NCBI RefSeq assembly: GCF_001679785.1
Contig: NZ_CP016288.1
Coordinates: 183,809 to 247,808, forward strand
From: Rhizobium leguminosarum
Lineage (GTDB): Bacteria; Pseudomonadota; Alphaproteobacteria; Rhizobiales; Rhizobiaceae
Length of the DNA: 64,000 bases
Direction: 5' to 3'
How positions within the stretch are numbered: position 1 is the stretch's first letter; every line of letters begins with the position of its first letter. The notes under the pieces were generated by a model. The model saw only the letters and a program-made list of their open reading frames with translations, ran no database searches and was not told where the DNA came from. Shown here piece by piece: positions 1 to 64,000 of this stretch. The translations under genes were made by a program, and so were the position numbers.

Positions 1-530
1 AACACACCGGCGCCGTCGACCACCTCCACGAAATTGATGTCGGTGGGCGTATGGTCGATTTGGCACGCGGCGAGTGGGTGCGGCGCGTGGATGTAGCCGG
101 GTCGTGGTTTTAGCCGCAGCAGGTGCTTTGGATTGGCTGATCGCTTCTTCGCGATCTCTTCAGGCGAAAACAACACCGGTATGCGCCGGGCTACTGTCAC
201 ATAAGACGGCACGGGAAGGCCAGCTTCCTCGCATCGCGCGCGGATCTCATCGACCACGGGAGCAAGTGGGGTCGGTTCGAGCGTCAGCCATCGCTCGCGG
301 AGTGTCGTGCCGATGATTTCCTCCACCTGTTCCGGCAGCCGTTTGCGGCGACTGGCCGCGGCGCGAGGCAGCAAGGCGGTCACCGTGCGATCGGCGCGAT
401 AGCGCCTAAGGAGATTGTAGATTTGCCGTGTGGTCAGCCGCAGTTCAGCCGCGGCGCGTGTAAGGGCAACCTGTCTTGGGCCGCCGCCATCGATGATCTT
501 GTCCAATTCGCTGGCGACGCGACGTGCCAT
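1..530 (-). CDS. Mu/TniA-like integrase-core transposase, N-terminal part, cut by window edge
   Basis: The minus strand is open from an ATG at 530 to the window edge without a stop, giving about 176 residues. The protein begins MARRVASELDKII, then has a helix-turn-helix-like stretch (LRLTTRQIYNLLRRYRADRT), a basic linker (RAAASRRKRLPEQ) and, near the edge, PLAACQIDHTPTDINFVEV. In Mu/TniA/IS481-like integrases the last part is the start of the RNase H fold, where the Asp of QIDHT is the first catalytic acid. The order DNA-binding domain, linker, then D of the DDE triad matches Mu-transposase C-terminal family proteins such as TniA of Tn7/Tn5053-like elements. The rest lies outside the window, so activity and exact family are open. 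No promoter was identified. Confidence 0.7.
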   Translation of the reverse strand, partial: MARRVASELDKIIDGGGPRQVALTRAAAELRLTTRQIYNLLRRYRADRTVTALLPRAAASRRKRLPEQVEEIIGTTLRERWLTLEPTPLAPVVDEIRARCEEAGLPVPSYVTVARRIPVLFSPEEIAKKRSANPKHLLRLKPRPGYIHAPHPLAACQIDHTPTDINFVEVVDGAGV

Positions 531-892
531 TGACCACTGCTCGTCTGAAGTCGGGCGCGCCGTCGGCAAGCTTCGATCGTGCAATCGGTTTGGCAAGGGT
601 GCTTCATGAAATCGTTAGCGGAAAATCGAGGTCCATTTTACGCCCAAACCTAACGCGTGTATGACAATTTCCGATTTGAAATGAGAAAGTAAATGCCCAG
701 CGAAAGCGTTGCTGGTCCAGGAGCTCGGGCTTCGTGGCAGGGGAAGGTTCCGTATGTGGGGCGTTTTGTAAAGGTATGACGCAACAGTCTTACCGCGTTC
801 TGTAGAAGCGTCAGAGGCGGATGAGGATATTGGCTGGTGTAGATGCGGATATGCTAACATTTGCGACAAAATTGCCGACGCTGAAAAACAGA
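531..892. other. Intergenic, no recognisable gene
   Basis: This stretch separates the truncated transposase from the DUF2513 gene. A minus-strand reading frame of 84 codons exists but has no family signature and an unlikely composition, so I do not call it. It may contain the end of the transposon whose transposase lies to the left, but I could not identify terminal repeats. Confidence 0.4.
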
Positions 893-1297
893 CTAGAGAT
901 CGAGTGCAATGCCGGTACGATCTTCGATTTGCTTTTTCACAAACCCCTTCGCAAGCGCACCCAAGAGGTCAACGGTGAAACCCTTGGCAGCATTGGCTCC
1001 CTCTTTTGTCCGACGCCAGATTTCCTCATCGCGCACGCTGTCGGCGAAGTCATGTCCCTTCCAGGTAAGCCGTTCGGGAATCCAGCCCTCACCGGTCTTC
1101 GTGAACTCAGCAAAACCACCATTCTCCAAAAGGGTAAGGTGATATTCTAGGCGCTCGGTATCGGCTTCGCTCAAGCCAGTGCCATCGATGCCGAGCGCGT
1201 CAGCGGTGTCATCGGAAGTGGTCTCGAACCAGTCCTTGCCATTTTCGATGTCAAGCAGAATGGACCGAATGAGGTCCATGTCTCGTTTTTTGTTCAT
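893..1297 (-). CDS. DUF2513 domain protein
   Basis: The product is 134 residues and starts MNKKRDMDLIRSILLDIENG, the characteristic opening of the DUF2513 family (KRDMDLIRxIL). A central part (GLSEADTERLEYHLTLLENGGF...WKGHDFADSVRDEEIW) resembles a winged-helix-like fold. Such genes are common on plasmids, prophages and islands, and their function is unknown. The C-terminal third is alanine-rich and probably helical (GANAAKGFTVDLLGALAKGFVKK). It stands alone and is transcribed toward the truncated transposase. Start is the first ATG; full-length by comparison with the family. Confidence is high for the family and low for any role. Confidence 0.75.
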   Translation of the reverse strand: MNKKRDMDLIRSILLDIENGKDWFETTSDDTADALGIDGTGLSEADTERLEYHLTLLENGGFAEFTKTGEGWIPERLTWKGHDFADSVRDEEIWRRTKEGANAAKGFTVDLLGALAKGFVKKQIEDRTGIALDL

Positions 1298-1381
1298 CCC
1301 TAATCCTCTTCACAAGGATGCACCCCGATCTAGCTTCACGGTGCGCTTCGCAAAAAAAGCTTATCTGTCATTTGCAGCTGG

Positions 1382-1425
1382 CACTTGATTTTCCTTCGCG
1401 AGAAAGCGAATCCCACTATCAAGTG
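1382..1425. repeat. Nested inverted repeat (possible hairpin)
   Basis: The outer arms CACTTGAT (1382-1389) and ATCAAGTG (1418-1425) enclose inner arms TTCGC and GCGAA. It lies upstream of the DUF2513 gene and just before the IS481 insertion. There is no U-run, so it is not a typical intrinsic terminator; it could be an operator or an old element end. Confidence 0.35.
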
Positions 1426-1495
1426 TCCTGACAACTAGATTCCTGAGATTCTGCGCACGTTCCGTTGAGCACTCATCTGCCCCGATGCCCTCTAG

Positions 1496-2499
1496 GTGTT
1501 TAGTCCCGGCATTTGATGGTGCATTATTTTCCTTAGAATGGAGGGAGGCACTATGGGCCAGGTTCTACACGGGAGCGCCACAACGACAGAGGCAATCCGT
1601 CGAGCAATACAAAATAGTGAAGAGAGCCTGAGAGCGCTTTCAAAGCGGTATGGGGTCAATCAGAAGACAATAGCCAAATGGAAGAGACGGACATCATTGG
1701 CCGATCTTCCGACAGGCCCGAAGGACCCGCATTCGACAATCCTCTCCCTTGAAGAAGAAGCCGTCATCGTCGCCTTTCGCAGGCATACATTGCTGCCTCT
1801 TGATGACTGCCTCTATGCCCTTCAACCGACGATCCCGCATCTGACACGTTCGTCCCTGCACAGGTGTCTGCAGCGCCACGGCATTTCACGCCTGCCGGAA
1901 GTGAAAGGCGACAAAGAACCGAAGAAAAAGTTCAAAAGCTACCCGATCGGCTACTTCCACGTCGATATTGCCGAGGTGCAGACGGCTGAGGGCAAGCTCT
2001 ATCTCTTCGTGGCGATTGATCGCACGTCCAAGTTCGCCTTCGCTGAGCTCTATGCCAAAGCTGGCAAGATGAATGCCGCCCAGTTCCTGCGCAACCTGAT
2101 CGCGGCGGTGCCCTACACCATCCATACTATCCTGACCGATAATGGCATCCAGTTCACCAACCGGGCCTGTGACCAAAATGCCTTCCAGCACATCTTCGAC
2201 CGAGTCTGTGAGGAATACGAGATCGAGCATCGCCTGACAAAGGTTAAGCACCCATGGACCAATGGGCAGGTCGAGCGGATGAACCGGACGATCAAGGAAG
2301 CGACTGTCAAGCGCTTCCACTACGACGATCACGCACAACTGAAAAAGCATCTCGCCGACTTCATCGACGCCTACAATTTTGGGCGCAGGCTCAAGACACT
2401 AAAGGGCCTCACCCCCTACGAGTTCATCTGCAAAAGGTGGACTTCCGAGCCAGATCGATTCATCATCGATCCTATCCATCAAATGCCGGGACTAAACAC
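1496..2499 (+). mobile_element. IS481-family insertion sequence, complete, with CTAG target duplication
   Basis: Perfect 24-bp terminal inverted repeats (left 1496-1519, right 2476-2499, starting GTGTTTAGTCCCGGC) bound a 1004-bp element with one transposase gene. Both ends are flanked by CTAG (1492-1495 and 2500-2503). CTAG is palindromic, so the boundary is ambiguous: the repeats could equally be read as 28 bp including CTAG. Known IS481 insertions target a CTAG core. The outer flanking bases differ (T/G on the left, C/T on the right), so a 6-bp NCTAGN duplication is not supported and a 4-bp one is. Perfect ends and an open transposase suggest recent insertion and possible activity. Confidence 0.9.
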
Positions 2500-2503
2500 C
2501 TAG
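1553..2503 (+). CDS. IS481-family transposase
   Basis: The protein is 316 residues from the ATG at 1553, chosen because a strong GGAGGGAGG lies just before it; an ATG 15 bases upstream overlaps that ribosome site. An N-terminal helix-turn-helix (residues ~15-50, SLRALSKRYGVNQKTIAKWK) precedes the DDE integrase core: the Asp of HVDIAEV (~138), the Asp of LTDNGIQF (~195) and the Glu of NGQVERMNRTIKEATVKR (~240), which is the canonical IS481/rve arrangement. The C-terminus ends MPGLNT and runs through the right inverted repeat; the stop codon TAG is supplied by the flanking CTAG duplication rather than by the element itself. Length is normal for the family and no defect is visible. Confidence 0.93.
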   Translation: MGQVLHGSATTTEAIRRAIQNSEESLRALSKRYGVNQKTIAKWKRRTSLADLPTGPKDPHSTILSLEEEAVIVAFRRHTLLPLDDCLYALQPTIPHLTRSSLHRCLQRHGISRLPEVKGDKEPKKKFKSYPIGYFHVDIAEVQTAEGKLYLFVAIDRTSKFAFAELYAKAGKMNAAQFLRNLIAAVPYTIHTILTDNGIQFTNRACDQNAFQHIFDRVCEEYEIEHRLTKVKHPWTNGQVERMNRTIKEATVKRFHYDDHAQLKKHLADFIDAYNFGRRLKTLKGLTPYEFICKRWTSEPDRFIIDPIHQMPGLNT

Positions 2504-2662
2504 TGCTCTTTGGAAACGGCCGAGAAGTTGCTGTTCTTCTATTGGCATTTTTGCTCTCCTTTCGCGGGAGATTAACTCCCTTCGGCGAGCTCACAACGGT
2601 TTTCACGAACTATCCTCGATCTCCACAGGTCCTTCAGGGTTGATAAGCGGCCCGCGCAAAAT

Positions 2663-3166
2663 CTAGGATTTGTGCGACAATAAGTTCGCTTCGCTACCGT
2701 AATCCTCTTTCCGATCAGACGGGGTTTCTCGAAAATACCTCAAACGCTGCACGCCCCCGTCACAAACAACGGAAAGTGGCGTAAAACCCGAACGCTCATA
2801 GAGGCGACGCGCGGCTCTACCGTCTAATGTGTCATCTACGAACGTATCAACATAAACCGAGGATCGCGGCGGGAATGCTTTCAACGCCGTCGTAACCAGA
2901 GCCGTGCCTATCCCGCGTCCGCGAGAGGCTGAGCTTACCGCCAACCATCTTATCCAGTATCCGCTATCCGATCCGCCGAGCAACATTGCGCCCGCAAGCC
3001 TATTGGCGGAGGAACTAACACAATATGCGCGCTTTTCCATAACTTTCCGCGCTGGAATTGCGTCGAATTCCAGCATGGGTCCGAAGAGGTATTCGACCTC
3101 GTTGGCAAGCGCCAGCCACGGTAGAATGTCGTTCGCCGCTGCTGGAAGGACGTGAAAACTGCCCAT
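2663..3166 (-). CDS. GNAT-family N-acetyltransferase
   Basis: From the ATG at 3166 the protein is 167 residues (MGSFHVLPAAANDI...). The GNAT motif A is clear: WIRWLAVSSASRGRGIGTALV, with the acetyl-CoA loop RGRGIG, followed by motif B (AARRLYERSGFTPL). A longer frame starts at 3298 but its extra 44 residues are encoded by the tandem 22-bp repeats at 3189-3232, so I prefer the internal start. The substrate cannot be told. The gene is divergent from a decapitated glycerophosphodiesterase and sits in a scarred region between IS elements. The C-terminus (DRKEDYGSEANLLSHKS) may be altered by the downstream junction. Confidence 0.75.
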   Translation of the reverse strand: MGSFHVLPAAANDILPWLALANEVEYLFGPMLEFDAIPARKVMEKRAYCVSSSANRLAGAMLLGGSDSGYWIRWLAVSSASRGRGIGTALVTTALKAFPPRSSVYVDTFVDDTLDGRAARRLYERSGFTPLSVVCDGGVQRLRYFRETPSDRKEDYGSEANLLSHKS

Positions 3167-3188
3167 GAGTTGAAACGCTACCTTTCGC

Positions 3189-3232
3189 AAAAATCCAGAT
3201 TTCTGCACGGAAAAATCCAGATTTCTGCACGG
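3189..3232. repeat. Perfect 22-bp tandem direct repeat with a degenerate third copy
   Basis: Two perfect head-to-tail copies of a 22-bp unit (3189-3210 and 3211-3232, core CCAGATTTCTGCACGG) are followed near 3262-3283 by a degenerate relative (core CCAGGATTTCCGCGACGG). The array lies exactly where the 5' end of the glycerophosphodiesterase gene is missing and upstream of the GNAT gene, so it probably marks a recombination junction or element end. Confidence 0.7.
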
Positions 3233-3283
3233 GATGATATCCTGACTTTTGCAGCGTTCGAAAGCCAGGATTTCCGCGACGGT

Positions 3284-3958
3284 ATGACGCCGTCTCATTA
3301 CCTAAGCATAGGCAAGGCACCAGCCGGGAGCGCGAACCCAACATCGCTCGGCCTCAAGAAACTTGACATAGGCTACGGCTACACTGCCGATGGCGGCAGG
3401 ACATATCCGTTCCGAGGCAGCGGTGTCGGCATGATGCCGACTCTTGCCGAAGTGCTTGAGGCTTTTCCTGACCGGCTCTTCCTGATCAACGTGAAGAGCA
3501 ACGATCCGGATGAAGGATCGAAACTGGCAACGTTCTTGAACGCCCTTTCGCCGGAGCGGCGAGCGGCCGTCATGGCTTATGGCGGGGATCGGCCGATCGC
3601 AGCCTTGCGCACCGCAGTGCCCGGCTTGAAAACGATGTCGCGTGCTTCCCTAAAGGGATGCCTGCTGCGCTACATCGCTTATGGATGGACGGCCGCGATG
3701 CCAGACGAATGCCGTTCAACGGTGGTGCTCGTCCCGATCAACGTGGCCCCGTGGCTTTGGGGCTGGCCTGATCGTTTTCTAAATCGGATGGATTCAGTTG
3801 GAAGCACCGCGTTCGTTGTCGGCCCCTATCATGGCGGCGATTTCTCGACCGGGATGGACAGTGTTGAAAAACTCTCTCGCCTGCCAGAGAACTACAGCGG
3901 TGGCATTCTTACCAACGAGATCGAAATGGTCGCCGCATGGCTTCGATCGCGAAAGTGA
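3284..3958 (+). pseudogene. Glycerophosphodiester phosphodiesterase family, 5'-truncated
   Basis: The readable part resembles the middle and C-terminus of periplasmic/cytosolic GDPD proteins: LDIGYGYTADGGRTYPFRG, then MPTLAEVLEAFPDRLFLINVKS and a C-terminal GGILTNEIEMVAAWLRSRK. The N-terminal GDPD core (HRG, the E-x-D metal ligands and the second His), which makes up the catalytic site, is absent, because the sequence upstream is the 22-bp repeat array. The full-length family is about 300 residues; here at most 224 codons remain. It is therefore a remnant of an enzyme that would release glycerol-3-phosphate from deacylated lipids, and it is unlikely to be active. Frame remains open to the normal end, suggesting recent truncation. 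Confidence 0.65.
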
Positions 3959-3980
3959 CACGCGCGGGGAGTTAGCTTCC

Positions 3981-3998
3981 GCGACAATTCTTTGTCGC
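3981..3998. repeat. Short perfect dyad after the GDPD remnant
   Basis: GCGACAA (3981-3987) and TTGTCGC (3992-3998) are separated by four bases. Related GCGACAA words recur near 2671-2690 and in the degenerate repeat near 3275, so this may be one of several boundary motifs of an old element rather than a terminator. Confidence 0.35.
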
Positions 3999-4092
3999 AA
4001 AAGTCCAAAACCTGCGACGAACTTTAGCGGCTAACGCGGTTTAGGGTGTTCGCCGCAAATATAGATGGCTTATCTTCCCTCGGTGCGTGAGT

Positions 4093-4173
4093 TTAAACCG
4101 ACGGGAATCCGCACCGCATGTCCGTGTAGCCCGTCGCCAGCCAAACCCGAACGCCTGCCGAAATCGGGATCAT
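4093..4173 (-). pseudogene. IS66-family tnpB, 5' fragment
   Basis: It begins MIPISAGVRVWLATGYTDMR, the conserved start of IS66 TnpB, overlapping the tnpA stop by ATGA. After 26 codons it hits a stop just past CGFPSV, so about 90 residues of the normal ~115 are missing. It shows the truncation point of the IS66 remnant. Confidence 0.8.
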
Positions 4174-4598
4174 CGCAGAGCCTCAAGACCCTGGATGATG
4201 CGCGGCAAGGCATCGACGTCGACATTGCGGTCGACAATGACGCGACGCCCATTTGCGCTAAGTACCTCCATGCGCCCGTCCGCCGACAAACTTGGCGAGA
4301 CAGGCGTCGGCACGGGCGACTCCGGCACGACAAGCGCAGGCACGAAGCCATCAAAATCACTGCCGGCAAGCCGACCTTCCCGATATGCGCGCCGCCACGT
4401 ATTCAACAGCGAGCGCGAAAGCCCGTATTTGCGCGCCGTCGCTGACCCAAGTCGCGGAGCTGAGTAGCTTTCCTCGACAATCCGCAGCCGCGCCGCATCC
4501 GTAAATTCGCGCCGCCGACCAAGCTCGATGATGTCTAACCGGCTCACATCTGGCCGGCAATTGTCCTTATATACGTCCATGAGGACAATCGGCCACAT
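4170..4598 (-). CDS. IS66-family TnpA (OrfA)
   Basis: The product is 142 residues. The helix-turn-helix part (RRREFTDAARLRIVEESYSAPRLGSATARKYGLSRSLLNTWRRAYREG, residues ~28-77) is typical of IS66 OrfA. The C-terminus (MEVLSANGRRVIVDRNVDVDALPRIIQGLEAL) matches the conserved end of TnpA proteins. Translation might start at an internal Met; the first ATG adds a short nonconserved leader (MWPIVLMDVYK). The gene is open and the expected length but sits in a truncated element, so it is probably non-functional for transposition on its own. Confidence 0.85.
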   Translation of the reverse strand: MWPIVLMDVYKDNCRPDVSRLDIIELGRRREFTDAARLRIVEESYSAPRLGSATARKYGLSRSLLNTWRRAYREGRLAGSDFDGFVPALVVPESPVPTPVSPSLSADGRMEVLSANGRRVIVDRNVDVDALPRIIQGLEALR

Positions 4599-4908
4599 TC
4601 AAATCAAACCGACAAAGCGGCCCACGCAGGATGCGTACCGTAAATCTGCAGCCAGTCAGATTGCAATCGAACAACCTCACATTATGCATCCGCTCGAAGG
4701 CGTTCGCGCGGCGCAAACGTTCAAGCACCTCGAAGCGGTCGAAACCGATCCACTTCCCGCCACCTTGAGAATGAAGCGGTTGTCGTCCCGGTCAATCCTG
4801 TGCGTTTTTGCAGACCAGGAAAGCATTTAGACAGGAAGTAAGCCCGCGGTTGGCGCGTCTGAATATTGATCAGAAGAAACACGCCGCCAGGCGGTAATCA
4901 CCGTTGCG
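4599..4908. other. Intergenic, nothing recognised
   Basis: About 310 bases between the IS66 remnant and the class V aminotransferase. I see no conserved coding frame, no clear hairpin and no promoter that I would defend. It probably contains the decayed left end of the IS66 remnant. Confidence 0.4.
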
Positions 4909-6135
4909 TCACCGAAGCACTCTGTCGACCGCGGCGAGCGCTTGGTCGATCTCTGCGGCTGTATTGTAGTGCGCGATGCCGAAGCGCACGACGCCTTCCT
5001 GCTCGTCCAGACCGATATGCTGCATCAATCCGAGCGCATAGTTGTTTCCCGACCAGATGCATATGTCCTTATTCGCCAGCTCCCGTGCAATGTCGTGGCT
5101 GGAAACACGATCGTGGGTGAAGGACACCGTCGGCACCCGGTGCTCGATTTCGTTCAGATTCGCGATGCCGTGGATCGTCACGCCCCGGAAAGACTTCAAG
5201 CCGTCGATAAGCCGCCGAGTGAGATCGTCTTCATAGGCGTTGAATGCCGCATAACCCGAAAGCATTCTCTCACGCAGCGTCGAGCCTTCACTGCCCAGGC
5301 TTGCAAGATAGCTGCCCGTAGCAGTCAGCCCAGCCTGAAGCTCCGTTTGAGGCGTCCCGGTTTCGAACTTGATGGGCAGCACATTGGGCACGCTTCTGCA
5401 TTTGTAGGCTTCCATTCGTTCCAACAGGTCAAGGCGACCCCAGACGATACCCAGATGGGGGCCGTAGAACTTGTAGGATGAACAGGCGAGGAAATCGCAG
5501 TTCAACGCTGCCACGTCCGGGAGGCGATGGGGAACATACTGGACGGCATCGACGTATACGAGAGCGCCGACCGACTTGGCACACTTGACGAGCACTGCAA
5601 TGTCATTGATCGATCCGGTCACGTTGCTCGCGAAATTCAGGGCGACAAAGGCCGTACGCTCTGAAAGAAGCAATGCCAGATCATCGGCCTCAAGCCTCCA
5701 GCTGTCGCGATTGACATCGAGCCATTTGACGACAAGGTCGTGGTCTCTGGCCATCATCAGCCATGGAGCTACGTCGCCTTCATGGTCCATTCGAGTCAAA
5801 ATGATTTCGTCGCCGGCTTTCATCAGCAGCCCAATGGACCTGGACAGGTGAAACGTTAAACTCGTCATGTTGGCGCCGATGATGATTTCGTCCGCCGAAG
5901 CGGCTCCCAACATTTGTGCCGCGGTCGAATGAGCGGTGTTGACGACGTCGTCCGCGCGAAGCGACGCCCGAAAGAACCCTCCGAGGTTATTGCTCGCTGT
6001 TGCCATCGCCGTTGCGACGGCGTCGATAACACATTTCGGAACCAGAGTTCCTGCTGGATTATCCAGGTAGATTGTCGACTGATCTGAGTTGAGCGCTGCG
6101 AAGTTCGCGCGAACAGCATCAATTGGAAATAACAT
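4909..6135 (-). CDS. Class V aminotransferase, cysteine-desulfurase-like (cluster A)
   Basis: A 408-residue PLP fold-type I enzyme. The start TIYLDNPAGTLVP (~21-33) is the usual class V N-terminus. The PLP-ring residues are RMDHEGD (His118) and YVDAVQYVPH (Asp196), and the Schiff-base lysine is Lys222 in ACSSYKFYGPHLG. The sequence resembles the VC1184-type cysteine-desulfurase-like subfamily rather than housekeeping IscS or SufS. The substrate is unknown; neighbours (M20 hydrolase, aldehyde dehydrogenase, ureohydrolase, polar amino acid importer) point to catabolism of an imported nitrogenous compound rather than Fe-S assembly. It is the last gene of the minus-strand set and is separated from the dehydrogenase by a strong terminator, so it may have its own promoter. 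A paralogue lies in cluster B. Confidence 0.85.
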   Translation of the reverse strand: MLFPIDAVRANFAALNSDQSTIYLDNPAGTLVPKCVIDAVATAMATASNNLGGFFRASLRADDVVNTAHSTAAQMLGAASADEIIIGANMTSLTFHLSRSIGLLMKAGDEIILTRMDHEGDVAPWLMMARDHDLVVKWLDVNRDSWRLEADDLALLLSERTAFVALNFASNVTGSINDIAVLVKCAKSVGALVYVDAVQYVPHRLPDVAALNCDFLACSSYKFYGPHLGIVWGRLDLLERMEAYKCRSVPNVLPIKFETGTPQTELQAGLTATGSYLASLGSEGSTLRERMLSGYAAFNAYEDDLTRRLIDGLKSFRGVTIHGIANLNEIEHRVPTVSFTHDRVSSHDIARELANKDICIWSGNNYALGLMQHIGLDEQEGVVRFGIAHYNTAAEIDQALAAVDRVLR

Positions 6136-6304
6136 GGCCCGGAGAGCTCCCTAGTCCGACTAGGTCGCGCCGTAACCGCGACCACCTGGGGTCATCTTCA
6201 AGAAAATGACATCGATTGCTATAAATATGTTTCGATAGTTTCATCGAGAAAAGCCGATGTCAGTTTGTGTAAAAAGCGGCAGGCGCAGAGTGCGCGGAAC
6301 GAAT

Positions 6305-6332
6305 AAAAGGCGGGCTTGAAAGCCCGCCTTTT
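6305..6332. terminator. Bidirectional rho-independent terminator
   Basis: A perfect 12-bp stem (AAAAGGCGGGCT / AGCCCGCCTTTT) with the tetraloop TGAA and U-runs in both directions. It lies just past the 3' end of the aldehyde dehydrogenase gene and would end that transcript. Confidence 0.9.
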
Positions 6333-6353
6333 CTGGTTTCAAGAAAAACAGAG

Positions 6354-7787
6354 TTAAGCAGCGCTTGGGCGATGAATCGTCTTGATTTCCAGAAAATCCT
6401 CAAGTCCGAATGCCCCACCTTCGCGGCCATTGCCGGATTGTTTGAAGCCTCCGAACGGACTGCCGTAGCGGTGGGGCGCCCCGTTGATATGAACCATTCC
6501 GGCTCGAAGGCGCGCAGAAACACGCTCTGCTCGATCTGCGTCGCCCGTTTGAACGTATGCGGCGAGACCATAGGGAGTGTCATTGGCAACGATAATGGCT
6601 TCGTCTTCGGCATCGAACGGCATGATCGCCAACACCGGGCCAAAGACCTCTTCTCGCGCAATTCGCATGGAATTGTCGACGTCCGCGAAAATCGTTGGCT
6701 TCGCGAAATAGCCGACCTCGAATCCTTGGGGTTTTCCTACACCTCCTACAAGCAGTCTGGCGCCTTCATCGATACCCGCCTGTATCAGAGCCTGAACACG
6801 ATCAAACTGGATGTGGGACACGAGGGGCCCAATGTGGACGCCTTCGCTCTGCGGGTCGCCGACCTTAGTTTCAAGCCCGATGTTCTCAGCGATACCCAAC
6901 ACCTTGTCGTATATCGAGCGTTCCACGAGCATGCGCGTCGGGGCGTCGCATGATTGACCCGAATTGTTGAAGCATTCGCGGATGGTTGCCGGAACCAGCT
7001 CTTCGTAGTCGGAATCGGCGAAAACCAGGTTGGGCGACTTTCCGCCAAGTTCCAGGGTAACGCGTTTGACCGTATCAGCGGAATCCTTGCTTACTGCAAT
7101 TCCCGCTCGCGTTGAGCCCGTAAAGGACATCATGTCGATGTCTTTATGCCTCGACAATGCGGAGCCGCATTCGGCACCTTCGCCGGTGACAAGATTGAAC
7201 GAGCCGGCCGGAAAGCCTGCCTCATGGATCATCTCGGCGTAGAGCATCGCGTTAAGCGGAGTGAATTCCGACGGTTTCAGTACGCATGTGCAACCTGCGG
7301 CCAATGCCGGAACGACCTTGAGGGCGATCTGATTGATGGGCCAATTCCATGGAGTGATTAGGCCGCAGACCCCGATCGGTTCTCTCCTCACGGTATCTCC
7401 GTTCGGCAGAACTTCACAGCTCTTGTGATTCTTGAGGGCGTCAATAAAACCGTGAAGATGTCCGACACCAACGTGGGTTTGCTGCTCAATGCTCATGGTG
7501 ATTGGTGCGCCGAGCTCGAGAGTGATGAGCTGGGCCATCTCGTTGTAGCGGTTCTTGTAGATCAACAGAAGCTTTTCCAAGAGCCAAATCCGCTCATCGA
7601 TCGTTGTTTCGCTATAACTCGCGAACGATCTTTTTGCTGCAGCGACTGCGCGGTCGATGTCTGAGGTCGATCCCATGGAAATGACTGCAATCGGGTTTTC
7701 GGTAGCTGGATTGACAACCTGGAAGTCATTGGCCTTCAGGGGGTCCACCCACTGGCCGTCTACGTAGAATTTGCGCTTGTCGTACAT
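6354..7787 (-). CDS. NAD(P)-dependent aldehyde dehydrogenase (cluster A)
   Basis: From the ATG at 7787 the protein is 477 residues; I choose it over an ATG 12 bases upstream because GGGAAG is correctly placed for it. The full ALDH fold is present: GVCGLITPWNWPINQ (substrate/cofactor entry), the glycine motif FTGSTRAG, the general-base Glu in VTLELGGKSPN (~246) and the nucleophilic Cys in NNSGQSCDAPTR (~280). The C-terminal GSPFGGFKQSGNGREGG is typical of broad aldehyde dehydrogenases. It would oxidise an aldehyde made from the imported substrate to an acid in the cytosol. It sits between the M20 hydrolase and the class V aminotransferase, same strand, and ends at a strong terminator. Exact substrate unknown; an omega-amino or guanidino aldehyde is plausible from context only. 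Confidence 0.88.
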   Translation of the reverse strand: MYDKRKFYVDGQWVDPLKANDFQVVNPATENPIAVISMGSTSDIDRAVAAAKRSFASYSETTIDERIWLLEKLLLIYKNRYNEMAQLITLELGAPITMSIEQQTHVGVGHLHGFIDALKNHKSCEVLPNGDTVRREPIGVCGLITPWNWPINQIALKVVPALAAGCTCVLKPSEFTPLNAMLYAEMIHEAGFPAGSFNLVTGEGAECGSALSRHKDIDMMSFTGSTRAGIAVSKDSADTVKRVTLELGGKSPNLVFADSDYEELVPATIRECFNNSGQSCDAPTRMLVERSIYDKVLGIAENIGLETKVGDPQSEGVHIGPLVSHIQFDRVQALIQAGIDEGARLLVGGVGKPQGFEVGYFAKPTIFADVDNSMRIAREEVFGPVLAIMPFDAEDEAIIVANDTPYGLAAYVQTGDADRAERVSARLRAGMVHINGAPHRYGSPFGGFKQSGNGREGGAFGLEDFLEIKTIHRPSAA

Positions 7788-7873
7788 GTTTCTTCCCATC
7801 GATTGAACAGGCGGAGCCGCGGTTCCTTATGGAGCGGCAATAGTAAGAGCCACTCTTTGCACAGTGGACTTCC

Positions 7874-9019
7874 CTAGGAGGAGAGGCTTAGTGCGGCTAT
7901 GTCAGCGAGATAGGTCCCTCCGTGCCCTATGCACGCATCGTTGAAATCGTAGGTCGAGGTGTGCAGAGCTGAACTGTCACCGTTGCCAACCAGCACATAA
8001 GCGCCTGGAACCTTTTCGAGCATAAACGAGAAGTCTTCGCTAAACATCTTCGGCTCGTCGAGAAACCGAAATGCCGGTGACCCGCTCCGGGCGGTAATCG
8101 TCTGCCTGACGAGTTCAACAGACTTGTCATCATTTACGGTTGCAGGGTAACCGAGATCCCATTCGAACTTGACGTCCGCTCCGAAGCTGGCCGCTTGCAT
8201 TGTGGCAATCTGCTCCACCCGCGAGCAGAGCAGCGCGCGCGTGTCTGGTCTCGTAGCACGAATGCTGATTAACAATTCCGCAGAGTCCGGAATTATCGTA
8301 CTGGACACCCCTCCATGAAAGGAGCCGATTGTCAGAACGGCGGCGTCGCAAGCCTCGACCCCTCTGGAGACCAGCGTCTGCAAGGCCATCGCTATGCTGG
8401 CACCGGCGATTATCGGGTCGACTGTGGCCTCGGGCATCGCTCCGTGACCGCCTTTTCCTCGAACCGTAAGTTTGACGACATCGGCCGATGCCGCGATCGC
8501 GCCCTTACGGGTTGCGAACGCTCCGACCTCAAGGCCGGGAAGGTTATGAAGAGCAAAGATTCGATCGCAGGGAAACCGGTCGAACAGCCCGTCATCGATC
8601 ATCAGCTTTGCGCCACCGAAGTTTTCCTCCGCAGGCTGGAAGATCAAGTTAATCCGCCCGTTGAGACCAGACCGTTGTGAAAGGAGCCACGCGGCGCCGA
8701 GCAGCATGGCCACATGCCCGTCGTGGCCGCATGCATGCATTACACCACGTCTACGACTGGCGTACGGGAGGCCTGTTTCCTCGACAATCGCAAGTGCATC
8801 GAAGTCTGCACGCAACCCGACGGAACGCGTCCCGGAGCCGCGCGAAATCTGGCCAACCAGTCCGGTTTTCCCGAGTCCTCGTTCGACTTCGATACCCCAA
8901 GACGCCAGCGTCCGGGCGATCAACTCAGGAGTCTCGACCTCGGATAGACCAATCTCCGGAAACGAGTGAAGTTGGTGACGAATAGCAACCAGCTCTGGCA
9001 GAATCTGCTGAATTTCCAT
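7874..9019 (-). CDS. M20-family amidohydrolase (aminoacylase/hippurate-hydrolase type)
   Basis: The protein is about 381 residues from the ATG at 9019, which has GGGAG ten bases upstream; a GTG nine bases further up is too close to that site. It begins LPELVAIRHQLHSFPEIGLSE, typical of M20D amidohydrolases. Metal-binding motifs are HACGHDGHVAMLLGAA, QPAEENFGGAKLMI and ALHNLPGLEVG, with SEDFSFMLEKVPGAYVLVGNG near the end. Members cleave N-acyl or amide bonds of amino acid derivatives in the cytosol. First gene of a minus-strand set with the aldehyde dehydrogenase. A 20-bp palindrome 78 bases upstream of its start is shared with cluster B, suggesting specific regulation. Confidence 0.88.
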   Translation of the reverse strand: MEIQQILPELVAIRHQLHSFPEIGLSEVETPELIARTLASWGIEVERGLGKTGLVGQISRGSGTRSVGLRADFDALAIVEETGLPYASRRRGVMHACGHDGHVAMLLGAAWLLSQRSGLNGRINLIFQPAEENFGGAKLMIDDGLFDRFPCDRIFALHNLPGLEVGAFATRKGAIAASADVVKLTVRGKGGHGAMPEATVDPIIAGASIAMALQTLVSRGVEACDAAVLTIGSFHGGVSSTIIPDSAELLISIRATRPDTRALLCSRVEQIATMQAASFGADVKFEWDLGYPATVNDDKSVELVRQTITARSGSPAFRFLDEPKMFSEDFSFMLEKVPGAYVLVGNGDSSALHTSTYDFNDACIGHGGTYLADIAALSLSS

Positions 9020-9096
9020 GAATGACACGCTCCCAGATGTCAGCCGTCACGATCGACACAACCTGCATCGAAGTAAATCAAAAACTTTGGCGTTTT

Positions 9097-9116
9097 ACAT
9101 CGAATTTTTACGATGT
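9097..9116. promoter_or_regulatory. Candidate operator shared with cluster B (ACATCG-N8-CGATGT)
   Basis: The 20-bp palindrome ACATCGAATTTTTACGATGT lies in the control region between the M20 gene and the ABC ATPase gene. A near-identical site (17 of 20 bases) occurs at 47703-47722, in the equivalent divergent region of cluster B. Perfect 6-bp arms with an A/T-only centre resemble sites of Lrp/AsnC regulators, and an AsnC gene closes cluster A; the link is inference. Confidence 0.6.
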
Positions 9117-9526
9117 TGGGGGCGGTGGGGAACCTGGCGATGCCGTCGCGTATATTCTCGCATCCCGCTGATGTCTGTGGGTGAATCGCATCGAGAGGCT
9201 TGACGGCAGCATGTCGCAATTTTGCATGCCTTTCGAAAAACCCGCGCTCGATCGATCGCGCAATCATTTCGATCAGCTGCATTGGACAGCCCTACATTGA
9301 CAATTCTCGATCGTTTCGCGGAAACAATTTGATTTACTTCGCGCGATCGCTTCGGGCAGTTTCGTCACTGAAGCGGGAGGAGAAGCGGCTTCGGAAACTG
9401 CTGCTGGTCATGCGTGACGAGCATCGATCTGGCTTGTTCGCAAAGCCGCTCCTGTCGTGTTGAGTACGTCACTGCGTCTTCTTTCGAGATGAAGCGTCTG
9501 GTGACGCACGTCATAACAAAGGAAAA

Positions 9527-10303
9527 ATGATGAAGGCTCGCGAAAAAGCAATCGAAGTGAGGGGATTGAAGAAGAGGTTTGGCAGTCTTGAGGTTCTCAA
9601 GGGCGTCTCCCTGACGGCGCATGAGGGCGATGTTATCGCGATCATTGGGGGCTCCGGATCGGGGAAATCCACACTTCTGAGATGCATCAACATGCTGGAG
9701 TTTCCAAGCGAAGGCTCCGTGGCCGTTCATGGCGAAACGATTTCAATGAAAAGCGATACGCGCAAGGGCATGTGTCCTGCAGATCAGCGACAGGTTCAGC
9801 GAATTCGCTCGCGGCTTGGAATGGTGTTTCAGAGCTTTAATCTCTGGCAGCACATGACGGTTCTCGAGAATGTAATTGAAGCGCCGATCCACGTTCTCGG
9901 TCAGAAGAGAGGCGAGGTCATCGAGCGAGCTGAAAAGCTCCTGCTGCGCGTGGGACTTATTGAGAAGCGCGACGTCTACCCAAGTTTTCTTTCCGGTGGA
10001 CAACAGCAGCGTGCCGCAATCGCGCGAGCTCTGGCGATCCAACCCCACGCGATGCTTTTCGACGAGCCGACGTCCGCACTCGATCCTGAACTCGTTGGCG
10101 AGGTTCTCTCGGTAATCGCCGACCTTGGAAAAGAGAAAAGGACGATGATCCTTGTGACACACGAGATGAAATTCGCTCGCAACGTTGCAAGCCACGTCGT
10201 GTTCCTGGCGAACGGTGTGATCGAAGAGCAAGGCCCGCCTGAAGCGATATTCGAGGCACCGCAGTCTGAGCGTCTGAGGAAGTTTATCAGCTCCGTTCAT
10301 TAA
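9527..10303 (+). CDS. Polar amino acid ABC transporter ATP-binding protein (cluster A)
   Basis: A 258-residue ATPase of the HisP/GlnQ/OccP type. Visible motifs are Walker A GGSGSGKST (41-49), the Q-loop [10 protein letters not shown], the signature LSGGQQQR, Walker [14 protein letters not shown] and the switch His in LVTHEM. The extra loop around SDTRKGMCPADQRQVQRIRSRLG is typical of His/Arg/opine importers. It is the first gene of the plus-strand importer operon (ATPase, binding protein, two permeases), 21 bases ahead of the binding protein. A second ATG directly follows the first; the upstream AAAGGAAA is a moderate ribosome site. It energises import at the inner membrane. Confidence 0.92.
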   Translation: MMKAREKAIEVRGLKKRFGSLEVLKGVSLTAHEGDVIAIIGGSGSGKSTLLRCINMLEFPSEGSVAVHGETISMKSDTRKGMCPADQRQVQRIRSRLGMVFQSFNLWQHMTVLENVIEAPIHVLGQKRGEVIERAEKLLLRVGLIEKRDVYPSFLSGGQQQRAAIARALAIQPHAMLFDEPTSALDPELVGEVLSVIADLGKEKRTMILVTHEMKFARNVASHVVFLANGVIEEQGPPEAIFEAPQSERLRKFISSVH

Positions 10304-10324
10304 CGTCATTCCTGGAGGAGGAAA

Positions 10325-11110
10325 ATGATGAAATACACACTCAAAACTATCGCCGTGCTTGCCGCGATCACGATCTCTTCAATTTGCGGGGCTGCCGCCG
10401 AGCAAGTTCGTGTCGGGTTCGCTGCAGAACCGTATCCGCCTTTCGCTTCGCCCGATGCGAGCGGTAACTGGGAAGGCTGGGAGGTCGACTTCATGAAGGC
10501 AATGTGCTCGGAAGCCAAGCTCGATTGTGTGATCAGCGCTATACCGTACGACGGCCTGATCCCTGCGCTCACCGCGAGCAAGATCGACATCATCATCGCT
10601 TCGGTCACTATCACCGACAAGCGGAAACAGACCATCGACTTTTCCGACTACTACTACAAGACCGAGGCGGGACTGCTCACTGCAAAAGGTTCGGATTTGC
10701 AGGTGACGCCCGAGGGGCTCGCCGGCAAGACGATCGGCGTCCAGTCCGGAAGCATCCATGAGGCCTATGCCACAAAGCACTTCGTTCCTGCCGGGGCTGA
10801 GCTGAAGACCTACCTGACCGGCGACGAGTCCTTCAACGATCTCGCGTCAGGCAGGGTCGATGCTGTCCAGGCCGACGTTATCGCGCTCGACGCCTACCTC
10901 AAGAGCGACCAAGGCAAGGACTGCTGCGAGTTGAGGGGGAAGGTTCAAGCCGATGCGAGCGTACTCGGCAACGGTATTGGCGTGGGGCTGCGCAAGGGCG
11001 ACGAGGACCTCAAGGTCAAGATCAACGCCGCGATTAAAGCCATTCGAGCCAATGGCGTGTACGACAAGTTCTCAAAGAAATATTTCGACTTCGACGTCTA
11101 CGGCGGCTGA
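10325..11110 (+). CDS. Amino acid ABC transporter substrate-binding protein (cluster A)
   Basis: A 261-residue periplasmic binding protein (SBP family 3). The signal peptide is about residues 1-25 (TIAVLAAITISSICGAAA, then EQ). The family pattern follows: VRVGFAAEPYPPFASPDASG, GWEVDFMKAMC, CVISAIPYDGLIPALTASKIDIIIASVTITDKRKQTIDFSDYYY and AGKTIGVQSGSIHEAY. The conserved Arg that binds the alpha-carboxylate is within TDKRKQTIDF. A cysteine pair (CSEAKLDC) resembles the disulfide of Lys/Arg/Orn and octopine binders. Strong GGAGGAGG before the ATG fits high expression. Probable ligand is a basic or guanidino amino acid-like compound; this is inferred from family and the neighbouring ureohydrolase. 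Confidence 0.9.
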   Translation: MMKYTLKTIAVLAAITISSICGAAAEQVRVGFAAEPYPPFASPDASGNWEGWEVDFMKAMCSEAKLDCVISAIPYDGLIPALTASKIDIIIASVTITDKRKQTIDFSDYYYKTEAGLLTAKGSDLQVTPEGLAGKTIGVQSGSIHEAYATKHFVPAGAELKTYLTGDESFNDLASGRVDAVQADVIALDAYLKSDQGKDCCELRGKVQADASVLGNGIGVGLRKGDEDLKVKINAAIKAIRANGVYDKFSKKYFDFDVYGG

Positions 11111-11237
11111 CCGCCGTCGACAGGTCCAAAGGAAGCAGTTGGAGGGTGGGGGCGCGATCGACGCGTACCCTGCTCGCCGATGAGATGACGCGGTCAAGGT
11201 CAATGTCACCGGCCGAGTTCATTAGAAGGTGCTCAAA

Positions 11238-11969
11238 ATGACGGATGCTACGTGGATCATCAACTGGAGCTTGCTCGCGCTCGAGCCGCCAGGTTGGGGC
11301 GGCGTGCTACTAAACGGTCTGGTCAGATCGCTTGAAATTGCAATTGGCGGATACGGCCTTGGCTTGTGTCTCGGCACCGGCGGTGCGATCGGCAAGCTGT
11401 ACGGCGGCCCCGTTATGCGGGACTTGCTCAAGGTTTATACGACGCTCGTTCGCGCCGTGCCCGAGCTGGTGCTCATTCTTATCCTGTATTACGCGGGAAC
11501 GGATCTGCTAAATCAGCTTTCAGCGGCATTGGGTTACGGGAGTGTCGACATCAGCGGCCTTGTCGCCGGGATATTTGTCATCGGGGTCGTAGAAGGTGCG
11601 TACTCGACGGAGGTATTGCGAGGCGCAATCCAGTCAATTTCTCCAGGTCAGATCGAGGCAGGGAGGGCGTTCGGCATGGCTCCGACGAAGATCCTCCTTC
11701 GGATCACAATTCCTGCGATGCTGCCGCATGCCATTCCAGGACTCTCGAATCTTTGGTTGATCGCGACGAAGGATACCGCGCTTCTTGCCGTGGTCGGCTT
11801 TAGCGAACTGACGATGGCAACACGCCAGGCCGCAGGCAGCAGCAAGGCGTATATCTTGTTCTTCTGCGCCGCCGGAGTGCTGTATCTCGCGGTCACGCTC
11901 ATATCGAACGTCATCATAGGCGCCATCGATCGTCGCTGCCGTCGTGGGATCGCAGGAGAATCAGCGTGA
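11238..11969 (+). CDS. Polar amino acid ABC permease, HisQ type (cluster A)
   Basis: About 243 residues from the ATG at 11238; AGAAGG eight bases upstream supports it over a GTG nine bases earlier. Five or so membrane helices and the permease EAA loop (EVLRGAIQSISPGQIEAGRAFGMAPTKILLRITIPAMLPHAIPG) mark a HisMQ-family inner membrane subunit. It pairs with the next permease to form a heterodimer. Its stop overlaps the GTG start of the next gene by GTGA, so the two are translationally coupled. 127 bases separate it from the binding protein gene, with no clear function seen in that gap. Confidence 0.9.
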   Translation: MTDATWIINWSLLALEPPGWGGVLLNGLVRSLEIAIGGYGLGLCLGTGGAIGKLYGGPVMRDLLKVYTTLVRAVPELVLILILYYAGTDLLNQLSAALGYGSVDISGLVAGIFVIGVVEGAYSTEVLRGAIQSISPGQIEAGRAFGMAPTKILLRITIPAMLPHAIPGLSNLWLIATKDTALLAVVGFSELTMATRQAAGSSKAYILFFCAAGVLYLAVTLISNVIIGAIDRRCRRGIAGESA

Positions 11970-12784
11970 ATGATCAGGCGATTATCATGAGCGAAGCGGC
12001 AAAGTCCTCAAATGCTGACAATTTTTTTAAACCTCACCGCCTCTGCTTGATCGCGTTGGCGTTGTTGCTCTTGGGCTGCGTTATCGGGTTCATGCGCTGG
12101 GACTGGGTCCCTCACTACTCGGGTCTGATAGCATACGGATTGGGTGTCACCCTCCTTGTACTTTTCTCCACCTCCATACTTGGCTTCCTTCTGGCGGTTC
12201 CGATCGGGCTGGTGCAGGTGACTGGCCCATGGCCCCTTAAGGCGGTGGCCCAGGCATTCTGTACTGTAATCCGCGGTACGCCGCTTCTGCTCCAGCTGTG
12301 GCTTATCTATTACGGCCTGGGTTCACTCTTCCCCCAGTTTCCTGCGATAAGACATTCGTTCCTATGGACGTACCTTCGGGACGGATGGCCCTACGGCGTT
12401 GCCGCACTAGCAATCTCGTTCGCTGCCTATGAGGCCGAAGTGATGCGCGGGGCGTTTTTGGGCGTCCCCAGGGGCGAATTGGAAGCGGCTCGAGCATTCG
12501 GCATGAATCCCTTCACGATGTTCCGTCGCATTTGGTTGCCGCGCGCTCTTCGTCGCGCTTTGCCGACGCTCGCCGGCGAAACTGTACTTCAACTCAAGGC
12601 GACCCCCCTGATTGCTACGATCACGGTCGTCGATCTGTATGCGGTAATACTGAAGATACGGCAGGAGACCTTTGCGACCTATGAACCGCTTTTGCTTCTG
12701 ACGCTGATCTATATCTGCCTGACCGCAATACTGGTGGCTGCGTTTCGATACCTTGAACACAGGATCCCGACTTCAGGAGCATAG
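11966..12784 (+). CDS. Polar amino acid ABC permease, HisM type (cluster A)
   Basis: A 272-residue inner membrane permease starting with GTG inside the stop of the HisQ-type gene. An N-terminal extension (NDQAIIMSEAAKSSNADNFFKPHR) precedes the first helix (LCLIALALLLLGCVIGFMRW). The core motif is VIRGTPLLLQLWLIYYGL, and the EAA loop is AEVMRGAFLGVPRGELEAARAFGMNPFTMFRRIWLPRALRRALP. Last gene of the importer operon; the following genes are on the opposite strand. Complete and of usual length. Confidence 0.9.
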   Translation: MNDQAIIMSEAAKSSNADNFFKPHRLCLIALALLLLGCVIGFMRWDWVPHYSGLIAYGLGVTLLVLFSTSILGFLLAVPIGLVQVTGPWPLKAVAQAFCTVIRGTPLLLQLWLIYYGLGSLFPQFPAIRHSFLWTYLRDGWPYGVAALAISFAAYEAEVMRGAFLGVPRGELEAARAFGMNPFTMFRRIWLPRALRRALPTLAGETVLQLKATPLIATITVVDLYAVILKIRQETFATYEPLLLLTLIYICLTAILVAAFRYLEHRIPTSGA

Positions 12785-12864
12785 GCAGATGAATGACTGA
12801 TCGCCCGGCTGCACTTGCGTGAGACGGGTCGTCTCAAGCGTGCGCGCCAGAATTTGCAACCGCG

Positions 12865-13668
12865 TTACGCCATGCGCCCGAAGAGTTCCTTGACGAGCTT
12901 CGCTGCCACCGTCGCAGTCATCGGTCCCGGATCCCTGATGGGATTGAGTTCGACCACGTCAGCACCCACTACCGTCCCCTTAACCTTGGCAATGATGTCG
13001 ATAACCTGTCGCGTGGAGAAGCCGCCTGGCTCGATGTGGGATACTCCAGGGGCGAAGGCTGGATCGAGACCATCGAGATCGAGTGATATGTAAAGCGGCC
13101 CATCAAAAGCCAGTTCTATGTCGTCTCGCCAGTCTTTCATTTCGATCATCTCGACGCCGAATTTGCGAGCCTGCATTTTCTGGGGCGTGTTGAGGGTCCT
13201 GATGCCAACCTGAACCAATCTCTTGATGGCTCGCTCCTCGAGGAGCCGGGCGAACGGCGAGGCGTGTGAATATGGATTGTTCTCAAAGTCGGCATAGAGA
13301 TCGGGGTGAGCGTCGATGTGGAGAACATTTAGCCCGGCGTGCCGCTTCGAATGTGCCTTGATGACCGGGAAAGAGACTGAATGGTCACCCCCGAGAGAGA
13401 GGAGTGCTACAACTTCCTTGAGCGTTTCGGATATCCGGGTCTCGATGTGCTCGCAGACCTGTTTTTTTGAAAGTCCCTCGAAAGTCATGTCACCGAAATC
13501 CCGCCACTTACAAGCATTGAGGTCCATCCCGTTCTCCGTCGTCAGATTCCAGTGATTCGACCGAAGAGCTTCACGGATTTTCTCCGGACCGCGGCCCGGC
13601 CCCTGCATGAAGCTCGAATTGGCGTCGTATGGCAGGCCGATAAGGCCTAATGTCTTTGTCGTGGTCAT
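12865..13668 (-). CDS. Agmatinase/arginase-family ureohydrolase (cluster A)
   Basis: A 267-residue binuclear-metal ureohydrolase. Metal ligands are visible: GGDHS (93-97), DAHPD (119-123) and DLDGLD (197-202), with SHASPF shaping the substrate loop. Family members hydrolyse guanidino groups (arginine, agmatine, 4-guanidinobutyrate, guanidine-type substrates) to urea plus an amine; some act on formimidoyl groups. It lies convergent to the importer operon and divergent from the AsnC regulator. The N-terminus (GLIGLPYDANSSFMQGPGRGPEKIREAL) is the typical start. Substrate is inferred only from context. A longer, separate paralogue sits in cluster B. Confidence 0.88.
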   Translation of the reverse strand: MTTTKTLGLIGLPYDANSSFMQGPGRGPEKIREALRSNHWNLTTENGMDLNACKWRDFGDMTFEGLSKKQVCEHIETRISETLKEVVALLSLGGDHSVSFPVIKAHSKRHAGLNVLHIDAHPDLYADFENNPYSHASPFARLLEERAIKRLVQVGIRTLNTPQKMQARKFGVEMIEMKDWRDDIELAFDGPLYISLDLDGLDPAFAPGVSHIEPGGFSTRQVIDIIAKVKGTVVGADVVELNPIRDPGPMTATVAAKLVKELFGRMA

Positions 13669-13883
13669 TTTTCACCCGATTATTGCTCCTACGAGACGGT
13701 GCACTTTGCCGGCGAGGGCTTGGGCACAGTCCGAACGCACCGACCGCCGCCGATGACGTTCTCGTAGCTGGGGCAAACATGCTTCGGTTCCACCTCAAAG
13801 GACAAGGTACTTTTGTTTGGCGATGTGCTAGAAAGCTGGCGATTGGTCAGTGCGCTAGACAGCGTTCAATTCAGGAGGCGTCA

Positions 13884-14303
13884 TTGGACGATAAGGATCG
13901 ATACATCCTGGCAGAACTCAAGCAGAATGCGCGCTTATCGACTGCGGCGCTGGCCAAGAGCCTGAAGGTGTCGCGAGCGACCGTGCAGAACAGGATCGAC
14001 AGGATGATCGATGGACACGTCATAAAGCGGTTCACGATCGAGACAGGCGAGGGCGCCGAGATCGCGCTTATCGAAGCCTTGGTCCTACTGAAGACGGGGT
14101 CTGGCGACGACCGACCGCTTATTGCCAAACTAAAGAAGCTCGACGACGTTCACAGTCTGACGTCGCTGAATGGAAACTACGATTTTGCACTCGAACTTAG
14201 CGCAAAGTCCGCGGCGCAGCTTGACGCAACGCTGGAAGTGATCAGGAGAATGGACCATGTCGCTGAGACGACCTGCAGCATCCGGCTTCAGAGGTTCGCC
14301 TAG
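13884..14303 (+). CDS. Lrp/AsnC-family transcriptional regulator
   Basis: I start at the TTG at 13884 because AGGAGG is placed seven bases before it and the family N-terminus (LDDKDRYILAELKQNARLS) begins there; this gives 139 residues. Residues ~1-60 form the AsnC helix-turn-helix (TAALAKSLKVSRATVQNRIDRMIDGHVIKRFTI), residues ~65-139 the RAM ligand-binding domain (LTSLNGNYDFALEL, MDHVAETTCSIRLQRF). Such regulators sense amino acids as octamers and bind A/T-centred palindromes. Divergent from the ureohydrolase and closing cluster A, it is the best candidate for the shared ACATCG-N8-CGATGT sites at 9097 and 47703; that link is inference. Confidence 0.85.
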   Translation: MDDKDRYILAELKQNARLSTAALAKSLKVSRATVQNRIDRMIDGHVIKRFTIETGEGAEIALIEALVLLKTGSGDDRPLIAKLKKLDDVHSLTSLNGNYDFALELSAKSAAQLDATLEVIRRMDHVAETTCSIRLQRFA

Positions 14304-14666
14304 GAAGGGCGGCAATCGTTACCGCGACGCCTGGCTCGGAGATGCCCAGCGCTCGGCTTCAATCCGCTATGCCGAGGACCGCAGAGATGCACCTTACCGG
14401 GCATCAGTATGCTGGACATCCGTGTAGAAGAGCAAACGGCTACCGCGAGAAAGACATTCAACGACCAAATTGTCATTGAGGAAGGCGGCTTTCAGGCCTT
14501 TATTGGCAGTCGGTGTTCATTTGCACGAAAGAGAGAGCGCTGGGAAAATTACCGGTTTTGTAGGCTTCCTTCCATTCGCGCCCGGCTGAGGAGCACAATA
14601 CAACGTCTTCGCATTCGTTCCGCAGGGCTAAGCTTTGCTCCGACTGGTCACGGCATTGTTCGTTGA
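14304..14666. other. Intergenic between AsnC gene and phosphatase pseudogene
   Basis: About 360 bases between convergent genes. A plus-strand frame of 85 codons starting MLDIRVEEQTATARKTF has no recognisable family and weak coding character, so it is not called. No clear terminator hairpin was found. Confidence 0.35.
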
Positions 14667-15399
14667 TCAACGGGGTTGCAGCTCCGCGCCTGCGATGATC
14701 GAGACCTTTTGATTTATTTGATCAGGATCAATTAGGGAGGGTTTCTTTGCCGCAACGCAAAGGACATGTCCTGCCGCACAATCCCAGAGATTGGCCCCGT
14801 GTTCAATATATCCGGCGAGCCGACCCGTCGCGACGAGAGCCAGGGAAGCTGCGCAACTACCGAGACTGACCACATGGTAACCAGCAGCTTCGATTTCAGC
14901 TTCGATCTCTACTCTATGCACCGTCGGCCATACCGGTTTCGGCCGGTCCCAAAGGCCGCGGACACGTTCGCATCTATCAACTGCAACGGTCCCTCGACAC
15001 GAAGAGCACCATGCGGCCCAAATTATCGTTCCAAGCGCCGGCAGAGCGACTGCGCCGAGCACAGGCTCGTCCGCTAAGACGTAAGCGATAGAAACTGACC
15101 AAATCGGTATCCCGCTGATAAAGTTGGCGGTACCGTCCACCGGGTCGATCAGCCAGTAGTTACCTGTCGCGTCCCCCCTGTTCCTCGCCGACGACAAGGT
15201 CGTCTGGAAAGTCGAAGGCAAGCAGTCGCCGAGCGAGTGTCTCTGCGTCGCGATCGACGGCACTGACGTAGTCGGCAGGTCCTTTGGTCTCGACAAACCA
15301 TCCATCCCGACCGTGGAACCGTTCAAGCCTGAACGCTGCCACCTTTGACGCCACGTCGTGGAGAGTTGCAAGACGAGCGGTAAGCGCATCCGCCGTCAT
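14667..15399 (-). pseudogene. Inositol-monophosphatase-family phosphatase, frameshifted
   Basis: Two minus-strand frames together make one IMPase-like protein of about 243 residues. The 5' part starts MTADALTARLATLHDVASK and reaches the metal-site motif VVGEEQG; the 3' part resumes with DATGNYWLIDPVDGTANF (the DPxDGT motif) and later GANLWDCAAGHVL (the WDxAAG motif). They join in the right phase if one base is removed from a run of six C (plus strand, 15173-15178). All catalytic motifs survive, so this is either a very young mutation, a phase-variable tract or a sequencing error. The start overlaps the isomerase stop by ATGA, so it is the last gene of the sugar-phosphate-type transporter operon. 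Confidence 0.8.
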
Positions 15400-16319
15400 G
15401 CGCTTTTCCTCGCGCGCGCCTCGGCGATCATCTCCTCGAGCCTGACGGCAACGCTGTGCGCGCGGCGATAGTAGGCAGATTCTGGAATCCCATACCGGTC
15501 CATTGGTGTCTCGAAGTTGAGCGGCGTCTGGTAAGGAGTTGCTGCGATCGCCGAGATGATGGTGTGCCAATCCAACCGGCCGTCGAATGGCAAAAGATGG
15601 TTATCCATTGCTCCGAAATTGTCATGAATATGCGTAGCGATGAGACGATCCCCGAAATGCTCCAAAACGCTGAGCTTGCCTGGCTCGATCAGTTCCCAGT
15701 GGCCACAATCGAAACAGACGCCGATGAACTCCTTGCCGTATCGAGCGAACAGGCGATCATAAAGGTTGAGGAAATTCTGTGCGCTGGCGCAAAGGAGCGT
15801 TTCCGCGGCAATCTGAACACCCTTTTCGAGGCAGTAAGGCCTGATCTCGTCGAGAGACTGGAACAGCGGATCGAAGAACTCTCTTTCGGCGGCTTCGCTG
15901 CGGAAAACGTTGTCGGTGATATCGATGTGCAGAACCACGTTGGGGGATTGGAAGGCGGCTGCCAGGTCGATACGGTTACGCAACAGCTCGACGCCGCTGC
16001 GGCGCTGCCATTCATGCGGCGACAGGAAGTCTTTGCGCATCTCCATCGTGAAAGGGCCAGGGTTTTTGTGGCCGATCTCGGTGATAGGATTGCGGCCATT
16101 GCTGGCATGAACCGAGTGCACCTTCAGCCCGGCATCGGCAACGATCCTGCTGGTAAACTCGATCTCGGCGTCGGCCAGCCAATACGAACTGCCGGAGTCG
16201 GGATTCCAATTGACGTGTGTGAAGCCAGCCTCCTTGATCAGGGTGAGCGAGTTGCGAATGCCTTCGTCGTACCAACGCTCCTGGTGGGGCCAATGCCAGA
16301 CGGTAATGCAGGTATCCAA
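15396..16319 (-). CDS. Sugar phosphate isomerase/epimerase (xylose isomerase-like TIM barrel)
   Basis: A 307-residue TIM barrel of the AP-endonuclease-2 superfamily. Visible strand motifs include ITVWHWPHQERWYDEG, LKVHSVHASNGRNP, PNVVLHIDIT, VQIAAETLLC (probable metal Glu), FIGVCFDCGHWELI (metal Asp and His) and LIATHIHDNFGAMDNHLLPFDGRLDW (His-x-His, then Asp). These metal ligands match xylose-isomerase-like isomerases and epimerases acting on sugars or polyols. It follows the permease by 17 bases and overlaps the phosphatase start by ATGA. With the phosphatase it would process the imported, perhaps phosphorylated, sugar; substrate not known. Confidence 0.85.
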   Translation of the reverse strand: MDTCITVWHWPHQERWYDEGIRNSLTLIKEAGFTHVNWNPDSGSSYWLADAEIEFTSRIVADAGLKVHSVHASNGRNPITEIGHKNPGPFTMEMRKDFLSPHEWQRRSGVELLRNRIDLAAAFQSPNVVLHIDITDNVFRSEAAEREFFDPLFQSLDEIRPYCLEKGVQIAAETLLCASAQNFLNLYDRLFARYGKEFIGVCFDCGHWELIEPGKLSVLEHFGDRLIATHIHDNFGAMDNHLLPFDGRLDWHTIISAIAATPYQTPLNFETPMDRYGIPESAYYRRAHSVAVRLEEMIAEARARKSA

Positions 16320-16336
16320 TGGATCAGTCTCCTGTT

Positions 16337-18046
16337 CTACAATGTTGTGGTTTCTGGACCTTTGCCAAGGCCGATGCGCTCGGCCAGCAGAATGATCGCC
16401 AATGATAACGCCATGATCAGCGTGACGTAGACGAGGTTGAGCGCGCCCTGCTCAGGATCGACAGACAGCGAGGTGTCTACGATTGCGATCGGCAACGGCT
16501 TGTTGTTGACGTTGTATAGAAACGCCGACAGAGGATATTCCGACAGGAGATCGTTGAATGCCATCCCGGCGACGAGGATCGCTGTCGGCGCCACTATCGG
16601 CAGGATGATGCGGCGGTAGCGATAGAGACCCATGGCGCCCATCGAGCGGGCCGCCTCGCTATAGGCCGGATCGATCCCCATGAAGGCCGCCCGCAGGAAC
16701 CTCACCATAAGCGGCAAGGCAACGATGGCGTAGCCAATCGGCAGTAGCCAGTAGCCGCCGAGGAGGACTGCGTTTCCAACGAGCGGGTTTGGGGTGTCGA
16801 AGGTGACGATCAGCCCGACTGCAAGCAGAATGCTGGGAACGACCCATGGCAGGAAAAAAGCAATGTCCAGAAGGCGGGTCAGCCAACTGCGTCGACCCAG
16901 AATAACCGGGACGGCAAAGAGTGTAACACTGAGCGCCGCCGATACCGCGACAAGGCTCATCACTATCGAGTTGAAGAACGGAAGAAAGGCAGAACCCTCG
17001 GTAAAGACGCGTGCATAGTTTTTCAGTGTCAGGCTGGACGGGATCACTTCGATGCCGATACTCGCGGCTGGGGCGAAGGAGAAGAGCACGACAAGAGCGA
17101 TGGGCACCGCATAGATAGTCACAAGAAGATAGGCGAAAAAATGGAGGACAGCGTTACCGATCGGGCTGCGAATTTTACGCAGCTGGATGGACGCGGTCGC
17201 TTTCGCTCCGCCGACATCGGAGCCGCGCGCTTCGTAATATTGAGACAGCAGGATAAGTCCCATAAGACACAGCCCCATCATGAGCGCCAGCAAAGCTGCC
17301 ATGTCGGGACGACGCAGGCTGTTCAGCGTCAGCACCATCTGGCTCAACATGTGGAAATCGCGACCGCCCAGCACCTGTGGGGCGGCGAAAGAGCTGATCG
17401 CGGTGTAGAGGGTGAGGAGGGTTACAGCGAGCAGCGTCGGCAGGATTGCGGGCAGTACCACACGCCGCAGGATCGTATATTCCGAGGCACCCAAACTACG
17501 CGCGGCTTCGATGGTTGCATAGTCGACGCGGCGCATCGCGGCACGCAGAAAAAGATAGTAAAAGGTGGTCATCAGAAAGGTATGCGTGAAGAGCACGCCA
17601 AACCAGCCGATGAACCAGTCTTGCGGTAGGCTGGGAAAGATCGCCTTCACCAGATGTGTCACCGCACCGCCGGGACCATAGGTGAAGTTGTAGCCCGCCG
17701 CCGCAACGACGCCGCCGAAGACCAGCGGTGTTGCATAGGCGATTTTCAAGAGTGCGCGACCGCGCACGTGAAAATATTCAAGGACGACCACCTGGAAAAG
17801 CCCGACAACGGTCACCGTGACCATGGTCGCTGACGTCATCCAAACGGTGTTCCAAAGGGCAGCGCGCACTCTTCGTGATCTTGAAAGTTCGCTTACGACC
17901 TGGCCGACCACCAGGCTGCCGTCCTTGAAAAATGCTGCATGAAGCGACGCAAGAAGCGGCAGGATCAGGAAGGTGACGACAATCCAGATCAGAGCTGCCA
18001 ACCCGATCCAATAGGCTACACGCTCGACCACAGCTGCGCGGTTCAT
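16337..18046 (-). CDS. ABC transporter permease, fused double-domain (FbpB/AfuB type)
   Basis: A 569-residue inner membrane protein with two homologous permease halves and about twelve helices. EAA loops occur in both halves: TIEAARSLGASEYTILRRVVLPAILPTLL (first half) and SEAARSMGAMGLYRYRRIILPIVAPTAIL (second half). This fused layout is typical of ferric-iron, sugar-phosphate (AfuB) and 2-aminoethylphosphonate importers. It overlaps the ATPase gene by four bases (ATGA). It forms the whole membrane channel for the neighbouring binding protein and ATPase. No truncation seen. Confidence 0.9.
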   Translation of the reverse strand: MNRAAVVERVAYWIGLAALIWIVVTFLILPLLASLHAAFFKDGSLVVGQVVSELSRSRRVRAALWNTVWMTSATMVTVTVVGLFQVVVLEYFHVRGRALLKIAYATPLVFGGVVAAAGYNFTYGPGGAVTHLVKAIFPSLPQDWFIGWFGVLFTHTFLMTTFYYLFLRAAMRRVDYATIEAARSLGASEYTILRRVVLPAILPTLLAVTLLTLYTAISSFAAPQVLGGRDFHMLSQMVLTLNSLRRPDMAALLALMMGLCLMGLILLSQYYEARGSDVGGAKATASIQLRKIRSPIGNAVLHFFAYLLVTIYAVPIALVVLFSFAPAASIGIEVIPSSLTLKNYARVFTEGSAFLPFFNSIVMSLVAVSAALSVTLFAVPVILGRRSWLTRLLDIAFFLPWVVPSILLAVGLIVTFDTPNPLVGNAVLLGGYWLLPIGYAIVALPLMVRFLRAAFMGIDPAYSEAARSMGAMGLYRYRRIILPIVAPTAILVAGMAFNDLLSEYPLSAFLYNVNNKPLPIAIVDTSLSVDPEQGALNLVYVTLIMALSLAIILLAERIGLGKGPETTTL

Positions 18047-19047
18047 CGGTTTACTTCCCCGAAGATATGGGCAGAGCCCGGCCGGATGGTCCAGAATACC
18101 GTCTCACCGATTTCGGGCAACTCGTGGCCCATGCTGGCCGCCGAGACAAGATGCCCGGCGGCATCCAGGTCGACGCGGCTGTGGGCGCCAAGGAATTCCA
18201 CATGGCGGACGGTCGCCGGCAACCCGGCTTGGACCGCTTTCCCAACGAGAACATCTTCGTAGCGGACAAAGACGCGCCCCCGAACGTCGCGGCCCAGGAT
18301 CTGGGCGCCAAGCGGTGCGGGCAGTTCGTTGGATGTGCCGATGAATTCGCAGATAAACGGCGTCGCAGGCTCCCGGTAAAGAGTACGCCCACTACCGATC
18401 TGTTCAACGCCACCGTTCGCCAGCACGACGATCGTGTCCGACATGGTCAGTGCATCTTCCTGATCATGCGTGACAAAGACTGCCGTGAATCCAAATTCCT
18501 GCTGGAGCCGCTTGATCTCGCGGCGCATCGTCACTCGCACCTTGGCGTCGAGATTGGACAATGGTTCGTCGAACAAAAGCACCTTGGAGCCCGCGACGAG
18601 CGCGCGCGCAATCGCGACCCGCTGTTGTTGCCCGCCTGACATGGTCGCCGGCTTCTTGTGCAGCTGCTCCGTGATCCCGGATGTTTCAGCGATCTGCGCG
18701 ACGCGCCTGCCAATCTCGCTCTGCGGCATCTTCGCGACACGCAAAGCAAAGGCGATGTTTTCGAATGCCGTCATCGTTGGAAATAGCGCGTAGTTCTGGA
18801 ATACCATGCCGACATTCCGGCGCTCCGGAGGCGCGTTGGTAATATTTTTTCCTTCAAGGACGATGCGCCCGCTCATGACCGAATGAAAGCCCGCGAGTGC
18901 TCTCAGAATGCTGGATTTGCCGCTGCCGGAGGGCCCGAGCAGAGCAACGAACTCGCCTTCGTGAATGTCGAGCGACAGGTCGCGAATGACGACCTTGTCG
19001 CCATAGCCAATATGGAGTTTGTCGACGATGAGGATCGGGGTTGCCAT
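18043..19047 (-). CDS. ABC transporter ATP-binding protein (FbpC/AfuC type)
   Basis: From the Met at 19047 (MATPILIVDKLHIGYGD) it is 334 residues; an ATG 33 bases upstream adds a nonconserved leader. Motifs: Walker [11 protein letters not shown]-loop VFQNYALFP, signature MSGGQQQR, Walker B LLFDEPLSNLDAK and switch VTHDQEDAL. A C-terminal TOBE-like domain (LGRDVRGRVFVRYEDVLVG...FLGAHSRVDLDAAGH) is present, as in CUT/iron-class ATPases. Spacing to the binding protein gene is about 50 bases. The last codons overlap the permease start. Cytosolic motor of the importer. Confidence 0.9.
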   Translation of the reverse strand: MATPILIVDKLHIGYGDKVVIRDLSLDIHEGEFVALLGPSGSGKSSILRALAGFHSVMSGRIVLEGKNITNAPPERRNVGMVFQNYALFPTMTAFENIAFALRVAKMPQSEIGRRVAQIAETSGITEQLHKKPATMSGGQQQRVAIARALVAGSKVLLFDEPLSNLDAKVRVTMRREIKRLQQEFGFTAVFVTHDQEDALTMSDTIVVLANGGVEQIGSGRTLYREPATPFICEFIGTSNELPAPLGAQILGRDVRGRVFVRYEDVLVGKAVQAGLPATVRHVEFLGAHSRVDLDAAGHLVSAASMGHELPEIGETVFWTIRPGSAHIFGEVNR

Positions 19048-19097
19048 GATCATACTCCAATGAAGCGTGGCGATCTGCATCGCCCGGTCCTACACCT

Positions 19098-20102
19098 TTA
19101 CCGGATCTCGAGTTGGACCCTCTGCAACCAGCCGTCTAGCTTGGGCGCGATCGCATCCCAGTCGATCGGCTGCGCCTTGACCAATTCCGCATTCGCCTGC
19201 ACTTCGGGTGGTGATTTCGCCAGCGCCGCTGGCAGCACCGGCACCTGCCCGAACTTCTGGGCATAGGCGGCCATGACATCGGCCGAGCCGAACCAGTCGA
19301 CAAATGCCTTTGCCTGCTCCAGTTGATCGGTTCCCGCCATGATCGCAACGCCTTCGGAGATGACCGGCGTGCCGCCTTCCGTGTCAATGACCTTGACTTG
19401 CATGCCGAGCTCCTTGGCATCCTTGATGACGCCACCGAACCAGTTCAGATTGATGATCGCACCGCCCGACTTGTAGGCTTCCTTACGCGCATCGGCATCA
19501 TCGACAACGATCGCGTTCGCATAGAATGCGCCAAGAAAATCCCATCCAGCTTGAGTGACTTCGCCCTTGTCGTCGAGGAACCGGGCCAGGATGCCGGCCA
19601 GATAGACCCTAGTCGTCTGCCAGGCGGTGTTGCCGATGACGTATTTGCCCTTGTACTCGCCTTTTGTCAGGTCCAGCCAGCTTTTCGGCGCCTGCTCAGC
19701 GGCTAGCTTGCCGGCATCATAGGCGATGACGATCGGTGTGCTCCAGAATTTGTGGACAATGCCTTCTTTGTCCTTGTACTGGACCGGGAGGTCCGCCGCC
19801 CAGAGCGGTGTGTACGGCTGGAACAGGCCGTCCATTTTCAGCAGAGCCATGGACGTGTCAACCATGCCGAGGACGACATCGGCCTGGGGGTTGATCTTCT
19901 CGGCGACCAGCCGATCGAAGAGTTCTCCTCCGGGCGCGCGCAGGAACTGCACGTCGTGACCGGCGGCTTTAGCCTGCTCGGTGATCCAATGGACATTGTC
20001 CTCCCCCTGAGGCGAATAAACGACAAGACTTTTTGCCAAGGCGGGAGAGGCGATCGCGACCAGCACGGCCGCGAAGGTCAATAAACGTGTGATCTGATGC
20101 AT
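19098..20102 (-). CDS. ABC transporter substrate-binding protein (iron/AEP/sugar-phosphate class)
   Basis: A 334-residue periplasmic protein with signal peptide (LLTFAAVLVAIASPALA, cleavage before KSLVVYSPQGEDN). Sequence features such as LRAPGGELFDRLVAEKINPQADVVLG, FWSTPIVIAYDAGKL and LNWFGGVIKDAKELG place it in the type II binding protein class that includes ferric, thiamine, 2-aminoethylphosphonate and hexose-phosphate (AfuA) binders. It lacks an obvious pair of adjacent tyrosines near the C-terminus expected of FbpA-type iron binders. Neighbouring phosphatase and isomerase favour a phosphorylated sugar or polyol. First gene of the minus-strand operon; regulator ROK gene is divergent, with a palindrome between. 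Confidence 0.85.
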   Translation of the reverse strand: MHQITRLLTFAAVLVAIASPALAKSLVVYSPQGEDNVHWITEQAKAAGHDVQFLRAPGGELFDRLVAEKINPQADVVLGMVDTSMALLKMDGLFQPYTPLWAADLPVQYKDKEGIVHKFWSTPIVIAYDAGKLAAEQAPKSWLDLTKGEYKGKYVIGNTAWQTTRVYLAGILARFLDDKGEVTQAGWDFLGAFYANAIVVDDADARKEAYKSGGAIINLNWFGGVIKDAKELGMQVKVIDTEGGTPVISEGVAIMAGTDQLEQAKAFVDWFGSADVMAAYAQKFGQVPVLPAALAKSPPEVQANAELVKAQPIDWDAIAPKLDGWLQRVQLEIR

Positions 20103-20167
20103 GGTGTTCTTTCGTTTCAGTTTCGTCCGTCATTCCGGCACCTTCTAAAGGAGCATTATGACATTTT

Positions 20168-20184
20168 AATTACATTGCGTAATT
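20168..20184. promoter_or_regulatory. Candidate ROK operator (AATTAC-N5-GTAATT)
   Basis: A perfect 6-bp inverted repeat with a five-base centre, embedded in an A/T-rich stretch (TTAATTACATTGCGTAATTT) between the divergent binding protein gene and ROK gene. Position 66 bases upstream of the former start fits a repressor site over that promoter. Assignment to the adjacent ROK regulator is inference. Confidence 0.55.
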
Positions 20185-20242
20185 TAATATATTTTGCCAT
20201 AGCTCTCTCGCTACCGCCGATTTTGACTCACTTTTGGAACCA

Positions 20243-21400
20243 ATGGACCTTTCACGGAACGAACGACGACTGGTCGAACTAATTTTCGTAGGCAAGAAGA
20301 TTGCGCGCGTCGACCTGGCCGAACGATCCGGCATGACAGGCGCTTCCGTCACTCGGCTGATAGGTCGCTTAATTGAGATCGGACTTCTGATCGAGGTAGT
20401 CGAGCGGACCGGCGCCCAAGGCCAGCCACGGCGCTTGCTGAGCTTGCGGGCTGACCGGTATCTTTCCGCGGGAATAACATTCTCGGTCTCCCGAATGGAG
20501 GTAGCAATTGTTGATCTAGCGGGTAGGATTCTTACCTCCCGCTCAGCCGACATCGAAACCAGCACAGCTTTGTCTGTGGCGGAGGCGGCGCAGGCGGCTA
20601 TCGCAACGATGCTGGCCGACCTTGGCACGCCTAAGGATCGTCTTCTCGGGGTCGGGTGCTCGGTACCCGGCAATTTCGGCACGATGTCGAACATCCTCAA
20701 GGCCCACAGCTTCTTCCCGGCTTTCGATGACGGTGAGGCGGACCAAGCCTTTAAAGCGACTTTCGAAGCGCCCTATTACATCGAGAATGATGGAACATCC
20801 GCAGCGCTCGGAGAGTATGTGTTCGGCGGACGCATACCGCAGCCCGATCCCATGTTCTTCATTCACATCGGTCACGGCGTCGGGGGAGGGGCGGTTATAG
20901 ACGGACGACCGTACCGCGGTGTCAATGGAAATGCCTGCCTGCCCGGAGTTCTGTACCCGTACGACCAACCTCGCCCATCCGGCCAAGACCTCTTTGCCAC
21001 CCTCGACGATGCCGGCTTCGTCGTCCACGACTTCCCCGATCTCGAGCATTTGCCGGACAAGGCCAACGCGGCACTCGAAAACTGGGTTGAACGCGCCGGC
21101 AAGCAACTTGGCGAAACGGTACGTGTGGCAACGGCGATGTTCGACCCGGCCCTGATTGTCCTTGGGGGACGGCTGCCGGAACTGGTGACAAACAAGCTGA
21201 TGAGCGTAATTTCCAGCCAGCCAATCCTTGGCCCGTCACGCGGTTTGCAGGCTGCGCCAGTCGAGACATCCCGGTTGGGTCCTCGCGCCGGCGCAATTGG
21301 TGCAGCCTGCATTCCGTTCTTTGCCTCACTCTTTTCCGCGGCCGTTGCAGACGACGGCAGCCCATACCTTAATGGTCGCAAGCCCAAGTCTCGCCCCTAG
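20243..21400 (+). CDS. ROK-family transcriptional regulator (atypical, no zinc motif)
   Basis: About 385 residues from the ATG at 20243; a TTG nine bases upstream is the alternative. The N-terminal winged helix (DLSRNERRLVELIFVGKKIARVDLAERSGMTGASVTRLIGRL) is followed by a ROK actin-like domain (LGVGCSVPGNFG, YIENDGTSAALGEYVFGG, FIHIGHGVGGGAVIDG). The usual ROK zinc motif CxCGxxGC is replaced by a stretch reading NACLPGVLYPYDQPRPSGQ, so ligand handling may differ. Divergent from the sugar-phosphate-type importer, which it probably represses; convergent with the second ROK gene. Confidence 0.85.
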   Translation: MDLSRNERRLVELIFVGKKIARVDLAERSGMTGASVTRLIGRLIEIGLLIEVVERTGAQGQPRRLLSLRADRYLSAGITFSVSRMEVAIVDLAGRILTSRSADIETSTALSVAEAAQAAIATMLADLGTPKDRLLGVGCSVPGNFGTMSNILKAHSFFPAFDDGEADQAFKATFEAPYYIENDGTSAALGEYVFGGRIPQPDPMFFIHIGHGVGGGAVIDGRPYRGVNGNACLPGVLYPYDQPRPSGQDLFATLDDAGFVVHDFPDLEHLPDKANAALENWVERAGKQLGETVRVATAMFDPALIVLGGRLPELVTNKLMSVISSQPILGPSRGLQAAPVETSRLGPRAGAIGAACIPFFASLFSAAVADDGSPYLNGRKPKSRP

Positions 21401-21517
21401 AAAATTCGATTGCGCGCATGCGTCAATGATGTCCACGGAGCGGCTCAGGTGCGAGCTGACACTTGCAGGTGCCGGGACGTCGTCTAGATTACGACTCGGC
21501 GCCGCTGTGTTGCAGCC

Positions 21518-22777
21518 TCAAATGACCAGCTTAAGGTGACTCGATAAAACCAAGCCCGCAGCGCCACGCAGCGCCGTATGGCCTTCGCCGATGCCATTCA
21601 CTGTGATTGATATCTCCTGACCGGGTCTCTTCACCACCAGCTGCTCGACATGCTGCCTGATCAGTTCTGCAGCCTTCACCCCGCCTCCGGCCACGTCTCC
21701 GTGTAGAACGTAGGAATTAAGGGACAGCGTTTGCTGCAGGTTGACAATGCCGAAAGCGACGTTGCGTGCGTAACGGTCGAGAAGCTCATGTGCCGCGCCT
21801 GAGCCCTCGTTTGCTTCCTTGACTAGCCGAGCGCAGGTGATGATTTTCGGATTGGGAAGGCCCATCCGTGCGGCTTCTTTTCGAAGCCAGGGAAGGGCAG
21901 CGACCGTCTCCCAGCAGCCGTGCTTTCCGCAATTGCAAAGGGCACCATCGATCTGCACCACGCTGTGACCGAGCTCACCGCCGGATCCGGCGAGTCCACG
22001 ATAGACCTTGCCGTCGATGAAGAAGGCGCCGCCGAGAACCTCGCCAGTATAGACTGCTGCGAAATTTTGTTGGCCGCGACCGGGCCCGAACCATCTGTCC
22101 CCAACAAGCAAGGCACGGGGGTGATGATCGATGACAACCGGAAGAGAGAAGCGTTCTTGTAGTATTGCTACAAGAGGAAGTCCCGTTAGAACGGGAGCAA
22201 GGTTGACGGTAAGAATGGTTCCATTGTCACTGTCGATCATTCCAGCCGACGCCACGCCGATACCGAATGGTGCCTGCTGGGCCTGAGACAAGGTAGACGT
22301 AAGTGTCTTGGTCATAATCGCGACAAATGCTTCTCGGTCACCAAACGGATCGAACTCGGCTTTTGTAACAGCCTTTATTTCACCGGTTAGCGCCACAAGG
22401 CAGGCTTGTATGGTGCCAGGCAGTAGGAGGACAGCGCCAAGCATCGGTGCGTCGGGGTTGAAATAGAGCGGGCGAGCGGGCTTGCCGCCTTTGACGTCGG
22501 AAGGCGAAGCGTCTCCCTCGACGAGGAGCTGATCCTCGATCATTGGCTGCACAATACCAGTTATCGTCGTGCGGTTTACGCCGGCAAGTCGCGCCAGATC
22601 TGCCCGGCTTTTTGGCCCGTTGTCATACAATGCTTGTAGAACGCGTCCACGGTTTATGGCGCCAAGTGCCGACTGCGAGACAAGCGTCACGTTGCCGCCA
22701 CTTTCTCCGGCAGCGACTTCTCTGCTGGCGGGGGTGCGCTGGCCCAACGAATAGGACGGCTGGCTCTCAAACTTCAA
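21518..22777 (-). CDS. ROK-family transcriptional regulator (NagC/XylR type)
   Basis: A 419-residue ROK protein. Residues ~35-90 form the winged helix (LGAINRGRVLQALYDNGPKSRADLARLAGVNRTTITGIVQPMI). The sugar-kinase-like domain has FAAVYTGEVLGGAFFIDGKVYRGLAGSGGELGH and the intact zinc motif CNCGKHGC. It lies divergent from the carbohydrate importer at 23.1-28.7 kb and is its likely repressor. Length and motifs are normal. The 40-residue N-terminal extension (KFESQPSYSLGQRTPASREVAAGESGG) is low complexity; the true start could be internal. Confidence 0.88.
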   Translation of the reverse strand: MKFESQPSYSLGQRTPASREVAAGESGGNVTLVSQSALGAINRGRVLQALYDNGPKSRADLARLAGVNRTTITGIVQPMIEDQLLVEGDASPSDVKGGKPARPLYFNPDAPMLGAVLLLPGTIQACLVALTGEIKAVTKAEFDPFGDREAFVAIMTKTLTSTLSQAQQAPFGIGVASAGMIDSDNGTILTVNLAPVLTGLPLVAILQERFSLPVVIDHHPRALLVGDRWFGPGRGQQNFAAVYTGEVLGGAFFIDGKVYRGLAGSGGELGHSVVQIDGALCNCGKHGCWETVAALPWLRKEAARMGLPNPKIITCARLVKEANEGSGAAHELLDRYARNVAFGIVNLQQTLSLNSYVLHGDVAGGGVKAAELIRQHVEQLVVKRPGQEISITVNGIGEGHTALRGAAGLVLSSHLKLVI

Positions 22778-22914
22778 TTTGCATCTCCAATCTGCTTAAT
22801 CCTTTGTAGCCTGTACGTTCTCGAACGACCAGACAGCATAAGGCCTTTCCAGTGACGCCAGCAGGATGGCGTGCGCGCGTCGCGGTAAAGCGGAATTTTC
22901 ACTGCGGCGACTTC

Positions 22915-22949
22915 TTGACACTAACATAAGTTTGTGCGAGGTACAAACT
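22915..22949 (+). promoter_or_regulatory. Candidate promoter -35 and overlapping ROK operator
   Basis: A consensus -35 box TTGACA (22915-22920) is followed by the inverted repeat AGTTTGT (22929-22935) - seven bases - ACAAACT (22943-22949). The dyad covers the expected spacer and -10 region of a promoter pointing toward the sugar-binding protein gene about 110 bases away. A ROK repressor from the divergent gene is the natural candidate; inference. Confidence 0.5.
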
Positions 22950-23061
22950 AACTGCTTACAAAAAGCACGTTAGGGGTAACAATCTCAGTATCGACAAGCG
23001 GAAGCCCCGGGCTGCGCTGAAGGGCCGGGGTTGGGATACGAAGCAACTGAGGAGGCTGTTT

Positions 23062-24516
23062 ATGACAATCGATATCGGAAATATGTCGCGACGTGACCTG
23101 CTGAAAAGCGCTTCCGTCGCAGCTCTTGTGGCTGGCGCGGGATCGTTGGCCATTCCACGGCGAGGTGCCGCGCAGGATGCGAACACGGTTCGCGTCCTGT
23201 CCGTTGAAGACCCATTCTTTTTCTCAATGAAAGCGCTGGTGCCAGAATACGAGAAGGAAACCGGCATCAAGGTGGAACTGGAGAGCCTCTCGTATGACGC
23301 CCTTCAGTCTCGCCTAGTGTCTGCTTTTGTCGCCAAGACCTCAGACGCCGACGTCATCGTTGTCGATCAGATGTGGCTCGGGCAGTATCTCGACAATGGC
23401 TGGATCATCCCGCTGAATGATTTTATTGCCAAGGACAACGAATTCGATCTCTCAGACTTCATCCCGGAGGTCCTTTACTCCTCGAATATCTGGCGCGGCC
23501 AGGTCGGCACGTTGCCGGTCGCCGCCTATGCTCAGGGGGTTATGTACCGCAAGGACGTCTTTGACGAACTCGGCATTGCAGCACCGCCGACCGAGACATC
23601 GGAAGACTGGACCTGGACGAAATACGTCGACACCCTGAAGTCGATGGAAGGCAAATCATTTGGCGGCAAGCCGCTCTTCCCAACCGTCGTTTGCGGCTCT
23701 CAACCGTCGCCGATCGTCCACATGTTTACGCAGGTCTCAGCAAGCCACGGCGCGAACTGGTTCAAATCATTCCCGGCCGCTCCGTGGGATTTCTCCCCGC
23801 AACTGACAAGCCCCGCCTGGATCAAGTCTGTCGAAGTCTACAGGCAGCTCTACAAGTTGTCTCCGCCTGAAGCCATCAATTATGTCTGGTTCGACGCCGG
23901 CACCCGTTTCGCCAAGGGCGACATCGGCATGTTCTACTGGTGGACCCCGTACTTCTATCTGATCAAGAATTCCGGCTACATGACCGGCAAGAAGTCGGAC
24001 GTCATGGAGAAGTATGCAACGGCAGCCTTACCGAAAGCTGAGGGCGTGCCTCAGACGGTCAGCCTCGGCGGCTGGAGCCTTGGCATCCCGTCCAGTTCCG
24101 AAAGGCAAGAGGCAGGCTACGCCTTCATCAAATGGGCGACCTCGAAGGCCACGCAGAAGAAAATGGCTCTTTGGCCGGACCTCAACTACCAGTTCTCCGA
24201 CTTTGCGCGCGTTTCGCTCTATCAAGACGAGGAAGTCAAGGCGATCTATCCGTACCTCGATGTGCAGTATGCGATGATGAAGCAGGGCAACGGCAAGGTC
24301 ACACGCCCACCTGTACCTGGTTACACGGCTGTCGAAAGCGTGTTGGGTCTCACATTGAACCAGCTTCTGACCGGCAACGAGGAGCCGAAGACCGGCCTCG
24401 AGCGCGCGAACAGCCTGTTCGAGAGCATCCTGAAGGGCAATCTCATGATCCCTTATCAAAAGGACAGCTACGCGGATTCTCTTGATGGGGCCAAAGCCCT
24501 GATCGCCAAGAAGTAA
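23062..24516 (+). CDS. Carbohydrate ABC transporter substrate-binding protein, Tat-exported
   Basis: A 484-residue extracellular solute-binding protein family 1 member. The N-terminus has a twin-arginine signal (MSRRDLLKSASVAALVAGAG, Arg10-Arg11) with cleavage near GAAQ-DANTV, so it folds before export. The mature part reads VRVLSVEDPFFFSMKALVPEYEKETGIKVE and later SDADVIVVDQMWLGQYLDNGWIIPLNDF, typical of sugar/polyol binders. First gene of the importer operon, with GAGGAGG before its ATG. A hairpin follows the stop codon. The ligand is not known; presence of a Gfo/Idh/MocA enzyme suggests a polyol, inositol or sugar acid. Confidence 0.9.
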   Translation: MTIDIGNMSRRDLLKSASVAALVAGAGSLAIPRRGAAQDANTVRVLSVEDPFFFSMKALVPEYEKETGIKVELESLSYDALQSRLVSAFVAKTSDADVIVVDQMWLGQYLDNGWIIPLNDFIAKDNEFDLSDFIPEVLYSSNIWRGQVGTLPVAAYAQGVMYRKDVFDELGIAAPPTETSEDWTWTKYVDTLKSMEGKSFGGKPLFPTVVCGSQPSPIVHMFTQVSASHGANWFKSFPAAPWDFSPQLTSPAWIKSVEVYRQLYKLSPPEAINYVWFDAGTRFAKGDIGMFYWWTPYFYLIKNSGYMTGKKSDVMEKYATAALPKAEGVPQTVSLGGWSLGIPSSSERQEAGYAFIKWATSKATQKKMALWPDLNYQFSDFARVSLYQDEEVKAIYPYLDVQYAMMKQGNGKVTRPPVPGYTAVESVLGLTLNQLLTGNEEPKTGLERANSLFESILKGNLMIPYQKDSYADSLDGAKALIAKK

Positions 24517-24531
24517 CAGAGTTCTCCTCGG

Positions 24532-24557
24532 GCCGGCGCGACAGCGATCGCGCCGGC
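24532..24557 (+). terminator. Intercistronic hairpin after the binding protein gene
   Basis: A perfect 10-bp GC stem (GCCGGCGCGA / TCGCGCCGGC) with loop CAGCGA and no U-run. In sugar importer operons such hairpins protect the binding-protein mRNA and lower expression of downstream permeases; that role is inferred. Confidence 0.6.
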
Positions 24558-24586
24558 ATCCACTAGAAGAAGAACTGGATCTGGCA

Positions 24587-25516
24587 ATGCACACGACAAC
24601 TGTTCGCTCTCCGCGAGCCTTCGGGCCTACCCGGAAGAGCTTTATCCGACGAAACCTGCCCTACTTTCTGATCGCGCCTTCGGTCGTGATGCTGCTCGCG
24701 CTCATCGCCTATCCTTTGCTGTTTGCCCTCAGATCGAGCTTCTACTTCTGGAACCTGCAAATCGGCCCGGAACCGCTCCAGTTCGTTGGGTTCGAAAATT
24801 ATGTGCAGGCCTTCAACGCATTCGACTTTCGCGCCGCGCTCACCAACACCCTGATCCTGTCGATGCTTGGCACGACACTTGAGTTCACGTTTGGCCTGGC
24901 GATCGCGCTCATCCTGCTCAAGGCCTTGCCTGGCATGAACGTTGTGCGTGCCCTGCTGATCCTGCCCACCACGATCGCGCCCATCGTCGTCGGCTTTTTG
25001 TTCCGCTACCTCTATGATCCCGGCGGTGGACTGTTGAGCTGGCTGTTGCAGTCGCTCTGGCTCCCCGTTCCCGCAGAGGGAATTCTTGGCTCGCCATCGA
25101 CAGCACTCGCGGCCATCCTCCTCGTCGACATCTGGCAGTGGACGCCGTTCTTTGCAATCGTCCTCTATGCGAGCCTGCTGGCCGTGCCCGACGAGATTTT
25201 GGAGGCCGCACGACTGGATCGGGCGTCTGCGTGGACGATCCTGATGCGGATCAAGCTGCCGCTGATCAAGCGCACCGCGATCATCATCGTCATGCTGCGC
25301 TTCATGCAGATCTTCAACACCTTCGACACGGTGCTCGTGCTCACCCGCGGCGGACCGGGCACGTCGACGCGCACCCTTGGATACTCGCTGTACGAGCAGG
25401 GCCTTGTCAACTTCAACATAGGCCTAGTCAGCGCAATGACCTGGATCACCGTGCTGATCGTCAATGTCATCGTTGCCCTCTACGTCTTCTTCGCGTTCCG
25501 AAACGAGGAGTGGTAA
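24587..25516 (+). CDS. Carbohydrate ABC transporter permease (MalF type)
   Basis: A 309-residue inner membrane protein with six predicted helices: RRNLPYFLIAPSVVMLLALIAYPLLFALRSS opens the first, and the EAA loop is VPDEILEAARLDRASAWTILMRIKLPLIKR. It pairs with the next permease. The N-terminus has a short basic leader (HTTTVRSPRAFGPTRKSFIRR). Follows the binding protein by 70 bases containing a hairpin; the next gene starts two bases after its stop. Confidence 0.92.
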   Translation: MHTTTVRSPRAFGPTRKSFIRRNLPYFLIAPSVVMLLALIAYPLLFALRSSFYFWNLQIGPEPLQFVGFENYVQAFNAFDFRAALTNTLILSMLGTTLEFTFGLAIALILLKALPGMNVVRALLILPTTIAPIVVGFLFRYLYDPGGGLLSWLLQSLWLPVPAEGILGSPSTALAAILLVDIWQWTPFFAIVLYASLLAVPDEILEAARLDRASAWTILMRIKLPLIKRTAIIIVMLRFMQIFNTFDTVLVLTRGGPGTSTRTLGYSLYEQGLVNFNIGLVSAMTWITVLIVNVIVALYVFFAFRNEEW

Positions 25517-25517
25517 A

Positions 25518-26351
25518 ATGTCCCGGCGCCACACGAGCTTCAACACGGCACTCACCTACGCCGCCGGCCTCCTCTTCCTGGCAATCTTCGTCGGTCCGAT
25601 CCTCTGGTTCATCGCCCTTGCGATCCGGCCGGCCGAGACGGCGTTCACCATGCCGCCGCAACTCACATTCGAGCCCAATCTCGACGCATTCCGGCACATC
25701 CTCGTCGATCCGGGCACCAATGCGCGGCAGCTGGTCAACAGCCTCATCGTCGCGATTGGTGCTGTGCTACTCAATCTGCCCTTTTCGGTTCCTGCGGCCT
25801 ATGCGTTGTCCCGTTTCAAGCTCCGCGGCAAGAAGAACATCATGTTGTGGTATCTCGGGCTGTTGATGGCCCCGCCGGTCGCATTCCTGATCCCTTATTT
25901 CATCCTCATCACGCGCATCGGTCTGCAGGGTTCCTATTTCTCCATGATCCTGGTCCTGCAGACGCTGACGATCCCGTTTTCCGTCTGGTTGATGAAGAGC
26001 TTTATCGATGAGGTGCCAGTGGAACTGGAGGAAGCCGCCCGGGTGGACGGCGCCCGTTGGTACACGATCATGTTGCGGATTACGCTGCCGATCGTTCGTC
26101 CCGGCATCATTGTCACCTCGATGTTCGCCTTCGTGTTCGCATGGAACAACGCCGCTTTTCCGCTGGTGCTGAGCTCACGCTCGACCGCCACCCTTCCGAT
26201 CGGAACACTTGGATATTTCGCAACGAGCGGAGTGACCTGGAACTACATCGCCGCCGCCGCAGTGCTCGCGATGATTCCTCCGATGATCATCTTCCTTGTT
26301 TTCGATCGATACGTCGTACGAGGCCTCACCTTTGGTTCGGTGAAGGGCTGA
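25518..26351 (+). CDS. Carbohydrate ABC transporter permease (MalG type)
   Basis: From the ATG at 25518 (MSRRHTSFNTALTYAAG) it is 277 residues; GAGGAG lies seven bases upstream, inside the end of the previous gene, so a longer in-frame start is rejected. MalG-type features: IGPILWFIALAIRPAE-like first loop, helix RQLVNSLIVAIGAVLLNLPFS, and EAA loop VPVELEEAARVDGARWYTIMLRITLPIVRPG. Tight coupling to the MalF-type gene suggests equal synthesis of the two channel halves. Confidence 0.92.
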   Translation: MSRRHTSFNTALTYAAGLLFLAIFVGPILWFIALAIRPAETAFTMPPQLTFEPNLDAFRHILVDPGTNARQLVNSLIVAIGAVLLNLPFSVPAAYALSRFKLRGKKNIMLWYLGLLMAPPVAFLIPYFILITRIGLQGSYFSMILVLQTLTIPFSVWLMKSFIDEVPVELEEAARVDGARWYTIMLRITLPIVRPGIIVTSMFAFVFAWNNAAFPLVLSSRSTATLPIGTLGYFATSGVTWNYIAAAAVLAMIPPMIIFLVFDRYVVRGLTFGSVKG

Positions 26352-26379
26352 GGTTTCCCCTTATGAATGGAGTAATGAA

Positions 26380-27405
26380 ATGAGCAGACTGCGAATGGGC
26401 GTCATTGGCGCCGGTCTTTGGGGCGGCAATCACGCCCACACCTTTAATGTCTTGCCGGAGACCGAGCTGGTCGGCGTCTGCGACCTCGATGAGGGCAGGG
26501 CGCTGAAGATGAAGGAAACCTACGGCGCAACGCGGGCCTTCACCGATTATCAGAAGCTGATCTCCAGCGATCAGATCGATGCGATCTCGGTTGCGACACC
26601 CGACTTTACCCACACGCCGATAATCCTCGCCGCTCTGAAAGCTGACAAACACGTGTTGAGCGAAAAGCCGCTTGCGACGACGGTGAGTGAAGCCGAGGAA
26701 ATTGCGGCGGCTGCCGCAAAATCCAAGGGCAAGCTGATGATTGATTTCCACAACCGTGTAAATCCCATCCTCGCCCAGGTTCGCGACATGATCCAGGACG
26801 GTCAGATCGGCTTGGCCAAACACGGGACCGCGCGGCTTTCGAATACGACATTCGTTCCGTTCGAAATGCTGAGCTGGGCTGCAAAGTCTTCGGCACTCTG
26901 GTTCCTGGGCAGCCACCTCGTCGATGTCCTGCGTTTCATTCTCGCAGACGAGGTCGTGCGTGTTTATTCCGTCGCCCGCTCTGGGACACTGTCTGCCGGC
27001 GGCGTGGATACGAAAGACTTCCATGCCTCGATCCTTGAATTTTCCAAGGGCACGGTCGTGACCATGGAGAACAGCTGGATCCTGTCGCGCGACAATCCTT
27101 CGCTTGTCGATTTCAAGGTCGAGTTCGTTGGTGAAAAGGGCCAGATCCAGGCAGACCCGACCCATAGCGGCGGCCTGCGCCGTATCGTCGACGGCGGACT
27201 GAAATACAATGACTACATCGGCATAACGCCAACCGGCGCGACGCGCATCGGTGGCTTCGTATTGGAATCCATCGCTCGCTTCGTCGATAGCGTGGTGCGT
27301 GATGCTCCTCTGCTGGCAGATGCACAGGACGGTCTGGAAAACACCAAGATCCTGGCGGCGATCGAGGAATCCGTCGCGACCGGCAATGCTGTGAACATCG
27401 GCTAA
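26380..27405 (+). CDS. Gfo/Idh/MocA-family oxidoreductase
   Basis: A 341-residue NAD(P)-dependent dehydrogenase. The Rossmann motif is GVIGAGLWGGNHAHTF (residues 6-21), the conserved EKPLATTV (the EKP lysine) lies near residue 95, and the C-terminal alpha/beta domain follows (GSHLVDVLRFIL has the catalytic-region His). Members oxidise sugars, inositols or sugar acids. It lies between the permeases and the ATPase of the importer, so it very likely acts on the imported compound. Complete. Confidence 0.9.
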   Translation: MSRLRMGVIGAGLWGGNHAHTFNVLPETELVGVCDLDEGRALKMKETYGATRAFTDYQKLISSDQIDAISVATPDFTHTPIILAALKADKHVLSEKPLATTVSEAEEIAAAAAKSKGKLMIDFHNRVNPILAQVRDMIQDGQIGLAKHGTARLSNTTFVPFEMLSWAAKSSALWFLGSHLVDVLRFILADEVVRVYSVARSGTLSAGGVDTKDFHASILEFSKGTVVTMENSWILSRDNPSLVDFKVEFVGEKGQIQADPTHSGGLRRIVDGGLKYNDYIGITPTGATRIGGFVLESIARFVDSVVRDAPLLADAQDGLENTKILAAIEESVATGNAVNIG

Positions 27406-27485
27406 TGCCGGAACCAAAAGCTCGGGGCAAATCCGTGCGGAACAGTTCGGCTTGCCTCGCCCAAAAATACTGGGAGTAAATAAAA

Positions 27486-28652
27486 ATGGCGTCCATGACC
27501 TTCGATGGGATAGGCAAGACCTTTCCGGACGGAACCGTTGCCGTTGCGAATGTAAGTTTTTCGGTCGGGGACGGAGAATTCGTCGTGTTGGTCGGCCCGT
27601 CCGGTTGTGGCAAGTCGACATTATTGCGGATGGCAGCGGGTCTTGAAACGCTCAACAGCGGGCGGCTGCTGATGGATGACGCTGATGTCACTGAGACCGA
27701 GCCCCAGGATCGGGATATTGCGATGGTTTTTCAGAACTACGCGCTTTACCCTCATATGACCGTTTACGACAACATGGCCTTCGGTCTGCAGCAGCGAAAA
27801 ATGCCGAAGGACAAGATCGACAAGCTGGTGCGCGATGCAGCGGAAATGCTCGATCTCACTCGCTATCTTGAGCGCAAGCCCGGGGCACTGTCCGGCGGGC
27901 AGCGCCAACGCGTGGCAATGGGGAGGGCGATTGTTCGCCACCCCTTGGCCTTCCTGATGGATGAACCTCTTTCCAACCTGGATGCCAAGCTCCGCGTGCA
28001 GATGCGCGGTGAACTGAAGCTCCTTAATCAGCGGCTCGGCGTCACAACCCTTTATGTGACCCACGATCAGGTCGAGGCTATGACCATGGGCGATCGTGTG
28101 GCTGTGCTGAAGCCGGTGTTTAACGGACAGGAGAGTAATCTTCAGCAGATCGATACGCCGCAGATGCTTTACGACAAGCCGTCCAATCTGTTCGTCGCTG
28201 GTTTCATCGGCTCGCCCGCCATGAATTTTGTGCGCGTCGAGCTGACGGCGGAAGCCGGGTCGCTCAAAGCTGCGGTAACTGGAACGAAGGTATCCTTTTC
28301 CATCCCCGCCAAGGCGGCACTGTCAGCCTATGTAGGGCGACAAGTCATTGTTGGAATTCGCCCGGAGATGTTCCAGGTTTGTCCCGAGTCTGAAGCCTTG
28401 TTCAACGAGCAGGTCCCGGTTGCCGAAGCGCTTGGCGCCGACACTTTCGTGTTTTTCAACATCGCGTCACCGCCGGTCAATATCAACGATGCTGAAGATA
28501 CCGAAGACTTTCCCAATAAGGGTAAGAACCGGCTTGTGGCGCGTATCCCACCGGCGCTGACACCGCGCCCAAATCAACATCTGCCACTGACTGTCGATCT
28601 GGAGAAGTTGCACTGGTTCGATCCGGTAACTGGAACTGCGATCCGCGATTGA
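27486..28652 (+). CDS. Carbohydrate ABC transporter ATP-binding protein (MalK/UgpC type)
   Basis: A 388-residue ATPase. Walker A is GPSGCGKST (37-45), Q-loop VFQNYALYPHMTVYDN, signature LSGGQRQRVAMGRAIVR, Walker B FLMDEPLSNLDAK, switch VTHDQVEAMTMGD. The C-terminal TOBE/OB domain (FVAGFIGSPAMNFVRVEL, VIVGIRPEMF) is the MalK regulatory part. Last gene of the carbohydrate importer; 80 bases separate it from the oxidoreductase. Beyond its 3' end lies the IS1380/intron structure. Confidence 0.92.
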   Translation: MASMTFDGIGKTFPDGTVAVANVSFSVGDGEFVVLVGPSGCGKSTLLRMAAGLETLNSGRLLMDDADVTETEPQDRDIAMVFQNYALYPHMTVYDNMAFGLQQRKMPKDKIDKLVRDAAEMLDLTRYLERKPGALSGGQRQRVAMGRAIVRHPLAFLMDEPLSNLDAKLRVQMRGELKLLNQRLGVTTLYVTHDQVEAMTMGDRVAVLKPVFNGQESNLQQIDTPQMLYDKPSNLFVAGFIGSPAMNFVRVELTAEAGSLKAAVTGTKVSFSIPAKAALSAYVGRQVIVGIRPEMFQVCPESEALFNEQVPVAEALGADTFVFFNIASPPVNINDAEDTEDFPNKGKNRLVARIPPALTPRPNQHLPLTVDLEKLHWFDPVTGTAIRD

Positions 28653-28822
28653 CAGACATGCATGAACTATCGCCAAACTAGGGGTTCAACTCTTTTCTCC
28701 TGCCCTCCCAGGCAACTTGGCTGTCGTCGAATACGAGGTCGGCGGCAGCCATTTTTTTCTTAGAATTCAAGAATTCAAATGATCAGAACCTAGACATCCA
28801 TGCACCGTGAGTGAGACCGGGC
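28653..28822. other. Former upstream region of the chemoreceptor gene
   Basis: No gene. Removal of the inserted IS1380 element would place this DNA directly in front of the chemoreceptor start, so the native chemoreceptor promoter is probably here. The A/T-rich stretch near 28750-28780 (TTTTTTTCTTAGAATTCAAG) is a possible element, not a firm promoter. Confidence 0.4.
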
Positions 28823-28826
28823 TTAG
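28823..28826. repeat. Target-site duplication TTAG (left) of the IS1380 element
   Basis: TTAG lies directly outside the left terminal repeat and recurs directly outside the right one at 34302-34305. A 4-bp duplication is within the IS1380-family range. Confidence 0.75.
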
Positions 28827-28839
28827 CCCGAATCTCTCA

Positions 28840-30753
28840 GTGCGCCCCGACGGCGCGTAACACCAGTGGAGGAAGGTTCCACCCAGATAATTGTCGATAG
28901 GTCTGGTAGCTGACGAGCGGCTTGGCAGGGTAACCGGCCGGGCCGAAGCCTCGTGACAAAGGCCGCCTTGGGCGGTTGAGCAATCCAGTGGGCCGTAACG
29001 AGTGTGAAGCCTGAGCAGGCCTCGAAAGTGAAGATGCGGATGCCGACCCTCCTGAGATTAGGGGAAGGCAGCACGAGCGGGGAAGAAATCGACGAGCGCA
29101 CCCGCTCGATTCGCCGGGGTAGTGGGCACGGCACGCTGGAAAGGTGGTGCGGGTAATCGGGGGAGACCCGTCCCGGGCGAGGGTAGCGGCCTCAACGGCG
29201 TGCTTGGCACGCCGGTCTGGAGCGGGAGTCGGACAGGGTCATACTACTGCTGAGGCCGGGTAATGCCGGTGGAGGGAAGGCCCCTGACTTCTGGTGTGCT
29301 TTTGACGATGATGAGGTGGAGGTGATTGGCGATGAGCCTGCAAACGCCTGATAAGATCCGGACTCTTCAGAGGAAGCTGTATCGTAAAGCGAAGGCGGAG
29401 CCTGCCTTCCGCTTTTACGCTCTCTACGACAAGATCTGTCGCGACGACATTCTGTACCATGCCTATCGGCTAGCCCGCTCCAATGCTGGTTCGCCGGGCG
29501 TCGACGGCGTGACGTTCGCGCGGATCGAGGCGGCGGGAGCGCAGGAGTGGCTGGCGGGACTGCGCGAGGAACTCGTTTCGAAAACGTATCGGCCCCAACT
29601 GGTACGACGGGTCATGCTACCAAAGCCTGGAGGTGGAGAAAGGCCGCTCGGTATTCCGACTATTCGGGATCGTGTCGTCCAGACTGCCGCCAAGCTGGTG
29701 CTTGAACCGATCTTCGAGGCGGATTTCGAGGATAGCGCCTATGGCTATCGCCCCAATCGGGGTGGTGGTCAGGCGGTCAAGGAGGTGCACCGGCTAATAT
29801 GCCGGGGTTACACCGATGTGGTCGACGCTGATTTGTCGGGATATTTCGACTCGATTCCGCACGCGGACCTTCTACGATCCGTGGCCCGCAGGGTCGTCGA
29901 CAGGCATGTGCTGCATCTTATCAAGATGTGGCTGAAAGCGCCTGTTGAAGAACGGGATGGCGACGGCAAGCGGCGCATGAGTGGTGGTCGCAACGCAACG
30001 AGCGGAACGCCTCAGGGCGGTGTCGCGAGTCCGATGCTGGCCAACATCTACATGAACCGTTTCCTGAAGCATTGGCGGCAGACCGCACGGGGAGAAGCGT
30101 TCCAAGCCCACGTCGTTTCCTACGCCGACGACTTCGTCATCCTCAGCCGTGGTTATGCGGAAGAGGCTCTGTCGTGGACGCGGCTGGTTATGGCGAAGCT
30201 CGGGCTCACCCTCAATGAGGCGAAAACCTCGGTGAGGAATGCACGACAGGAGCATTTCGACTTCCTTGGCTATAGCTTTGGCCCCGAGCATTTTCGCAAG
30301 GATGGTCATTGGTATCTGGGCGCAAGCCCATCTCGGAAAAGTGTCCAGCGGCTCAAGAAAAAGGTGAGCGATTTGCTCGTGCCCGGTGAGATGGGGACAT
30401 GGCCCGACGTGCGGAACCGGCTCAACCGCCTTTTGCGCGGCTGGTCGACCTACTTCGGTTATGGCTCCCGCCTTCCGGCATATCGGGCGGTCGACAACCA
30501 TGTTTACGAGCGTGTGCGAAACTTCCTCACGCGGCGGCACAAGGTGGCAGGGCGCGGGTCGCACCGTTTCTCCGATGACTATGTCTTTGGAGAGGGCGGT
30601 GTGCTGCGCCTTCGACGCGTCCACATCGGGCCACCTCCGAGAGCTATGCGGTGAAGCCAGTCGGAAAGCCGGATGCCGGAAATCGGCACGTCCGGTTTGA
30701 CGAGCGGGGACAGGAAACGGGACTCATGTCACCGCGCCTGTCCTCGACTCTAC
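28840..30753 (+). mobile_element. Group II intron, copy 1
   Basis: A 1914-bp intron beginning GTGCGCCCCGACGG and ending CCTCGACTCTAC. Boundaries come from comparing the two copies: sequence identity starts right after CTCTCA and ends at CTCTAC, after which the flanks differ. Near the 3' end (about 30658-30753) are a domain V-like stem (AGCCGGATGCCGGAAATCGG, continuing CACGTCCGGTTTG) and a domain VI-like stem. Ribozyme domains I-III occupy 28840 to ~29320 and the maturase gene sits in domain IV. It lies on the same strand as the transposase, inside the left terminal repeat of the IS1380 element. Confidence 0.9.
29326..30654 (+). CDS. ltrA: Group II intron reverse transcriptase/maturase, copy 1
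   Basis: A 442-residue intron-encoded protein. RT domains are clear: the fingers start RLARSNAGSPGVDGVTFARI, RPLGIPTIRDRVVQTA is RT-2, GVASPMLANIYM is RT-4, and the catalytic YADD is at about 266-269 (VVSYADDFVILSRG). Domain X (maturase, ~365-420) reads LLRGWSTYFGYGSRLPAYRAV. After it only a short basic tail follows, so no HNH endonuclease domain is visible; retrohoming would use a replication-fork primer route, as known for endonuclease-less introns. It promotes splicing and insertion of the intron. Identical in sequence to copy 2. Confidence 0.93.
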   Translation: MAMSLQTPDKIRTLQRKLYRKAKAEPAFRFYALYDKICRDDILYHAYRLARSNAGSPGVDGVTFARIEAAGAQEWLAGLREELVSKTYRPQLVRRVMLPKPGGGERPLGIPTIRDRVVQTAAKLVLEPIFEADFEDSAYGYRPNRGGGQAVKEVHRLICRGYTDVVDADLSGYFDSIPHADLLRSVARRVVDRHVLHLIKMWLKAPVEERDGDGKRRMSGGRNATSGTPQGGVASPMLANIYMNRFLKHWRQTARGEAFQAHVVSYADDFVILSRGYAEEALSWTRLVMAKLGLTLNEAKTSVRNARQEHFDFLGYSFGPEHFRKDGHWYLGASPSRKSVQRLKKKVSDLLVPGEMGTWPDVRNRLNRLLRGWSTYFGYGSRLPAYRAVDNHVYERVRNFLTRRHKVAGRGSHRFSDDYVFGEGGVLRLRRVHIGPPPRAMR

Positions 30754-30833
30754 AAGTAAGGGGTGCATCGGGCCTGCGAATCTGAGAAACTGCTTTTACG
30801 ACAAAGGCTTACCAGATCCGTTACGGAGGCCCG

Positions 30834-32216
30834 ATGCAAACACACTGTATCTCCGCGCAGTTCGGATTTAAAGGCTTCGACGGCCACAAAGTTATCGCTG
30901 GTTTTGACGGCGGCGCGATCACCTCGGATGCCGGTGCGCTGCTGCTTCGCCACGTCGATGGGGCCATCGGGCTATTCGACCGGGTGGCCGGCTGCTTCAT
31001 TGATGGCCGCGATCGCAAGTGCACGGTCCACAGCATGCGCACGCTGGTCGGGCAGCGCATTGCAGCGATCGCGCTGGGCTATGAGGATGTCGACGATCAC
31101 GACACGCTGCGCCACGACCCGGTACTTGCGCTGCTGTCGGAGCGGCTGACGCCGAAGCGACAAGACTGTGCGGTGCTTGCCGGCAAATCCACGTTGAACC
31201 GGCTGGAGCACGGCCGCCCCGGCGCGCCGACGCGCTATCATAAGATCGCCTATGACGCAGGGGCGCTGGAAGCGCTATTCGTGGAGCTGTTCGTGGACGC
31301 ACACGACAGGCCGCCGGAGGAGATCGTGCTCGATCTCGACGCCACCGACGATCCGCTGCACGGCCATCAGGAAGGGCGGTTCTTCCACGGCTATTATGAC
31401 GGCTATTGCTATTTGCCGCTCTACATCTTTTGCGGCCGGCATCTGCTTTCGGCCAAGCTGCGACGCTCCAATATCGACGCCAGCGCCGGCGCGGTCGAGG
31501 AGGTCGGGCGGATCGTCAAGCAGATCCGCGCGCGCTGGCCCAACGTGCGCATCATCCTGCGGGCCGATTCCGGCTTTGCCCGCGACGAACTGATGGACTG
31601 GTGCGAGGCAAACGGCGTCGACTATGTCTTTGGCCTTGCCCGCAACAAGCGGTTGGAAAAGAAGATCGCCGAGGCCCTGGAGGAAGCGAGCCTTGCGGCC
31701 AAGGCAAGCGGCCAGGCTGCCCGCGTCTTCCGCGACTTCCTGTGGTCGACGAAGGGCAGCTGGTCATGCCGGCGGCGGGTGGTGGCCAAGGCCGAATGGA
31801 CGATGGCGGGGGCCAATCCGCGCTTCATCGTCACCTCGCTGGAACCGGAATACTGGGCGGCACAACCGCTTTACGAGGAGCTTTACTGCGCCCGTGGCGA
31901 TATGGAGAACCGCATCAAGGAATGCCAGCTCGATCTCTATGCCGACCGCACCAGCGCCCACACCATGCGCGCCAATCAGTTGCGGCTCTGGTTTGCATCC
32001 TTGGCCTATGTGCTGATCTGTGCGCTACGCCGCCTCGGCCTCACCGGTAGCCGCCTTGCCGATGCCACCTGCGGCACGATCCGATTGAAGCTCTTGAAGA
32101 TCGGCGCCCAGGTCCGCATCTCGGTCCGCCGCATCAAGGTGGCGATGGCTTCGGCCTGCCCATATGCCGAGGAATTTGCCCTGGCTCACGCCCGAATATG
32201 CGCCGCGGCCCGATGA
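30834..32216 (+). CDS. IS1380-family transposase
   Basis: A 460-residue transposase with GGAGG upstream of its ATG. The N-terminus (FKGFDGHKVIAGFDGGAITSDAGALLLRHVD) is the typical IS1380 opening. Candidate DDE residues are the Asp of VLDLDATDDP (~167), the Asp of RADSGFARDELMDW (~243) and the Glu in YCARGDMENRIKE (~357). The C-terminal region (ANQLRLWFASLAYVLICALRR) is conserved in the family. Intact and of usual length. Because intron 1 lies upstream in sense orientation, its splicing could affect transcripts that begin outside the element. Confidence 0.92.
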   Translation: MQTHCISAQFGFKGFDGHKVIAGFDGGAITSDAGALLLRHVDGAIGLFDRVAGCFIDGRDRKCTVHSMRTLVGQRIAAIALGYEDVDDHDTLRHDPVLALLSERLTPKRQDCAVLAGKSTLNRLEHGRPGAPTRYHKIAYDAGALEALFVELFVDAHDRPPEEIVLDLDATDDPLHGHQEGRFFHGYYDGYCYLPLYIFCGRHLLSAKLRRSNIDASAGAVEEVGRIVKQIRARWPNVRIILRADSGFARDELMDWCEANGVDYVFGLARNKRLEKKIAEALEEASLAAKASGQAARVFRDFLWSTKGSWSCRRRVVAKAEWTMAGANPRFIVTSLEPEYWAAQPLYEELYCARGDMENRIKECQLDLYADRTSAHTMRANQLRLWFASLAYVLICALRRLGLTGSRLADATCGTIRLKLLKIGAQVRISVRRIKVAMASACPYAEEFALAHARICAAAR

Positions 32217-32374
32217 TGCCGCCGGACCCGAGCCCTTCCCGCCAACGACAGAGGATACATCGCCGGACCAGACAAAACGCCCAACATCGCGGCGACGGCC
32301 GCCCGCGTCCTCGGCGGGGAGCCCAGCCCCGACCGCCGCCAACAGCCCAACGTCAACCAACGCCACAGGCGCTG

Positions 32375-34288
32375 GTAGAGTCGAGGACAGGCGCGGTGAC
32401 ATGAGTCCCGTTTCCTGTCCCCGCTCGTCAAACCGGACGTGCCGATTTCCGGCATCCGGCTTTCCGACTGGCTTCACCGCATAGCTCTCGGAGGTGGCCC
32501 GATGTGGACGCGTCGAAGGCGCAGCACACCGCCCTCTCCAAAGACATAGTCATCGGAGAAACGGTGCGACCCGCGCCCTGCCACCTTGTGCCGCCGCGTG
32601 AGGAAGTTTCGCACACGCTCGTAAACATGGTTGTCGACCGCCCGATATGCCGGAAGGCGGGAGCCATAACCGAAGTAGGTCGACCAGCCGCGCAAAAGGC
32701 GGTTGAGCCGGTTCCGCACGTCGGGCCATGTCCCCATCTCACCGGGCACGAGCAAATCGCTCACCTTTTTCTTGAGCCGCTGGACACTTTTCCGAGATGG
32801 GCTTGCGCCCAGATACCAATGACCATCCTTGCGAAAATGCTCGGGGCCAAAGCTATAGCCAAGGAAGTCGAAATGCTCCTGTCGTGCATTCCTCACCGAG
32901 GTTTTCGCCTCATTGAGGGTGAGCCCGAGCTTCGCCATAACCAGCCGCGTCCACGACAGAGCCTCTTCCGCATAACCACGGCTGAGGATGACGAAGTCGT
33001 CGGCGTAGGAAACGACGTGGGCTTGGAACGCTTCTCCCCGTGCGGTCTGCCGCCAATGCTTCAGGAAACGGTTCATGTAGATGTTGGCCAGCATCGGACT
33101 CGCGACACCGCCCTGAGGCGTTCCGCTCGTTGCGTTGCGACCACCACTCATGCGCCGCTTGCCGTCGCCATCCCGTTCTTCAACAGGCGCTTTCAGCCAC
33201 ATCTTGATAAGATGCAGCACATGCCTGTCGACGACCCTGCGGGCCACGGATCGTAGAAGGTCCGCGTGCGGAATCGAGTCGAAATATCCCGACAAATCAG
33301 CGTCGACCACATCGGTGTAACCCCGGCATATTAGCCGGTGCACCTCCTTGACCGCCTGACCACCACCCCGATTGGGGCGATAGCCATAGGCGCTATCCTC
33401 GAAATCCGCCTCGAAGATCGGTTCAAGCACCAGCTTGGCGGCAGTCTGGACGACACGATCCCGAATAGTCGGAATACCGAGCGGCCTTTCTCCACCTCCA
33501 GGCTTTGGTAGCATGACCCGTCGTACCAGTTGGGGCCGATACGTTTTCGAAACGAGTTCCTCGCGCAGTCCCGCCAGCCACTCCTGCGCTCCCGCCGCCT
33601 CGATCCGCGCGAACGTCACGCCGTCGACGCCCGGCGAACCAGCATTGGAGCGGGCTAGCCGATAGGCATGGTACAGAATGTCGTCGCGACAGATCTTGTC
33701 GTAGAGAGCGTAAAAGCGGAAGGCAGGCTCCGCCTTCGCTTTACGATACAGCTTCCTCTGAAGAGTCCGGATCTTATCAGGCGTTTGCAGGCTCATCGCC
33801 AATCACCTCCACCTCATCATCGTCAAAAGCACACCAGAAGTCAGGGGCCTTCCCTCCACCGGCATTACCCGGCCTCAGCAGTAGTATGACCCTGTCCGAC
33901 TCCCGCTCCAGACCGGCGTGCCAAGCACGCCGTTGAGGCCGCTACCCTCGCCCGGGACGGGTCTCCCCCGATTACCCGCACCACCTTTCCAGCGTGCCGT
34001 GCCCACTACCCCGGCGAATCGAGCGGGTGCGCTCGTCGATTTCTTCCCCGCTCGTGCTGCCTTCCCCTAATCTCAGGAGGGTCGGCATCCGCATCTTCAC
34101 TTTCGAGGCCTGCTCAGGCTTCACACTCGTTACGGCCCACTGGATTGCTCAACCGCCCAAGGCGGCCTTTGTCACGAGGCTTCGGCCCGGCCGGTTACCC
34201 TGCCAAGCCGCTCGTCAGCTACCAGACCTATCGACAATTATCTGGGTGGAACCTTCCTCCACTGGTGTTACGCGCCGTCGGGGCGCAC
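32375..34288 (-). mobile_element. Group II intron, copy 2 (inverted)
   Basis: Same 1914-bp length and the same end sequences as copy 1, on the opposite strand: GTGCGCCC at 34288 reading leftward to CTCTAC at 32375. The translated maturase and even the antisense frames agree with copy 1, so the copies appear identical. It lies within the right terminal inverted repeat of the IS1380 element, antisense to the transposase. Identity implies very recent retromobility or gene conversion. Confidence 0.9.
32474..33802 (-). CDS. ltrA: Group II intron reverse transcriptase/maturase, copy 2
   Basis: A 442-residue protein identical to the maturase of copy 1, including the YADD active site (~266-269) and domain X, and likewise lacking an HNH endonuclease domain. 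Transcribed toward the IS1380 transposase 3' end, so strong expression would give antisense RNA to the element. Either copy could serve both introns in trans. Confidence 0.93.
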   Translation of the reverse strand: MAMSLQTPDKIRTLQRKLYRKAKAEPAFRFYALYDKICRDDILYHAYRLARSNAGSPGVDGVTFARIEAAGAQEWLAGLREELVSKTYRPQLVRRVMLPKPGGGERPLGIPTIRDRVVQTAAKLVLEPIFEADFEDSAYGYRPNRGGGQAVKEVHRLICRGYTDVVDADLSGYFDSIPHADLLRSVARRVVDRHVLHLIKMWLKAPVEERDGDGKRRMSGGRNATSGTPQGGVASPMLANIYMNRFLKHWRQTARGEAFQAHVVSYADDFVILSRGYAEEALSWTRLVMAKLGLTLNEAKTSVRNARQEHFDFLGYSFGPEHFRKDGHWYLGASPSRKSVQRLKKKVSDLLVPGEMGTWPDVRNRLNRLLRGWSTYFGYGSRLPAYRAVDNHVYERVRNFLTRRHKVAGRGSHRFSDDYVFGEGGVLRLRRVHIGPPPRAMR

Positions 34289-34316
34289 TGAGAGATGCGG
34301 GTTAGAGGAGTGGCTT

Positions 34317-36224
34317 GTGAAACACGTTTCCATTGTCGGAAAGTTCTTTGTCATCATGGCCGTCTTTGGTGTCACGGCGTTCGGTCTGACGGTCTACCAG
34401 AGCAGGCAGATGCTGAAGGTAAACGACAGCTACCAGGCGCTTCTCGACAGAGATGCATCTGCAGCGCTTCGCTTGACACAGTCGAACCGAAGTCTTGAAA
34501 CAGCGCGTGCCAGCATCAGCGACATGGTGATGACGCGGTCAAAAGAGGCGAGGGCGCGCGCAGAAGCTGGCCTGAATGACGCTCGAGGAAACTTCGTCAG
34601 GTTCATGGATCTGGCGATCGCTGCGGTTCCGGAGCAGAGCGAACTCCCAAAGTTGAAGGCGGATGGATTCTCTGTACTGACCGATACGTGTGGTGCAGCA
34701 ATCGCAGTGGCGCGCAGTGCGACCAGTGAAGCCGAGCTTGCCATGGTGCAGCAACTCTATCTCACTTTGTGCCAGCCCGCCTTTGCTGCCATCTCGCCAA
34801 GATTCACATCCGTGACAGAACAACTTGCCTCCGGCGCAGACCACAAGCGTGCTGATGTTTCACGCGTTGTCCGTGACACGTCAGTGCTGAGTCTGGGAGC
34901 AGCTATCGTTGCACTCCTCGCCATATCCTGCTTCGGTTTTCTCGCAATTCGCTCGTGGTTGGTCAAACCGATCAAGCAGATGGTTTCGACAATGAAGGTA
35001 ATCGCAGATGGCGATCTCACGTCGACCGTCGAGGGAACGATTCGTCGCGATGAGATCGGATCGATGGCCCGGGCTGTACAGGTCTTCAAAGATAACGAGT
35101 TAAGGGCGCGGGACCTTGAAAAGGATGTGGAGACCACTCGCGGCGTGAGTGAACTTGAACGTGCCCGTGTCGCTGGGGCGGAGCGTCAGCGGGCGCAGGA
35201 TATGGCTGAGGCCACGTCCGGGTTGGCAGAGGGCTTGAAACATCTCGCCGGCGGCAACCTCGTGTTCAGGCTCGACGACAATTTTGCCGAGGACTTCGAA
35301 CCGTTGCGCGCAAACTTCAACGCTGCTGTTGTTCAACTCGCGGAAAGCTTGAAAGCTGTGTCCAACGCCACCGGATCGATCGATGATGGCGCGCAGGAAA
35401 TCAGTTTGAGTGCGCAGGACCTGTCTCGCCGCACAGAGCATCGGGCCGCTTCCCTGGAGCAGACCGCCGCCGCTCTGGATCAGATTACCCAAAACGTCGC
35501 CAGCTCCAGCACGCGCACAGCCGAGGCTCGACACGTTGCCATCGAGGCGAACAAGTCGGCGCGCCATTCCGGTGAAGTGGTCTCCAGCGCGGTCGCGGCG
35601 ATGCAACGCATCGAACGGTCATCCTCACAAATCTCGAGTAATGTCGGTGTCATCGACGAAATCGCGTTTCAGACAAATCTCCTGGCGCTCAACGCAGGCG
35701 TCGAGGCCGCACGGTCGGGCGAGGCCGGAAAAGGTTTTGCAGTTGTTGCCCAAGAGGTGCGGGAGCTTGCTCAACGCTCCGCGCACGCCGCAAAAGAGAT
35801 CAAGGATCTGATCCTCAATTCGGTCGATGAGGTCAGCAATGGTGTCAAACTGGTCCGCGATACCGGCGACACGCTCAAGATCATCGAGGAACAGATAGTG
35901 CTGATCAACACTCAGCTTGATGCCGTCACGGCCGCTTCCAACGAGCAGTCCGTAACCCTTTCTGAGGTCAACCGGACAGTTAATCAGATGGATCAGGTTA
36001 CGCAGCAAAATGCTGCGATGGCCGAGGAATCCACGGCTGCGAGTGCGGCGCTTGCCGCCGAGGCAAAACGGTTGCGCGGGATTGTGTCGGAGTTTCAGAT
36101 TGACGCAGGCGACACGACTAATGGCCGGCAAGACGGTGATACCGATCCGGACTCGGCGTCTTCGCCAGCTCATGCGATGCTAACACAGGTTGCGCAAAGA
36201 CTTGGAATGGCAAGGGGCGTTTGA
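34317..36224 (+). CDS. Methyl-accepting chemotaxis protein
   Basis: A 635-residue chemoreceptor starting with GTG, with GAGGAG seven bases upstream. TM1 is ~7-27, a periplasmic helical sensor spans ~30-188, TM2 is ~190-212, followed by HAMP (~213-265), a second HAMP-like segment (~300-350) and the signalling domain. The kinase-control tip reads [21 protein letters not shown] near 446-466, typical of rhizobial receptors. No C-terminal CheR-docking pentapeptide is seen. The IS1380/intron structure ends 11 bases before the start, cutting the gene off from its former upstream DNA, so expression is doubtful. Ligand unknown. Confidence 0.92.
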
Positions 36225-36319
36225 ACAGCGGAACGCTATCGGTCGTGAGGGCACAGCCGTGGCGCTCCGCAGCTTCGAATTATATCAATAGATTATGTAG
36301 CAATTTCGTAGTGGGCGCC

Positions 36320-36941
36320 ATGAACATGTCTCTCAATCCTCAGCCGGAACCGGCTCTGCTCGCCGCTCTCGGTGGACGCTGCGTTGTGCTCATCGGTATG
36401 ATGGGCTCAGGCAAGACGTCGGCCGGCCGGCCGGCCGCTTGCGGCGCGACTCGGGCTCGATTTTGCCGATGCTGATGCCGAAATCGAAGCGGCGCATCGC
36501 ATGACGATCCCGCAAATCTTTGCCCGGCACGGCGAGCGCTATTTTCGCGACGGCGAGCGGCGCGTGCTCGCGCGGTTCCTGGCCGAAGGGCCGAAAGTGG
36601 TGGCGACCGGCGGCGGCGCCTTCATGAATGCCGAGACCCGTGCGCAGATTGCGGAGCAGGGGGTGTCGATATGGCTGAAAGCCGATTTTGAAGTATTGAT
36701 CCGCCGCGTGCGCCGGCGCGCCAACCGGCCGCTGCTGCAAACGCCCGATCCCCAAGGCGCCCTGCGCAAATTGATCGATGACCGTTACCCAACTTATGCT
36801 CTAGCCGACGTGACGGTAGTGTCGGACGGCGGCCCGCACGAAATGGTCGCGGCGAAAACGATGCAGGCTTTGATGTCCTATGTGAATGTTCACGCCGTGA
36901 CGCGGGCGCGCCCGGCCGTGACGGAAGAGAGTATTTCATGA
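36320..36941 (+). pseudogene. aroK: Shikimate kinase, frameshifted by a 4-bp repeat expansion
   Basis: The first frame reads MNMSLNPQPEPALLAALGG, then CVVLIGMMGSGKTSAGR, which holds the P-loop (GMMGSGKTS); it then shifts. The second frame carries the rest: LAARLGLDFADADAEIEAA, then MTIPQIFARHGERYFRDGERR (Arg of the shikimate site), the GGGAF motif and the C-terminal lid with RRRANRPLL. The two join in phase if one GGCC unit is removed from the run of four at 36421-36436. Shikimate kinase normally precedes aroB; here the ATGA junction is kept (around 36938) but the downstream sequence is not recognisably aroB. It is probably a duplicated chromosomal fragment. Confidence 0.85.
36421..36436. repeat. 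GGCC x4 tandem repeat at the aroK frameshift
   Basis: Four GGCC units; three would restore the shikimate kinase frame. A slipped-strand event is the simplest explanation, so this could also be a contingency tract if the unit number varies. Confidence 0.75.
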
Positions 36942-37269
36942 CCAAGTGGCTGCGGCCCAACTGCGGCCGAATCGCCGTGCGATCGGCGAGGGGCCGGAGG
37001 GTGTGCAGGACGCGCTTGAGCGTTAGCAGTGGCGGGACGGCAGGCCTGCGACGAATTTCATTCTCGTTCTCTTCCCCGTTTCTCCTTGGCGTCCATCTCA
37101 CAAACGATCCAACTGACCGCACACGGGTGGCGCCCCGCAGTCTCAAGTGATATGTGCTTCGAACAACCGCTTCGGTCGAAGCGTTGTCCCCGAAGCTATG
37201 AAGAGATCGCAAGGTTCAGGCGAGTTGCGCCAGGCAAATCTGTTCAGAAAGTTCTTATATAGATCACAC
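36942..37269. other. Intergenic after the aroK remnant
   Basis: About 330 bases with no recognised gene. The plus frame beginning MTKWLRPNCGRIAVRSARG occupies the position where aroB would start but does not look like dehydroquinate synthase. A junction between the transferred fragment and other DNA probably lies near 36945. Confidence 0.4.
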
Positions 37270-37867
37270 TTATGGGGCCTGCAGTAATTCACCCAATACG
37301 ATGACGCCGTCACCTCGGGCCGTTCGTCCCTTCGCCCTTCTGCATATGATGATACCGGACGTTTTACTGGTACAGGTAGTCGGCGCGCGCCACGGTGTTT
37401 CAGGGAAAAGGATCTGACCTACCGCCTGATTTGCTTCGACGGTATCGCCGAGTTCGACAAAGGGTTCGAAAACGCCGTTCTCGTCGGCATAGATGTAGTG
37501 GTCACTGCGAGCACCTGCTCGACGGATGAAGTTCGACTGGTGAGCGTCGGGCAGTTCAGCAATCCAATCGGACGACAGCGCTCCCAGATGGACGAGGACC
37601 CGCAGAATGCCGTGCTCGGTCATGGCTATGTTGCCTCGCGAGGTGATACCCCCCCCGCCGATTTCACTTCCCATGCGTTTGACGCCGAGCCGGCGGCACG
37701 CAGCAATTAATGCGGTGTCGCCGCCGCCTGATTCATCGAACACATATGCATGTGGCGCACCGAAGGCCTTCAGCACTCCGACCATCTGAGCTTGGGATAC
37801 CGGGTCCGGGTCGAGCGTGATCGTTGGTCCTGGGAGGTAAAGGAGAGAGTTTCCGCCGGAGTGGATA
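37270..37867 (-). pseudogene. Succinylglutamate desuccinylase/aspartoacylase-family protein, 5'-truncated by IS66
   Basis: The frame reads (from within the IS66 junction) HSGGNSLLYLPG, then AHVYVF-like AYVFDESGGGDTALIAACRRLGVKRMGSEIGGGG, which corresponds to the zinc-peptidase-like core of AstE/AspA proteins (catalytic-site His of the HSGG motif and the Glu of SEIGGGG). The C-terminal beta domain (HYIYADENGVFEPFVELGDTVEANQAVGQILF) is typical of the DOPA/M14-like deacylases. The N-terminal half with the first zinc ligands (HGxE) is missing, replaced by the IS66 left end. About 199 of an expected ~330 residues remain. Non-functional in this form. Confidence 0.8.
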
Positions 37868-37956
37868 GTACGCATCCGAGTTGGGCCGCATTGTGGAGTG
37901 AGTGAGAGTGTGGATGCTCTGTCTATATAGACGGCAATATAGACGGTGCTTCACAC

Positions 37957-38385
37957 ATGGACTTGATGAATGATCTCACCGGGCATTTTAGCCGGATGGA
38001 GATTGTCGATAGCGGGCGTCGCCGGCGTTTCACGGATGAAGGGAAGCTAGCGATTGTGGCTGAGAGTTATAACGGCCCGCGGCAGGTGACGGCCACGGCG
38101 CAGCGTCATGGGATCACGCGCTGGCAGTTGAATGCCTGGCGCAGGGCCGCCCGGGAAGGACGGCTTGTCCACCGCTCGACAAACGGGTTTGTTCCAGCGA
38201 TCGTCGTTGCCGAGCCGGTTGTTGCGAACACGCCACCTGCGGCGACTGTCGCTGTGCCGCCGCCTGTCAGCGACCACGGTCGCATGGAGGTGGTGAGTGC
38301 GAACGACCGGCGTGTGATCGTCGGTCGGGATGTCGACGTGGACGTCCTGCTGCGGATTATGCGGGGTCTGGAGACGTTGCGATGA
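37957..38385 (+). CDS. IS66-family TnpA
   Basis: A 142-residue protein with the IS66 OrfA helix-turn-helix (RRRRFTDEGKLAIVAESYNGPRQVTATAQRHGITRWQLNAWRRAAREG) and conserved tail MEVVSANDRRVIVGRDVDVD. Its stop overlaps the tnpB ATG by ATGA. Intact; about half identical by eye to the remnant TnpA at 4.2-4.6 kb. Confidence 0.9.
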   Translation: MDLMNDLTGHFSRMEIVDSGRRRRFTDEGKLAIVAESYNGPRQVTATAQRHGITRWQLNAWRRAAREGRLVHRSTNGFVPAIVVAEPVVANTPPAATVAVPPPVSDHGRMEVVSANDRRVIVGRDVDVDVLLRIMRGLETLR

Positions 38386-38732
38386 ACCCGTTTCCGATGG
38401 GAACGGGTGTCAAGGTTTGGTTGTCGACCGGACATACAGACATGCGGTGCGGCTTTCCTTCGCTAGCCCTTCGGGTGCAGGAAGTGTTGAAGCATGACCC
38501 GCTGGGCGGTCATCTGTTCTGCTTCCGGGGCCGCCGAGGTGATCTGGTAAAATTGATCTGGCATGATGGCCAGGGCGCATGCCTGTTCACGAAAAAATTG
38601 GAACGCGGCCGGTTTATCTGGCCGAATGTAGAGGGCGGCGCGGTGGCAATCACGCCGGCGCAGCTTTCTTATTTGCTGTCCGGAATTGACTGGCGAGCCC
38701 CTCAGGAAACCTGGCGCCCGACGCGGGTTTGA
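38382..38732 (+). CDS. IS66-family TnpB
   Basis: A 116-residue accessory protein of IS66 elements: VKVWLSTGHTDMRCGFPSLALRVQEVL, then HLFCFRGRRGDLVKLIWHDGQG and LERGRFIWP. Complete; coupled to tnpA by a four-base overlap. Required with TnpA and TnpC for transposition in studied IS66 members. Confidence 0.92.
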   Translation: MNPFPMGTGVKVWLSTGHTDMRCGFPSLALRVQEVLKHDPLGGHLFCFRGRRGDLVKLIWHDGQGACLFTKKLERGRFIWPNVEGGAVAITPAQLSYLLSGIDWRAPQETWRPTRV

Positions 38733-38779
38733 ACGTCTTTTGCATTGAATTTGTTGGATAAATATGCTTCTATGACAGC

Positions 38780-40423
38780 ATGTCGTTACCGCCTCTCTCA
38801 CTGCCGGACGATCTTGCCAGCGCCCACGCCGCGTTGCTGGCGGAACGCGAGGCGCGGATACGCGCTGAGGCTGAAGCGAGCAGTGCAAAAGCAAAACTTT
38901 CCGGCATTGAGGCGCTCAACGCCCATCTGCAATTGCTGATCGCCAAGTTGGAGCGCGACAAACACGGTCCGAGCCGGGAGCGCACCCAGCGGCTGATCGA
39001 CCAGATGGAATTGCAGCTTGAGGAACTGGTCGCTGATGCGACCGAGGATGAGCTTGCGTCAGAGGCGGCCTCAGCGAAAACACAGACCGTTCGTGCCTTC
39101 ACCCGCAAGCGCCCGGTGCGCAAACCCTGGCCAGAAAATATTGAGCGCGAACGTCTCGTCGTCGACGCGCCGACCGCCTGCACCCATTGTGGCAGCGAGC
39201 GTCTGTCGAAGCTTGGTGAGGATACTACCGAGACGCTGGAGGAGGTCCCGCGCCGCTTCAAGATCGTCGAAACCGTCCGGGAGAAATTTACCTGCCGGGA
39301 CTGTGGCTGCATCAGCCAGGCGCCGGCGCCTTTCCATGCCACGTCGCGCGGCTTCCTTGGCCCCAACCTTCTTTCCACGATCGTCTTCGACAAATTCTCC
39401 GAGCATCAGCCCCTGAACCGCCAAAGTCGCCGGTTCCGCAGCGAGGGGATTGATCTGTCAACCCAGACGCTCGCCGACCAGGTTGGCTACGTCAGCGCCG
39501 CCGTCAAGCCACTCTTCGATATGATCGAAACCCACGTGTTTGCGGCCGAGCGCCTCCACGGCGATGACACCACCATCCCGATCCTGGCCAAGGGGCAGTG
39601 CATTACCGGCCGCATATGGACTTACGTTTGCGACGACCGGCCATTTGGCGGGCAGTCGCCGCCGGCTGCCGTCTTCTACGCCTCCAGCGACCGGCGTGGC
39701 GAACATCCGCAACGACATTTGGCCGAGTTCACCGGCATCCTGCAGGCCGATTGCTACAATGGCTTCAATCCGCTCTTCGACCGGAGCAGGAAACAAATCC
39801 CGGTAACGCCAGCCTTCTGTTTTGCCCATGCGCGGCGAAAGTTCTTCGAGCTGGCCGATGTCTCTCGCAGTGCCCGGCGGGGCAAGGGCTTGAGGCCTGT
39901 CTCTGCGACGGCGCTGGAAGCGGTCAAACGCATCGATGCGCTGTTTGACATCGAGCGCGACATCAACGGCAAAAGCGCCGAAGAGCGCCTTGCCGTGCGC
40001 CAGGAAAAGAGCAAGCCGCTGCTCGACGAACTGGAGGCTTGGTTCAGGCTGGAACTCGAAGGCCTGTCGCGATCCTCACCGGTGATTGAACCCATCAACT
40101 ATATGCTGTCGCGCTGGGCCGACTTTGCCAGATACGCCGACGACGGCAGGATCTGCATGACGAATAACGCGGCGGAAAGAGCCCTGCGCGGGGTTGCATG
40201 TGGAAGAAAAAACTGGAGCTTCGCCGGATCCGAGCGGGGCGCCGACCGGGCGGCCATCATGCTGACCCTTATTACGACGGCCCGCCTCAACGACATCGAC
40301 CCGAAGGCTTGGCTCGCAGATGTGCTGACGCGCATCGCAGATCTTCCCGTCTCCCGCCTGCGTGAGCTCTTGCCTTGGGAATGGAAGAGGATCAAGGCGG
40401 TGGCGATATCGGTTGCCGCGTAA
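38780..40423 (+). CDS. IS66-family TnpC transposase
   Basis: A 547-residue DDE transposase. A coiled-coil (~15-95, AHAALLAEREARIRAEAEASSAKAKL) leads into a zinc-binding region (CTHCGS...CRDCGC), then the DDE domain: LHGDDTTIPIL (first Asp), LQADCYNGFNPL (second Asp) and the C-terminal MTNNAAERALRGVACGRKNWSFAGSERG (Glu). The C-terminal IS66 domain (LNDIDPKAWLADVLTRI) is present. Complete; its last 32 bases overlap the DUF6429 gene on the other strand. Confidence 0.93.
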   Translation: MSLPPLSLPDDLASAHAALLAEREARIRAEAEASSAKAKLSGIEALNAHLQLLIAKLERDKHGPSRERTQRLIDQMELQLEELVADATEDELASEAASAKTQTVRAFTRKRPVRKPWPENIERERLVVDAPTACTHCGSERLSKLGEDTTETLEEVPRRFKIVETVREKFTCRDCGCISQAPAPFHATSRGFLGPNLLSTIVFDKFSEHQPLNRQSRRFRSEGIDLSTQTLADQVGYVSAAVKPLFDMIETHVFAAERLHGDDTTIPILAKGQCITGRIWTYVCDDRPFGGQSPPAAVFYASSDRRGEHPQRHLAEFTGILQADCYNGFNPLFDRSRKQIPVTPAFCFAHARRKFFELADVSRSARRGKGLRPVSATALEAVKRIDALFDIERDINGKSAEERLAVRQEKSKPLLDELEAWFRLELEGLSRSSPVIEPINYMLSRWADFARYADDGRICMTNNAAERALRGVACGRKNWSFAGSERGADRAAIMLTLITTARLNDIDPKAWLADVLTRIADLPVSRLRELLPWEWKRIKAVAISVAA

Positions 40424-40637
40424 ACAGCGTCCGAAACAGCTCCTCCGACCGCCGCAGACCCTCGTCCGTCAGCACCAGCGACTTCGACTTGTTCACCGGG
40501 TCGCCGATCATGCCCTTCTGATGCAAGCGATCCGTCGTTGCCCAGTCAAAGCCCTTCCAGGCACAACGCTCGTTATGCAGCGTTAGCCACAACAGCGCCA
40601 AAACGGCATCGTCGATCTTGTCCTCATCGATCTCCAT
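40392..40637 (-). CDS. DUF6429 family protein carried by IS66
   Basis: An 81-residue protein (MEIDEDKIDDAVLALLWLTL, ERCAWKGFDWATTDRLHQKG, DPVNKSKSLVLTDEGLRRSEELFR). It looks like a small winged-helix protein; members of this family are commonly found as passenger genes at the 3' end of IS66 elements, in antisense orientation. Function unknown. Its 3' end overlaps tnpC, so read-through could give RNA antisense to the transposase. Confidence 0.75.
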   Translation of the reverse strand: MEIDEDKIDDAVLALLWLTLHNERCAWKGFDWATTDRLHQKGMIGDPVNKSKSLVLTDEGLRRSEELFRTLFTRQPISPPP

Positions 40638-40696
40638 GAACCCGACGTTACCACGCGAACCCCATTAAGTCCTGCGGCCCACCTCGGATGGATACA

Positions 40697-41348
40697 GCAT
40701 GAACCTCCGGCCAACGGATGGTTCTGACAGTTGGTTCCATAGCTGGACGCTTACCTCAACAATCCATCCCCGATGCGCCGCCTCCATGACACTGGCAACC
40801 GGATCGTGCGTGAGGAACTTGAACTTGTCCGCTAGATCATCCCCGCGAAACGCCGTCTCGCCATATCAGCGCGCGAACTCGTCGACTGAGCGATAAATCA
40901 GATTCATCGAAAACGTTGGCGGCTCATGGTCATCCGCCTTCTTGTCCTTCAATGGCAGTCGGCAGGTGCTGTGTAGACCGGGATAGCCAGGTCCTCGAAC
41001 TGCTCGACCTTGGCCACCACACCTTGCCGCTGCGTCCTGCAGTAGGCAGTACATAATCCCAAAACGCTGAAACGCGAGATGAAATCTCAAGCCTGGATTG
41101 TTGAAAACGGACATGAGAATCACATCTCAATCCAAATTAATAGGTCCTGAACCTAGGCGTGCGTGCAGCTAATCCATTCAAGTTTTTCGCTCTGAAATGT
41201 ATTGGCGACCAAACCGAGACGAGGGTGATTGTCGATTTTGCAGCGCAGGCCTCGTTGCAACCCATCGCCGCCAACGGAAGCCCTTGCCCAAAAGTGTGAG
41301 GACCGCACCCGGCCTTCGCCCATTTCTGCGGCCTTACCTGCCGGTTCA
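40697..41348. other. Degenerate region right of IS66
   Basis: About 650 bases without an intact gene. On the minus strand, pieces that look like one former frame can be read (EPPTFSMNLIYRSVDEFAR, a TGA stop, then YGETAFRGDDLADKFKFLTH), cut by the IS66 right end. I do not recognise the family. The rest has no clear signal. Confidence 0.35.
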
Positions 41349-42287
41349 TCACTTCCATTGACGGCGGGTACTGGCTGTATCGTTTGCTATTTCGTCCCTA
41401 ATCCTGATCAACACCTCGAGGAAGCTATCGACAAGCGTTGCCTCAACCAACCGGCGTCGATATGCGATGGTGTGCGTTGAATCAAAGCTGTGTGTCTTTT
41501 CCAGGATTGGGCGCAATTCCCCCTTTGCTACCCACAGTTCGGCGAGTTGGGAGGGAAGAAATCCTATAAAGCGCCCCGAAAGGATCAGCATGAGCTGCGC
41601 CTCCATAGCCTCGATGGAGGCACCGGCCCTTGAGTGACCAAAGTAGTAAAGATCATCGAAGTGTCTGTAGCGACGAACCGAGAATCTGGCCGCTTCAACA
41701 TCCTTACGGTCGATCTGATCATCGGGTAATGTGAACAGGCGATGGCCCCTTCCACAATACAGGTTGTGAGGTTCAGCGTAGTAGTCGACATATTCCACGC
41801 CCGACACGCGTTGTGAGAGAGGGCCGATCACAATATCGCGTTCCCCGTCTGCAATCCTTTGCTCTAAATCCGGTGCAGTTCCCAGCACGAGATCGATAAA
41901 GATCTCGGAGTCGACCGGCAGGAACTCCGATATTGCGCGACTGATCGAAAGTTGGGGTGTGCTGAAGATACCATCGCACACGCCAAGCCTAAGCCGCCCA
42001 GCAAGATTGCCGTTGGCAAGGCTGACGCTCCGATTAAACTCCTCCAGGTCGCGAAAGAGTTTCATTGACGCTTCATACGTCGCCCGTCCCAGTTCGGTAA
42101 GCTTGAACTGCTGGCGTCCGCGATCGCAAAGGCGCCCGCCGAGACGCTTTTCGAGATCCGCGAGGTGCGTGCTCAGTGTCGATTGTGATAGATTAAGCGC
42201 AATCTGCGCCTCCGCGAAGCCGTCTGCATCCGCCAAAGCGGTAAAAACTCTTAAGAGCCGGATATCAATATTATCAAGTCTGCGCAT
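41349..42287 (-). CDS. LysR-family transcriptional regulator (cluster B)
   Basis: From the Met at 42287 (MRRLDNIDIRLLRVFTALAD) it is 312 residues; an upstream ATG would add 18 nonconserved residues. The N-terminal helix-turn-helix (AQIALNLSQSTLSTHLADLEKRLGGRLCDRGRQQFKLTELG, ~25-65) and the periplasmic-binding-like effector domain (LRLGVCDGIFSTPQLSIS, DLVLGTAPDLEQRI) are complete. Divergent from the deacetylase-like gene, which it probably controls. Ligand unknown. Confidence 0.9.
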   Translation of the reverse strand: MRRLDNIDIRLLRVFTALADADGFAEAQIALNLSQSTLSTHLADLEKRLGGRLCDRGRQQFKLTELGRATYEASMKLFRDLEEFNRSVSLANGNLAGRLRLGVCDGIFSTPQLSISRAISEFLPVDSEIFIDLVLGTAPDLEQRIADGERDIVIGPLSQRVSGVEYVDYYAEPHNLYCGRGHRLFTLPDDQIDRKDVEAARFSVRRYRHFDDLYYFGHSRAGASIEAMEAQLMLILSGRFIGFLPSQLAELWVAKGELRPILEKTHSFDSTHTIAYRRRLVEATLVDSFLEVLIRIRDEIANDTASTRRQWK

Positions 42288-42298
42288 GTCCTCTCCCG

Positions 42299-42318
42299 CG
42301 ATACTTCGACAAATATCG
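42299..42318. promoter_or_regulatory. Candidate LysR-type site
   Basis: CGATA (42299-42303) and TATCG (42314-42318) form an inverted repeat spaced by ten bases, followed by ATATC. It lies 12 bases upstream of the LysR start in the divergent intergenic region. LysR proteins favour interrupted dyads of about this size; weak evidence. Confidence 0.35.
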
Positions 42319-42496
42319 ATATCCAATACTAGAAAATCCAATTTACTCCAACGGCCTAAGTGGCTTTGATGGTTCCAAGTATCGAGGGGGCATTGCTAGT
42401 TGCCGCCCTTGGCTTGAAGAGGTTGAACGCTACCTTGTCCTGGAAGGTCTGATCACCGTCCGGCCTAGAAAAACTCCGCCAGCATGAGGAGAGAGA

Positions 42497-43345
42497 ATGC
42501 CTTCGAATTGTATCGTCTGGCCTGATGGAAAGACTCTTGGCGCATCGGTCACCGTTGACATCGATGCTGACACGCTTTTGCGGCTTGCGCGCCCGGACGA
42601 CGCCGACCGCCGGCTATCGGCTCTTTCGTCGGCTCGCTATGAGCCAACGGTTGCCGTTCCGAGGATTCTGGACACCTACCGCCGACTCGGCCTCCGGCAG
42701 ACCTTCTTCATTCCGGGGCAGGTGATGGCCGACAACGAAGGTATGGTAGAGGCGATCCTTGCCGGCGGGCATGAGATTGGTCACCACTCGTGGGCACATG
42801 AGAGTCCTCTGGACCATTCGGATGAAAGAGAAGAGGAGTTGTTCGGCCGGGCCCTTGAGACCCACGTTCGGCTGACGGGACGCAAGCCGCGGGGATATCG
42901 CGCCCCGATATATGGCATTACGCCGGCGATCGTAGACCGATTGATCCGCGAAGAATTTGTCTACGACAGCTCAATGATGGCCGACGACCTGCCCTACAGT
43001 GTTCAAACTGAGCGCGGGTCACTGATCGAGATACCAGCTCACTGGGGCACCGACGATTGGCCACCATTTGCTCACATGGAGGAACAGCATTACGTCATGC
43101 CTGTCCGAAGCCCGAGCGCGGGGATGGCTAACTTTTTCGAAGAACTCGACGCCGCCTACGAAGTCGGTGGTTTCTGGATGCCTGTACTTCATCCATTTCT
43201 GACGGGAAGGCTTGCGCGCTGGAGGCTGATGGAAAAGCAGCTTAAGGCCATCCTGGATCGAGGTGACGTCTGGATCGCTCCCATGGAAGAAATCGCCGCT
43301 CATGCGCGCGCTCAGGATAACCTGCGCATCGAAAGGTTACCGTAG
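42497..43345 (+). CDS. Polysaccharide deacetylase-family hydrolase (cluster B)
   Basis: A 282-residue NodB-homology (CE4) protein: SVTVDIDAD (catalytic Asp region), EIGHHSWAHESP (the metal-binding His pair), RKPRGYRAPIYGITP and a C-terminal FWMPVLHPFLTGRLARWRLMEKQL. No signal peptide, and the HPFLTGR ending is seen in CE4 relatives that hydrolyse small cyclic imides or amides in the cytosol rather than polysaccharides. In a nitrogen-compound cluster this small-molecule role is more likely. Preceded by GAGGAGAGAG. A short gene follows five bases after its stop. Confidence 0.85.
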   Translation: MPSNCIVWPDGKTLGASVTVDIDADTLLRLARPDDADRRLSALSSARYEPTVAVPRILDTYRRLGLRQTFFIPGQVMADNEGMVEAILAGGHEIGHHSWAHESPLDHSDEREEELFGRALETHVRLTGRKPRGYRAPIYGITPAIVDRLIREEFVYDSSMMADDLPYSVQTERGSLIEIPAHWGTDDWPPFAHMEEQHYVMPVRSPSAGMANFFEELDAAYEVGGFWMPVLHPFLTGRLARWRLMEKQLKAILDRGDVWIAPMEEIAAHARAQDNLRIERLP

Positions 43346-43631
43346 CAATCGTGTGCGGCAAGGAATCGCCGGAGCCCCTGCCTCGTCCACGAAGCCTGGA
43401 GCGGATCATTGCTTATCGGAACCGGTGCGGGATTCCCAAATCGGCAGATTTGTGGTTCATGACGGACGCTGGAATGGAGGCCAGCATCCATTACGCGACC
43501 CTGCTCACCGACACCATTAGCCAGAGGAATGCGTCAATTACTTCTCAGATGCGGGCTACGCTTCCGTCAAAACATGAAGACATCCAGGCCGCCAGGCGGG
43601 CTTTTACTGCATTTGACCTGCCACTGAAGTT

Positions 43632-44561
43632 TCATCCGGCTGCGATTAGAGCCTCGGCGGGTTTGAATACGCCAAATGGCGCGGTGGGAGCAACCGGCGG
43701 AAACGCGAAGCTTTCATCTTGCGCAGCGTTGGAGCCGGTTGCGGCGATGATCCCGGCGTAGCCTGCCGGGGTCTGGTATCCGAGCGACGAGTGTGGCCGG
43801 AAATGGTTATAGTCGTCAGCCCATTCAGCAATGGCGCTGCGGGCATGATCGAGGCCGAAGAAGAGGCTCTCGTTGAGCAACTCGTCGCGCATCCGGCCGT
43901 TGAAACTCTCGACATAGCCGTTCTGCATTGGCCTCCCCGGCGCGATATAGTGCCACTCGACCTTGTGATCCCTCGACCAGGCGAGGATGGCATTCGACGT
44001 TAGTTCGGTGCCGTTGTCGGAGACAATCATTCCGGGCTTGCCGCGTCGTTCGATCAGCGTCGTCAGTTCTCGGGCGACACGTCGACCAGAGATCGACGTG
44101 TCCGGGACCGCTGCCAGGCATTCGCGCGTCACGTCATCGACAATGTTGAGCACGCGGAAGCGTCTGCCGCAGGCGAACTGGTCATGCACGAAGTCCAGCG
44201 ACCAGCGGGCATTGGCCTTCGCTTCAACCAGGATCGGCGCACGTGTGCCGACCGCACGCCGCCTGGCTTTCCGCTTGCGAACGGAAAGACCTTCCTCGCG
44301 ATAGAGCCGGTAGATGCGATTGACCCCGGACGGCTCTCCGTCCCGCCGAAGCAGGACAAACAGCCGACGGTAGCCGAAACGACGCCGCTCATTGGCGAGG
44401 TCGCGCAGCTTCGTCCGCAGTTCAACCTCCGGCGGTCGGCTTGACCGGTAACGGATCATCTTGCGGTCGGCGGATATAATCTGGCAGGCCCGCCGCTCCG
44501 AAAGACCCATGACGGCCTTCAGATGCGTGACGGCGTCACGCTGGGCGGCAGGCCCTACCAT
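43632..44561 (-). CDS. IS3-family OrfB (integrase core)
   Basis: A 309-residue DDE protein. HTH_21 ([17 protein letters not shown]) precedes the rve core: [10 protein letters not shown] (first Asp), [12 protein letters not shown] (second Asp) and [19 protein letters not shown] (Glu). It probably has no independent start and is made as an OrfAB fusion by frameshifting at the A7 run. Intact to the C-terminus. Confidence 0.92.
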
Positions 44562-44821
44562 TTTTTTGCAAGAAGCTCGCGGAGCGCGGCTGCATCAAGC
44601 ATCTGCTCGGCCAGCAACTTCTTTAGCCTCGCATTCTCGTCCTCAAGCGCCTTCAGACGCTTCGCTTCGGAGACTTCCATGCCGCCGTATTTGGCTTTCC
44701 AATTATAAAACGTTGCTTCTGAAATCCCGTGCTTGCGGCAGAGATCGGCTGCCTTCGCACCCGCCTCCTGTTCCTTCAGCACCGCAATAATCTGCTCTTC
44801 CGTAAATCTCTGCTTCTTCAT
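44555..44821 (-). CDS. IS3-family OrfA
   Basis: An 88-residue protein with the helix-turn-helix ([43 protein letters not shown]) and a leucine zipper-like segment ([24 protein letters not shown]). It ends LLAKKW at the A7 run (plus strand T 44561-44567), where a -1 slip would fuse it to OrfB. Confidence 0.92.
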
Positions 44822-45121
44822 ATGTCCGTCCTCAATGGTCCGGACTCTAATCCATTCTGGAGGAAATTCTCAGTGGCAGGTCACATTGGCGAGTATCGTC
44901 TCGCAACCCTCCAGTCTGCAATCGCGATGAATTCGTCTGGTGGTGAGCGTGTGTGATGGAGCCTGGTCCACAGATAACGGCAGAGAATCCGGCGCCCTGG
45001 TACAGGCCGGCTTCAGTGCAAAACGACACGCTCAACGACAGCCCCATCGAAGGCGGCTCTGTCACTGGGAAGACCTATGACATCCATTGAGGGAGGTCGG
45101 AAAGAGCTGGCGCCAACACTG

Positions 45122-46375
45122 CTACCGGCCTCGCAGCTCTCCCAAGACGTTGGCGAGTGCAGCGGTCAGACGATCGACCTCTTCAAGTGTGTTGTAATGA
45201 GCAAACGATACACGAACGATCCCGCCATTATCGTTGATGTTGAGGCGATCAAAGATTCGATTGGCGGCGAATTTGCCCCATCGTATCGCAATGCGATGCT
45301 TGTCCATCGCCAGGCAGACCTGCTCCGCGTGAACGTCCCTTACCCGGAAAGCGACTATGGGCAGCCGAAGAGAATCCTGATTCCGTTGCGTACCAATCAC
45401 CTGAACATCGGGAAGTGCGGTGAGAAATGCCAACAGCCTGTTCAGCAAATCATTCTCATGGGCAGTGATCGCGTCGAAGCCTTTCTCCAGCGAATCTCTG
45501 CTTAGCGCTTTCGTCCGGTTCTCCGAAAGCGAGCACAGATACTCGGGAATAGCAGGCAGTGACGCCGTCAGTTCATAATTGGGGTCGCCTGGCTCCAATT
45601 TGAATGGAAGGTCCGACTTCCCGTAGTAGTGGTGATAAATGGAATCTAATTCCAGAAGCAGATCGTACTTGCCATACAGCACGGAGCAGTGAGGGCCATA
45701 CGCCTTGTAGGCGCTGAAGACATAATAATCGGCATCGAGCGCCTGCACGTCGACGGCGCGGTGAGGAGCAAATGCCACGCCGTCAACGCAGAGCTTGGCG
45801 CCCACAGAGTGAACGATATCTGCAATCTCCCGCACCGGATTCGTCAAGCCAAGGATATTGGAGGCGTGATGGACACAGACGAGACGCGTCCTGCTGCTCA
45901 GCAGAGCTTTGAGGTCATCGAGATCGAATTCGGTTGTCTCGCGATCGAACGACCACGTTTTGATGATCACACCGAATTCCTTCAGACGCTCCCAACAGGT
46001 TGCATTGCTTTCGTGATCACCGCTCGTGAGGATGATTTCATCACCAGGCAAAAAGCTCCTCCGCAGACCGTGTGCGAGATTGCTGAGTGCCACGGTCGAC
46101 GAGCCTGCGAAAAGAATTTCCTCCGGGATGCGGGCGTTGACCATTAGCGCCATGGCCTCACGCGCGTTCCAAAGACGCCGTTCAGCCTGCTCGGACATCG
46201 CGTAACTTCCACCATGTTGCACATAGGCTATGCGGAAGAACTCATTGATACGGTCCACGCCCGACTTAAGGATTTGCGATCCGCCGGCGTTGTCCATGAG
46301 GACCCAATCTTGATCGAGGCCATGGAAATGGCCCCTTACATTGTCAATTGCGAGTTGCGGTGTGGAGCTCATCAT
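45122..46375 (-). CDS. Class V aminotransferase, cysteine-desulfurase-like (cluster B)
   Basis: A 417-residue PLP enzyme. The N-terminal VLMDNAGGSQ, SGDHES (His121), CVDGVAFAPHRAVD (Asp198) and the lysine in FSAYKAYGPHCSVLYG (Lys224) define the active site. It is a distant paralogue of the cluster A enzyme. It begins 37 bases after the ureohydrolase stop on the same strand, so the two form an operon. Function is probably lyase or aminotransferase action on the imported compound; a generic sulfur-donor role cannot be excluded. No N-terminal signal; cytosolic. Confidence 0.85.
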   Translation of the reverse strand: MMSSTPQLAIDNVRGHFHGLDQDWVLMDNAGGSQILKSGVDRINEFFRIAYVQHGGSYAMSEQAERRLWNAREAMALMVNARIPEEILFAGSSTVALSNLAHGLRRSFLPGDEIILTSGDHESNATCWERLKEFGVIIKTWSFDRETTEFDLDDLKALLSSRTRLVCVHHASNILGLTNPVREIADIVHSVGAKLCVDGVAFAPHRAVDVQALDADYYVFSAYKAYGPHCSVLYGKYDLLLELDSIYHHYYGKSDLPFKLEPGDPNYELTASLPAIPEYLCSLSENRTKALSRDSLEKGFDAITAHENDLLNRLLAFLTALPDVQVIGTQRNQDSLRLPIVAFRVRDVHAEQVCLAMDKHRIAIRWGKFAANRIFDRLNINDNGGIVRVSFAHYNTLEEVDRLTAALANVLGELRGR

Positions 46376-46412
46376 GTGGTCTGTTTCCCCCGATATCTCA
46401 CTGATCGATATT

Positions 46413-47381
46413 TCAACGCGTGTTGCGATTGGCTATGCAGTTGGCGAGAATGCAAGCCATCTCATACATCAGGGATGCGCCCACCAGGGACGTGCCGCCG
46501 GTCTGATCGAAGGGCGGGGAGATCTCGACAAGGTCGGCACCTACGAGATTGAGGCCATCGAGACCGCGGATCAGGGCCTGGGCCTGGATAGTTGTCAGGC
46601 CGCCGATTTCCGGTGTTCCGGTGCCAGGTGCAAAAACCGGGTCAACGCTGTCGATGTCGAATGACAGATAGGTTTCGCCATCGCCGACTACAGAGCGCGC
46701 TTTCTCGAGGACTTTCTCGATACCGAGTTCATTGACCTCTTCAATGAACATCACCGTCACGCCGTGGTCTTCTGCATACTGCCACCCCGCCTCGTTGTTC
46801 TGCGCCCCGCGGATGCCGATCTGTACCACGCGCTTGGGGTCGAGAAGACCGTCCTCGATGGCCCGACGGAATGGCGAACCGTGGCTGAACTTGGAACCCT
46901 GGAATTCGTCCCAGAGGTCCATATGCGCATCGATATGAACCATTCCAATCTGGCGGTCACGGGCGATAGACCTGAAAATGGGATAGGTGACAGAATGGTC
47001 GCCGCCCACGGAGAGCGGGATAATTTTTGCAGCGTGCACGAGATCGTACAAGGCGCTGATGTCGTCATGAGCGCCTTCTACGCTTAATGCCTTCGTCATG
47101 GGAACGTCGCCCAGATCGGCGATGCGGCACATGTCGAACGGATTCTTCCGCGACACATGGTGGAACTTTCGAGTAAGGGATGATTGATTGCGGACCTCAC
47201 GAGGCCCGTGCCGGGCGCCGGATCGATTGGTCAGGCCGCCGTCGTATGGGATGCCGATCAGTCCGAGGTCGACTTCCTGCAAATCTGTCGCGAGAGGCGC
47301 GCGCAGGAAAGTTGCAATCTCGGCATATCTCGGCGCATCGAGATTTGGAAGCGCGGGGGAACGAAAATGAGGTAGGGTCAT
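46413..47381 (-). CDS. Agmatinase-family ureohydrolase (cluster B)
   Basis: A 322-residue ureohydrolase with all metal motifs: GGDHS (126-130), DAHMD (151-155) and DIDSVD (242-247). The N-terminal extension (PHFRSPALPNLDAPRYAEIATFLRAP) and IPYDGGLTNRSGARHGPREVR resemble the agmatinase/guanidinobutyrase/guanidine-hydrolase group. It hydrolyses a guanidino compound to urea and an amine; exact substrate not provable here. It heads a minus-strand operon with the class V aminotransferase and is divergent from the importer, with the shared 20-bp palindrome in between. Confidence 0.9.
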   Translation of the reverse strand: MTLPHFRSPALPNLDAPRYAEIATFLRAPLATDLQEVDLGLIGIPYDGGLTNRSGARHGPREVRNQSSLTRKFHHVSRKNPFDMCRIADLGDVPMTKALSVEGAHDDISALYDLVHAAKIIPLSVGGDHSVTYPIFRSIARDRQIGMVHIDAHMDLWDEFQGSKFSHGSPFRRAIEDGLLDPKRVVQIGIRGAQNNEAGWQYAEDHGVTVMFIEEVNELGIEKVLEKARSVVGDGETYLSFDIDSVDPVFAPGTGTPEIGGLTTIQAQALIRGLDGLNLVGADLVEISPPFDQTGGTSLVGASLMYEMACILANCIANRNTR

Positions 47382-47702
47382 AACGCGGGTGCGGTCCTTA
47401 TCTTTGCATTCAAACTGAAAATTTAGTCGCGCGAACGATGCGTTGATGGGTTCCCCGACGGTGGCATTGAGTGCCTTGGGCGCCGTTTCGCGTTTCTGAG
47501 AACAGGTATCCTGCGGCGTCGGTGCCTTGTAAATTTGAAATTTTCGCGTGTTACTTTGAAAAGCATCGATCTAAACGTGATCGAGGATCTGAATGGCCGG
47601 GCCCTACCTCGAATATAGTGGCTCGGAGGCAGGGGTAGGTTGCGGCTCTGAAGCCGTCTATGGCACGCTTACAATCAAGGTACGGCTCGGCTCTTGGAGG
47701 CA

Positions 47703-47722
47703 ACATCGAGTTTATTCGATGT
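47703..47722. promoter_or_regulatory. Candidate operator shared with cluster A (ACATCG-N8-CGATGT)
   Basis: The palindrome ACATCGAGTTTATTCGATGT lies about 90 bases upstream of the cluster B binding protein start, between divergent operons. It matches the site at 9097-9116 at 17 of 20 positions, with identical arms and an A/T-rich centre. The regulator could be the AsnC protein of cluster A; inference. Confidence 0.6.
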
Positions 47723-47813
47723 ATCCGACGAAAAATCAAAATTTACTTGGCGCTATCCTTATGTCCACTTGAACACGAACCGCACCCAGCAGTGCAAAAA
47801 GGGGAACTTAAGG

Positions 47814-48626
47814 ATGCTGAACAGACTTGCTTTGAAAAATATGTGTCGCGGTGTGATCGTATTGGCGCTCGGTATCACCACATGGGCCAATTCCCAGGCG
47901 TTCGCGGCCGATTGGACGATCGGCGCCAATATAGGAAACGTGCCTTGGGAGTTTGCGGAGAGGGATGGAAGTTACGCCGGCTTCGAGGTCGAACTCGTGC
48001 AGGAGCTTGGAAAGCGGCTTAACCGTACCATCGATATACAGAACCTGCCATTCGAGGGGTTGATCCCCGCGCTTTTGTCGGATCGCATTCAGATCGGTAT
48101 CGCGTCGATGACCATCACAGATGAACGGCTTAAGTCGCTGGCTTTTGCACAACCCTACTTTGACGCCGATCAATCCGTCACGACGCTGGCTTCCAGTTCT
48201 GTGACTAACCTCGACGGAATCAAAGGGGCTCGCGTGGCTGTCGAATCCGCCGCGACATCCGATATCTGGGCGACGAAGAACGAGGAGAAGTACGCTTTCG
48301 AAAGCATCAGTCGCTACGACTCCATGGGTCCCGCAATCCTGGATTTGCAGGCGGGACGCGTAGACGCATTCATCGCCGACATGCCCGCGATCGCTTTCTA
48401 CATCAAGGACAAGCCGCAATTCCACATCGTGGATCGCGTACCGACCGGCGAGCAGTACTCCCTTATTTTCAACAAGAGCTTCGCGGACATCGCATCGATA
48501 AACGATGTGATTTCCCAGATGAAGCAGGATGGTTTCCTCGCTGGCCTTCACAAGAAATGGTTCGGAACCGATCCAGCGAAGGACTCGTCGACGGTCGTTG
48601 TGAAACCTCTACCCGTCGCCAAGTGA
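47814..48626 (+). CDS. Amino acid ABC transporter substrate-binding protein (cluster B)
   Basis: From the ATG at 47814 (MLNRLALKNMCRGVIVLALG) the protein is 270 residues; the longer frame has a nonconserved leader of 40 residues. Signal peptide ends near SQAFAAD. SBP family 3 motifs: WTIGANIGNVPWEFAERDGSYAGFEVELVQELG, FEGLIPALLSDRIQIGIASMTITDERLKSLAFAQPYF and VAVESAATSDIWATKN. The ligand-carboxylate Arg is in TDERLKS. First gene of a three-gene importer operon, with the permease eight bases downstream. Ligand unknown, probably the same kind of compound processed by the adjacent ureohydrolase. Confidence 0.9.
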   Translation: MLNRLALKNMCRGVIVLALGITTWANSQAFAADWTIGANIGNVPWEFAERDGSYAGFEVELVQELGKRLNRTIDIQNLPFEGLIPALLSDRIQIGIASMTITDERLKSLAFAQPYFDADQSVTTLASSSVTNLDGIKGARVAVESAATSDIWATKNEEKYAFESISRYDSMGPAILDLQAGRVDAFIADMPAIAFYIKDKPQFHIVDRVPTGEQYSLIFNKSFADIASINDVISQMKQDGFLAGLHKKWFGTDPAKDSSTVVVKPLPVAK

Positions 48627-48633
48627 TCTGACG

Positions 48634-49305
48634 ATGGATATTGTTCAGACGTTTTTCAATATCGACGTCCTGCGCAACAGCCTGCCTGCGCTGTTGTCGG
48701 GTCTGGTTGTGACCGTCGTGCTGGGCGTCGTATGTGCGATCGTAAGCTCTTTTCTGGGGCTTACGTTTGCTCTTCTTCGCCTCTACGCCGTCGCGCCAGT
48801 CCGTATCGCGATCGCCTTCTACATCGACGTATTCAGATCGATCCCGCTTCTGGTCCTGCTGGTCCTCATATACTACGCACTCCCGTTTCTCGGAGTTCGC
48901 TTGTCGTCGTTTTCTTCAGCTGCGACAGCGCTTTCGCTCGTAGCGGCGGCATACGCCGCCGAGATATTTCGCGCGGGCTTTCAATCCATCCCGAAGGGGC
49001 AGTTTGAAGCAGCGCAAGCCATCGGTCTCGGCTTCTTCGACACGATGCGGGATGTCGTCATCCCCCAGGCGTTCCGGCTGGTCATTCCGCCTCTCACCGG
49101 CAACGCGATCAGCGTCTTGAAAGACACCGCCCTCGCATCGGTCGTGGCGATGCCAGATCTTCTCAAGCAGGCTACCCAGGCCCAATCGCTCGCCGCCAAT
49201 CCGTCTCCCCTCGTCGGCGCAGCACTGCTCTACCTGGCGTTGCTACTGCCGCTGGTAAAAATTGTCAGCCGGTTTGAACACCGCGGGCTGAGTCAAGGAA
49301 GGTGA
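48634..49305 (+). CDS. Polar amino acid ABC permease (cluster B)
   Basis: A 223-residue HisMQ-type membrane protein with about five helices (PALLSGLVVTVVLGVVCAIVSSFLG first) and the EAA loop AEIFRAGFQSIPKGQFEAAQAIGLGFFDTMRDVVIPQAFR. Only one permease is encoded here, so it would form a homodimer, unlike the two-permease cluster A system. Ends three bases before the ATPase start. Confidence 0.9.
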   Translation: MDIVQTFFNIDVLRNSLPALLSGLVVTVVLGVVCAIVSSFLGLTFALLRLYAVAPVRIAIAFYIDVFRSIPLLVLLVLIYYALPFLGVRLSSFSSAATALSLVAAAYAAEIFRAGFQSIPKGQFEAAQAIGLGFFDTMRDVVIPQAFRLVIPPLTGNAISVLKDTALASVVAMPDLLKQATQAQSLAANPSPLVGAALLYLALLLPLVKIVSRFEHRGLSQGR

Positions 49306-49308
49306 TTG

Positions 49309-50088
49309 ATGTCTCTAAGCTCTGCCAATCAGGACCCAGTCCATTGTATGATCAAGATCGAGGGCTTGCGTAAGGCCTACGGCATGTTCGAGGTTCTTCA
49401 CAATGTTGATCTCCAAGTGAAGAAGGGCGAAGTGGTTTGTATAATTGGTCCGTCGGGTTCCGGTAAGTCGACGCTCATCCGCTGCATCAACCTGCTGGAG
49501 AAATATCAGGGCGGGCAAATCCATGTCGACGGCGCGCCGGTTGGACCTGAGAAAGTCGCATCGGAAACCCACGCGAAACTCGGAATGGTGTTTCAGAGTT
49601 TCAACCTGTTTCCGCATCTTACGGCTTTGCAAAATGTCGCCCTAGGGCCGATCCGTGTCCGCAAAAAGCCGCGATCCGAGGCCCACGAAATGGGGCTCTC
49701 CCTGCTGAAGCGAGTGGGCCTCGAAGCTCATGCCTCAAAATATCCTTCTCAACTGTCGGGCGGGCAGCAGCAACGTGTTGCCATCGCCCGTGCGTTGGCG
49801 ATGGAGCCGCAGGTATTGCTTTTCGATGAGCCGACGTCGGCGCTCGACCCGGAAATGGTGGGCGAAGTTCTATCGGTGATCCAAGCGTTGGCGCACACCG
49901 GGGTCACGATGGTTATCGTCACGCATGAGATGGGCTTTGCTCGCAGCGTTAGTGACCGGATCATCTTTATGGACGGCGGCGTGGTAGTCGAACAAGCTCC
50001 TCCTGACGAACTTTTCCTTCGTCCCAAGATGCAACGAACCAAAGACTTCCTCACTGCTGTCAGACCGAGCCACGCGGTTCCCGCCTAG
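49309..50088 (+). CDS. Polar amino acid ABC transporter ATP-binding protein (cluster B)
   Basis: A 259-residue ATPase from the ATG at 49309; a TTG directly before it is in frame but less likely given the AAGGAAGG spacing. Motifs: Walker [11 protein letters not shown]-loop [16 protein letters not shown], signature [16 protein letters not shown], Walker [14 protein letters not shown], switch VTHEMGF. Last gene of the importer operon. Typical GlnQ/HisP length. Confidence 0.92.
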
Positions 50089-51700
50089 GTTCCAACGAAC
50101 TGCCGCATTGAGCTGAACATCTCGTCGCAACAAGCCACCATGGTATTGGCTGATTTCCCCAACCTCCGGCCCATAGCTGTTCACGAGGAGTCCATATCCG
50201 TATAATGGGAAGGAACGGGGTTCCCTTTGTGGGCGTTGTGCAACCAGCTGGGGAACTGGCGGCTGAAATCAGCCATACGTCTTCATACGGGATACCAGAA
50301 CACGAGCCGGGAATCCAGTTTCCAGGACCGTTGAGGCTATACATCGTCCACGGTGTATTTCGCGGTGTACAGACGGTGACGCAGCGGAGTCCGTGTCAAA
50401 ACGAGACTTCGGGCGGGCGGCCTTCGATACCCGCGGCGTCCGTGACGGGGCGTGTCCTGGAAATATTGTGTTCGACGAGCGCCCCGCAGGCGTCGGCTGA
50501 TAAATGCCGATGCATTCCGGTCGGGTTGTCGAACAGATAAAAGGTGTCGATCGGCTCGGTATCCCGTGTCAGGATCGCCGCGCGTTCCAGCATGTTCTCC
50601 CATTGCGCAGCAGGTCTCCGGGGTGCGCTCGAGGATCGTCGATGTTTTTAGGGTCGTCTCGCGATCCTCGCCTGGGAGGCAGATCAGAACCGCTGTCGAC
50701 CGAGAGCCGCGGCGTGTTTGCGGTAAAAGAGATTTATCGCCGTACCGCCCTTCAGGGCGAAGATCTCATGGCGGTCGATGAAAGGCAGGGTCCGCACCAG
50801 AAGATCAACCTGGCGCATGTATCTGTTCACGTGCCATGGGGTTCTCCCTTCGCATCACGTCGGCAGTCAGATATTATGGTGTCGTTTGTGGAAAATACGG
50901 ATGACGATTGGTCTTTCGGTGCTGGAGAAGCCCAGTTTGTTACCGGCAAATTATGAGAACTTTTCGAGGCCGCGTGATGGATACTCCGTCAATCATCTTC
51001 GATGCGAACCAGACGCTTGCATGGACAGTCGAATGAACAGACAACAGACACAGCCACCAGAAGCACAGCCTTCGACAGTGACAAACAGACTGCCGGGATC
51101 TCTGCCGTGGGTGCGGCGTTCTTTGATCTGCAAGGCGACCTCTATGCTATCTCTGTGCCGACGCCGAGTTGGCGTTTCCAGTCACATGAAAGACAACTCA
51201 CTGATGAATTAAATTCGCACAAGCGCGCAGATAGTCGAGCTTGAAATTTTCCACGAAAGCTGGCCAGTCTCCACGAGTAGTAAAAGAGGGTCTGTTAGCG
51301 TCAAGCGCTCCTGTCGCGACGACGACGTCCGCTATCAAAGCCCGTAGCCACCTATATGCGGCATCACCTCATAGGACTGCGCCAAACTTTGCAGATCGGG
51401 AGCTGGTGGCAGCCGTAGCGGCGGCGGGGCAAGCAGCCAAAAAGGGCATCTCGTCGACGCCTTCAGCGATCCGGAGACAATGTGGGCTTTCGCAGTGCGA
51501 TCCGCTATCCGGTGGGCCGGGGAGCAGGCCATTGGCCCTGGATTGAGAGGTGATATAAATCCGTGCAGGCTCCCGATACTCGCGCCCGTCAAGATCGCGG
51601 TCGCCTGCACGACGGCTTCCATCGGCAACAGACACCTGCATGACCAGAGATTAGCCGCGGGCGTAGGAGATTTTCATCACTTCCACCCGCGACATTGGGA
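50089..51700. other. Degraded region between cluster B and the flavin oxidoreductase
   Basis: About 1.6 kb with no intact gene. It contains an AbiEii-like toxin relic (listed separately) and a minus-strand open piece at 50396-50605 that includes [20 protein letters not shown] and [20 protein letters not shown] and looks coding but is not assignable. Reading frames on the plus strand here appear to be chance. The region between 51240 and 51660 also has a long minus frame without family signature. Confidence 0.45.
50620..50837 (-). pseudogene. AbiEii/AbiGii-type nucleotidyltransferase toxin, relic
   Basis: From MAREQ at 50837, after removing one base, the sequence reads [20 protein letters not shown], then [14 protein letters not shown], the diagnostic opening of AbiEii toxins (the GGTAINLF strand of the nucleotidyltransferase fold). 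Further frameshifts follow, and LSVD, then EDRETTLK and LERT can be picked out in other frames where the family has SVDIDLT and DRE. Only about 70 of ~300 residues remain. No AbiEi antitoxin could be read upstream. It is a dead toxin-antitoxin remnant. Confidence 0.65.
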
Positions 51701-52816
51701 TCATACGAGTTCGGAAAGGTCTTTAGCGTCAAAGCGTCTCAAGCTTGCTTCATCGGCTTCCTTGATCTTTGCCAGCCAGTTGGGATCACTGATCAGAGCG
51801 CGGCCAACCGCGATCATATCGAACTCGTCCCGCTCCATTCGTTCGATCAAGCGTTCCAGGCCCTTCGTTTCCGCCCCTTGGCCTGCAAAAGCGCTCATGA
51901 AGTCGCCATCAAGGCCCACCGAGCCGACGCTGATCGTTGCGGCACCGGTCAGTTTTTTGGCCCATCCAGCGAAGTTAAGGCCTTTCTCGCCATCGATCTC
52001 CGGGAATTCCGATTCCCAGAACCGTCGTTGCGAGCAATGGAGGACATCCACCCCAGCCTCCACCAATGGCAGCAGCCAGTCGGACATCAGCGCCGGTGTC
52101 TCGCCGAGCTGTACCGTGAAATCCTGTTGCTTCCACTGGCTCACGCGAAGGATGATCGGAAAGTTCGGGCCAACCGCCCCACGAATAGCGGCGACGACGT
52201 CGGAAGCGAACCGTGACCGCTCCCTGATCGTCGCACCACCATAACGATCATCACGCGTATTGGTGCCTGACCAGAAAAACTGATCGATGAGGTAGCCATG
52301 CGCGCCGTGGATTTCGACTGTGTCGAAGCCCAGGCGCTTGGCATCGGCTGCGGCTTTGGCGAAGGCTGCGACCGTATCGGCAATAGCTTCCTCGCTCATC
52401 GCCTCGCCGCGCAGCTTGCCCACGGCCTCCAGGCCGGACGGGCTTTCTACGGGTGATTCCGGTTCCCATTCCATGTAGCGAACGGATCCTGTGTGCCATA
52501 TTTGCGGCCCCATTCGGCCACCTGCATCGTGTACGGCGTCGATGACACCTTTCCAGCCCGCCAGCGCCGCCTCTCCATGAAAGAACGGAATGTTGGGGTG
52601 GTTGCGAGATGACGGCCGGTCGATAACCGTGCCCTCCGAAAGTATGAGGCCAACCTGTCCTTCCGCGCGGCGCCGGTAATAGTTGGCATTTGCCTCGGCC
52701 GGTACGCCGCCCAAGGCGAACATACGCGTCATCGGGGCCATGACAATGCGGTTCTTCAGGTCAAGGGTCTTGACGGTGAAGGGTCGGAAAAGCACGCTGG
52801 TATTGGTTGCTGACAT
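51701..52816 (-). CDS. Old yellow enzyme family NADH:flavin oxidoreductase
   Basis: A 371-residue FMN TIM-barrel: LFRPFTVKTLDLKNRIVMAPMTR at the N-terminus, GPQIWHTGSVR, FDTVEIHGAHGYLIDQFFW with the HGAHGYL motif, DRYGGATIRERSRF and, near the C-terminus, EFDMIAVGRALISDPNWL (phosphate-binding GRALISDP). Such enzymes reduce activated C=C bonds of enones or nitro compounds. Divergent from an HxlR regulator, which probably controls it in response to electrophiles; a common pairing. Complete. Confidence 0.92.
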   Translation of the reverse strand: MSATNTSVLFRPFTVKTLDLKNRIVMAPMTRMFALGGVPAEANANYYRRRAEGQVGLILSEGTVIDRPSSRNHPNIPFFHGEAALAGWKGVIDAVHDAGGRMGPQIWHTGSVRYMEWEPESPVESPSGLEAVGKLRGEAMSEEAIADTVAAFAKAAADAKRLGFDTVEIHGAHGYLIDQFFWSGTNTRDDRYGGATIRERSRFASDVVAAIRGAVGPNFPIILRVSQWKQQDFTVQLGETPALMSDWLLPLVEAGVDVLHCSQRRFWESEFPEIDGEKGLNFAGWAKKLTGAATISVGSVGLDGDFMSAFAGQGAETKGLERLIERMERDEFDMIAVGRALISDPNWLAKIKEADEASLRRFDAKDLSELV

Positions 52817-53154
52817 TGGAATGTCTCCATAGCGGTTGGTGCTGCAGTGAAAAGGAAAACATGTTGGTGAACGGCGCAGTCATGAGCCTGCGTGCTCTGT
52901 GCACAAAATCGGGTGCCGCCTGGCAATCCGGGAGATGCCGAAAGTGGGCACTTGAAGCGTCCCGCCGCAGATGAGCATTGTGTGGTCCACTTGCTTGCAG
53001 CTCGTGCCAACCATGCGGTCGCCAGTTTTCGCCGAGGTCCGGACTGTTACAGGACCGATATCCGCGGAAGCGTTGGTCGCGGGGGCAACGCCGTTGTCTT
53101 TGATACTCATGGCAACTTTCAATTGATATGGATCATCGTCTGACGACGTGTTAC

Positions 53155-53189
53155 TATCTTTTCGATATCGTGTCACTATCAAAAGGATA
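53155..53189. promoter_or_regulatory. Two TATC-N5-GATA dyads 22 bp apart (candidate HxlR operators)
   Basis: TATCTTTTCGATA (53155-53167) and TATCAAAAGGATA (53177-53189) lie immediately upstream of the HxlR start, spaced by two helical turns. This suits cooperative binding of two dimers and autoregulation. The oxidoreductase start is 340 bases away, so control of that gene would need a longer leader or other sites. Confidence 0.6.
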
Positions 53190-53192
53190 CCA

Positions 53193-53639
53193 ATGGAAAA
53201 TAGTGCTGTCCTGAAATGCCCGATCGCCCGTGGGCTCGATTCTGTCGGAGATGCATGGAGCATTCTCATCCTGCGGGATGCCCATATCGGCTTCACCCGG
53301 TTCGACCAGTTCAGGAGGAGTCTGGGCATCGCGCCGACGATACTCACGAAGCGCCTCAAGGCGCTGACGGAAGCTGGCTTGCTTGAAAAACGGTCCTATT
53401 CCGAAAGACCTCCCCGCGAGGAGTACATCCTCACGGAGGCAGGTCGAGATTTCCTACCAGTACTTATGATGATTGGAGCGTGGGCACACCGTCACTGCGA
53501 CGGTGAACTCGCCCGCTATATTGATGCTGAGTCAGGGGTGGAGATTGAGCCGATCGGAATAGACGCCGTGACGGGCGCGAAGCTCGGAATTCGGGCCATG
53601 CGGATGAGCGCACCACTCTCGGTAGAGGTTCAGAATTAG
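53193..53639 (+). CDS. HxlR-family transcriptional regulator
   Basis: From the ATG at 53193 (MENSAVLKCPIARGLDSVGDAW) it is 148 residues; a GTG/ATG upstream would overlap the operator repeats. The winged helix matches HxlR: CPIARGLDSVGDAWSILILRDAHIGFTRFDQFRRSLGIAPTILTKRLKALTEAGLLEKRSYSERPPREEYILTEAG. The Cys at residue 9 occupies the place of the redox or electrophile-sensing cysteine of this family. The C-terminal ~35 residues (GVEIEPIGIDAVTGAKLGIRAM) form an extension. Divergent from the old yellow enzyme gene. Confidence 0.9.
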   Translation: MENSAVLKCPIARGLDSVGDAWSILILRDAHIGFTRFDQFRRSLGIAPTILTKRLKALTEAGLLEKRSYSERPPREEYILTEAGRDFLPVLMMIGAWAHRHCDGELARYIDAESGVEIEPIGIDAVTGAKLGIRAMRMSAPLSVEVQN

Positions 53640-53818
53640 CGGCCACTGGAAGTGAACGGCGGCCCAATGCACGAACTTGCGGTTCATGGTGCCGGTCGCT
53701 GTCAACCCTATGCCGCCTTGGCTGTCGGCGTAGGAAGCCGAAAGGATCATCCCGCGAAGAAGCGGTGACAGCGCGGCGACGTTAACGTCACCCTGCAGCT
53801 TCATATCCGGAAGCATCG
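53640..53818 (-). pseudogene. Fragment of an unknown plasmid-type gene
   Basis: A minus-strand piece reads LQGDVNVAALSPLLRGMILS, ASYADSQGGIGLTATGTMNR and KFVHWAAVHFQWP, then continues out of register. This pattern (ALSPLL...GGIGLTATGTMNRKFVHW) occurs at the N-terminus of hypothetical proteins on rhizobial plasmids; function unknown. Truncated at both ends, next to an IS fragment. Confidence 0.45.
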
Positions 53819-53821
53819 TGC

Positions 53822-54045
53822 GGCTTTGTGAAGATCTTCGGCCGGTTGAAAACGGAACTCTTCTACCCCCGAGACTGGAAGACCATCACAATCGAACAGT
53901 TCGTCAGAGAGGTTGATGCCTACATCCGATGGTACAATGAAAAGCGCATCAAATTATCACTGGGGTCACGCAGTCCGATAGAGTATCGAAGAAGTCTTGG
54001 CCTTAATGTATAAATCAGTCCAAGTTTTTATCCGCACCCCCACCG
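53822..54045 (+). mobile_element. IS3-family (IS150-like) 3' fragment
   Basis: The frame reads FVKIFGRLKTELFYPRDWKT and YIRWYNEKRIKLSLGSRSPI, ending EYRRSLGLNV: the last ~65 residues of an IS3-family OrfB, with the conserved YNxxRIhxxLG ending. It is followed by a terminal-repeat-like stretch (GTCCAAGTTTTTATCCGCAC). The 5' part is missing. Dead remnant. Confidence 0.75.
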
Positions 54046-54225
54046 GCTCAGTTCCGCGTGGAAACCAACAGCCAAGTCTATTTGGACATGGCAGATTTCG
54101 ACAAGAGGCTTTTCAACTCGGGTGCGATGGTGGATCCGTACGATTCGCGCGGCAAAATCAGCTCGTCATTGGGTAGCGGACGGGCCAGCTCTTTGGCTTC
54201 ACCTGCGGGTTTCAGAAATCTGTCC

Positions 54226-54270
54226 GCGGCTCATCAGCATCCGATATGTCGGTGGATGCTGATGAGCCGC
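54226..54270. repeat. Perfect 17-bp inverted repeat (strong hairpin)
   Basis: GCGGCTCATCAGCATCC (54226-54242) and its exact complement (54254-54270) flank an 11-base loop (GATATGTCGGT). No U-run follows on either side. It lies between the IS fragment and the 3' end of the aldehyde dehydrogenase. It may act as a transcription barrier, an IS end or a REP-like element. Confidence 0.75.
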
Positions 54271-54347
54271 GCTGGCAAAGGCCCGTATTGCCAATCCATG
54301 AAATCTTCAAGGCCTTGCTACAGCTGTCGTCCTGAAAACTGAGTGTC

Positions 54348-55814
54348 TCAGAACGGATAGTGACGCTCCAGTGTCTGCATCGTGATCCAGCGCAAATCCG
54401 TGAACTCAGCGATACCCGCTTTCCCGCCAAAGCGGCCTATTCCAGACGCCTTTATACCACCAAGCGGCATTTGCGCCTCGTCATGCACGGTGGGGCCGTT
54501 GATGTGGCAGATACCCGACTCAATGCGGTTCGCGACTTGCCAGGCCCGTGCAATGTCGCGACCAAAGACGGCTGCGGACAAGCCGTATTCAGTATCATTG
54601 GCGAGGTTGACAGCCTCATCGACGCTGCCGACCCGGAGAATAGGTTTGACCGGACCGAAGCTCTCTTCGCGAAATATCCGCATCGATGGAGTGACATAAT
54701 CAATCAGCGTTGCCCGCATCAAAGTCGAATTTGATTTCCCGCCGATGACAACCTTGGCTCCCTGCGCCACTGCATCTTCAATCAGCTCGTTGCACCGATC
54801 GACAGTTCCTTGGTTCACAACGGCGCCCAGTACAACGGGACCGTTCCTTGGGTCTCCTGCCGGAAGCTTTGCCGTTTTTGCGACAAGGGCGTTGACGAAA
54901 TCGTCTGCGATCTTTTTATCAACGATAATTCGTTCGGTGGACATGCAGATTTGTCCTGAGTTCATGAATGCGCCAAACGCGGCAGCCTGAACGGCTGCAT
55001 CTACGTCCGCATCATCTAGGACAACGAGCGGTGCCTTCCCGCCAAGTTCAAGAACCACAGGTTTCAGGTATTTCGCGCAGGTCAAAGCAACGGCACGCCC
55101 GACCGCGGTGGATCCCGTGAAGCTCACCCGGCGGACAGCAGGGTGTGCCACCATCGACTCGAAAACGGAGGCGGCATCCGCCGGTGCGTTAGTGATGTAG
55201 TTGACGACACCTTTGGGGAGTCCTCCCTCCTGCAACGCCTCAATCACCAGGGAATGCGTTTTCGGGCACTGCTCCGAACCTTTGAGAACGATCGTGTTTC
55301 CGCAGGCAAGCGGCGCCGCCAGCGCCCGTATGACCAGAATGACGGGCGCGTTCCACGGCGCGACTCCAACAACGACACCCGCCGGAACCCGGATTGCCAT
55401 CGCCAAGCTGCCGGGTATATCCGAAGGTATCACCTCTCCGCTGATCTGCGTAGTCATCGCAGCTGCTTCCTCCAGCATGTTCGCGGCGAGGTTTACGTTG
55501 AAGTCGGCCCATACTTGAGTGGCTCCGATCTCGGCTTTCATAGCCTCGGCGAAGGAGACCGCGCGATTGCGTATGGCGGCTGCCGCCTTCATCAAATAAG
55601 CACGTCGTTCACTTGGACCGATCTTCGACCATCCCGAGAATGCGCGCTGCGCTGACTCTACCGCAGCTTTACAATCGTCAGAGGTCGCAGCGGCGGCTTC
55701 GCTGACCCGTTCGCCCGTTATCGGATTGCGACGCTCAAAAAACGCTCCATTCGATGCGCTGCGAAAATCGCCCGCGATCAAAAGCCTGGTTTCGAGTATT
55801 TTTGCAGTCTCCAT
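54348..55814 (-). CDS. Aldehyde dehydrogenase, vanillin/benzaldehyde type
   Basis: From the ATG at 55814 (METAKILETRLLIAGDF) it is 488 residues with GGGAGGAAT before it; a longer frame adds 31 unconserved residues. Motifs: APWNAPVILVIRALAAPLACGNTIVLKGSE, FTGSTAVGRA, general-base Glu in VVLELGGKAPLV, nucleophilic Cys in FMNSGQICMSTER. The ending INGPTVHDEAQMPLGGIKAS and AEFTDLRWITMQ, close to the C-terminus, resembles vanillin and salicylaldehyde dehydrogenases (LigV/Vdh/DoxF). It would convert an aromatic aldehyde to the acid, feeding the O-demethylase nearby. Same strand as the hydroxylase, 220 bases downstream of it. Confidence 0.85.
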   Translation of the reverse strand: METAKILETRLLIAGDFRSASNGAFFERRNPITGERVSEAAAATSDDCKAAVESAQRAFSGWSKIGPSERRAYLMKAAAAIRNRAVSFAEAMKAEIGATQVWADFNVNLAANMLEEAAAMTTQISGEVIPSDIPGSLAMAIRVPAGVVVGVAPWNAPVILVIRALAAPLACGNTIVLKGSEQCPKTHSLVIEALQEGGLPKGVVNYITNAPADAASVFESMVAHPAVRRVSFTGSTAVGRAVALTCAKYLKPVVLELGGKAPLVVLDDADVDAAVQAAAFGAFMNSGQICMSTERIIVDKKIADDFVNALVAKTAKLPAGDPRNGPVVLGAVVNQGTVDRCNELIEDAVAQGAKVVIGGKSNSTLMRATLIDYVTPSMRIFREESFGPVKPILRVGSVDEAVNLANDTEYGLSAAVFGRDIARAWQVANRIESGICHINGPTVHDEAQMPLGGIKASGIGRFGGKAGIAEFTDLRWITMQTLERHYPF

Positions 55815-56034
55815 GGTATTCCTCCCTTGTGTTGAACATCTATTGCAGTCGATCTCATTACCGGGACTCGCTGAGCGAGGGGTCACAGGTTGATTGTTCG
55901 CCTTCATTCCGTCCGTCTCCTTGGTACCACGGACTCTGCCAAAATCTGGAGGAAGTTGAGGGTCTCAGGTCACCGGACTATAAAAACTTAGTGTGGCTTC
56001 ATCGCGATTACCGCCGCCGTGACGCCTCTTCACC

Positions 56035-57711
56035 CTACGCTCGGATCTGGCCCAAGACAGTCTCGACGATATGAATGGCGTCGCCATCGCCATCTCCGCG
56101 CCAAGCGATGACCTGGTCTGGCCGAATGAGCACAAGCGGCTTGCGATAAATTGCCCGGAGTTGATCCTCTTCTATATCGACGACGGTGAGATCCATTCCG
56201 GCCATTCTAGCGGCTGTAACGAACTCGGTTCCTGGCGAAGACGAGGGGCGAAGCCGCAGGAGGGTCCATTCAAACCCAAATCGATCGAACAATGACGTTT
56301 GAGAGTTCAACCAAACATGGGGCGCTCTGCCCCCCGGCGCGGCATTTGGAACGTAAACATCCGGCAGGTCCGGAGCCTGTCCTTCCCCTTCGGAGAGGAT
56401 TATCGGCGAATGGTCGTAGCGAGCGCCGAACGTCACGCCGGGTATGTTGAACTCGGAACGCCCATGTGCCTCCAGGTATGCGCCGGCTTCCCGTCGCAAA
56501 TCCGATCCGAGATCCGAGTCCGCCTCGATGTCGGGTTTCGGGACGTAGTTTCCGATGGATTCGGCGAACGCCCGAGCGAAGCCGGTGTTTCGCACGGCCA
56601 CCGGGCGTCGCTCCAGTTCATAGGTATCGAGAAGGAATGACGGTGCATTTCCTCTCACAACAGAAGCGATTTTCCAACCTAGATTGACCGCGTCATCCAC
56701 CGCCGTATTGTACCCCAAGCCACCGGCTGGCGTAAAAAGATGAACCGCGTCGCCGCCGAGGAATATCCGGCCAGCCTGAAACTTCTCGGCGACAAGGGCA
56801 AACCCGGCCGTCCAGGTGCCGCGAGAAAGAATTTCCCCCTCAACGGGATACCCGACCACCGTCTGGAACATCTTCAGCGCTTGCGCATCGGATATATCGT
56901 CTTCGCTCTCGCCTTCCTTTAGTTGGGTGTGAAAAGCAAACTCGCCTTTGCCGTCGACGGCGGCCATAAACGCCCGGCGCTCAGGATTGAACGCCACGTT
57001 CATCCAGGCTGGTGCAAAGGGAACAACCTCATAGAACTGCGGGCAGCGAAGATAGAGGGCAAACATTTTCCCGCCGAAGAAATCTCTGACTGCCCCGCCA
57101 TCGCCCTGATATCGAATGCCAAGTGTCCGACGTATGAAGCTTTTCGCGCCGTCTCCTCCAATAAGATATTTGGCCCTTACGGAGCGCGTGCTCTCGGAGC
57201 CGACCTGACTTGCGGTCATGGTCACGGCGTCACCAACGTCCTCGAACCGGGATATTCGCCACCCGTAGTTCACCGAAACCGTAGACAGAGCTTCGGCGTG
57301 CTTACGCAGAACTCGCTCGACAAACTTCTGAGAGACACGGTGGGGCAATTCGGCCGCGCTCCAGGATCCTGTCATTGTCAGGATCTTCTCGCGCGCCTCT
57401 TTGGCTGAGGGAAGGCGAAAGCGCGCCAATTCATGGTGAGCATATCGCGTGAAATATGCGATATCGGTTGGAAAGTCTTCAGGCATGCCGAGTGCACGGA
57501 TCTCATCCGCAAATCCCAGGCGTCGAAAATGCTCCATCGTCCTTGCCTGAGTGGCATTGGCCTGGGGATTGAAAGCCGTCGAAGATTTCTCGTCAAAAAG
57601 AATGGTTGAAACGCCTCGGCGGCCGAGCTCATTGGCCAGCATCAGTCCGAATGGACCGCCACCCGCGATGGCGACATCGTAAACTTCGTGAGTCACGGCA
57701 AAACCTCCCAA
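56035..57711 (-). CDS. FAD-dependent aromatic-ring hydroxylase (MhpA/PheA class)
   Basis: A 558-residue flavoprotein monooxygenase. FAD fingerprint VAIAGGGPFGLMLANELGRRG (GxGxxG near residue 16), the DG motif YLIGGDGAKSFIRRTLGI, the GD motif FLGGDAVHLFTPAGGLGYNTAVDDAVNLGWKIA, and a C-terminal thioredoxin-like domain (FDRFGFEWTLLRL...GMDLTVVDIE). Class A hydroxylases of this length act on phenols or phenylpropanoids using NAD(P)H and O2. It precedes the aldehyde dehydrogenase on the minus strand; the MarR gene lies just upstream. Substrate inferred as a lignin-type phenol. Confidence 0.88.
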   Translation of the reverse strand: MGGFAVTHEVYDVAIAGGGPFGLMLANELGRRGVSTILFDEKSSTAFNPQANATQARTMEHFRRLGFADEIRALGMPEDFPTDIAYFTRYAHHELARFRLPSAKEAREKILTMTGSWSAAELPHRVSQKFVERVLRKHAEALSTVSVNYGWRISRFEDVGDAVTMTASQVGSESTRSVRAKYLIGGDGAKSFIRRTLGIRYQGDGGAVRDFFGGKMFALYLRCPQFYEVVPFAPAWMNVAFNPERRAFMAAVDGKGEFAFHTQLKEGESEDDISDAQALKMFQTVVGYPVEGEILSRGTWTAGFALVAEKFQAGRIFLGGDAVHLFTPAGGLGYNTAVDDAVNLGWKIASVVRGNAPSFLLDTYELERRPVAVRNTGFARAFAESIGNYVPKPDIEADSDLGSDLRREAGAYLEAHGRSEFNIPGVTFGARYDHSPIILSEGEGQAPDLPDVYVPNAAPGGRAPHVWLNSQTSLFDRFGFEWTLLRLRPSSSPGTEFVTAARMAGMDLTVVDIEEDQLRAIYRKPLVLIRPDQVIAWRGDGDGDAIHIVETVLGQIRA

Positions 57712-57750
57712 ATCCGCTGGTGCGAAAATAGTAAGGAAACCGGACCAATG

Positions 57751-58215
57751 TCAATCGGCTTGATCACCCTCTTTGTTGATTTGGCACTCTACATATTTCC
57801 CGAGAGCTTCTACCATGAGATCGACCATTGCCGGCCCGAGCTGGTCACGCATTTCACTTTCGGCCACCTCCAGGCTTTGATGAAAGGCCTCCAGCCAAAC
57901 GAAGCCGCTGTCTGTGAAGCATACGAGCTTTGCCCTGCCGTCGTCAGGATCTTGGCGTTTTTCAATGAGGCCGGTTCGTTCCACCTGATCGACCAGTTCA
58001 CTCATCGATTGCTTTGTGAGAGAGGCGCGTCTCGCCAGTTCCGTGAGCCTTGTCCCGTCTTCGTCGAGGTTTCGGGTTAGATTAATATGTGCGGCGGTAA
58101 GTTCGGAATGCCCTTTGGCTTTCAGATTTTCGATGATCCTGTTCTCGAATATCCTGACCGCCTCGTTCATCCGACGGCCAATGTTGCTCCTGCGCCACGC
58201 ATTTTTCAAAATCAT
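57751..58215 (-). CDS. MarR-family transcriptional regulator
   Basis: A 154-residue winged-helix protein: LTAAHINLTRNLDEDGTRLTELARRASLTKQSMSELVDQVERTGLIEKRQDPDDGRAKLVCFTDSG (recognition helix plus wing), with helices ALGKYVECQINKE at the end. MarR proteins commonly sense aromatic acids. It lies head-to-head with the O-demethylase gene and 39 bases before the hydroxylase, so it can control both directions. A perfect dyad upstream of the O-demethylase is the candidate site. Confidence 0.88.
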   Translation of the reverse strand: MILKNAWRRSNIGRRMNEAVRIFENRIIENLKAKGHSELTAAHINLTRNLDEDGTRLTELARRASLTKQSMSELVDQVERTGLIEKRQDPDDGRAKLVCFTDSGFVWLEAFHQSLEVAESEMRDQLGPAMVDLMVEALGKYVECQINKEGDQAD

Positions 58216-58294
58216 TTTTTACCACCTCGGAAGCTATCAATTTACACGAGTAAGCCTGTGGCAGGTATTTTTCCAGCCCCTCGACTAAAATTGG

Positions 58295-58347
58295 TTGACA
58301 TATGCCGCTTTCACAAAATATGGTCAGGCTACCTTACTAAATAAGGT
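58295..58347 (+). promoter_or_regulatory. Candidate O-demethylase promoter with MarR-type dyad
   Basis: TTGACA (58295-58300) is followed after 18 bases by TATGGT (58319-58324). The perfect dyad ACCTTA-CTAAA-TAAGGT spans 58331-58347, at the expected transcription start. This arrangement suits repression by the divergently encoded MarR protein; binding is inferred. Confidence 0.5.
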
Positions 58348-58364
58348 GTCTTGGAGGAGGCTTT

Positions 58365-58478
58365 ATGAACGAGAGGCTCTTGCGGCCGATATGGGGACCA
58401 ACGCGCTGCACCATCCCGTGCACGGTTCTCGCCACCACCAAGAACAGTCGATTTAGTAGGCCACTGGTCGACGTATAG
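58365..58478 (+). CDS. Possible 37-residue leader peptide
   Basis: A very strong ribosome site (GGAGGAGG) is seven bases ahead of an ATG opening a 37-codon frame: MNERLLRPIWGPTRCTIPCT, then VLATTKNSRFSRPLVDV. It lies between the candidate promoter and the O-demethylase start 48 bases beyond its stop. No family match known to me. It could be a regulatory leader or a remnant; the ribosome site is the main argument. Confidence 0.35.
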   Translation: MNERLLRPIWGPTRCTIPCTVLATTKNSRFSRPLVDV

Positions 58479-58525
58479 TCAAATCGCTCAGCAGAGCGGA
58501 ACATAAAGAGGAGGATGTTCGAGCA

Positions 58526-59941
58526 ATGGTAAAGGCAAACGGCGCGCGATCACTGCAGGATTTGGTCGACGAGAAAGCCAATCTCGTCGAGTATTTTTAC
58601 AACGACACGCTTGCGCCCCATTACCGGGCGCGTACCGGGCTCACCGCTGCGTTCATTCCGCCGGAATTCACAAACTGGCGAGACGAGCAACGCGCCTGGC
58701 GCGAGACCGCGATCCTGTTCGACCAGTCGCACCATATGCCGGAACTGATGCTCAAAGGTCCCGATGCGTTTCGTCTGCTTGAAAAGCTCGGCATCAACAG
58801 TCTGGCGAATTTTACGATTGACCGCGCCAAGCAATTCGTGGCTTGCACGCCACGCGGCCATGTCATCGGCGACTGCGTCGTCTACAGACTTGCCGAGGAA
58901 ACCTTCGAGCTGATCAGCGGCATGCCTGTCCTGAACTGGGTCCAGTTTAACGCGGAACAAGGCGGCTACGACGTGACGATCGAGCGCGACGACCCGACGC
59001 CTTACAACCCGACCGGCAGGCGCTGGTTCTACCGTTTCCAGTTGGAAGGTCCCAATGCCGGCCTGATCTTCAACGCTGCGGTCGAGGGCGGCGCCCCGGA
59101 GATTGCATTCTTCAGAACCGCGAAGGTGAAAATTGGCGGATGCGAAGTGCTCGTTCTACGGCATGGAATGGCGGGCCATCTGGGAGCAGAGCTTTCAGGA
59201 CCGTATGAGGATATGGAAAAGGTGCGCGCCGCACTCATCAGGGCCGGTGAGGCGCATAGGCTGAAGCAGGGCGGGACGAAGACCTACTTTAGTACGATCT
59301 TCGAGTTTGGCTGGATGCCTTACCCCCTGCCGGGCATCTATACGGGCGAAGAACTGCGCGATTTTCGCCAATGGCTGTCTGGAAACGGTTGGGAAGCGAA
59401 CGCCCAACTCGGCGGCAGCTTCGTCTCGGATAATATTGAAGATTACTACGTCACCCCGTGGGATCTCGGCTACGGCCATATTCTCAAGTTCGATCATGAC
59501 TTCATTGGGCGCGAAGCCCTGGAAGCCCTGCCCGTGGAGAAGCGGCGCCAAAAGGTCACGCTGGTATGGAACCGCGACGACGTTGCGGCAATCTTTGTGT
59601 CTTGCCTCGGAGACGGGCCACGATACAAGGCTATAGACTTGCCGGTCGCCTATTATGGCTGGCCCCAGTTTGATGAGGTGCGGGGTCGGGATGGCATGCT
59701 CGTCGGTCACTCCTGCCATTGCGGTTACAGCAACAACGAAGGCGAAATGCTGTCTCTCGCCATGCTCGACGTCCAAAACGCGACTCCCGGGACGGAAGTG
59801 ACGCTCACCTGGGGAGAGCCTCGTGGCGGGTCCCGGAAGCCGCATGTCGAACGGCACGAGCAGTTCAAGGTCAGAGCGGTCGTGGCGCCCGTTCCCTATG
59901 CAAGTTCCGTTCAAAAGATGAAGCGCGCTGCGATCAGCTGA
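58526..59941 (+). CDS. ligM: Tetrahydrofolate-dependent O-demethylase, LigM-like (GcvT fold)
   Basis: A 471-residue aminomethyltransferase-fold protein, the same length as LigM of Sphingobium SYK-6 and collinear with what I recall of it: FTNWRDEQRAWRETAILFDQSHHM, VACTPRGHVIGDCVVYRLAEE, VLRHGMAGHLGAEL-GPYE, GSFVSDNIEDYYVTPWDLGYG, KFDHDFIGREALEAL and GYSNNEGEMLSLAMLD. LigM moves the methyl group of vanillate or 3-O-methylgallate to tetrahydrofolate. A MetF-like gene follows on the same strand and an aromatic aldehyde dehydrogenase lies nearby, which supports this role. Other GcvT-fold demethylases act on betaines or DMSP, so the substrate is not proven. Confidence 0.8.
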   Translation: MVKANGARSLQDLVDEKANLVEYFYNDTLAPHYRARTGLTAAFIPPEFTNWRDEQRAWRETAILFDQSHHMPELMLKGPDAFRLLEKLGINSLANFTIDRAKQFVACTPRGHVIGDCVVYRLAEETFELISGMPVLNWVQFNAEQGGYDVTIERDDPTPYNPTGRRWFYRFQLEGPNAGLIFNAAVEGGAPEIAFFRTAKVKIGGCEVLVLRHGMAGHLGAELSGPYEDMEKVRAALIRAGEAHRLKQGGTKTYFSTIFEFGWMPYPLPGIYTGEELRDFRQWLSGNGWEANAQLGGSFVSDNIEDYYVTPWDLGYGHILKFDHDFIGREALEALPVEKRRQKVTLVWNRDDVAAIFVSCLGDGPRYKAIDLPVAYYGWPQFDEVRGRDGMLVGHSCHCGYSNNEGEMLSLAMLDVQNATPGTEVTLTWGEPRGGSRKPHVERHEQFKVRAVVAPVPYASSVQKMKRAAIS

Positions 59942-60090
59942 CCATTGCCGGTATTCGCTTAGCGCATCTTCGTCAGAGCGAACACCGGTGTTGTCCTGGC
60001 TACGGATACCCTGCGGTCTGCTACTCGGCAACGTTCACATTCTTCTTGCTCAATGAGAATTCGCCTGTCTCGCAGGCGGGATGGGTTTTT

Positions 60091-60960
60091 ATGGCTATGT
60101 CGCAAGCAATACATCTCCGAGACCAGAGCGATGTACTGGATGACTTTTCGGTGGAAGTGACGACAAAAGATACCGCACAGCTGGCGGCCATGTCTGGCGC
60201 GATCCCCAAAGGCACGATCATCTCGATTCCGTTTCTGTCAACGGAAAGCGATGCCGACCGGATTAGGGCGGCCAAAATGGTCCGACAGGCGGGATACGTA
60301 CCCTTGCCTCACATTGCCGCCAGACGTCTGGGGTCGGAATCCATGCTATCGGCAATGCTGTCGGCGCTTGTCAATGACGCCCAGGTGAGCCGATTGCTCC
60401 TAGTCGCGGGCGATGCCGACCCTCCCAAGGGCCCGTTCTTGGATACCGCTACGATCTTACGTAGCGGTATCCTCGAACAGCATGGGATCAGCAATGTCTC
60501 GATAGCCGGGCATCCGGAAGGACACCCGGTCCAGAACGCTGCCATGCTCACCAGTGCGCTGCTGGAAAAGCGACTAATCATGGAAGCAGCAAATATCGAG
60601 TGGTCGATTTTCACTCAGTTTGCGTTCGCATCGGAACCCGTACTTGCCTGGATAGGTGAACTGCGTCGATTGGGTATCGAAGTCCCGATCCACATCGGTA
60701 TTCCTGGCCCGGCAAGCGTGAGAACGCTATTGAAATTTGCAGCGGTTTGCGGCGTTTCCGCATCCACATCCGTCCTCAAGAAGTACGGTCTATCGATCAC
60801 TCAGTTGTTGTCGAGCGCGGGGCCAGACGCTCTTGTCAATGAGTATGCTACCGGCTTGAGCAACGCCGAATATGGCGATGTTCGTCTGCATTTCTATCCG
60901 TTTGGAGGACTACACAAAACAGTGGACTGGTTGCAAGAGTACCGGACGCGACATTCCTAA
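60091..60960 (+). CDS. metF: Methylenetetrahydrofolate reductase family protein
   Basis: A 289-residue TIM barrel from the ATG at 60091 (MAMSQAIHLRDQSDVLDDFS). Family features: FSVEVTTKD (the FSxE strand), GAIPKGTIISIPFLS, MVRQAGYVPLPHIAARRL, LLLVAGDADPPKGPF (GD-rich loop) and VSIAGHPEGHP, with PIHIGIPGPASVRTLLKFAAVCGV near the FAD-side. It would oxidise methyl-THF back to methylene-THF, regenerating the acceptor for the O-demethylase, as MetF does beside ligM in SYK-6. Shorter than E. coli MetF by only a few residues. 149 bases separate it from the O-demethylase; a longer in-frame start inside that gene is rejected. Confidence 0.8.
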   Translation: MAMSQAIHLRDQSDVLDDFSVEVTTKDTAQLAAMSGAIPKGTIISIPFLSTESDADRIRAAKMVRQAGYVPLPHIAARRLGSESMLSAMLSALVNDAQVSRLLLVAGDADPPKGPFLDTATILRSGILEQHGISNVSIAGHPEGHPVQNAAMLTSALLEKRLIMEAANIEWSIFTQFAFASEPVLAWIGELRRLGIEVPIHIGIPGPASVRTLLKFAAVCGVSASTSVLKKYGLSITQLLSSAGPDALVNEYATGLSNAEYGDVRLHFYPFGGLHKTVDWLQEYRTRHS

Positions 60961-61057
60961 GGCGCCCATGCGATTGTCAGGACGCCTGACTAGACTGGAG
61001 CATTTCCGACTCGGACAACACGGACAGGCGGTCCATGAATGCGGAGAAAACTTGACG

Positions 61058-61082
61058 TATTAGTACGGTTTCCGTACCAATA
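61058..61082. promoter_or_regulatory. Dyad overlapping a possible promoter of the aromatic-acid importer
   Basis: TATTAGTACGG (61058-61068), TTT, CCGTACCAATA (61072-61082) is an inverted repeat with 10 of 11 pairs. TTGACG (61052-61057) just before it could be a -35 box. It lies 68 bases upstream of the binding protein gene and is a good operator candidate; the regulator is unknown. Confidence 0.5.
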
Positions 61083-61149
61083 CTAGCGGAGGAAGTGGCG
61101 CTTCAGCGTCAAGGCGCCCGGACGCTTTTCCGGTTGGGAGGGAAAAAAT

Positions 61150-62320
61150 ATGACATTTTCGAAATCGACGTTGTATCTCGTCGCATCGGCTGCGTTTTTC
61201 GTGACCGGCACGCTCGCTCAGGCCGAGACAATCAAGGTCGGCGTTATCGCTACATTCTCCGGGCCAAACGCAATCTGGGGCAAGCAATTCCGCGAAGCGA
61301 TCGATGTCTATGTCGCGCAGCACGGAGACGAGGTTGGCGGTCACAAAATTCAGTTCATCTACAAGGACGTTGGCGGACCCAACGCCGACGCCAGCAAGGC
61401 AGCGGCCCAGGAACTTCTTGTCCGCGACGGCGTGAAGTATCTTGCTGGATTTGACTTCACCCCCAATGCCGTTGCGGTCGCTCCCCTGACAAAGCAGGCA
61501 AAGGTGCCGGCGGTGATTTTCAATGCCGCGACATCATCGATCAACAAGCAGTCGGACTTCTTTCTGCGCACCAGTTTTACGTTGACGCAGCTCGCTCAAC
61601 CGGCAGCCGAGTGGGCGGCCAAAAATGGCTCCAAGAAAGTCGTGACTGCCGTTTCGGATTACAATCCCGGCATTGATGCAGAAACGGCCTTCTCCGCCTC
61701 TTTTGAGAAAGACGGCGGGGCGGTTCTCGAAAAGATCCGAATGCCGCTTCAGACCAATGATTTCGCGCCATTCATGCAGCGTATCAAGAGTTCCGGTGCC
61801 GATACCGTCTTCACTTTCCTGCCGGTGGGCCCAGCGACGTTCGCTTTCACCAAGGCCTATAATGAAAATGGCCTGAAAGCTGCTGGCGTTTCTTTCCTTG
61901 GCGGTGGCGAGACCGACGAGACCACACTTGATGCGCTTGGAGACCAAGCTATCGGCCTGGTGACCGCATACCACTACTCCGATGTCCACGATTCTGCGCT
62001 GAACAAAAGCTTTGTCGCAAAACTGCAGGAACTTCATCCGGGCTCGCGCGCCAACATGGCATCAATCGGCGCCTATGACGGCGCGGAGTTGATCTACCGG
62101 ATGATCAAGGCTGCAGGGTCTGACGGCACAAAAGCCATCGAGGCGGCCAAGGGCATGGAATGGGAAAGCCCACGCGGGCCGGTGAAGATGGATCCGGTCT
62201 CACGGACGGTGGTGCAGAATGTCTATCTTCGGCGTGTTGAAAAAAGGCGCGGACGGCAAACTGGTCAATCGGGAGTTCGCGACTGTCCCGAACGTACCGG
62301 ACCTCGGCTTCAATCCCTGA
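61150..62320 (+). pseudogene. Branched-chain/aromatic-acid type ABC substrate-binding protein, frameshifted near its end
   Basis: A family 5/6 periplasmic binding protein: signal LYLVASAAFFVTGTLAQAE, then TIKVGVIATFSGPNAIWGKQFREAIDVYVAQ, AAAQELLVRDGVKYLAGFDFTPNAVAVAPL and LAQPAAEWAAKNGSKKVVTAV. At A6 (62240-62245) the frame slips: removing one A gives KGADGKLVNREFATVPNVPD, then LGFNP and a stop at 62320, whereas the as-is frame runs on to 62403 with an unrelated tail over the livH start. Over 90% of the protein is intact, so it may still work, or the slip may be a sequencing error. Binds amino acids or aromatic acids in this family. Confidence 0.85.
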
Positions 62321-62387
62321 TCCACGGTGAGCGTGGCGGGAGTTTTCCGCCACGCAACGCCCGACCTCGCAAATCTCAGGTTAGAGA

Positions 62388-63250
62388 ATGTCCCTCATTC
62401 TAAGTATCGTCGTCGATGGCGTCGCCTACGGGATGATATTGTTCATGATTTCCGTCGGACTTTCGATCACGATGGGGCTCATGCGCATTATCAACCTTGC
62501 GCACGGCGGGTTTGCCCTGCTTGGCGGCGCAGCCGTTCATCTGCTCACCACACGTCTGGACGTAGCGTTCATTCCGGCGTTCCTCGTCGCCGTTCTCGCG
62601 GTTGTCCTCGTTTCCGTGCTTCTCGAGCGGCTGCTCTATCGCCACATCTATGGCTTCAACGAGTTGGGCCAGGTGTTGGCGACCATTGGAATCGTCTTCA
62701 TCATGATCGCAACCGTCAATCTGTTCCTGGGCTCCACGATCCTGCCGCTTGGCGCCCCGGCGATTTTCACGACACCGATCGATCTCGGGTTCAGGACGCT
62801 ACCGTTCCACCGGCTGGTCGTTATCATTCCGGTTTGCTTGTGCTGGCCGGTCTCTGGTTGCTGATGGAAAAACAAGGTTCGGCATCTACTTGCGCGCAGC
62901 TGTCGACAACAGGATTGCGGCCGCCTCGCTCGGCATCAACACGCCGCTCGTCTATCTCGTTGCATTCGCCACCGGCGCCGGTCTCGCGGCGGTAGGAGGT
63001 ATACTCGGTGCGGAACTGCTTCCGATCGAGGCTTACTATCCGCTTCGTTATATGGTGCTGTTCCTGATTGTTGTGTCTGTGGGTGGACTTGGCAGCATTT
63101 CCGGCTCCTTCCTTGCTTCGATTAGCCTTGGGATTCTCGATACGGCTGGTCGCTATCTATTGCCGGGCATTGGTACCATCTTCTTTTTCGTGGCGATTGT
63201 GGTGTTTGCTCGCGCTTCGGCCCAACGGTCTGATGGGGAAAGCGCAATGA
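62388..63250 (+). pseudogene. livH: Branched-chain-type ABC permease LivH, with three frameshifts
   Basis: The N-terminal half reads well (VDGVAYGMILFMISVGLSITMGLMRIINLAHGGFALLGG, the LivH signature). Then one base is missing around 62826-62830 (expected ATTGCCGGT), one A around 62867-62873, and one base near 63211-63216. With these restored the protein continues GLLVLAGLWLLMEKTRFGIY, LRAAVDNRIAAASLGINTPL, GGLGSISGSFLASISLGILD and ends LRPNGLMGKAQ with TGA overlapping the livM ATG. As written it stops after 158 residues. Three single-base losses in 400 bp suggest decay or poor local sequence quality. Confidence 0.85.
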
Positions 63251-64000
63251 TGGACCCCGTCCTTTCGACGTCGCCGAGGCGCGCGCCGACCGCCCTGAGC
63301 TTCCTCATCCCGTCCATTTCCGTCGTGGTCGGTGCGAGCCTTGCCTTTCTGATATTCCCGTACGACCTGTCGTTTCTAACCCGGATCGTCATCATGATGA
63401 TCTTCGTCGTGTCATTCGACCTCATTCTCGGGCAGGCGGGAATAGCAACACTTGGTCACGCGGCCATGTATGGATGCGGCGCCTATGCCGCGGGACTAAT
63501 TTCGCTTCACCTGTCGCCCGACCCGCTGCTCGGGCTCATGGTCGGTGCCGTGGCGGGCGCAGTGATGGCGTGGATTTCCGGGCTTGTCCTGCTTCGCACC
63601 CACGGCATAACTCTGTTGATGATTTCGATAGCCGTGACCATGGTTCTTCAGGAGACCGCATCCCAGGCACGTTGGCTAACGGGCGGCGCCGACGGCCTGG
63701 CCGGCATCACGGTTGGCCCGCTGCTGGGGCTGTACGAATTCGATTTTGTTGGACAGGTCGCCTTCATCTACAGCGTGTCCATTCTTGCGGCCGTTTTACT
63801 GCTCTGTCAGGTTCTGATCGGGTCCCCGTTTGGGCTCGCTCTTAGAGGAATTGAAGGCAGCGCCAGCCGGATGCGCGCAATCGGTACGCCGGTCTATCGC
63901 CGAAAGGTGACGGTCTACGTTATCGCTGGCGCTATTGCCGGAATTGCCGGCGCCCTTGCGGCCCAGGTGACAGGCCTGGTTGGCATCGAAGTGTTCAATT
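63247..64000 (+). CDS. livM: Branched-chain-type ABC permease LivM, cut by window edge
   Basis: Open from the ATG at 63247 (overlapping the livH stop) to the window end, 251 codons. LivM features: LTRIVIMMIFVVSFDLILGQAGIATLGHAAMYGCGAYAAG, LRTHGITLLMISIAVTMVLQETASQARWLTGGADGLAGI and LALRGIEGSASRMRAIGTPVYRRKVTVYVIAGAIAGIAGALAAQ (EAA-like loop). No frameshift in this part. It forms the second half of the channel; ATPase genes livG and livF would be expected beyond the window. Confidence 0.9.
   Translation, partial: MMDPVLSTSPRRAPTALSFLIPSISVVVGASLAFLIFPYDLSFLTRIVIMMIFVVSFDLILGQAGIATLGHAAMYGCGAYAAGLISLHLSPDPLLGLMVGAVAGAVMAWISGLVLLRTHGITLLMISIAVTMVLQETASQARWLTGGADGLAGITVGPLLGLYEFDFVGQVAFIYSVSILAAVLLLCQVLIGSPFGLALRGIEGSASRMRAIGTPVYRRKVTVYVIAGAIAGIAGALAAQVTGLVGIEVFN

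Follow-up and report, generated by a model that had tools for sequence, protein, structure and literature searches.

Identical group II introns in mirror orientation directly inside both terminal repeats of an IS1380 element in Rhizobium leguminosarum

Two group II introns of Sinorhizobium meliloti that home to insertion sequences (IS) are described in a review (PMC5894124). According to this source, the natural target of RmInt1 lies within ISRm2011-2, and its insertion blocks the spread of that element. RmInt2 is reported in the same review to use both inverted repeats of ISRm17 as targets, which ensures at least one target on the lagging-strand template. RmInt2 has been assigned to class D.

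The locus analysed here lies in a window of 64,000 nucleotides from Rhizobium leguminosarum (contig NZ_CP016288.1) and consists of a single TTAG-flanked IS1380 element with a group II intron directly inside each of its 13-bp end repeats (Table 1). Nucleotide alignment of the two introns, one of them reverse-complemented, gave no mismatch over 1914 positions, which bears out the original prediction of identical, mirrored introns inside both ends and rules out chance similarity between them. The left repeat CCCGAATCTCTCA and the right repeat CCCGCATCTCTCA differ by one mismatch, and neither outward of the repeats nor inward of the introns do the left and right surroundings resemble each other. 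The inversion that such inverted copies were said to invite has left no net trace here, since each inverted repeat (IR) in the window remains attached to the body end it belongs to. Without the introns the IS measures 13 + 1621 + 13 = 1647 bp. The window holds the only doubly loaded copy that was found. The flanks of the element match 92 plasmid records, and among the 25 listed, 24 span both flanks without this element (39% query coverage, about 3.5 kb of the record; 4.7 kb in one, with an IS3 gene). Alignment of one such flank-matching record, Vaf-108 plasmid 7, showed an uninterrupted site.

Table 1. Coordinates of the doubly loaded IS1380 element, numbered from the first nucleotide of the window
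Feature	Position	Strand	Remark
Left target-site duplication TTAG	28823..28826	.	related element-free site aligned
Left 13-bp terminal repeat CCCGAATCTCTCA	28827..28839	+	5' exon (IBS1) for left intron
Left group II intron copy, 1914 bp	28840..30753	+	GTGCG...CTCTAC
Left intron 5' domains	28864..29003	+	Rfam RF02003
Left EBS1 loop TGAGAT	29053..29058	+	TGAGA pairs with TCTCA of IS end
Left maturase ORF, 442 aa	29326..30654	+	start codon uncertain
Left domains V-VI	30664..30753	+	Rfam RF00029
IS1380 body, 1621 bp	30754..32374	+	
IS1380 transposase ORF, 460 aa	30834..32216	+	unbroken
Right group II intron copy	32375..34288	-	same as left copy; antisense relative to transposase
Right-copy domains V-VI	32375..32464	-	
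Right-copy maturase ORF	32474..33802	-	same 442 aa
Right-copy EBS1 loop	34070..34075	-	position deduced from identity with left copy
Right-copy 5' domains	34125..34264	-	RF02003
Right 13-bp terminal repeat CCCGCATCTCTCA	34289..34301	-	5' exon for right intron
Right target-site duplication TTAG	34302..34305	.	

Both introns scored above the Rfam gathering scores for group II domains D1-D4 (RF02003, 102.8 bits) and D5-D6 (RF00029, 44.3 bits), and both encode the same maturase (TIGR04416, 350 bits against a cut-off of 300). The only Pfam matches of the 442-aa protein at E ≤ 0.001 are RVT_1 and GIIM (PF00078, PF08388), with no endonuclease domain among them. Judged by sequence, the introns are predicted to be mobile and IEP-encoding, with ribozyme domains including domain V, a reverse transcriptase/maturase and an EBS1-IBS1 pairing. 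The transposase falls into the IS1380 family (NF033539, 411.9 bits against a cut-off of 180), whose members have short terminal repeats and a short target duplication; these traits are present as the 13-bp repeats and as TTAG in the window and CTAG at two intron-free copies. Introns of group IIC, which target terminators or attC sites, are described as having a hairpin that precedes an IBS1 of 3-4 bp (PMC7923331). By comparison, no hairpin was seen by eye in the exon before the insertion, and 20 of 32 related introns pair over at least five bases.

Seven identical introns occur in the genome. Each sits behind the same type of 13-bp IS1380 end and at this same nucleotide, six of them at right ends and one at a left end. 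This placement, together with the EBS1 covariation described below, agrees with the predicted homing to the IS end. The prediction that each IS offers two mirrored targets holds insofar as both ends are usable; the two may be unequal, with 6 of 12 right ends loaded as against 1 of 10 left ends (Fisher p = 0.074, a count made without a 73-bp match, L022). The IS bodies carrying the identical intron diverge by up to 19% (311/1611); gene conversion could also have made the introns uniform. Intron-free copies of 1647 bp, the size predicted for the empty element, were found twice in the same genome (L027 and L028), with CTAG on both sides and bodies that each differ from the window body at 7 of 1621 positions. 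Several loaded copies have a close empty counterpart, namely L030 and L024b (0/1618 body differences), L025 and L029 (1/1612), L024a and L028 (1/1621 plus 4 gap positions), and L026 and L031 (0/291, the whole body part covered by the match of L031). Such pairs alone also fit loss of the intron rather than gain. Because loaded and empty ends with near-identical IS bodies coexist, the intron appears to hop between IS copies. A pattern search of 394 genomes of the family with up to one mismatch found loaded IS1380 ends in one, the window's own, in a search that overlooks more divergent introns of the kind recovered by way of the maturase.

Pairing between intron and target was assessed in 32 related introns, hand-picked from readable 5' junctions, with near-copies (such as L069, L099, L057 and L143) and more distant introns (such as L083-L086) set aside. 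The EBS1 loop and the exon bases that precede the insertion covary, and none of 100,000 permutations, in which kinship was ignored, gave a value as high. The helix with the largest excess of the whole scan lies within the EBS1 loop, where matched rows form 4.22 of 5 pairs and mismatched rows 2.09. Between EBS1 and the last five exon bases all five pairs form in 20 introns and four in the remaining 12, which have one mismatch. Of the EBS1 and EBS2 pairings with the terminal repeat that had been proposed as a check, that of EBS1 was recovered, whereas the scan of the 32 introns gave no clear signal for an EBS2 partner. In the window's intron the EBS1 pairing spans about five bases; this shortness, like the missing partner and the mismatches, weighs against the homing model, and features besides this pairing may define the site. 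The replication-strand bias that an intron without an endonuclease would be expected to show was weak and not significant (5 of 11 lagging-template ends loaded versus 2 of 10 leading, p = 0.36), with strand classes assigned by hand from the polarity of GGGNAGGG, which is uncertain near the window, and with the end of L031, on an unsampled contig, left unclassed.

A maturase-based search, in which 80 of 154 loci were kept, revealed relatives at IS1380 ends in Mesorhizobium, Sinorhizobium, Bradyrhizobium, Methylocystis and Sphingobium, and others at similar motifs elsewhere. One maturase tree comprised 33 rows, four of them frame-broken; a second comprised 26, without L089, L092, L100, L102, L105, L106 and L108 and with L067 put under 'other'. 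The introns of M. sophorae and M. loti are 98.0% identical and their IS bodies 90.0%, which argues for movement of the intron between IS copies. A plasmid of M. loti holds two IS copies with a common 2734-bp interruption near body position 570, one of them directly behind an intron and the other without an intron match. In Mesorhizobium AR02 the same insertion in two introns was considered as proof of transposition of a loaded IS and dropped: the IS DNA behind the two introns is unlike, and the insert is oriented differently in each.

The identity and position of the introns, their empty counterparts and the EBS1 covariation are established by comparison of sequences, and we consider it very probable that the IS1380 element landed first and that the intron later homed to the inner edge of each repeat in two separate events. 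The element would have transposed into a YTAR site, and a mobile group II intron would then have entered exactly where either terminal repeat meets the body, its RNA recognising the IS end by pairing of TGAGA in the EBS1 loop with TCTCA, the last bases of the repeat. Because the TCTCA word is present at both ends, each reading inward, the two insertions would face each other. Insertion presumably took place by reverse splicing and target-primed reverse transcription, and the maturase, in which no endonuclease domain was seen, may draw its primer from the replication fork, as RmInt1 is described to do.

If instead the loaded IS were the spreading unit, the intron would have entered an IS end once or a few times, and the loaded elements would then have multiplied at the DNA level through transposition or recombination. 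We regard this as possible but doubtful, and as the sole route in the window's genome it was rejected: loaded copies are there spread over several IS subtypes, and four of them have a closely matching empty counterpart. Dispersal of the intron by the IS, as originally predicted, is thus unsupported in this genome, where twins 0, 1 and 1 substitutions apart point to movement of the intron onto existing IS copies. M. sophorae speaks for the loaded unit. Its copies L068 and L099 lie at two sites, are the same over the 1613 bases that follow the intron and have identical introns except for an insertion within that of L099, and its four full-length empty copies show 96-97% identity. The 3' junction GGGGGGGTTGG is common to the loaded L068, L069 and L099 and occurs in none of the four. 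A loaded IS thus seems to have undergone copying at the DNA level in this species, and the suggested locking in place is unsupported. However, M. sophorae also has several partial copies, which may be loaded or empty and of which two reach 98-99% identity over 658-728 bases; the flanks of L099 (CTAG left, TTAG right) fit recombination equally with transposition, and the body of L069 diverges from that of L068 after 481 bases. Also in favour of the loaded unit, L023 and L051 of Rhizobium, which lie at different sites, have 2074 bp in common (100%), comprising CTAG, IR, intron and the IS DNA next to it.

Recombination bears also on the reading that the window element underwent a single insertion and received its second intron from another loaded copy, through gene conversion or crossing over; we hold this to be unlikely. 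In L025 the IR of one IS type, with two IR changes, precedes the intron and the body of another type follows it, a hybrid joint that suggests recombination between intron copies; its two flanks are joined at one place in none of the 15 listed plasmid records of 201. For the usual neighbour of its right flank, an 89% match occurs at another place in the genome, with no IS end in the next ~150 bases. The hybrid joints of L025 and L023 show that recombination, too, is likely to shape the IS and intron copies. In the window, by contrast, the IRs stand with their own body ends and the two TTAG flanks agree, a state that simple insertion would leave, and with 1 of 10 left ends found loaded the genome has no other known left-end donor. 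A mirror copy created in assembly from an element loaded at one end is very improbable. Seven identical 1.9-kb copies are difficult for short-read assembly, but the assembly has 8 contigs for 8.57 Mb with every intron copy in its own context, the window shows two IR versions and matching TTAG flanks, and left-end loaded cases were found independently in Sinorhizobium and Mesorhizobium.

With two separate homing events as the preferred reading, it can be tentatively proposed that an old intron lineage has specialised on IS1380 ends, with EBS1 retuned for each end and inner-edge insertion sparing repeat and transposase, and that a loaded IS may stay mobile with up to two introns. If true, two selfish elements would spread each other instead of one silencing the other. 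Within one genome, loaded and empty copies whose IS bodies differ by 0 or 1 substitution provide a natural test of the co-existence of a retroelement and a DNA transposon, and the covariation series forms a catalogue of naturally retargeted introns useful for designers of gene-targeting introns. Should loaded ends still transpose, IS1380 ends would tolerate 1.9 kb between repeat and body, revealing the real needs of the transposase.

A search of titles and abstract openings in the open-licence literature found no published report of an intron in IS1380 ends. Like RmInt1 in ISRm2011-2 (IS630 family) of S. meliloti, as reviewed (PMC5894124), the present intron is rhizobial and both lives in and homes to an IS. 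Unlike RmInt1, the window's introns lie between repeat and body, leaving the transposase ORF and both 13-bp repeats intact. IStrons, as described (PMC4227781), also couple a ribozyme to a transposon; they are of group I and form a single chimeric unit, whereas here two elements are joined that also occur apart. RmInt2 as reviewed shares most with the present case, being a rhizobial intron without endonuclease domain that targets both repeats of one IS, and here too the intron occurs at left as well as right repeats. The host of RmInt2, ISRm17, is given as ISNCY, group ISDol1 (PMC10194956), as opposed to IS1380. S. meliloti was absent from the best 60 of at least 5000 matching records of a plasmid protein search, down to about 41% identity, and close kinship with RmInt2 appears unlikely from the sequences. 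The strategy of homing to both IS ends is thus already known from the accounts of RmInt2, and the locus is a striking case of a known kind of biology; what is new, so far as the searches show, is the IS family, the lineage of the intron, the filling of both ends in one copy, and the covariation.

Nucleotide alignment of the two introns in the window showed them to be identical at 1914 of 1914 bases and oppositely oriented, each directly adjoining the 13-bp end repeat of one and the same IS1380 element, as the original prediction of mirror-image introns had it. Rfam and protein models together identify a group II intron encoding a reverse transcriptase/maturase, and the IS1380 transposase was likewise assigned by protein models. 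The insertion point spares both the 13-bp repeats and the ORF of the transposase, which are intact. The element has TTAG at both flanks, and the predicted intron-free length of 1647 bp is exactly that of two empty, CTAG-flanked copies elsewhere in this genome. Among the matches listed (92 matching), 24 of 25 plasmid records span both flanks without this element; one of the 24 was aligned, and its site is uninterrupted.

The 8.57-Mb genome (8 contigs) holds seven intron copies, all identical to the window's and each immediately following an IS1380 end that reads CCCG(A/C)(A/T)T(C/T)TCTCA. Twelve IS copies were counted from 15 matches, two split copies being merged and one 73-bp match excluded. 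Right ends are loaded with an intron in 6 of 12 visible cases and left ends in 1 of 10, the window's own (p = 0.074); only the window's copy among the 12 is loaded at both ends. At one locus (L024) two IS1380 copies lie in tandem with ends two bases (CG) apart, the second having an empty right end. At another (L023) a loaded IS1380 is broken by another insert, whose 508-aa ORF by eye resembles an IS transposase.

Coordinates of the features discussed
Feature	Locus	Coordinates
Left intron, + strand	window	28840-30753
Right intron, - strand	window	32375-34288
EBS1 loop (TGAGAT)	window	29053-29058
Tandem IS1380 copies	L024 (G000:C8)	5960-5990
Broken loaded IS1380	L023 (G000:C1)	4600-6494
Mosaic copy	L025 (G000:C2)	3124-6685
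Recombinase element	L246	~5157-11988
Matching recombinase element	L247	

Loaded and empty copies of the same IS subtype coexist, with body differences of 0/1618 (L030/L024b), 1/1612 (L025/L029), 1/1621 plus four gap positions (L024a/L028) and 0/291 (L026/L031); the window copy differs from either intron-free 1647-bp copy, L027 or L028, at 7/1621 positions. Among loaded copies the bodies differ by up to 19% and the introns not at all. The intron therefore appears to move onto existing IS copies in this genome, in line with the predicted homing to the IS end; the predicted dispersal of the intron by the IS finds no support in this genome. Loss of introns from loaded ends could in principle also leave such twins but is the less likely course.

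Gain by existing copies leaves the fate of a loaded IS, which had been suggested to be locked in place. Nothing in the window's genome indicates movement after loading. In M. sophorae, two loaded copies at two sites share the intron sequence, one intron carrying an internal insertion, and 1613 bases behind it, and a 3' junction common to three loaded copies is absent from four full-length empty ones (96-97% identical). As far as the copies examined show, this points to duplication, at the DNA level, of an IS that was already loaded. One of the two loaded copies is flanked by CTAG on one side and TTAG on the other, making recombination no less possible than transposition. In the window's genome, mosaic L025 has the IR of one subtype and, joined to it via the intron, the body of another; none of the plasmid records listed has the two flanks of this copy side by side. 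L023 shares 2074 identical bases (CTAG, IR, intron, adjoining IS) with L051 of R. leguminosarum Vaf-108 and further in is nearer L029 (99.6%) than L051 (97.8%), hence a second mosaic joint. Recombination between identical introns would be the simplest, if unproven, reading of both.

Site recognition was assessed in an alignment of 32 chosen introns, covering the first 420 bases of each together with its 5' exon. A single loop varies together with the exon: TGAGA faces TCTCA and TGAAT faces ATTCA at IS1380-type ends, TTTTGC faces GCAAAA (L093, IS5-type), GGCCAAT faces ATTGGCC (L108), GGTCATT faces AATGACC (L100) and TGCCATT faces AATGGCA (L058). When every five-base helix that 30 exon bases could form with the aligned introns was scanned, this loop ranked top, with 4.22 of 5 pairs at exon -7 to -3 in matched versus 2.09 in mismatched combinations, an excess reached in 0 of 100,000 permutations uncorrected for kinship among the introns. 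At -5 to -1 the values are 4.62 and 2.66. Over the last five exon bases pairing is 5/5 in 20 of the 32 introns and 4/5 in 12, the latter including most IS110-type rows. Of the pairings with the terminal repeat that were proposed for testing, EBS1 is thus upheld by covariation; no EBS2 partner emerged from the scan.

Replication polarity was counted in sampled 20-kb pieces with GGGNAGGG as the marker word; it places the chromosome origin near 3.9 Mb and the terminus near 1.4 Mb. Classed by hand, with polarity uncertain both around the window and for the second contig, 5/7 introns face the lagging-strand template, and 5/11 lagging and 2/10 leading ends are loaded (p = 0.36). A strand bias of insertion is neither supported nor refuted.

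Maturase relatives lie behind YTAR-CC(C/T/G)G-N6-TCA in Sphingobium, Mesorhizobium, Methylocystis, Bradyrhizobium, Rhodoblastus, Acidiphilium, Gluconacetobacter and Sinorhizobium. Of 19 loci examined, 10 have an IS1380 transposase, with identities to the window's of about 36-44% (L066, L068, L069, L099, L070, L052), 68% (L071), 80% (L055) and 97-98% (L049, L051); EBS1 thus tracks IS ends that differ widely. At L053 it appears on a longer stretch (L246; second copy L247). None was seen at L067, whose site merely resembles an IS1380 end, L094, L102, L120, L138, L081, L056 or L050, several of them lying at contig ends; L050 has an IS5-family gene nearby. In a second maturase tree (26 rows, root not inferred), the IS110 users cluster together, as do the IS5 users, while IS1380-end users require five changes; targeting of IS1380 ends may have come first. 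IS110 and IS5 labels come from annotation of near relatives and, in part, from protein motifs. Sister introns with another target motif (L072, L076-L078, L080, L089, L105; L054, L057, L074, L093) lie at sites resembling transposase genes of IS110 or IS5, and their EBS1 matches for the most part. In a genome of the same genus (G032), two contigs (L038, L046) stop 122 bases into the intron behind CCCGCTTTTCTCA, a pattern that assembly breaks at repeated loaded ends would produce. L246 (Mesorhizobium sp. AR02 plasmid) and L247 carry an element with 92-bp perfect inverted repeats and several annotated tyrosine recombinase/integrase genes. It occupies the domain V region in each of two related-intron copies, in opposite orientations, and the hairpin of domain V may be its target.

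No published case of IS1380 as target, of this intron lineage, of a doubly filled copy or of such a covariation series was found in the literature listings searched, and as far as that search shows these four aspects are new. The strategy itself is already known, since RmInt2 of S. meliloti, according to a passage in a review (PMC5894124), uses both inverted repeats of ISRm17. Both introns thus exploit the two inverted repeats of one IS, whereas ISRm17 is assigned to ISNCY/ISDol1 in a passage of PMC10194956 and the window element is an IS1380.
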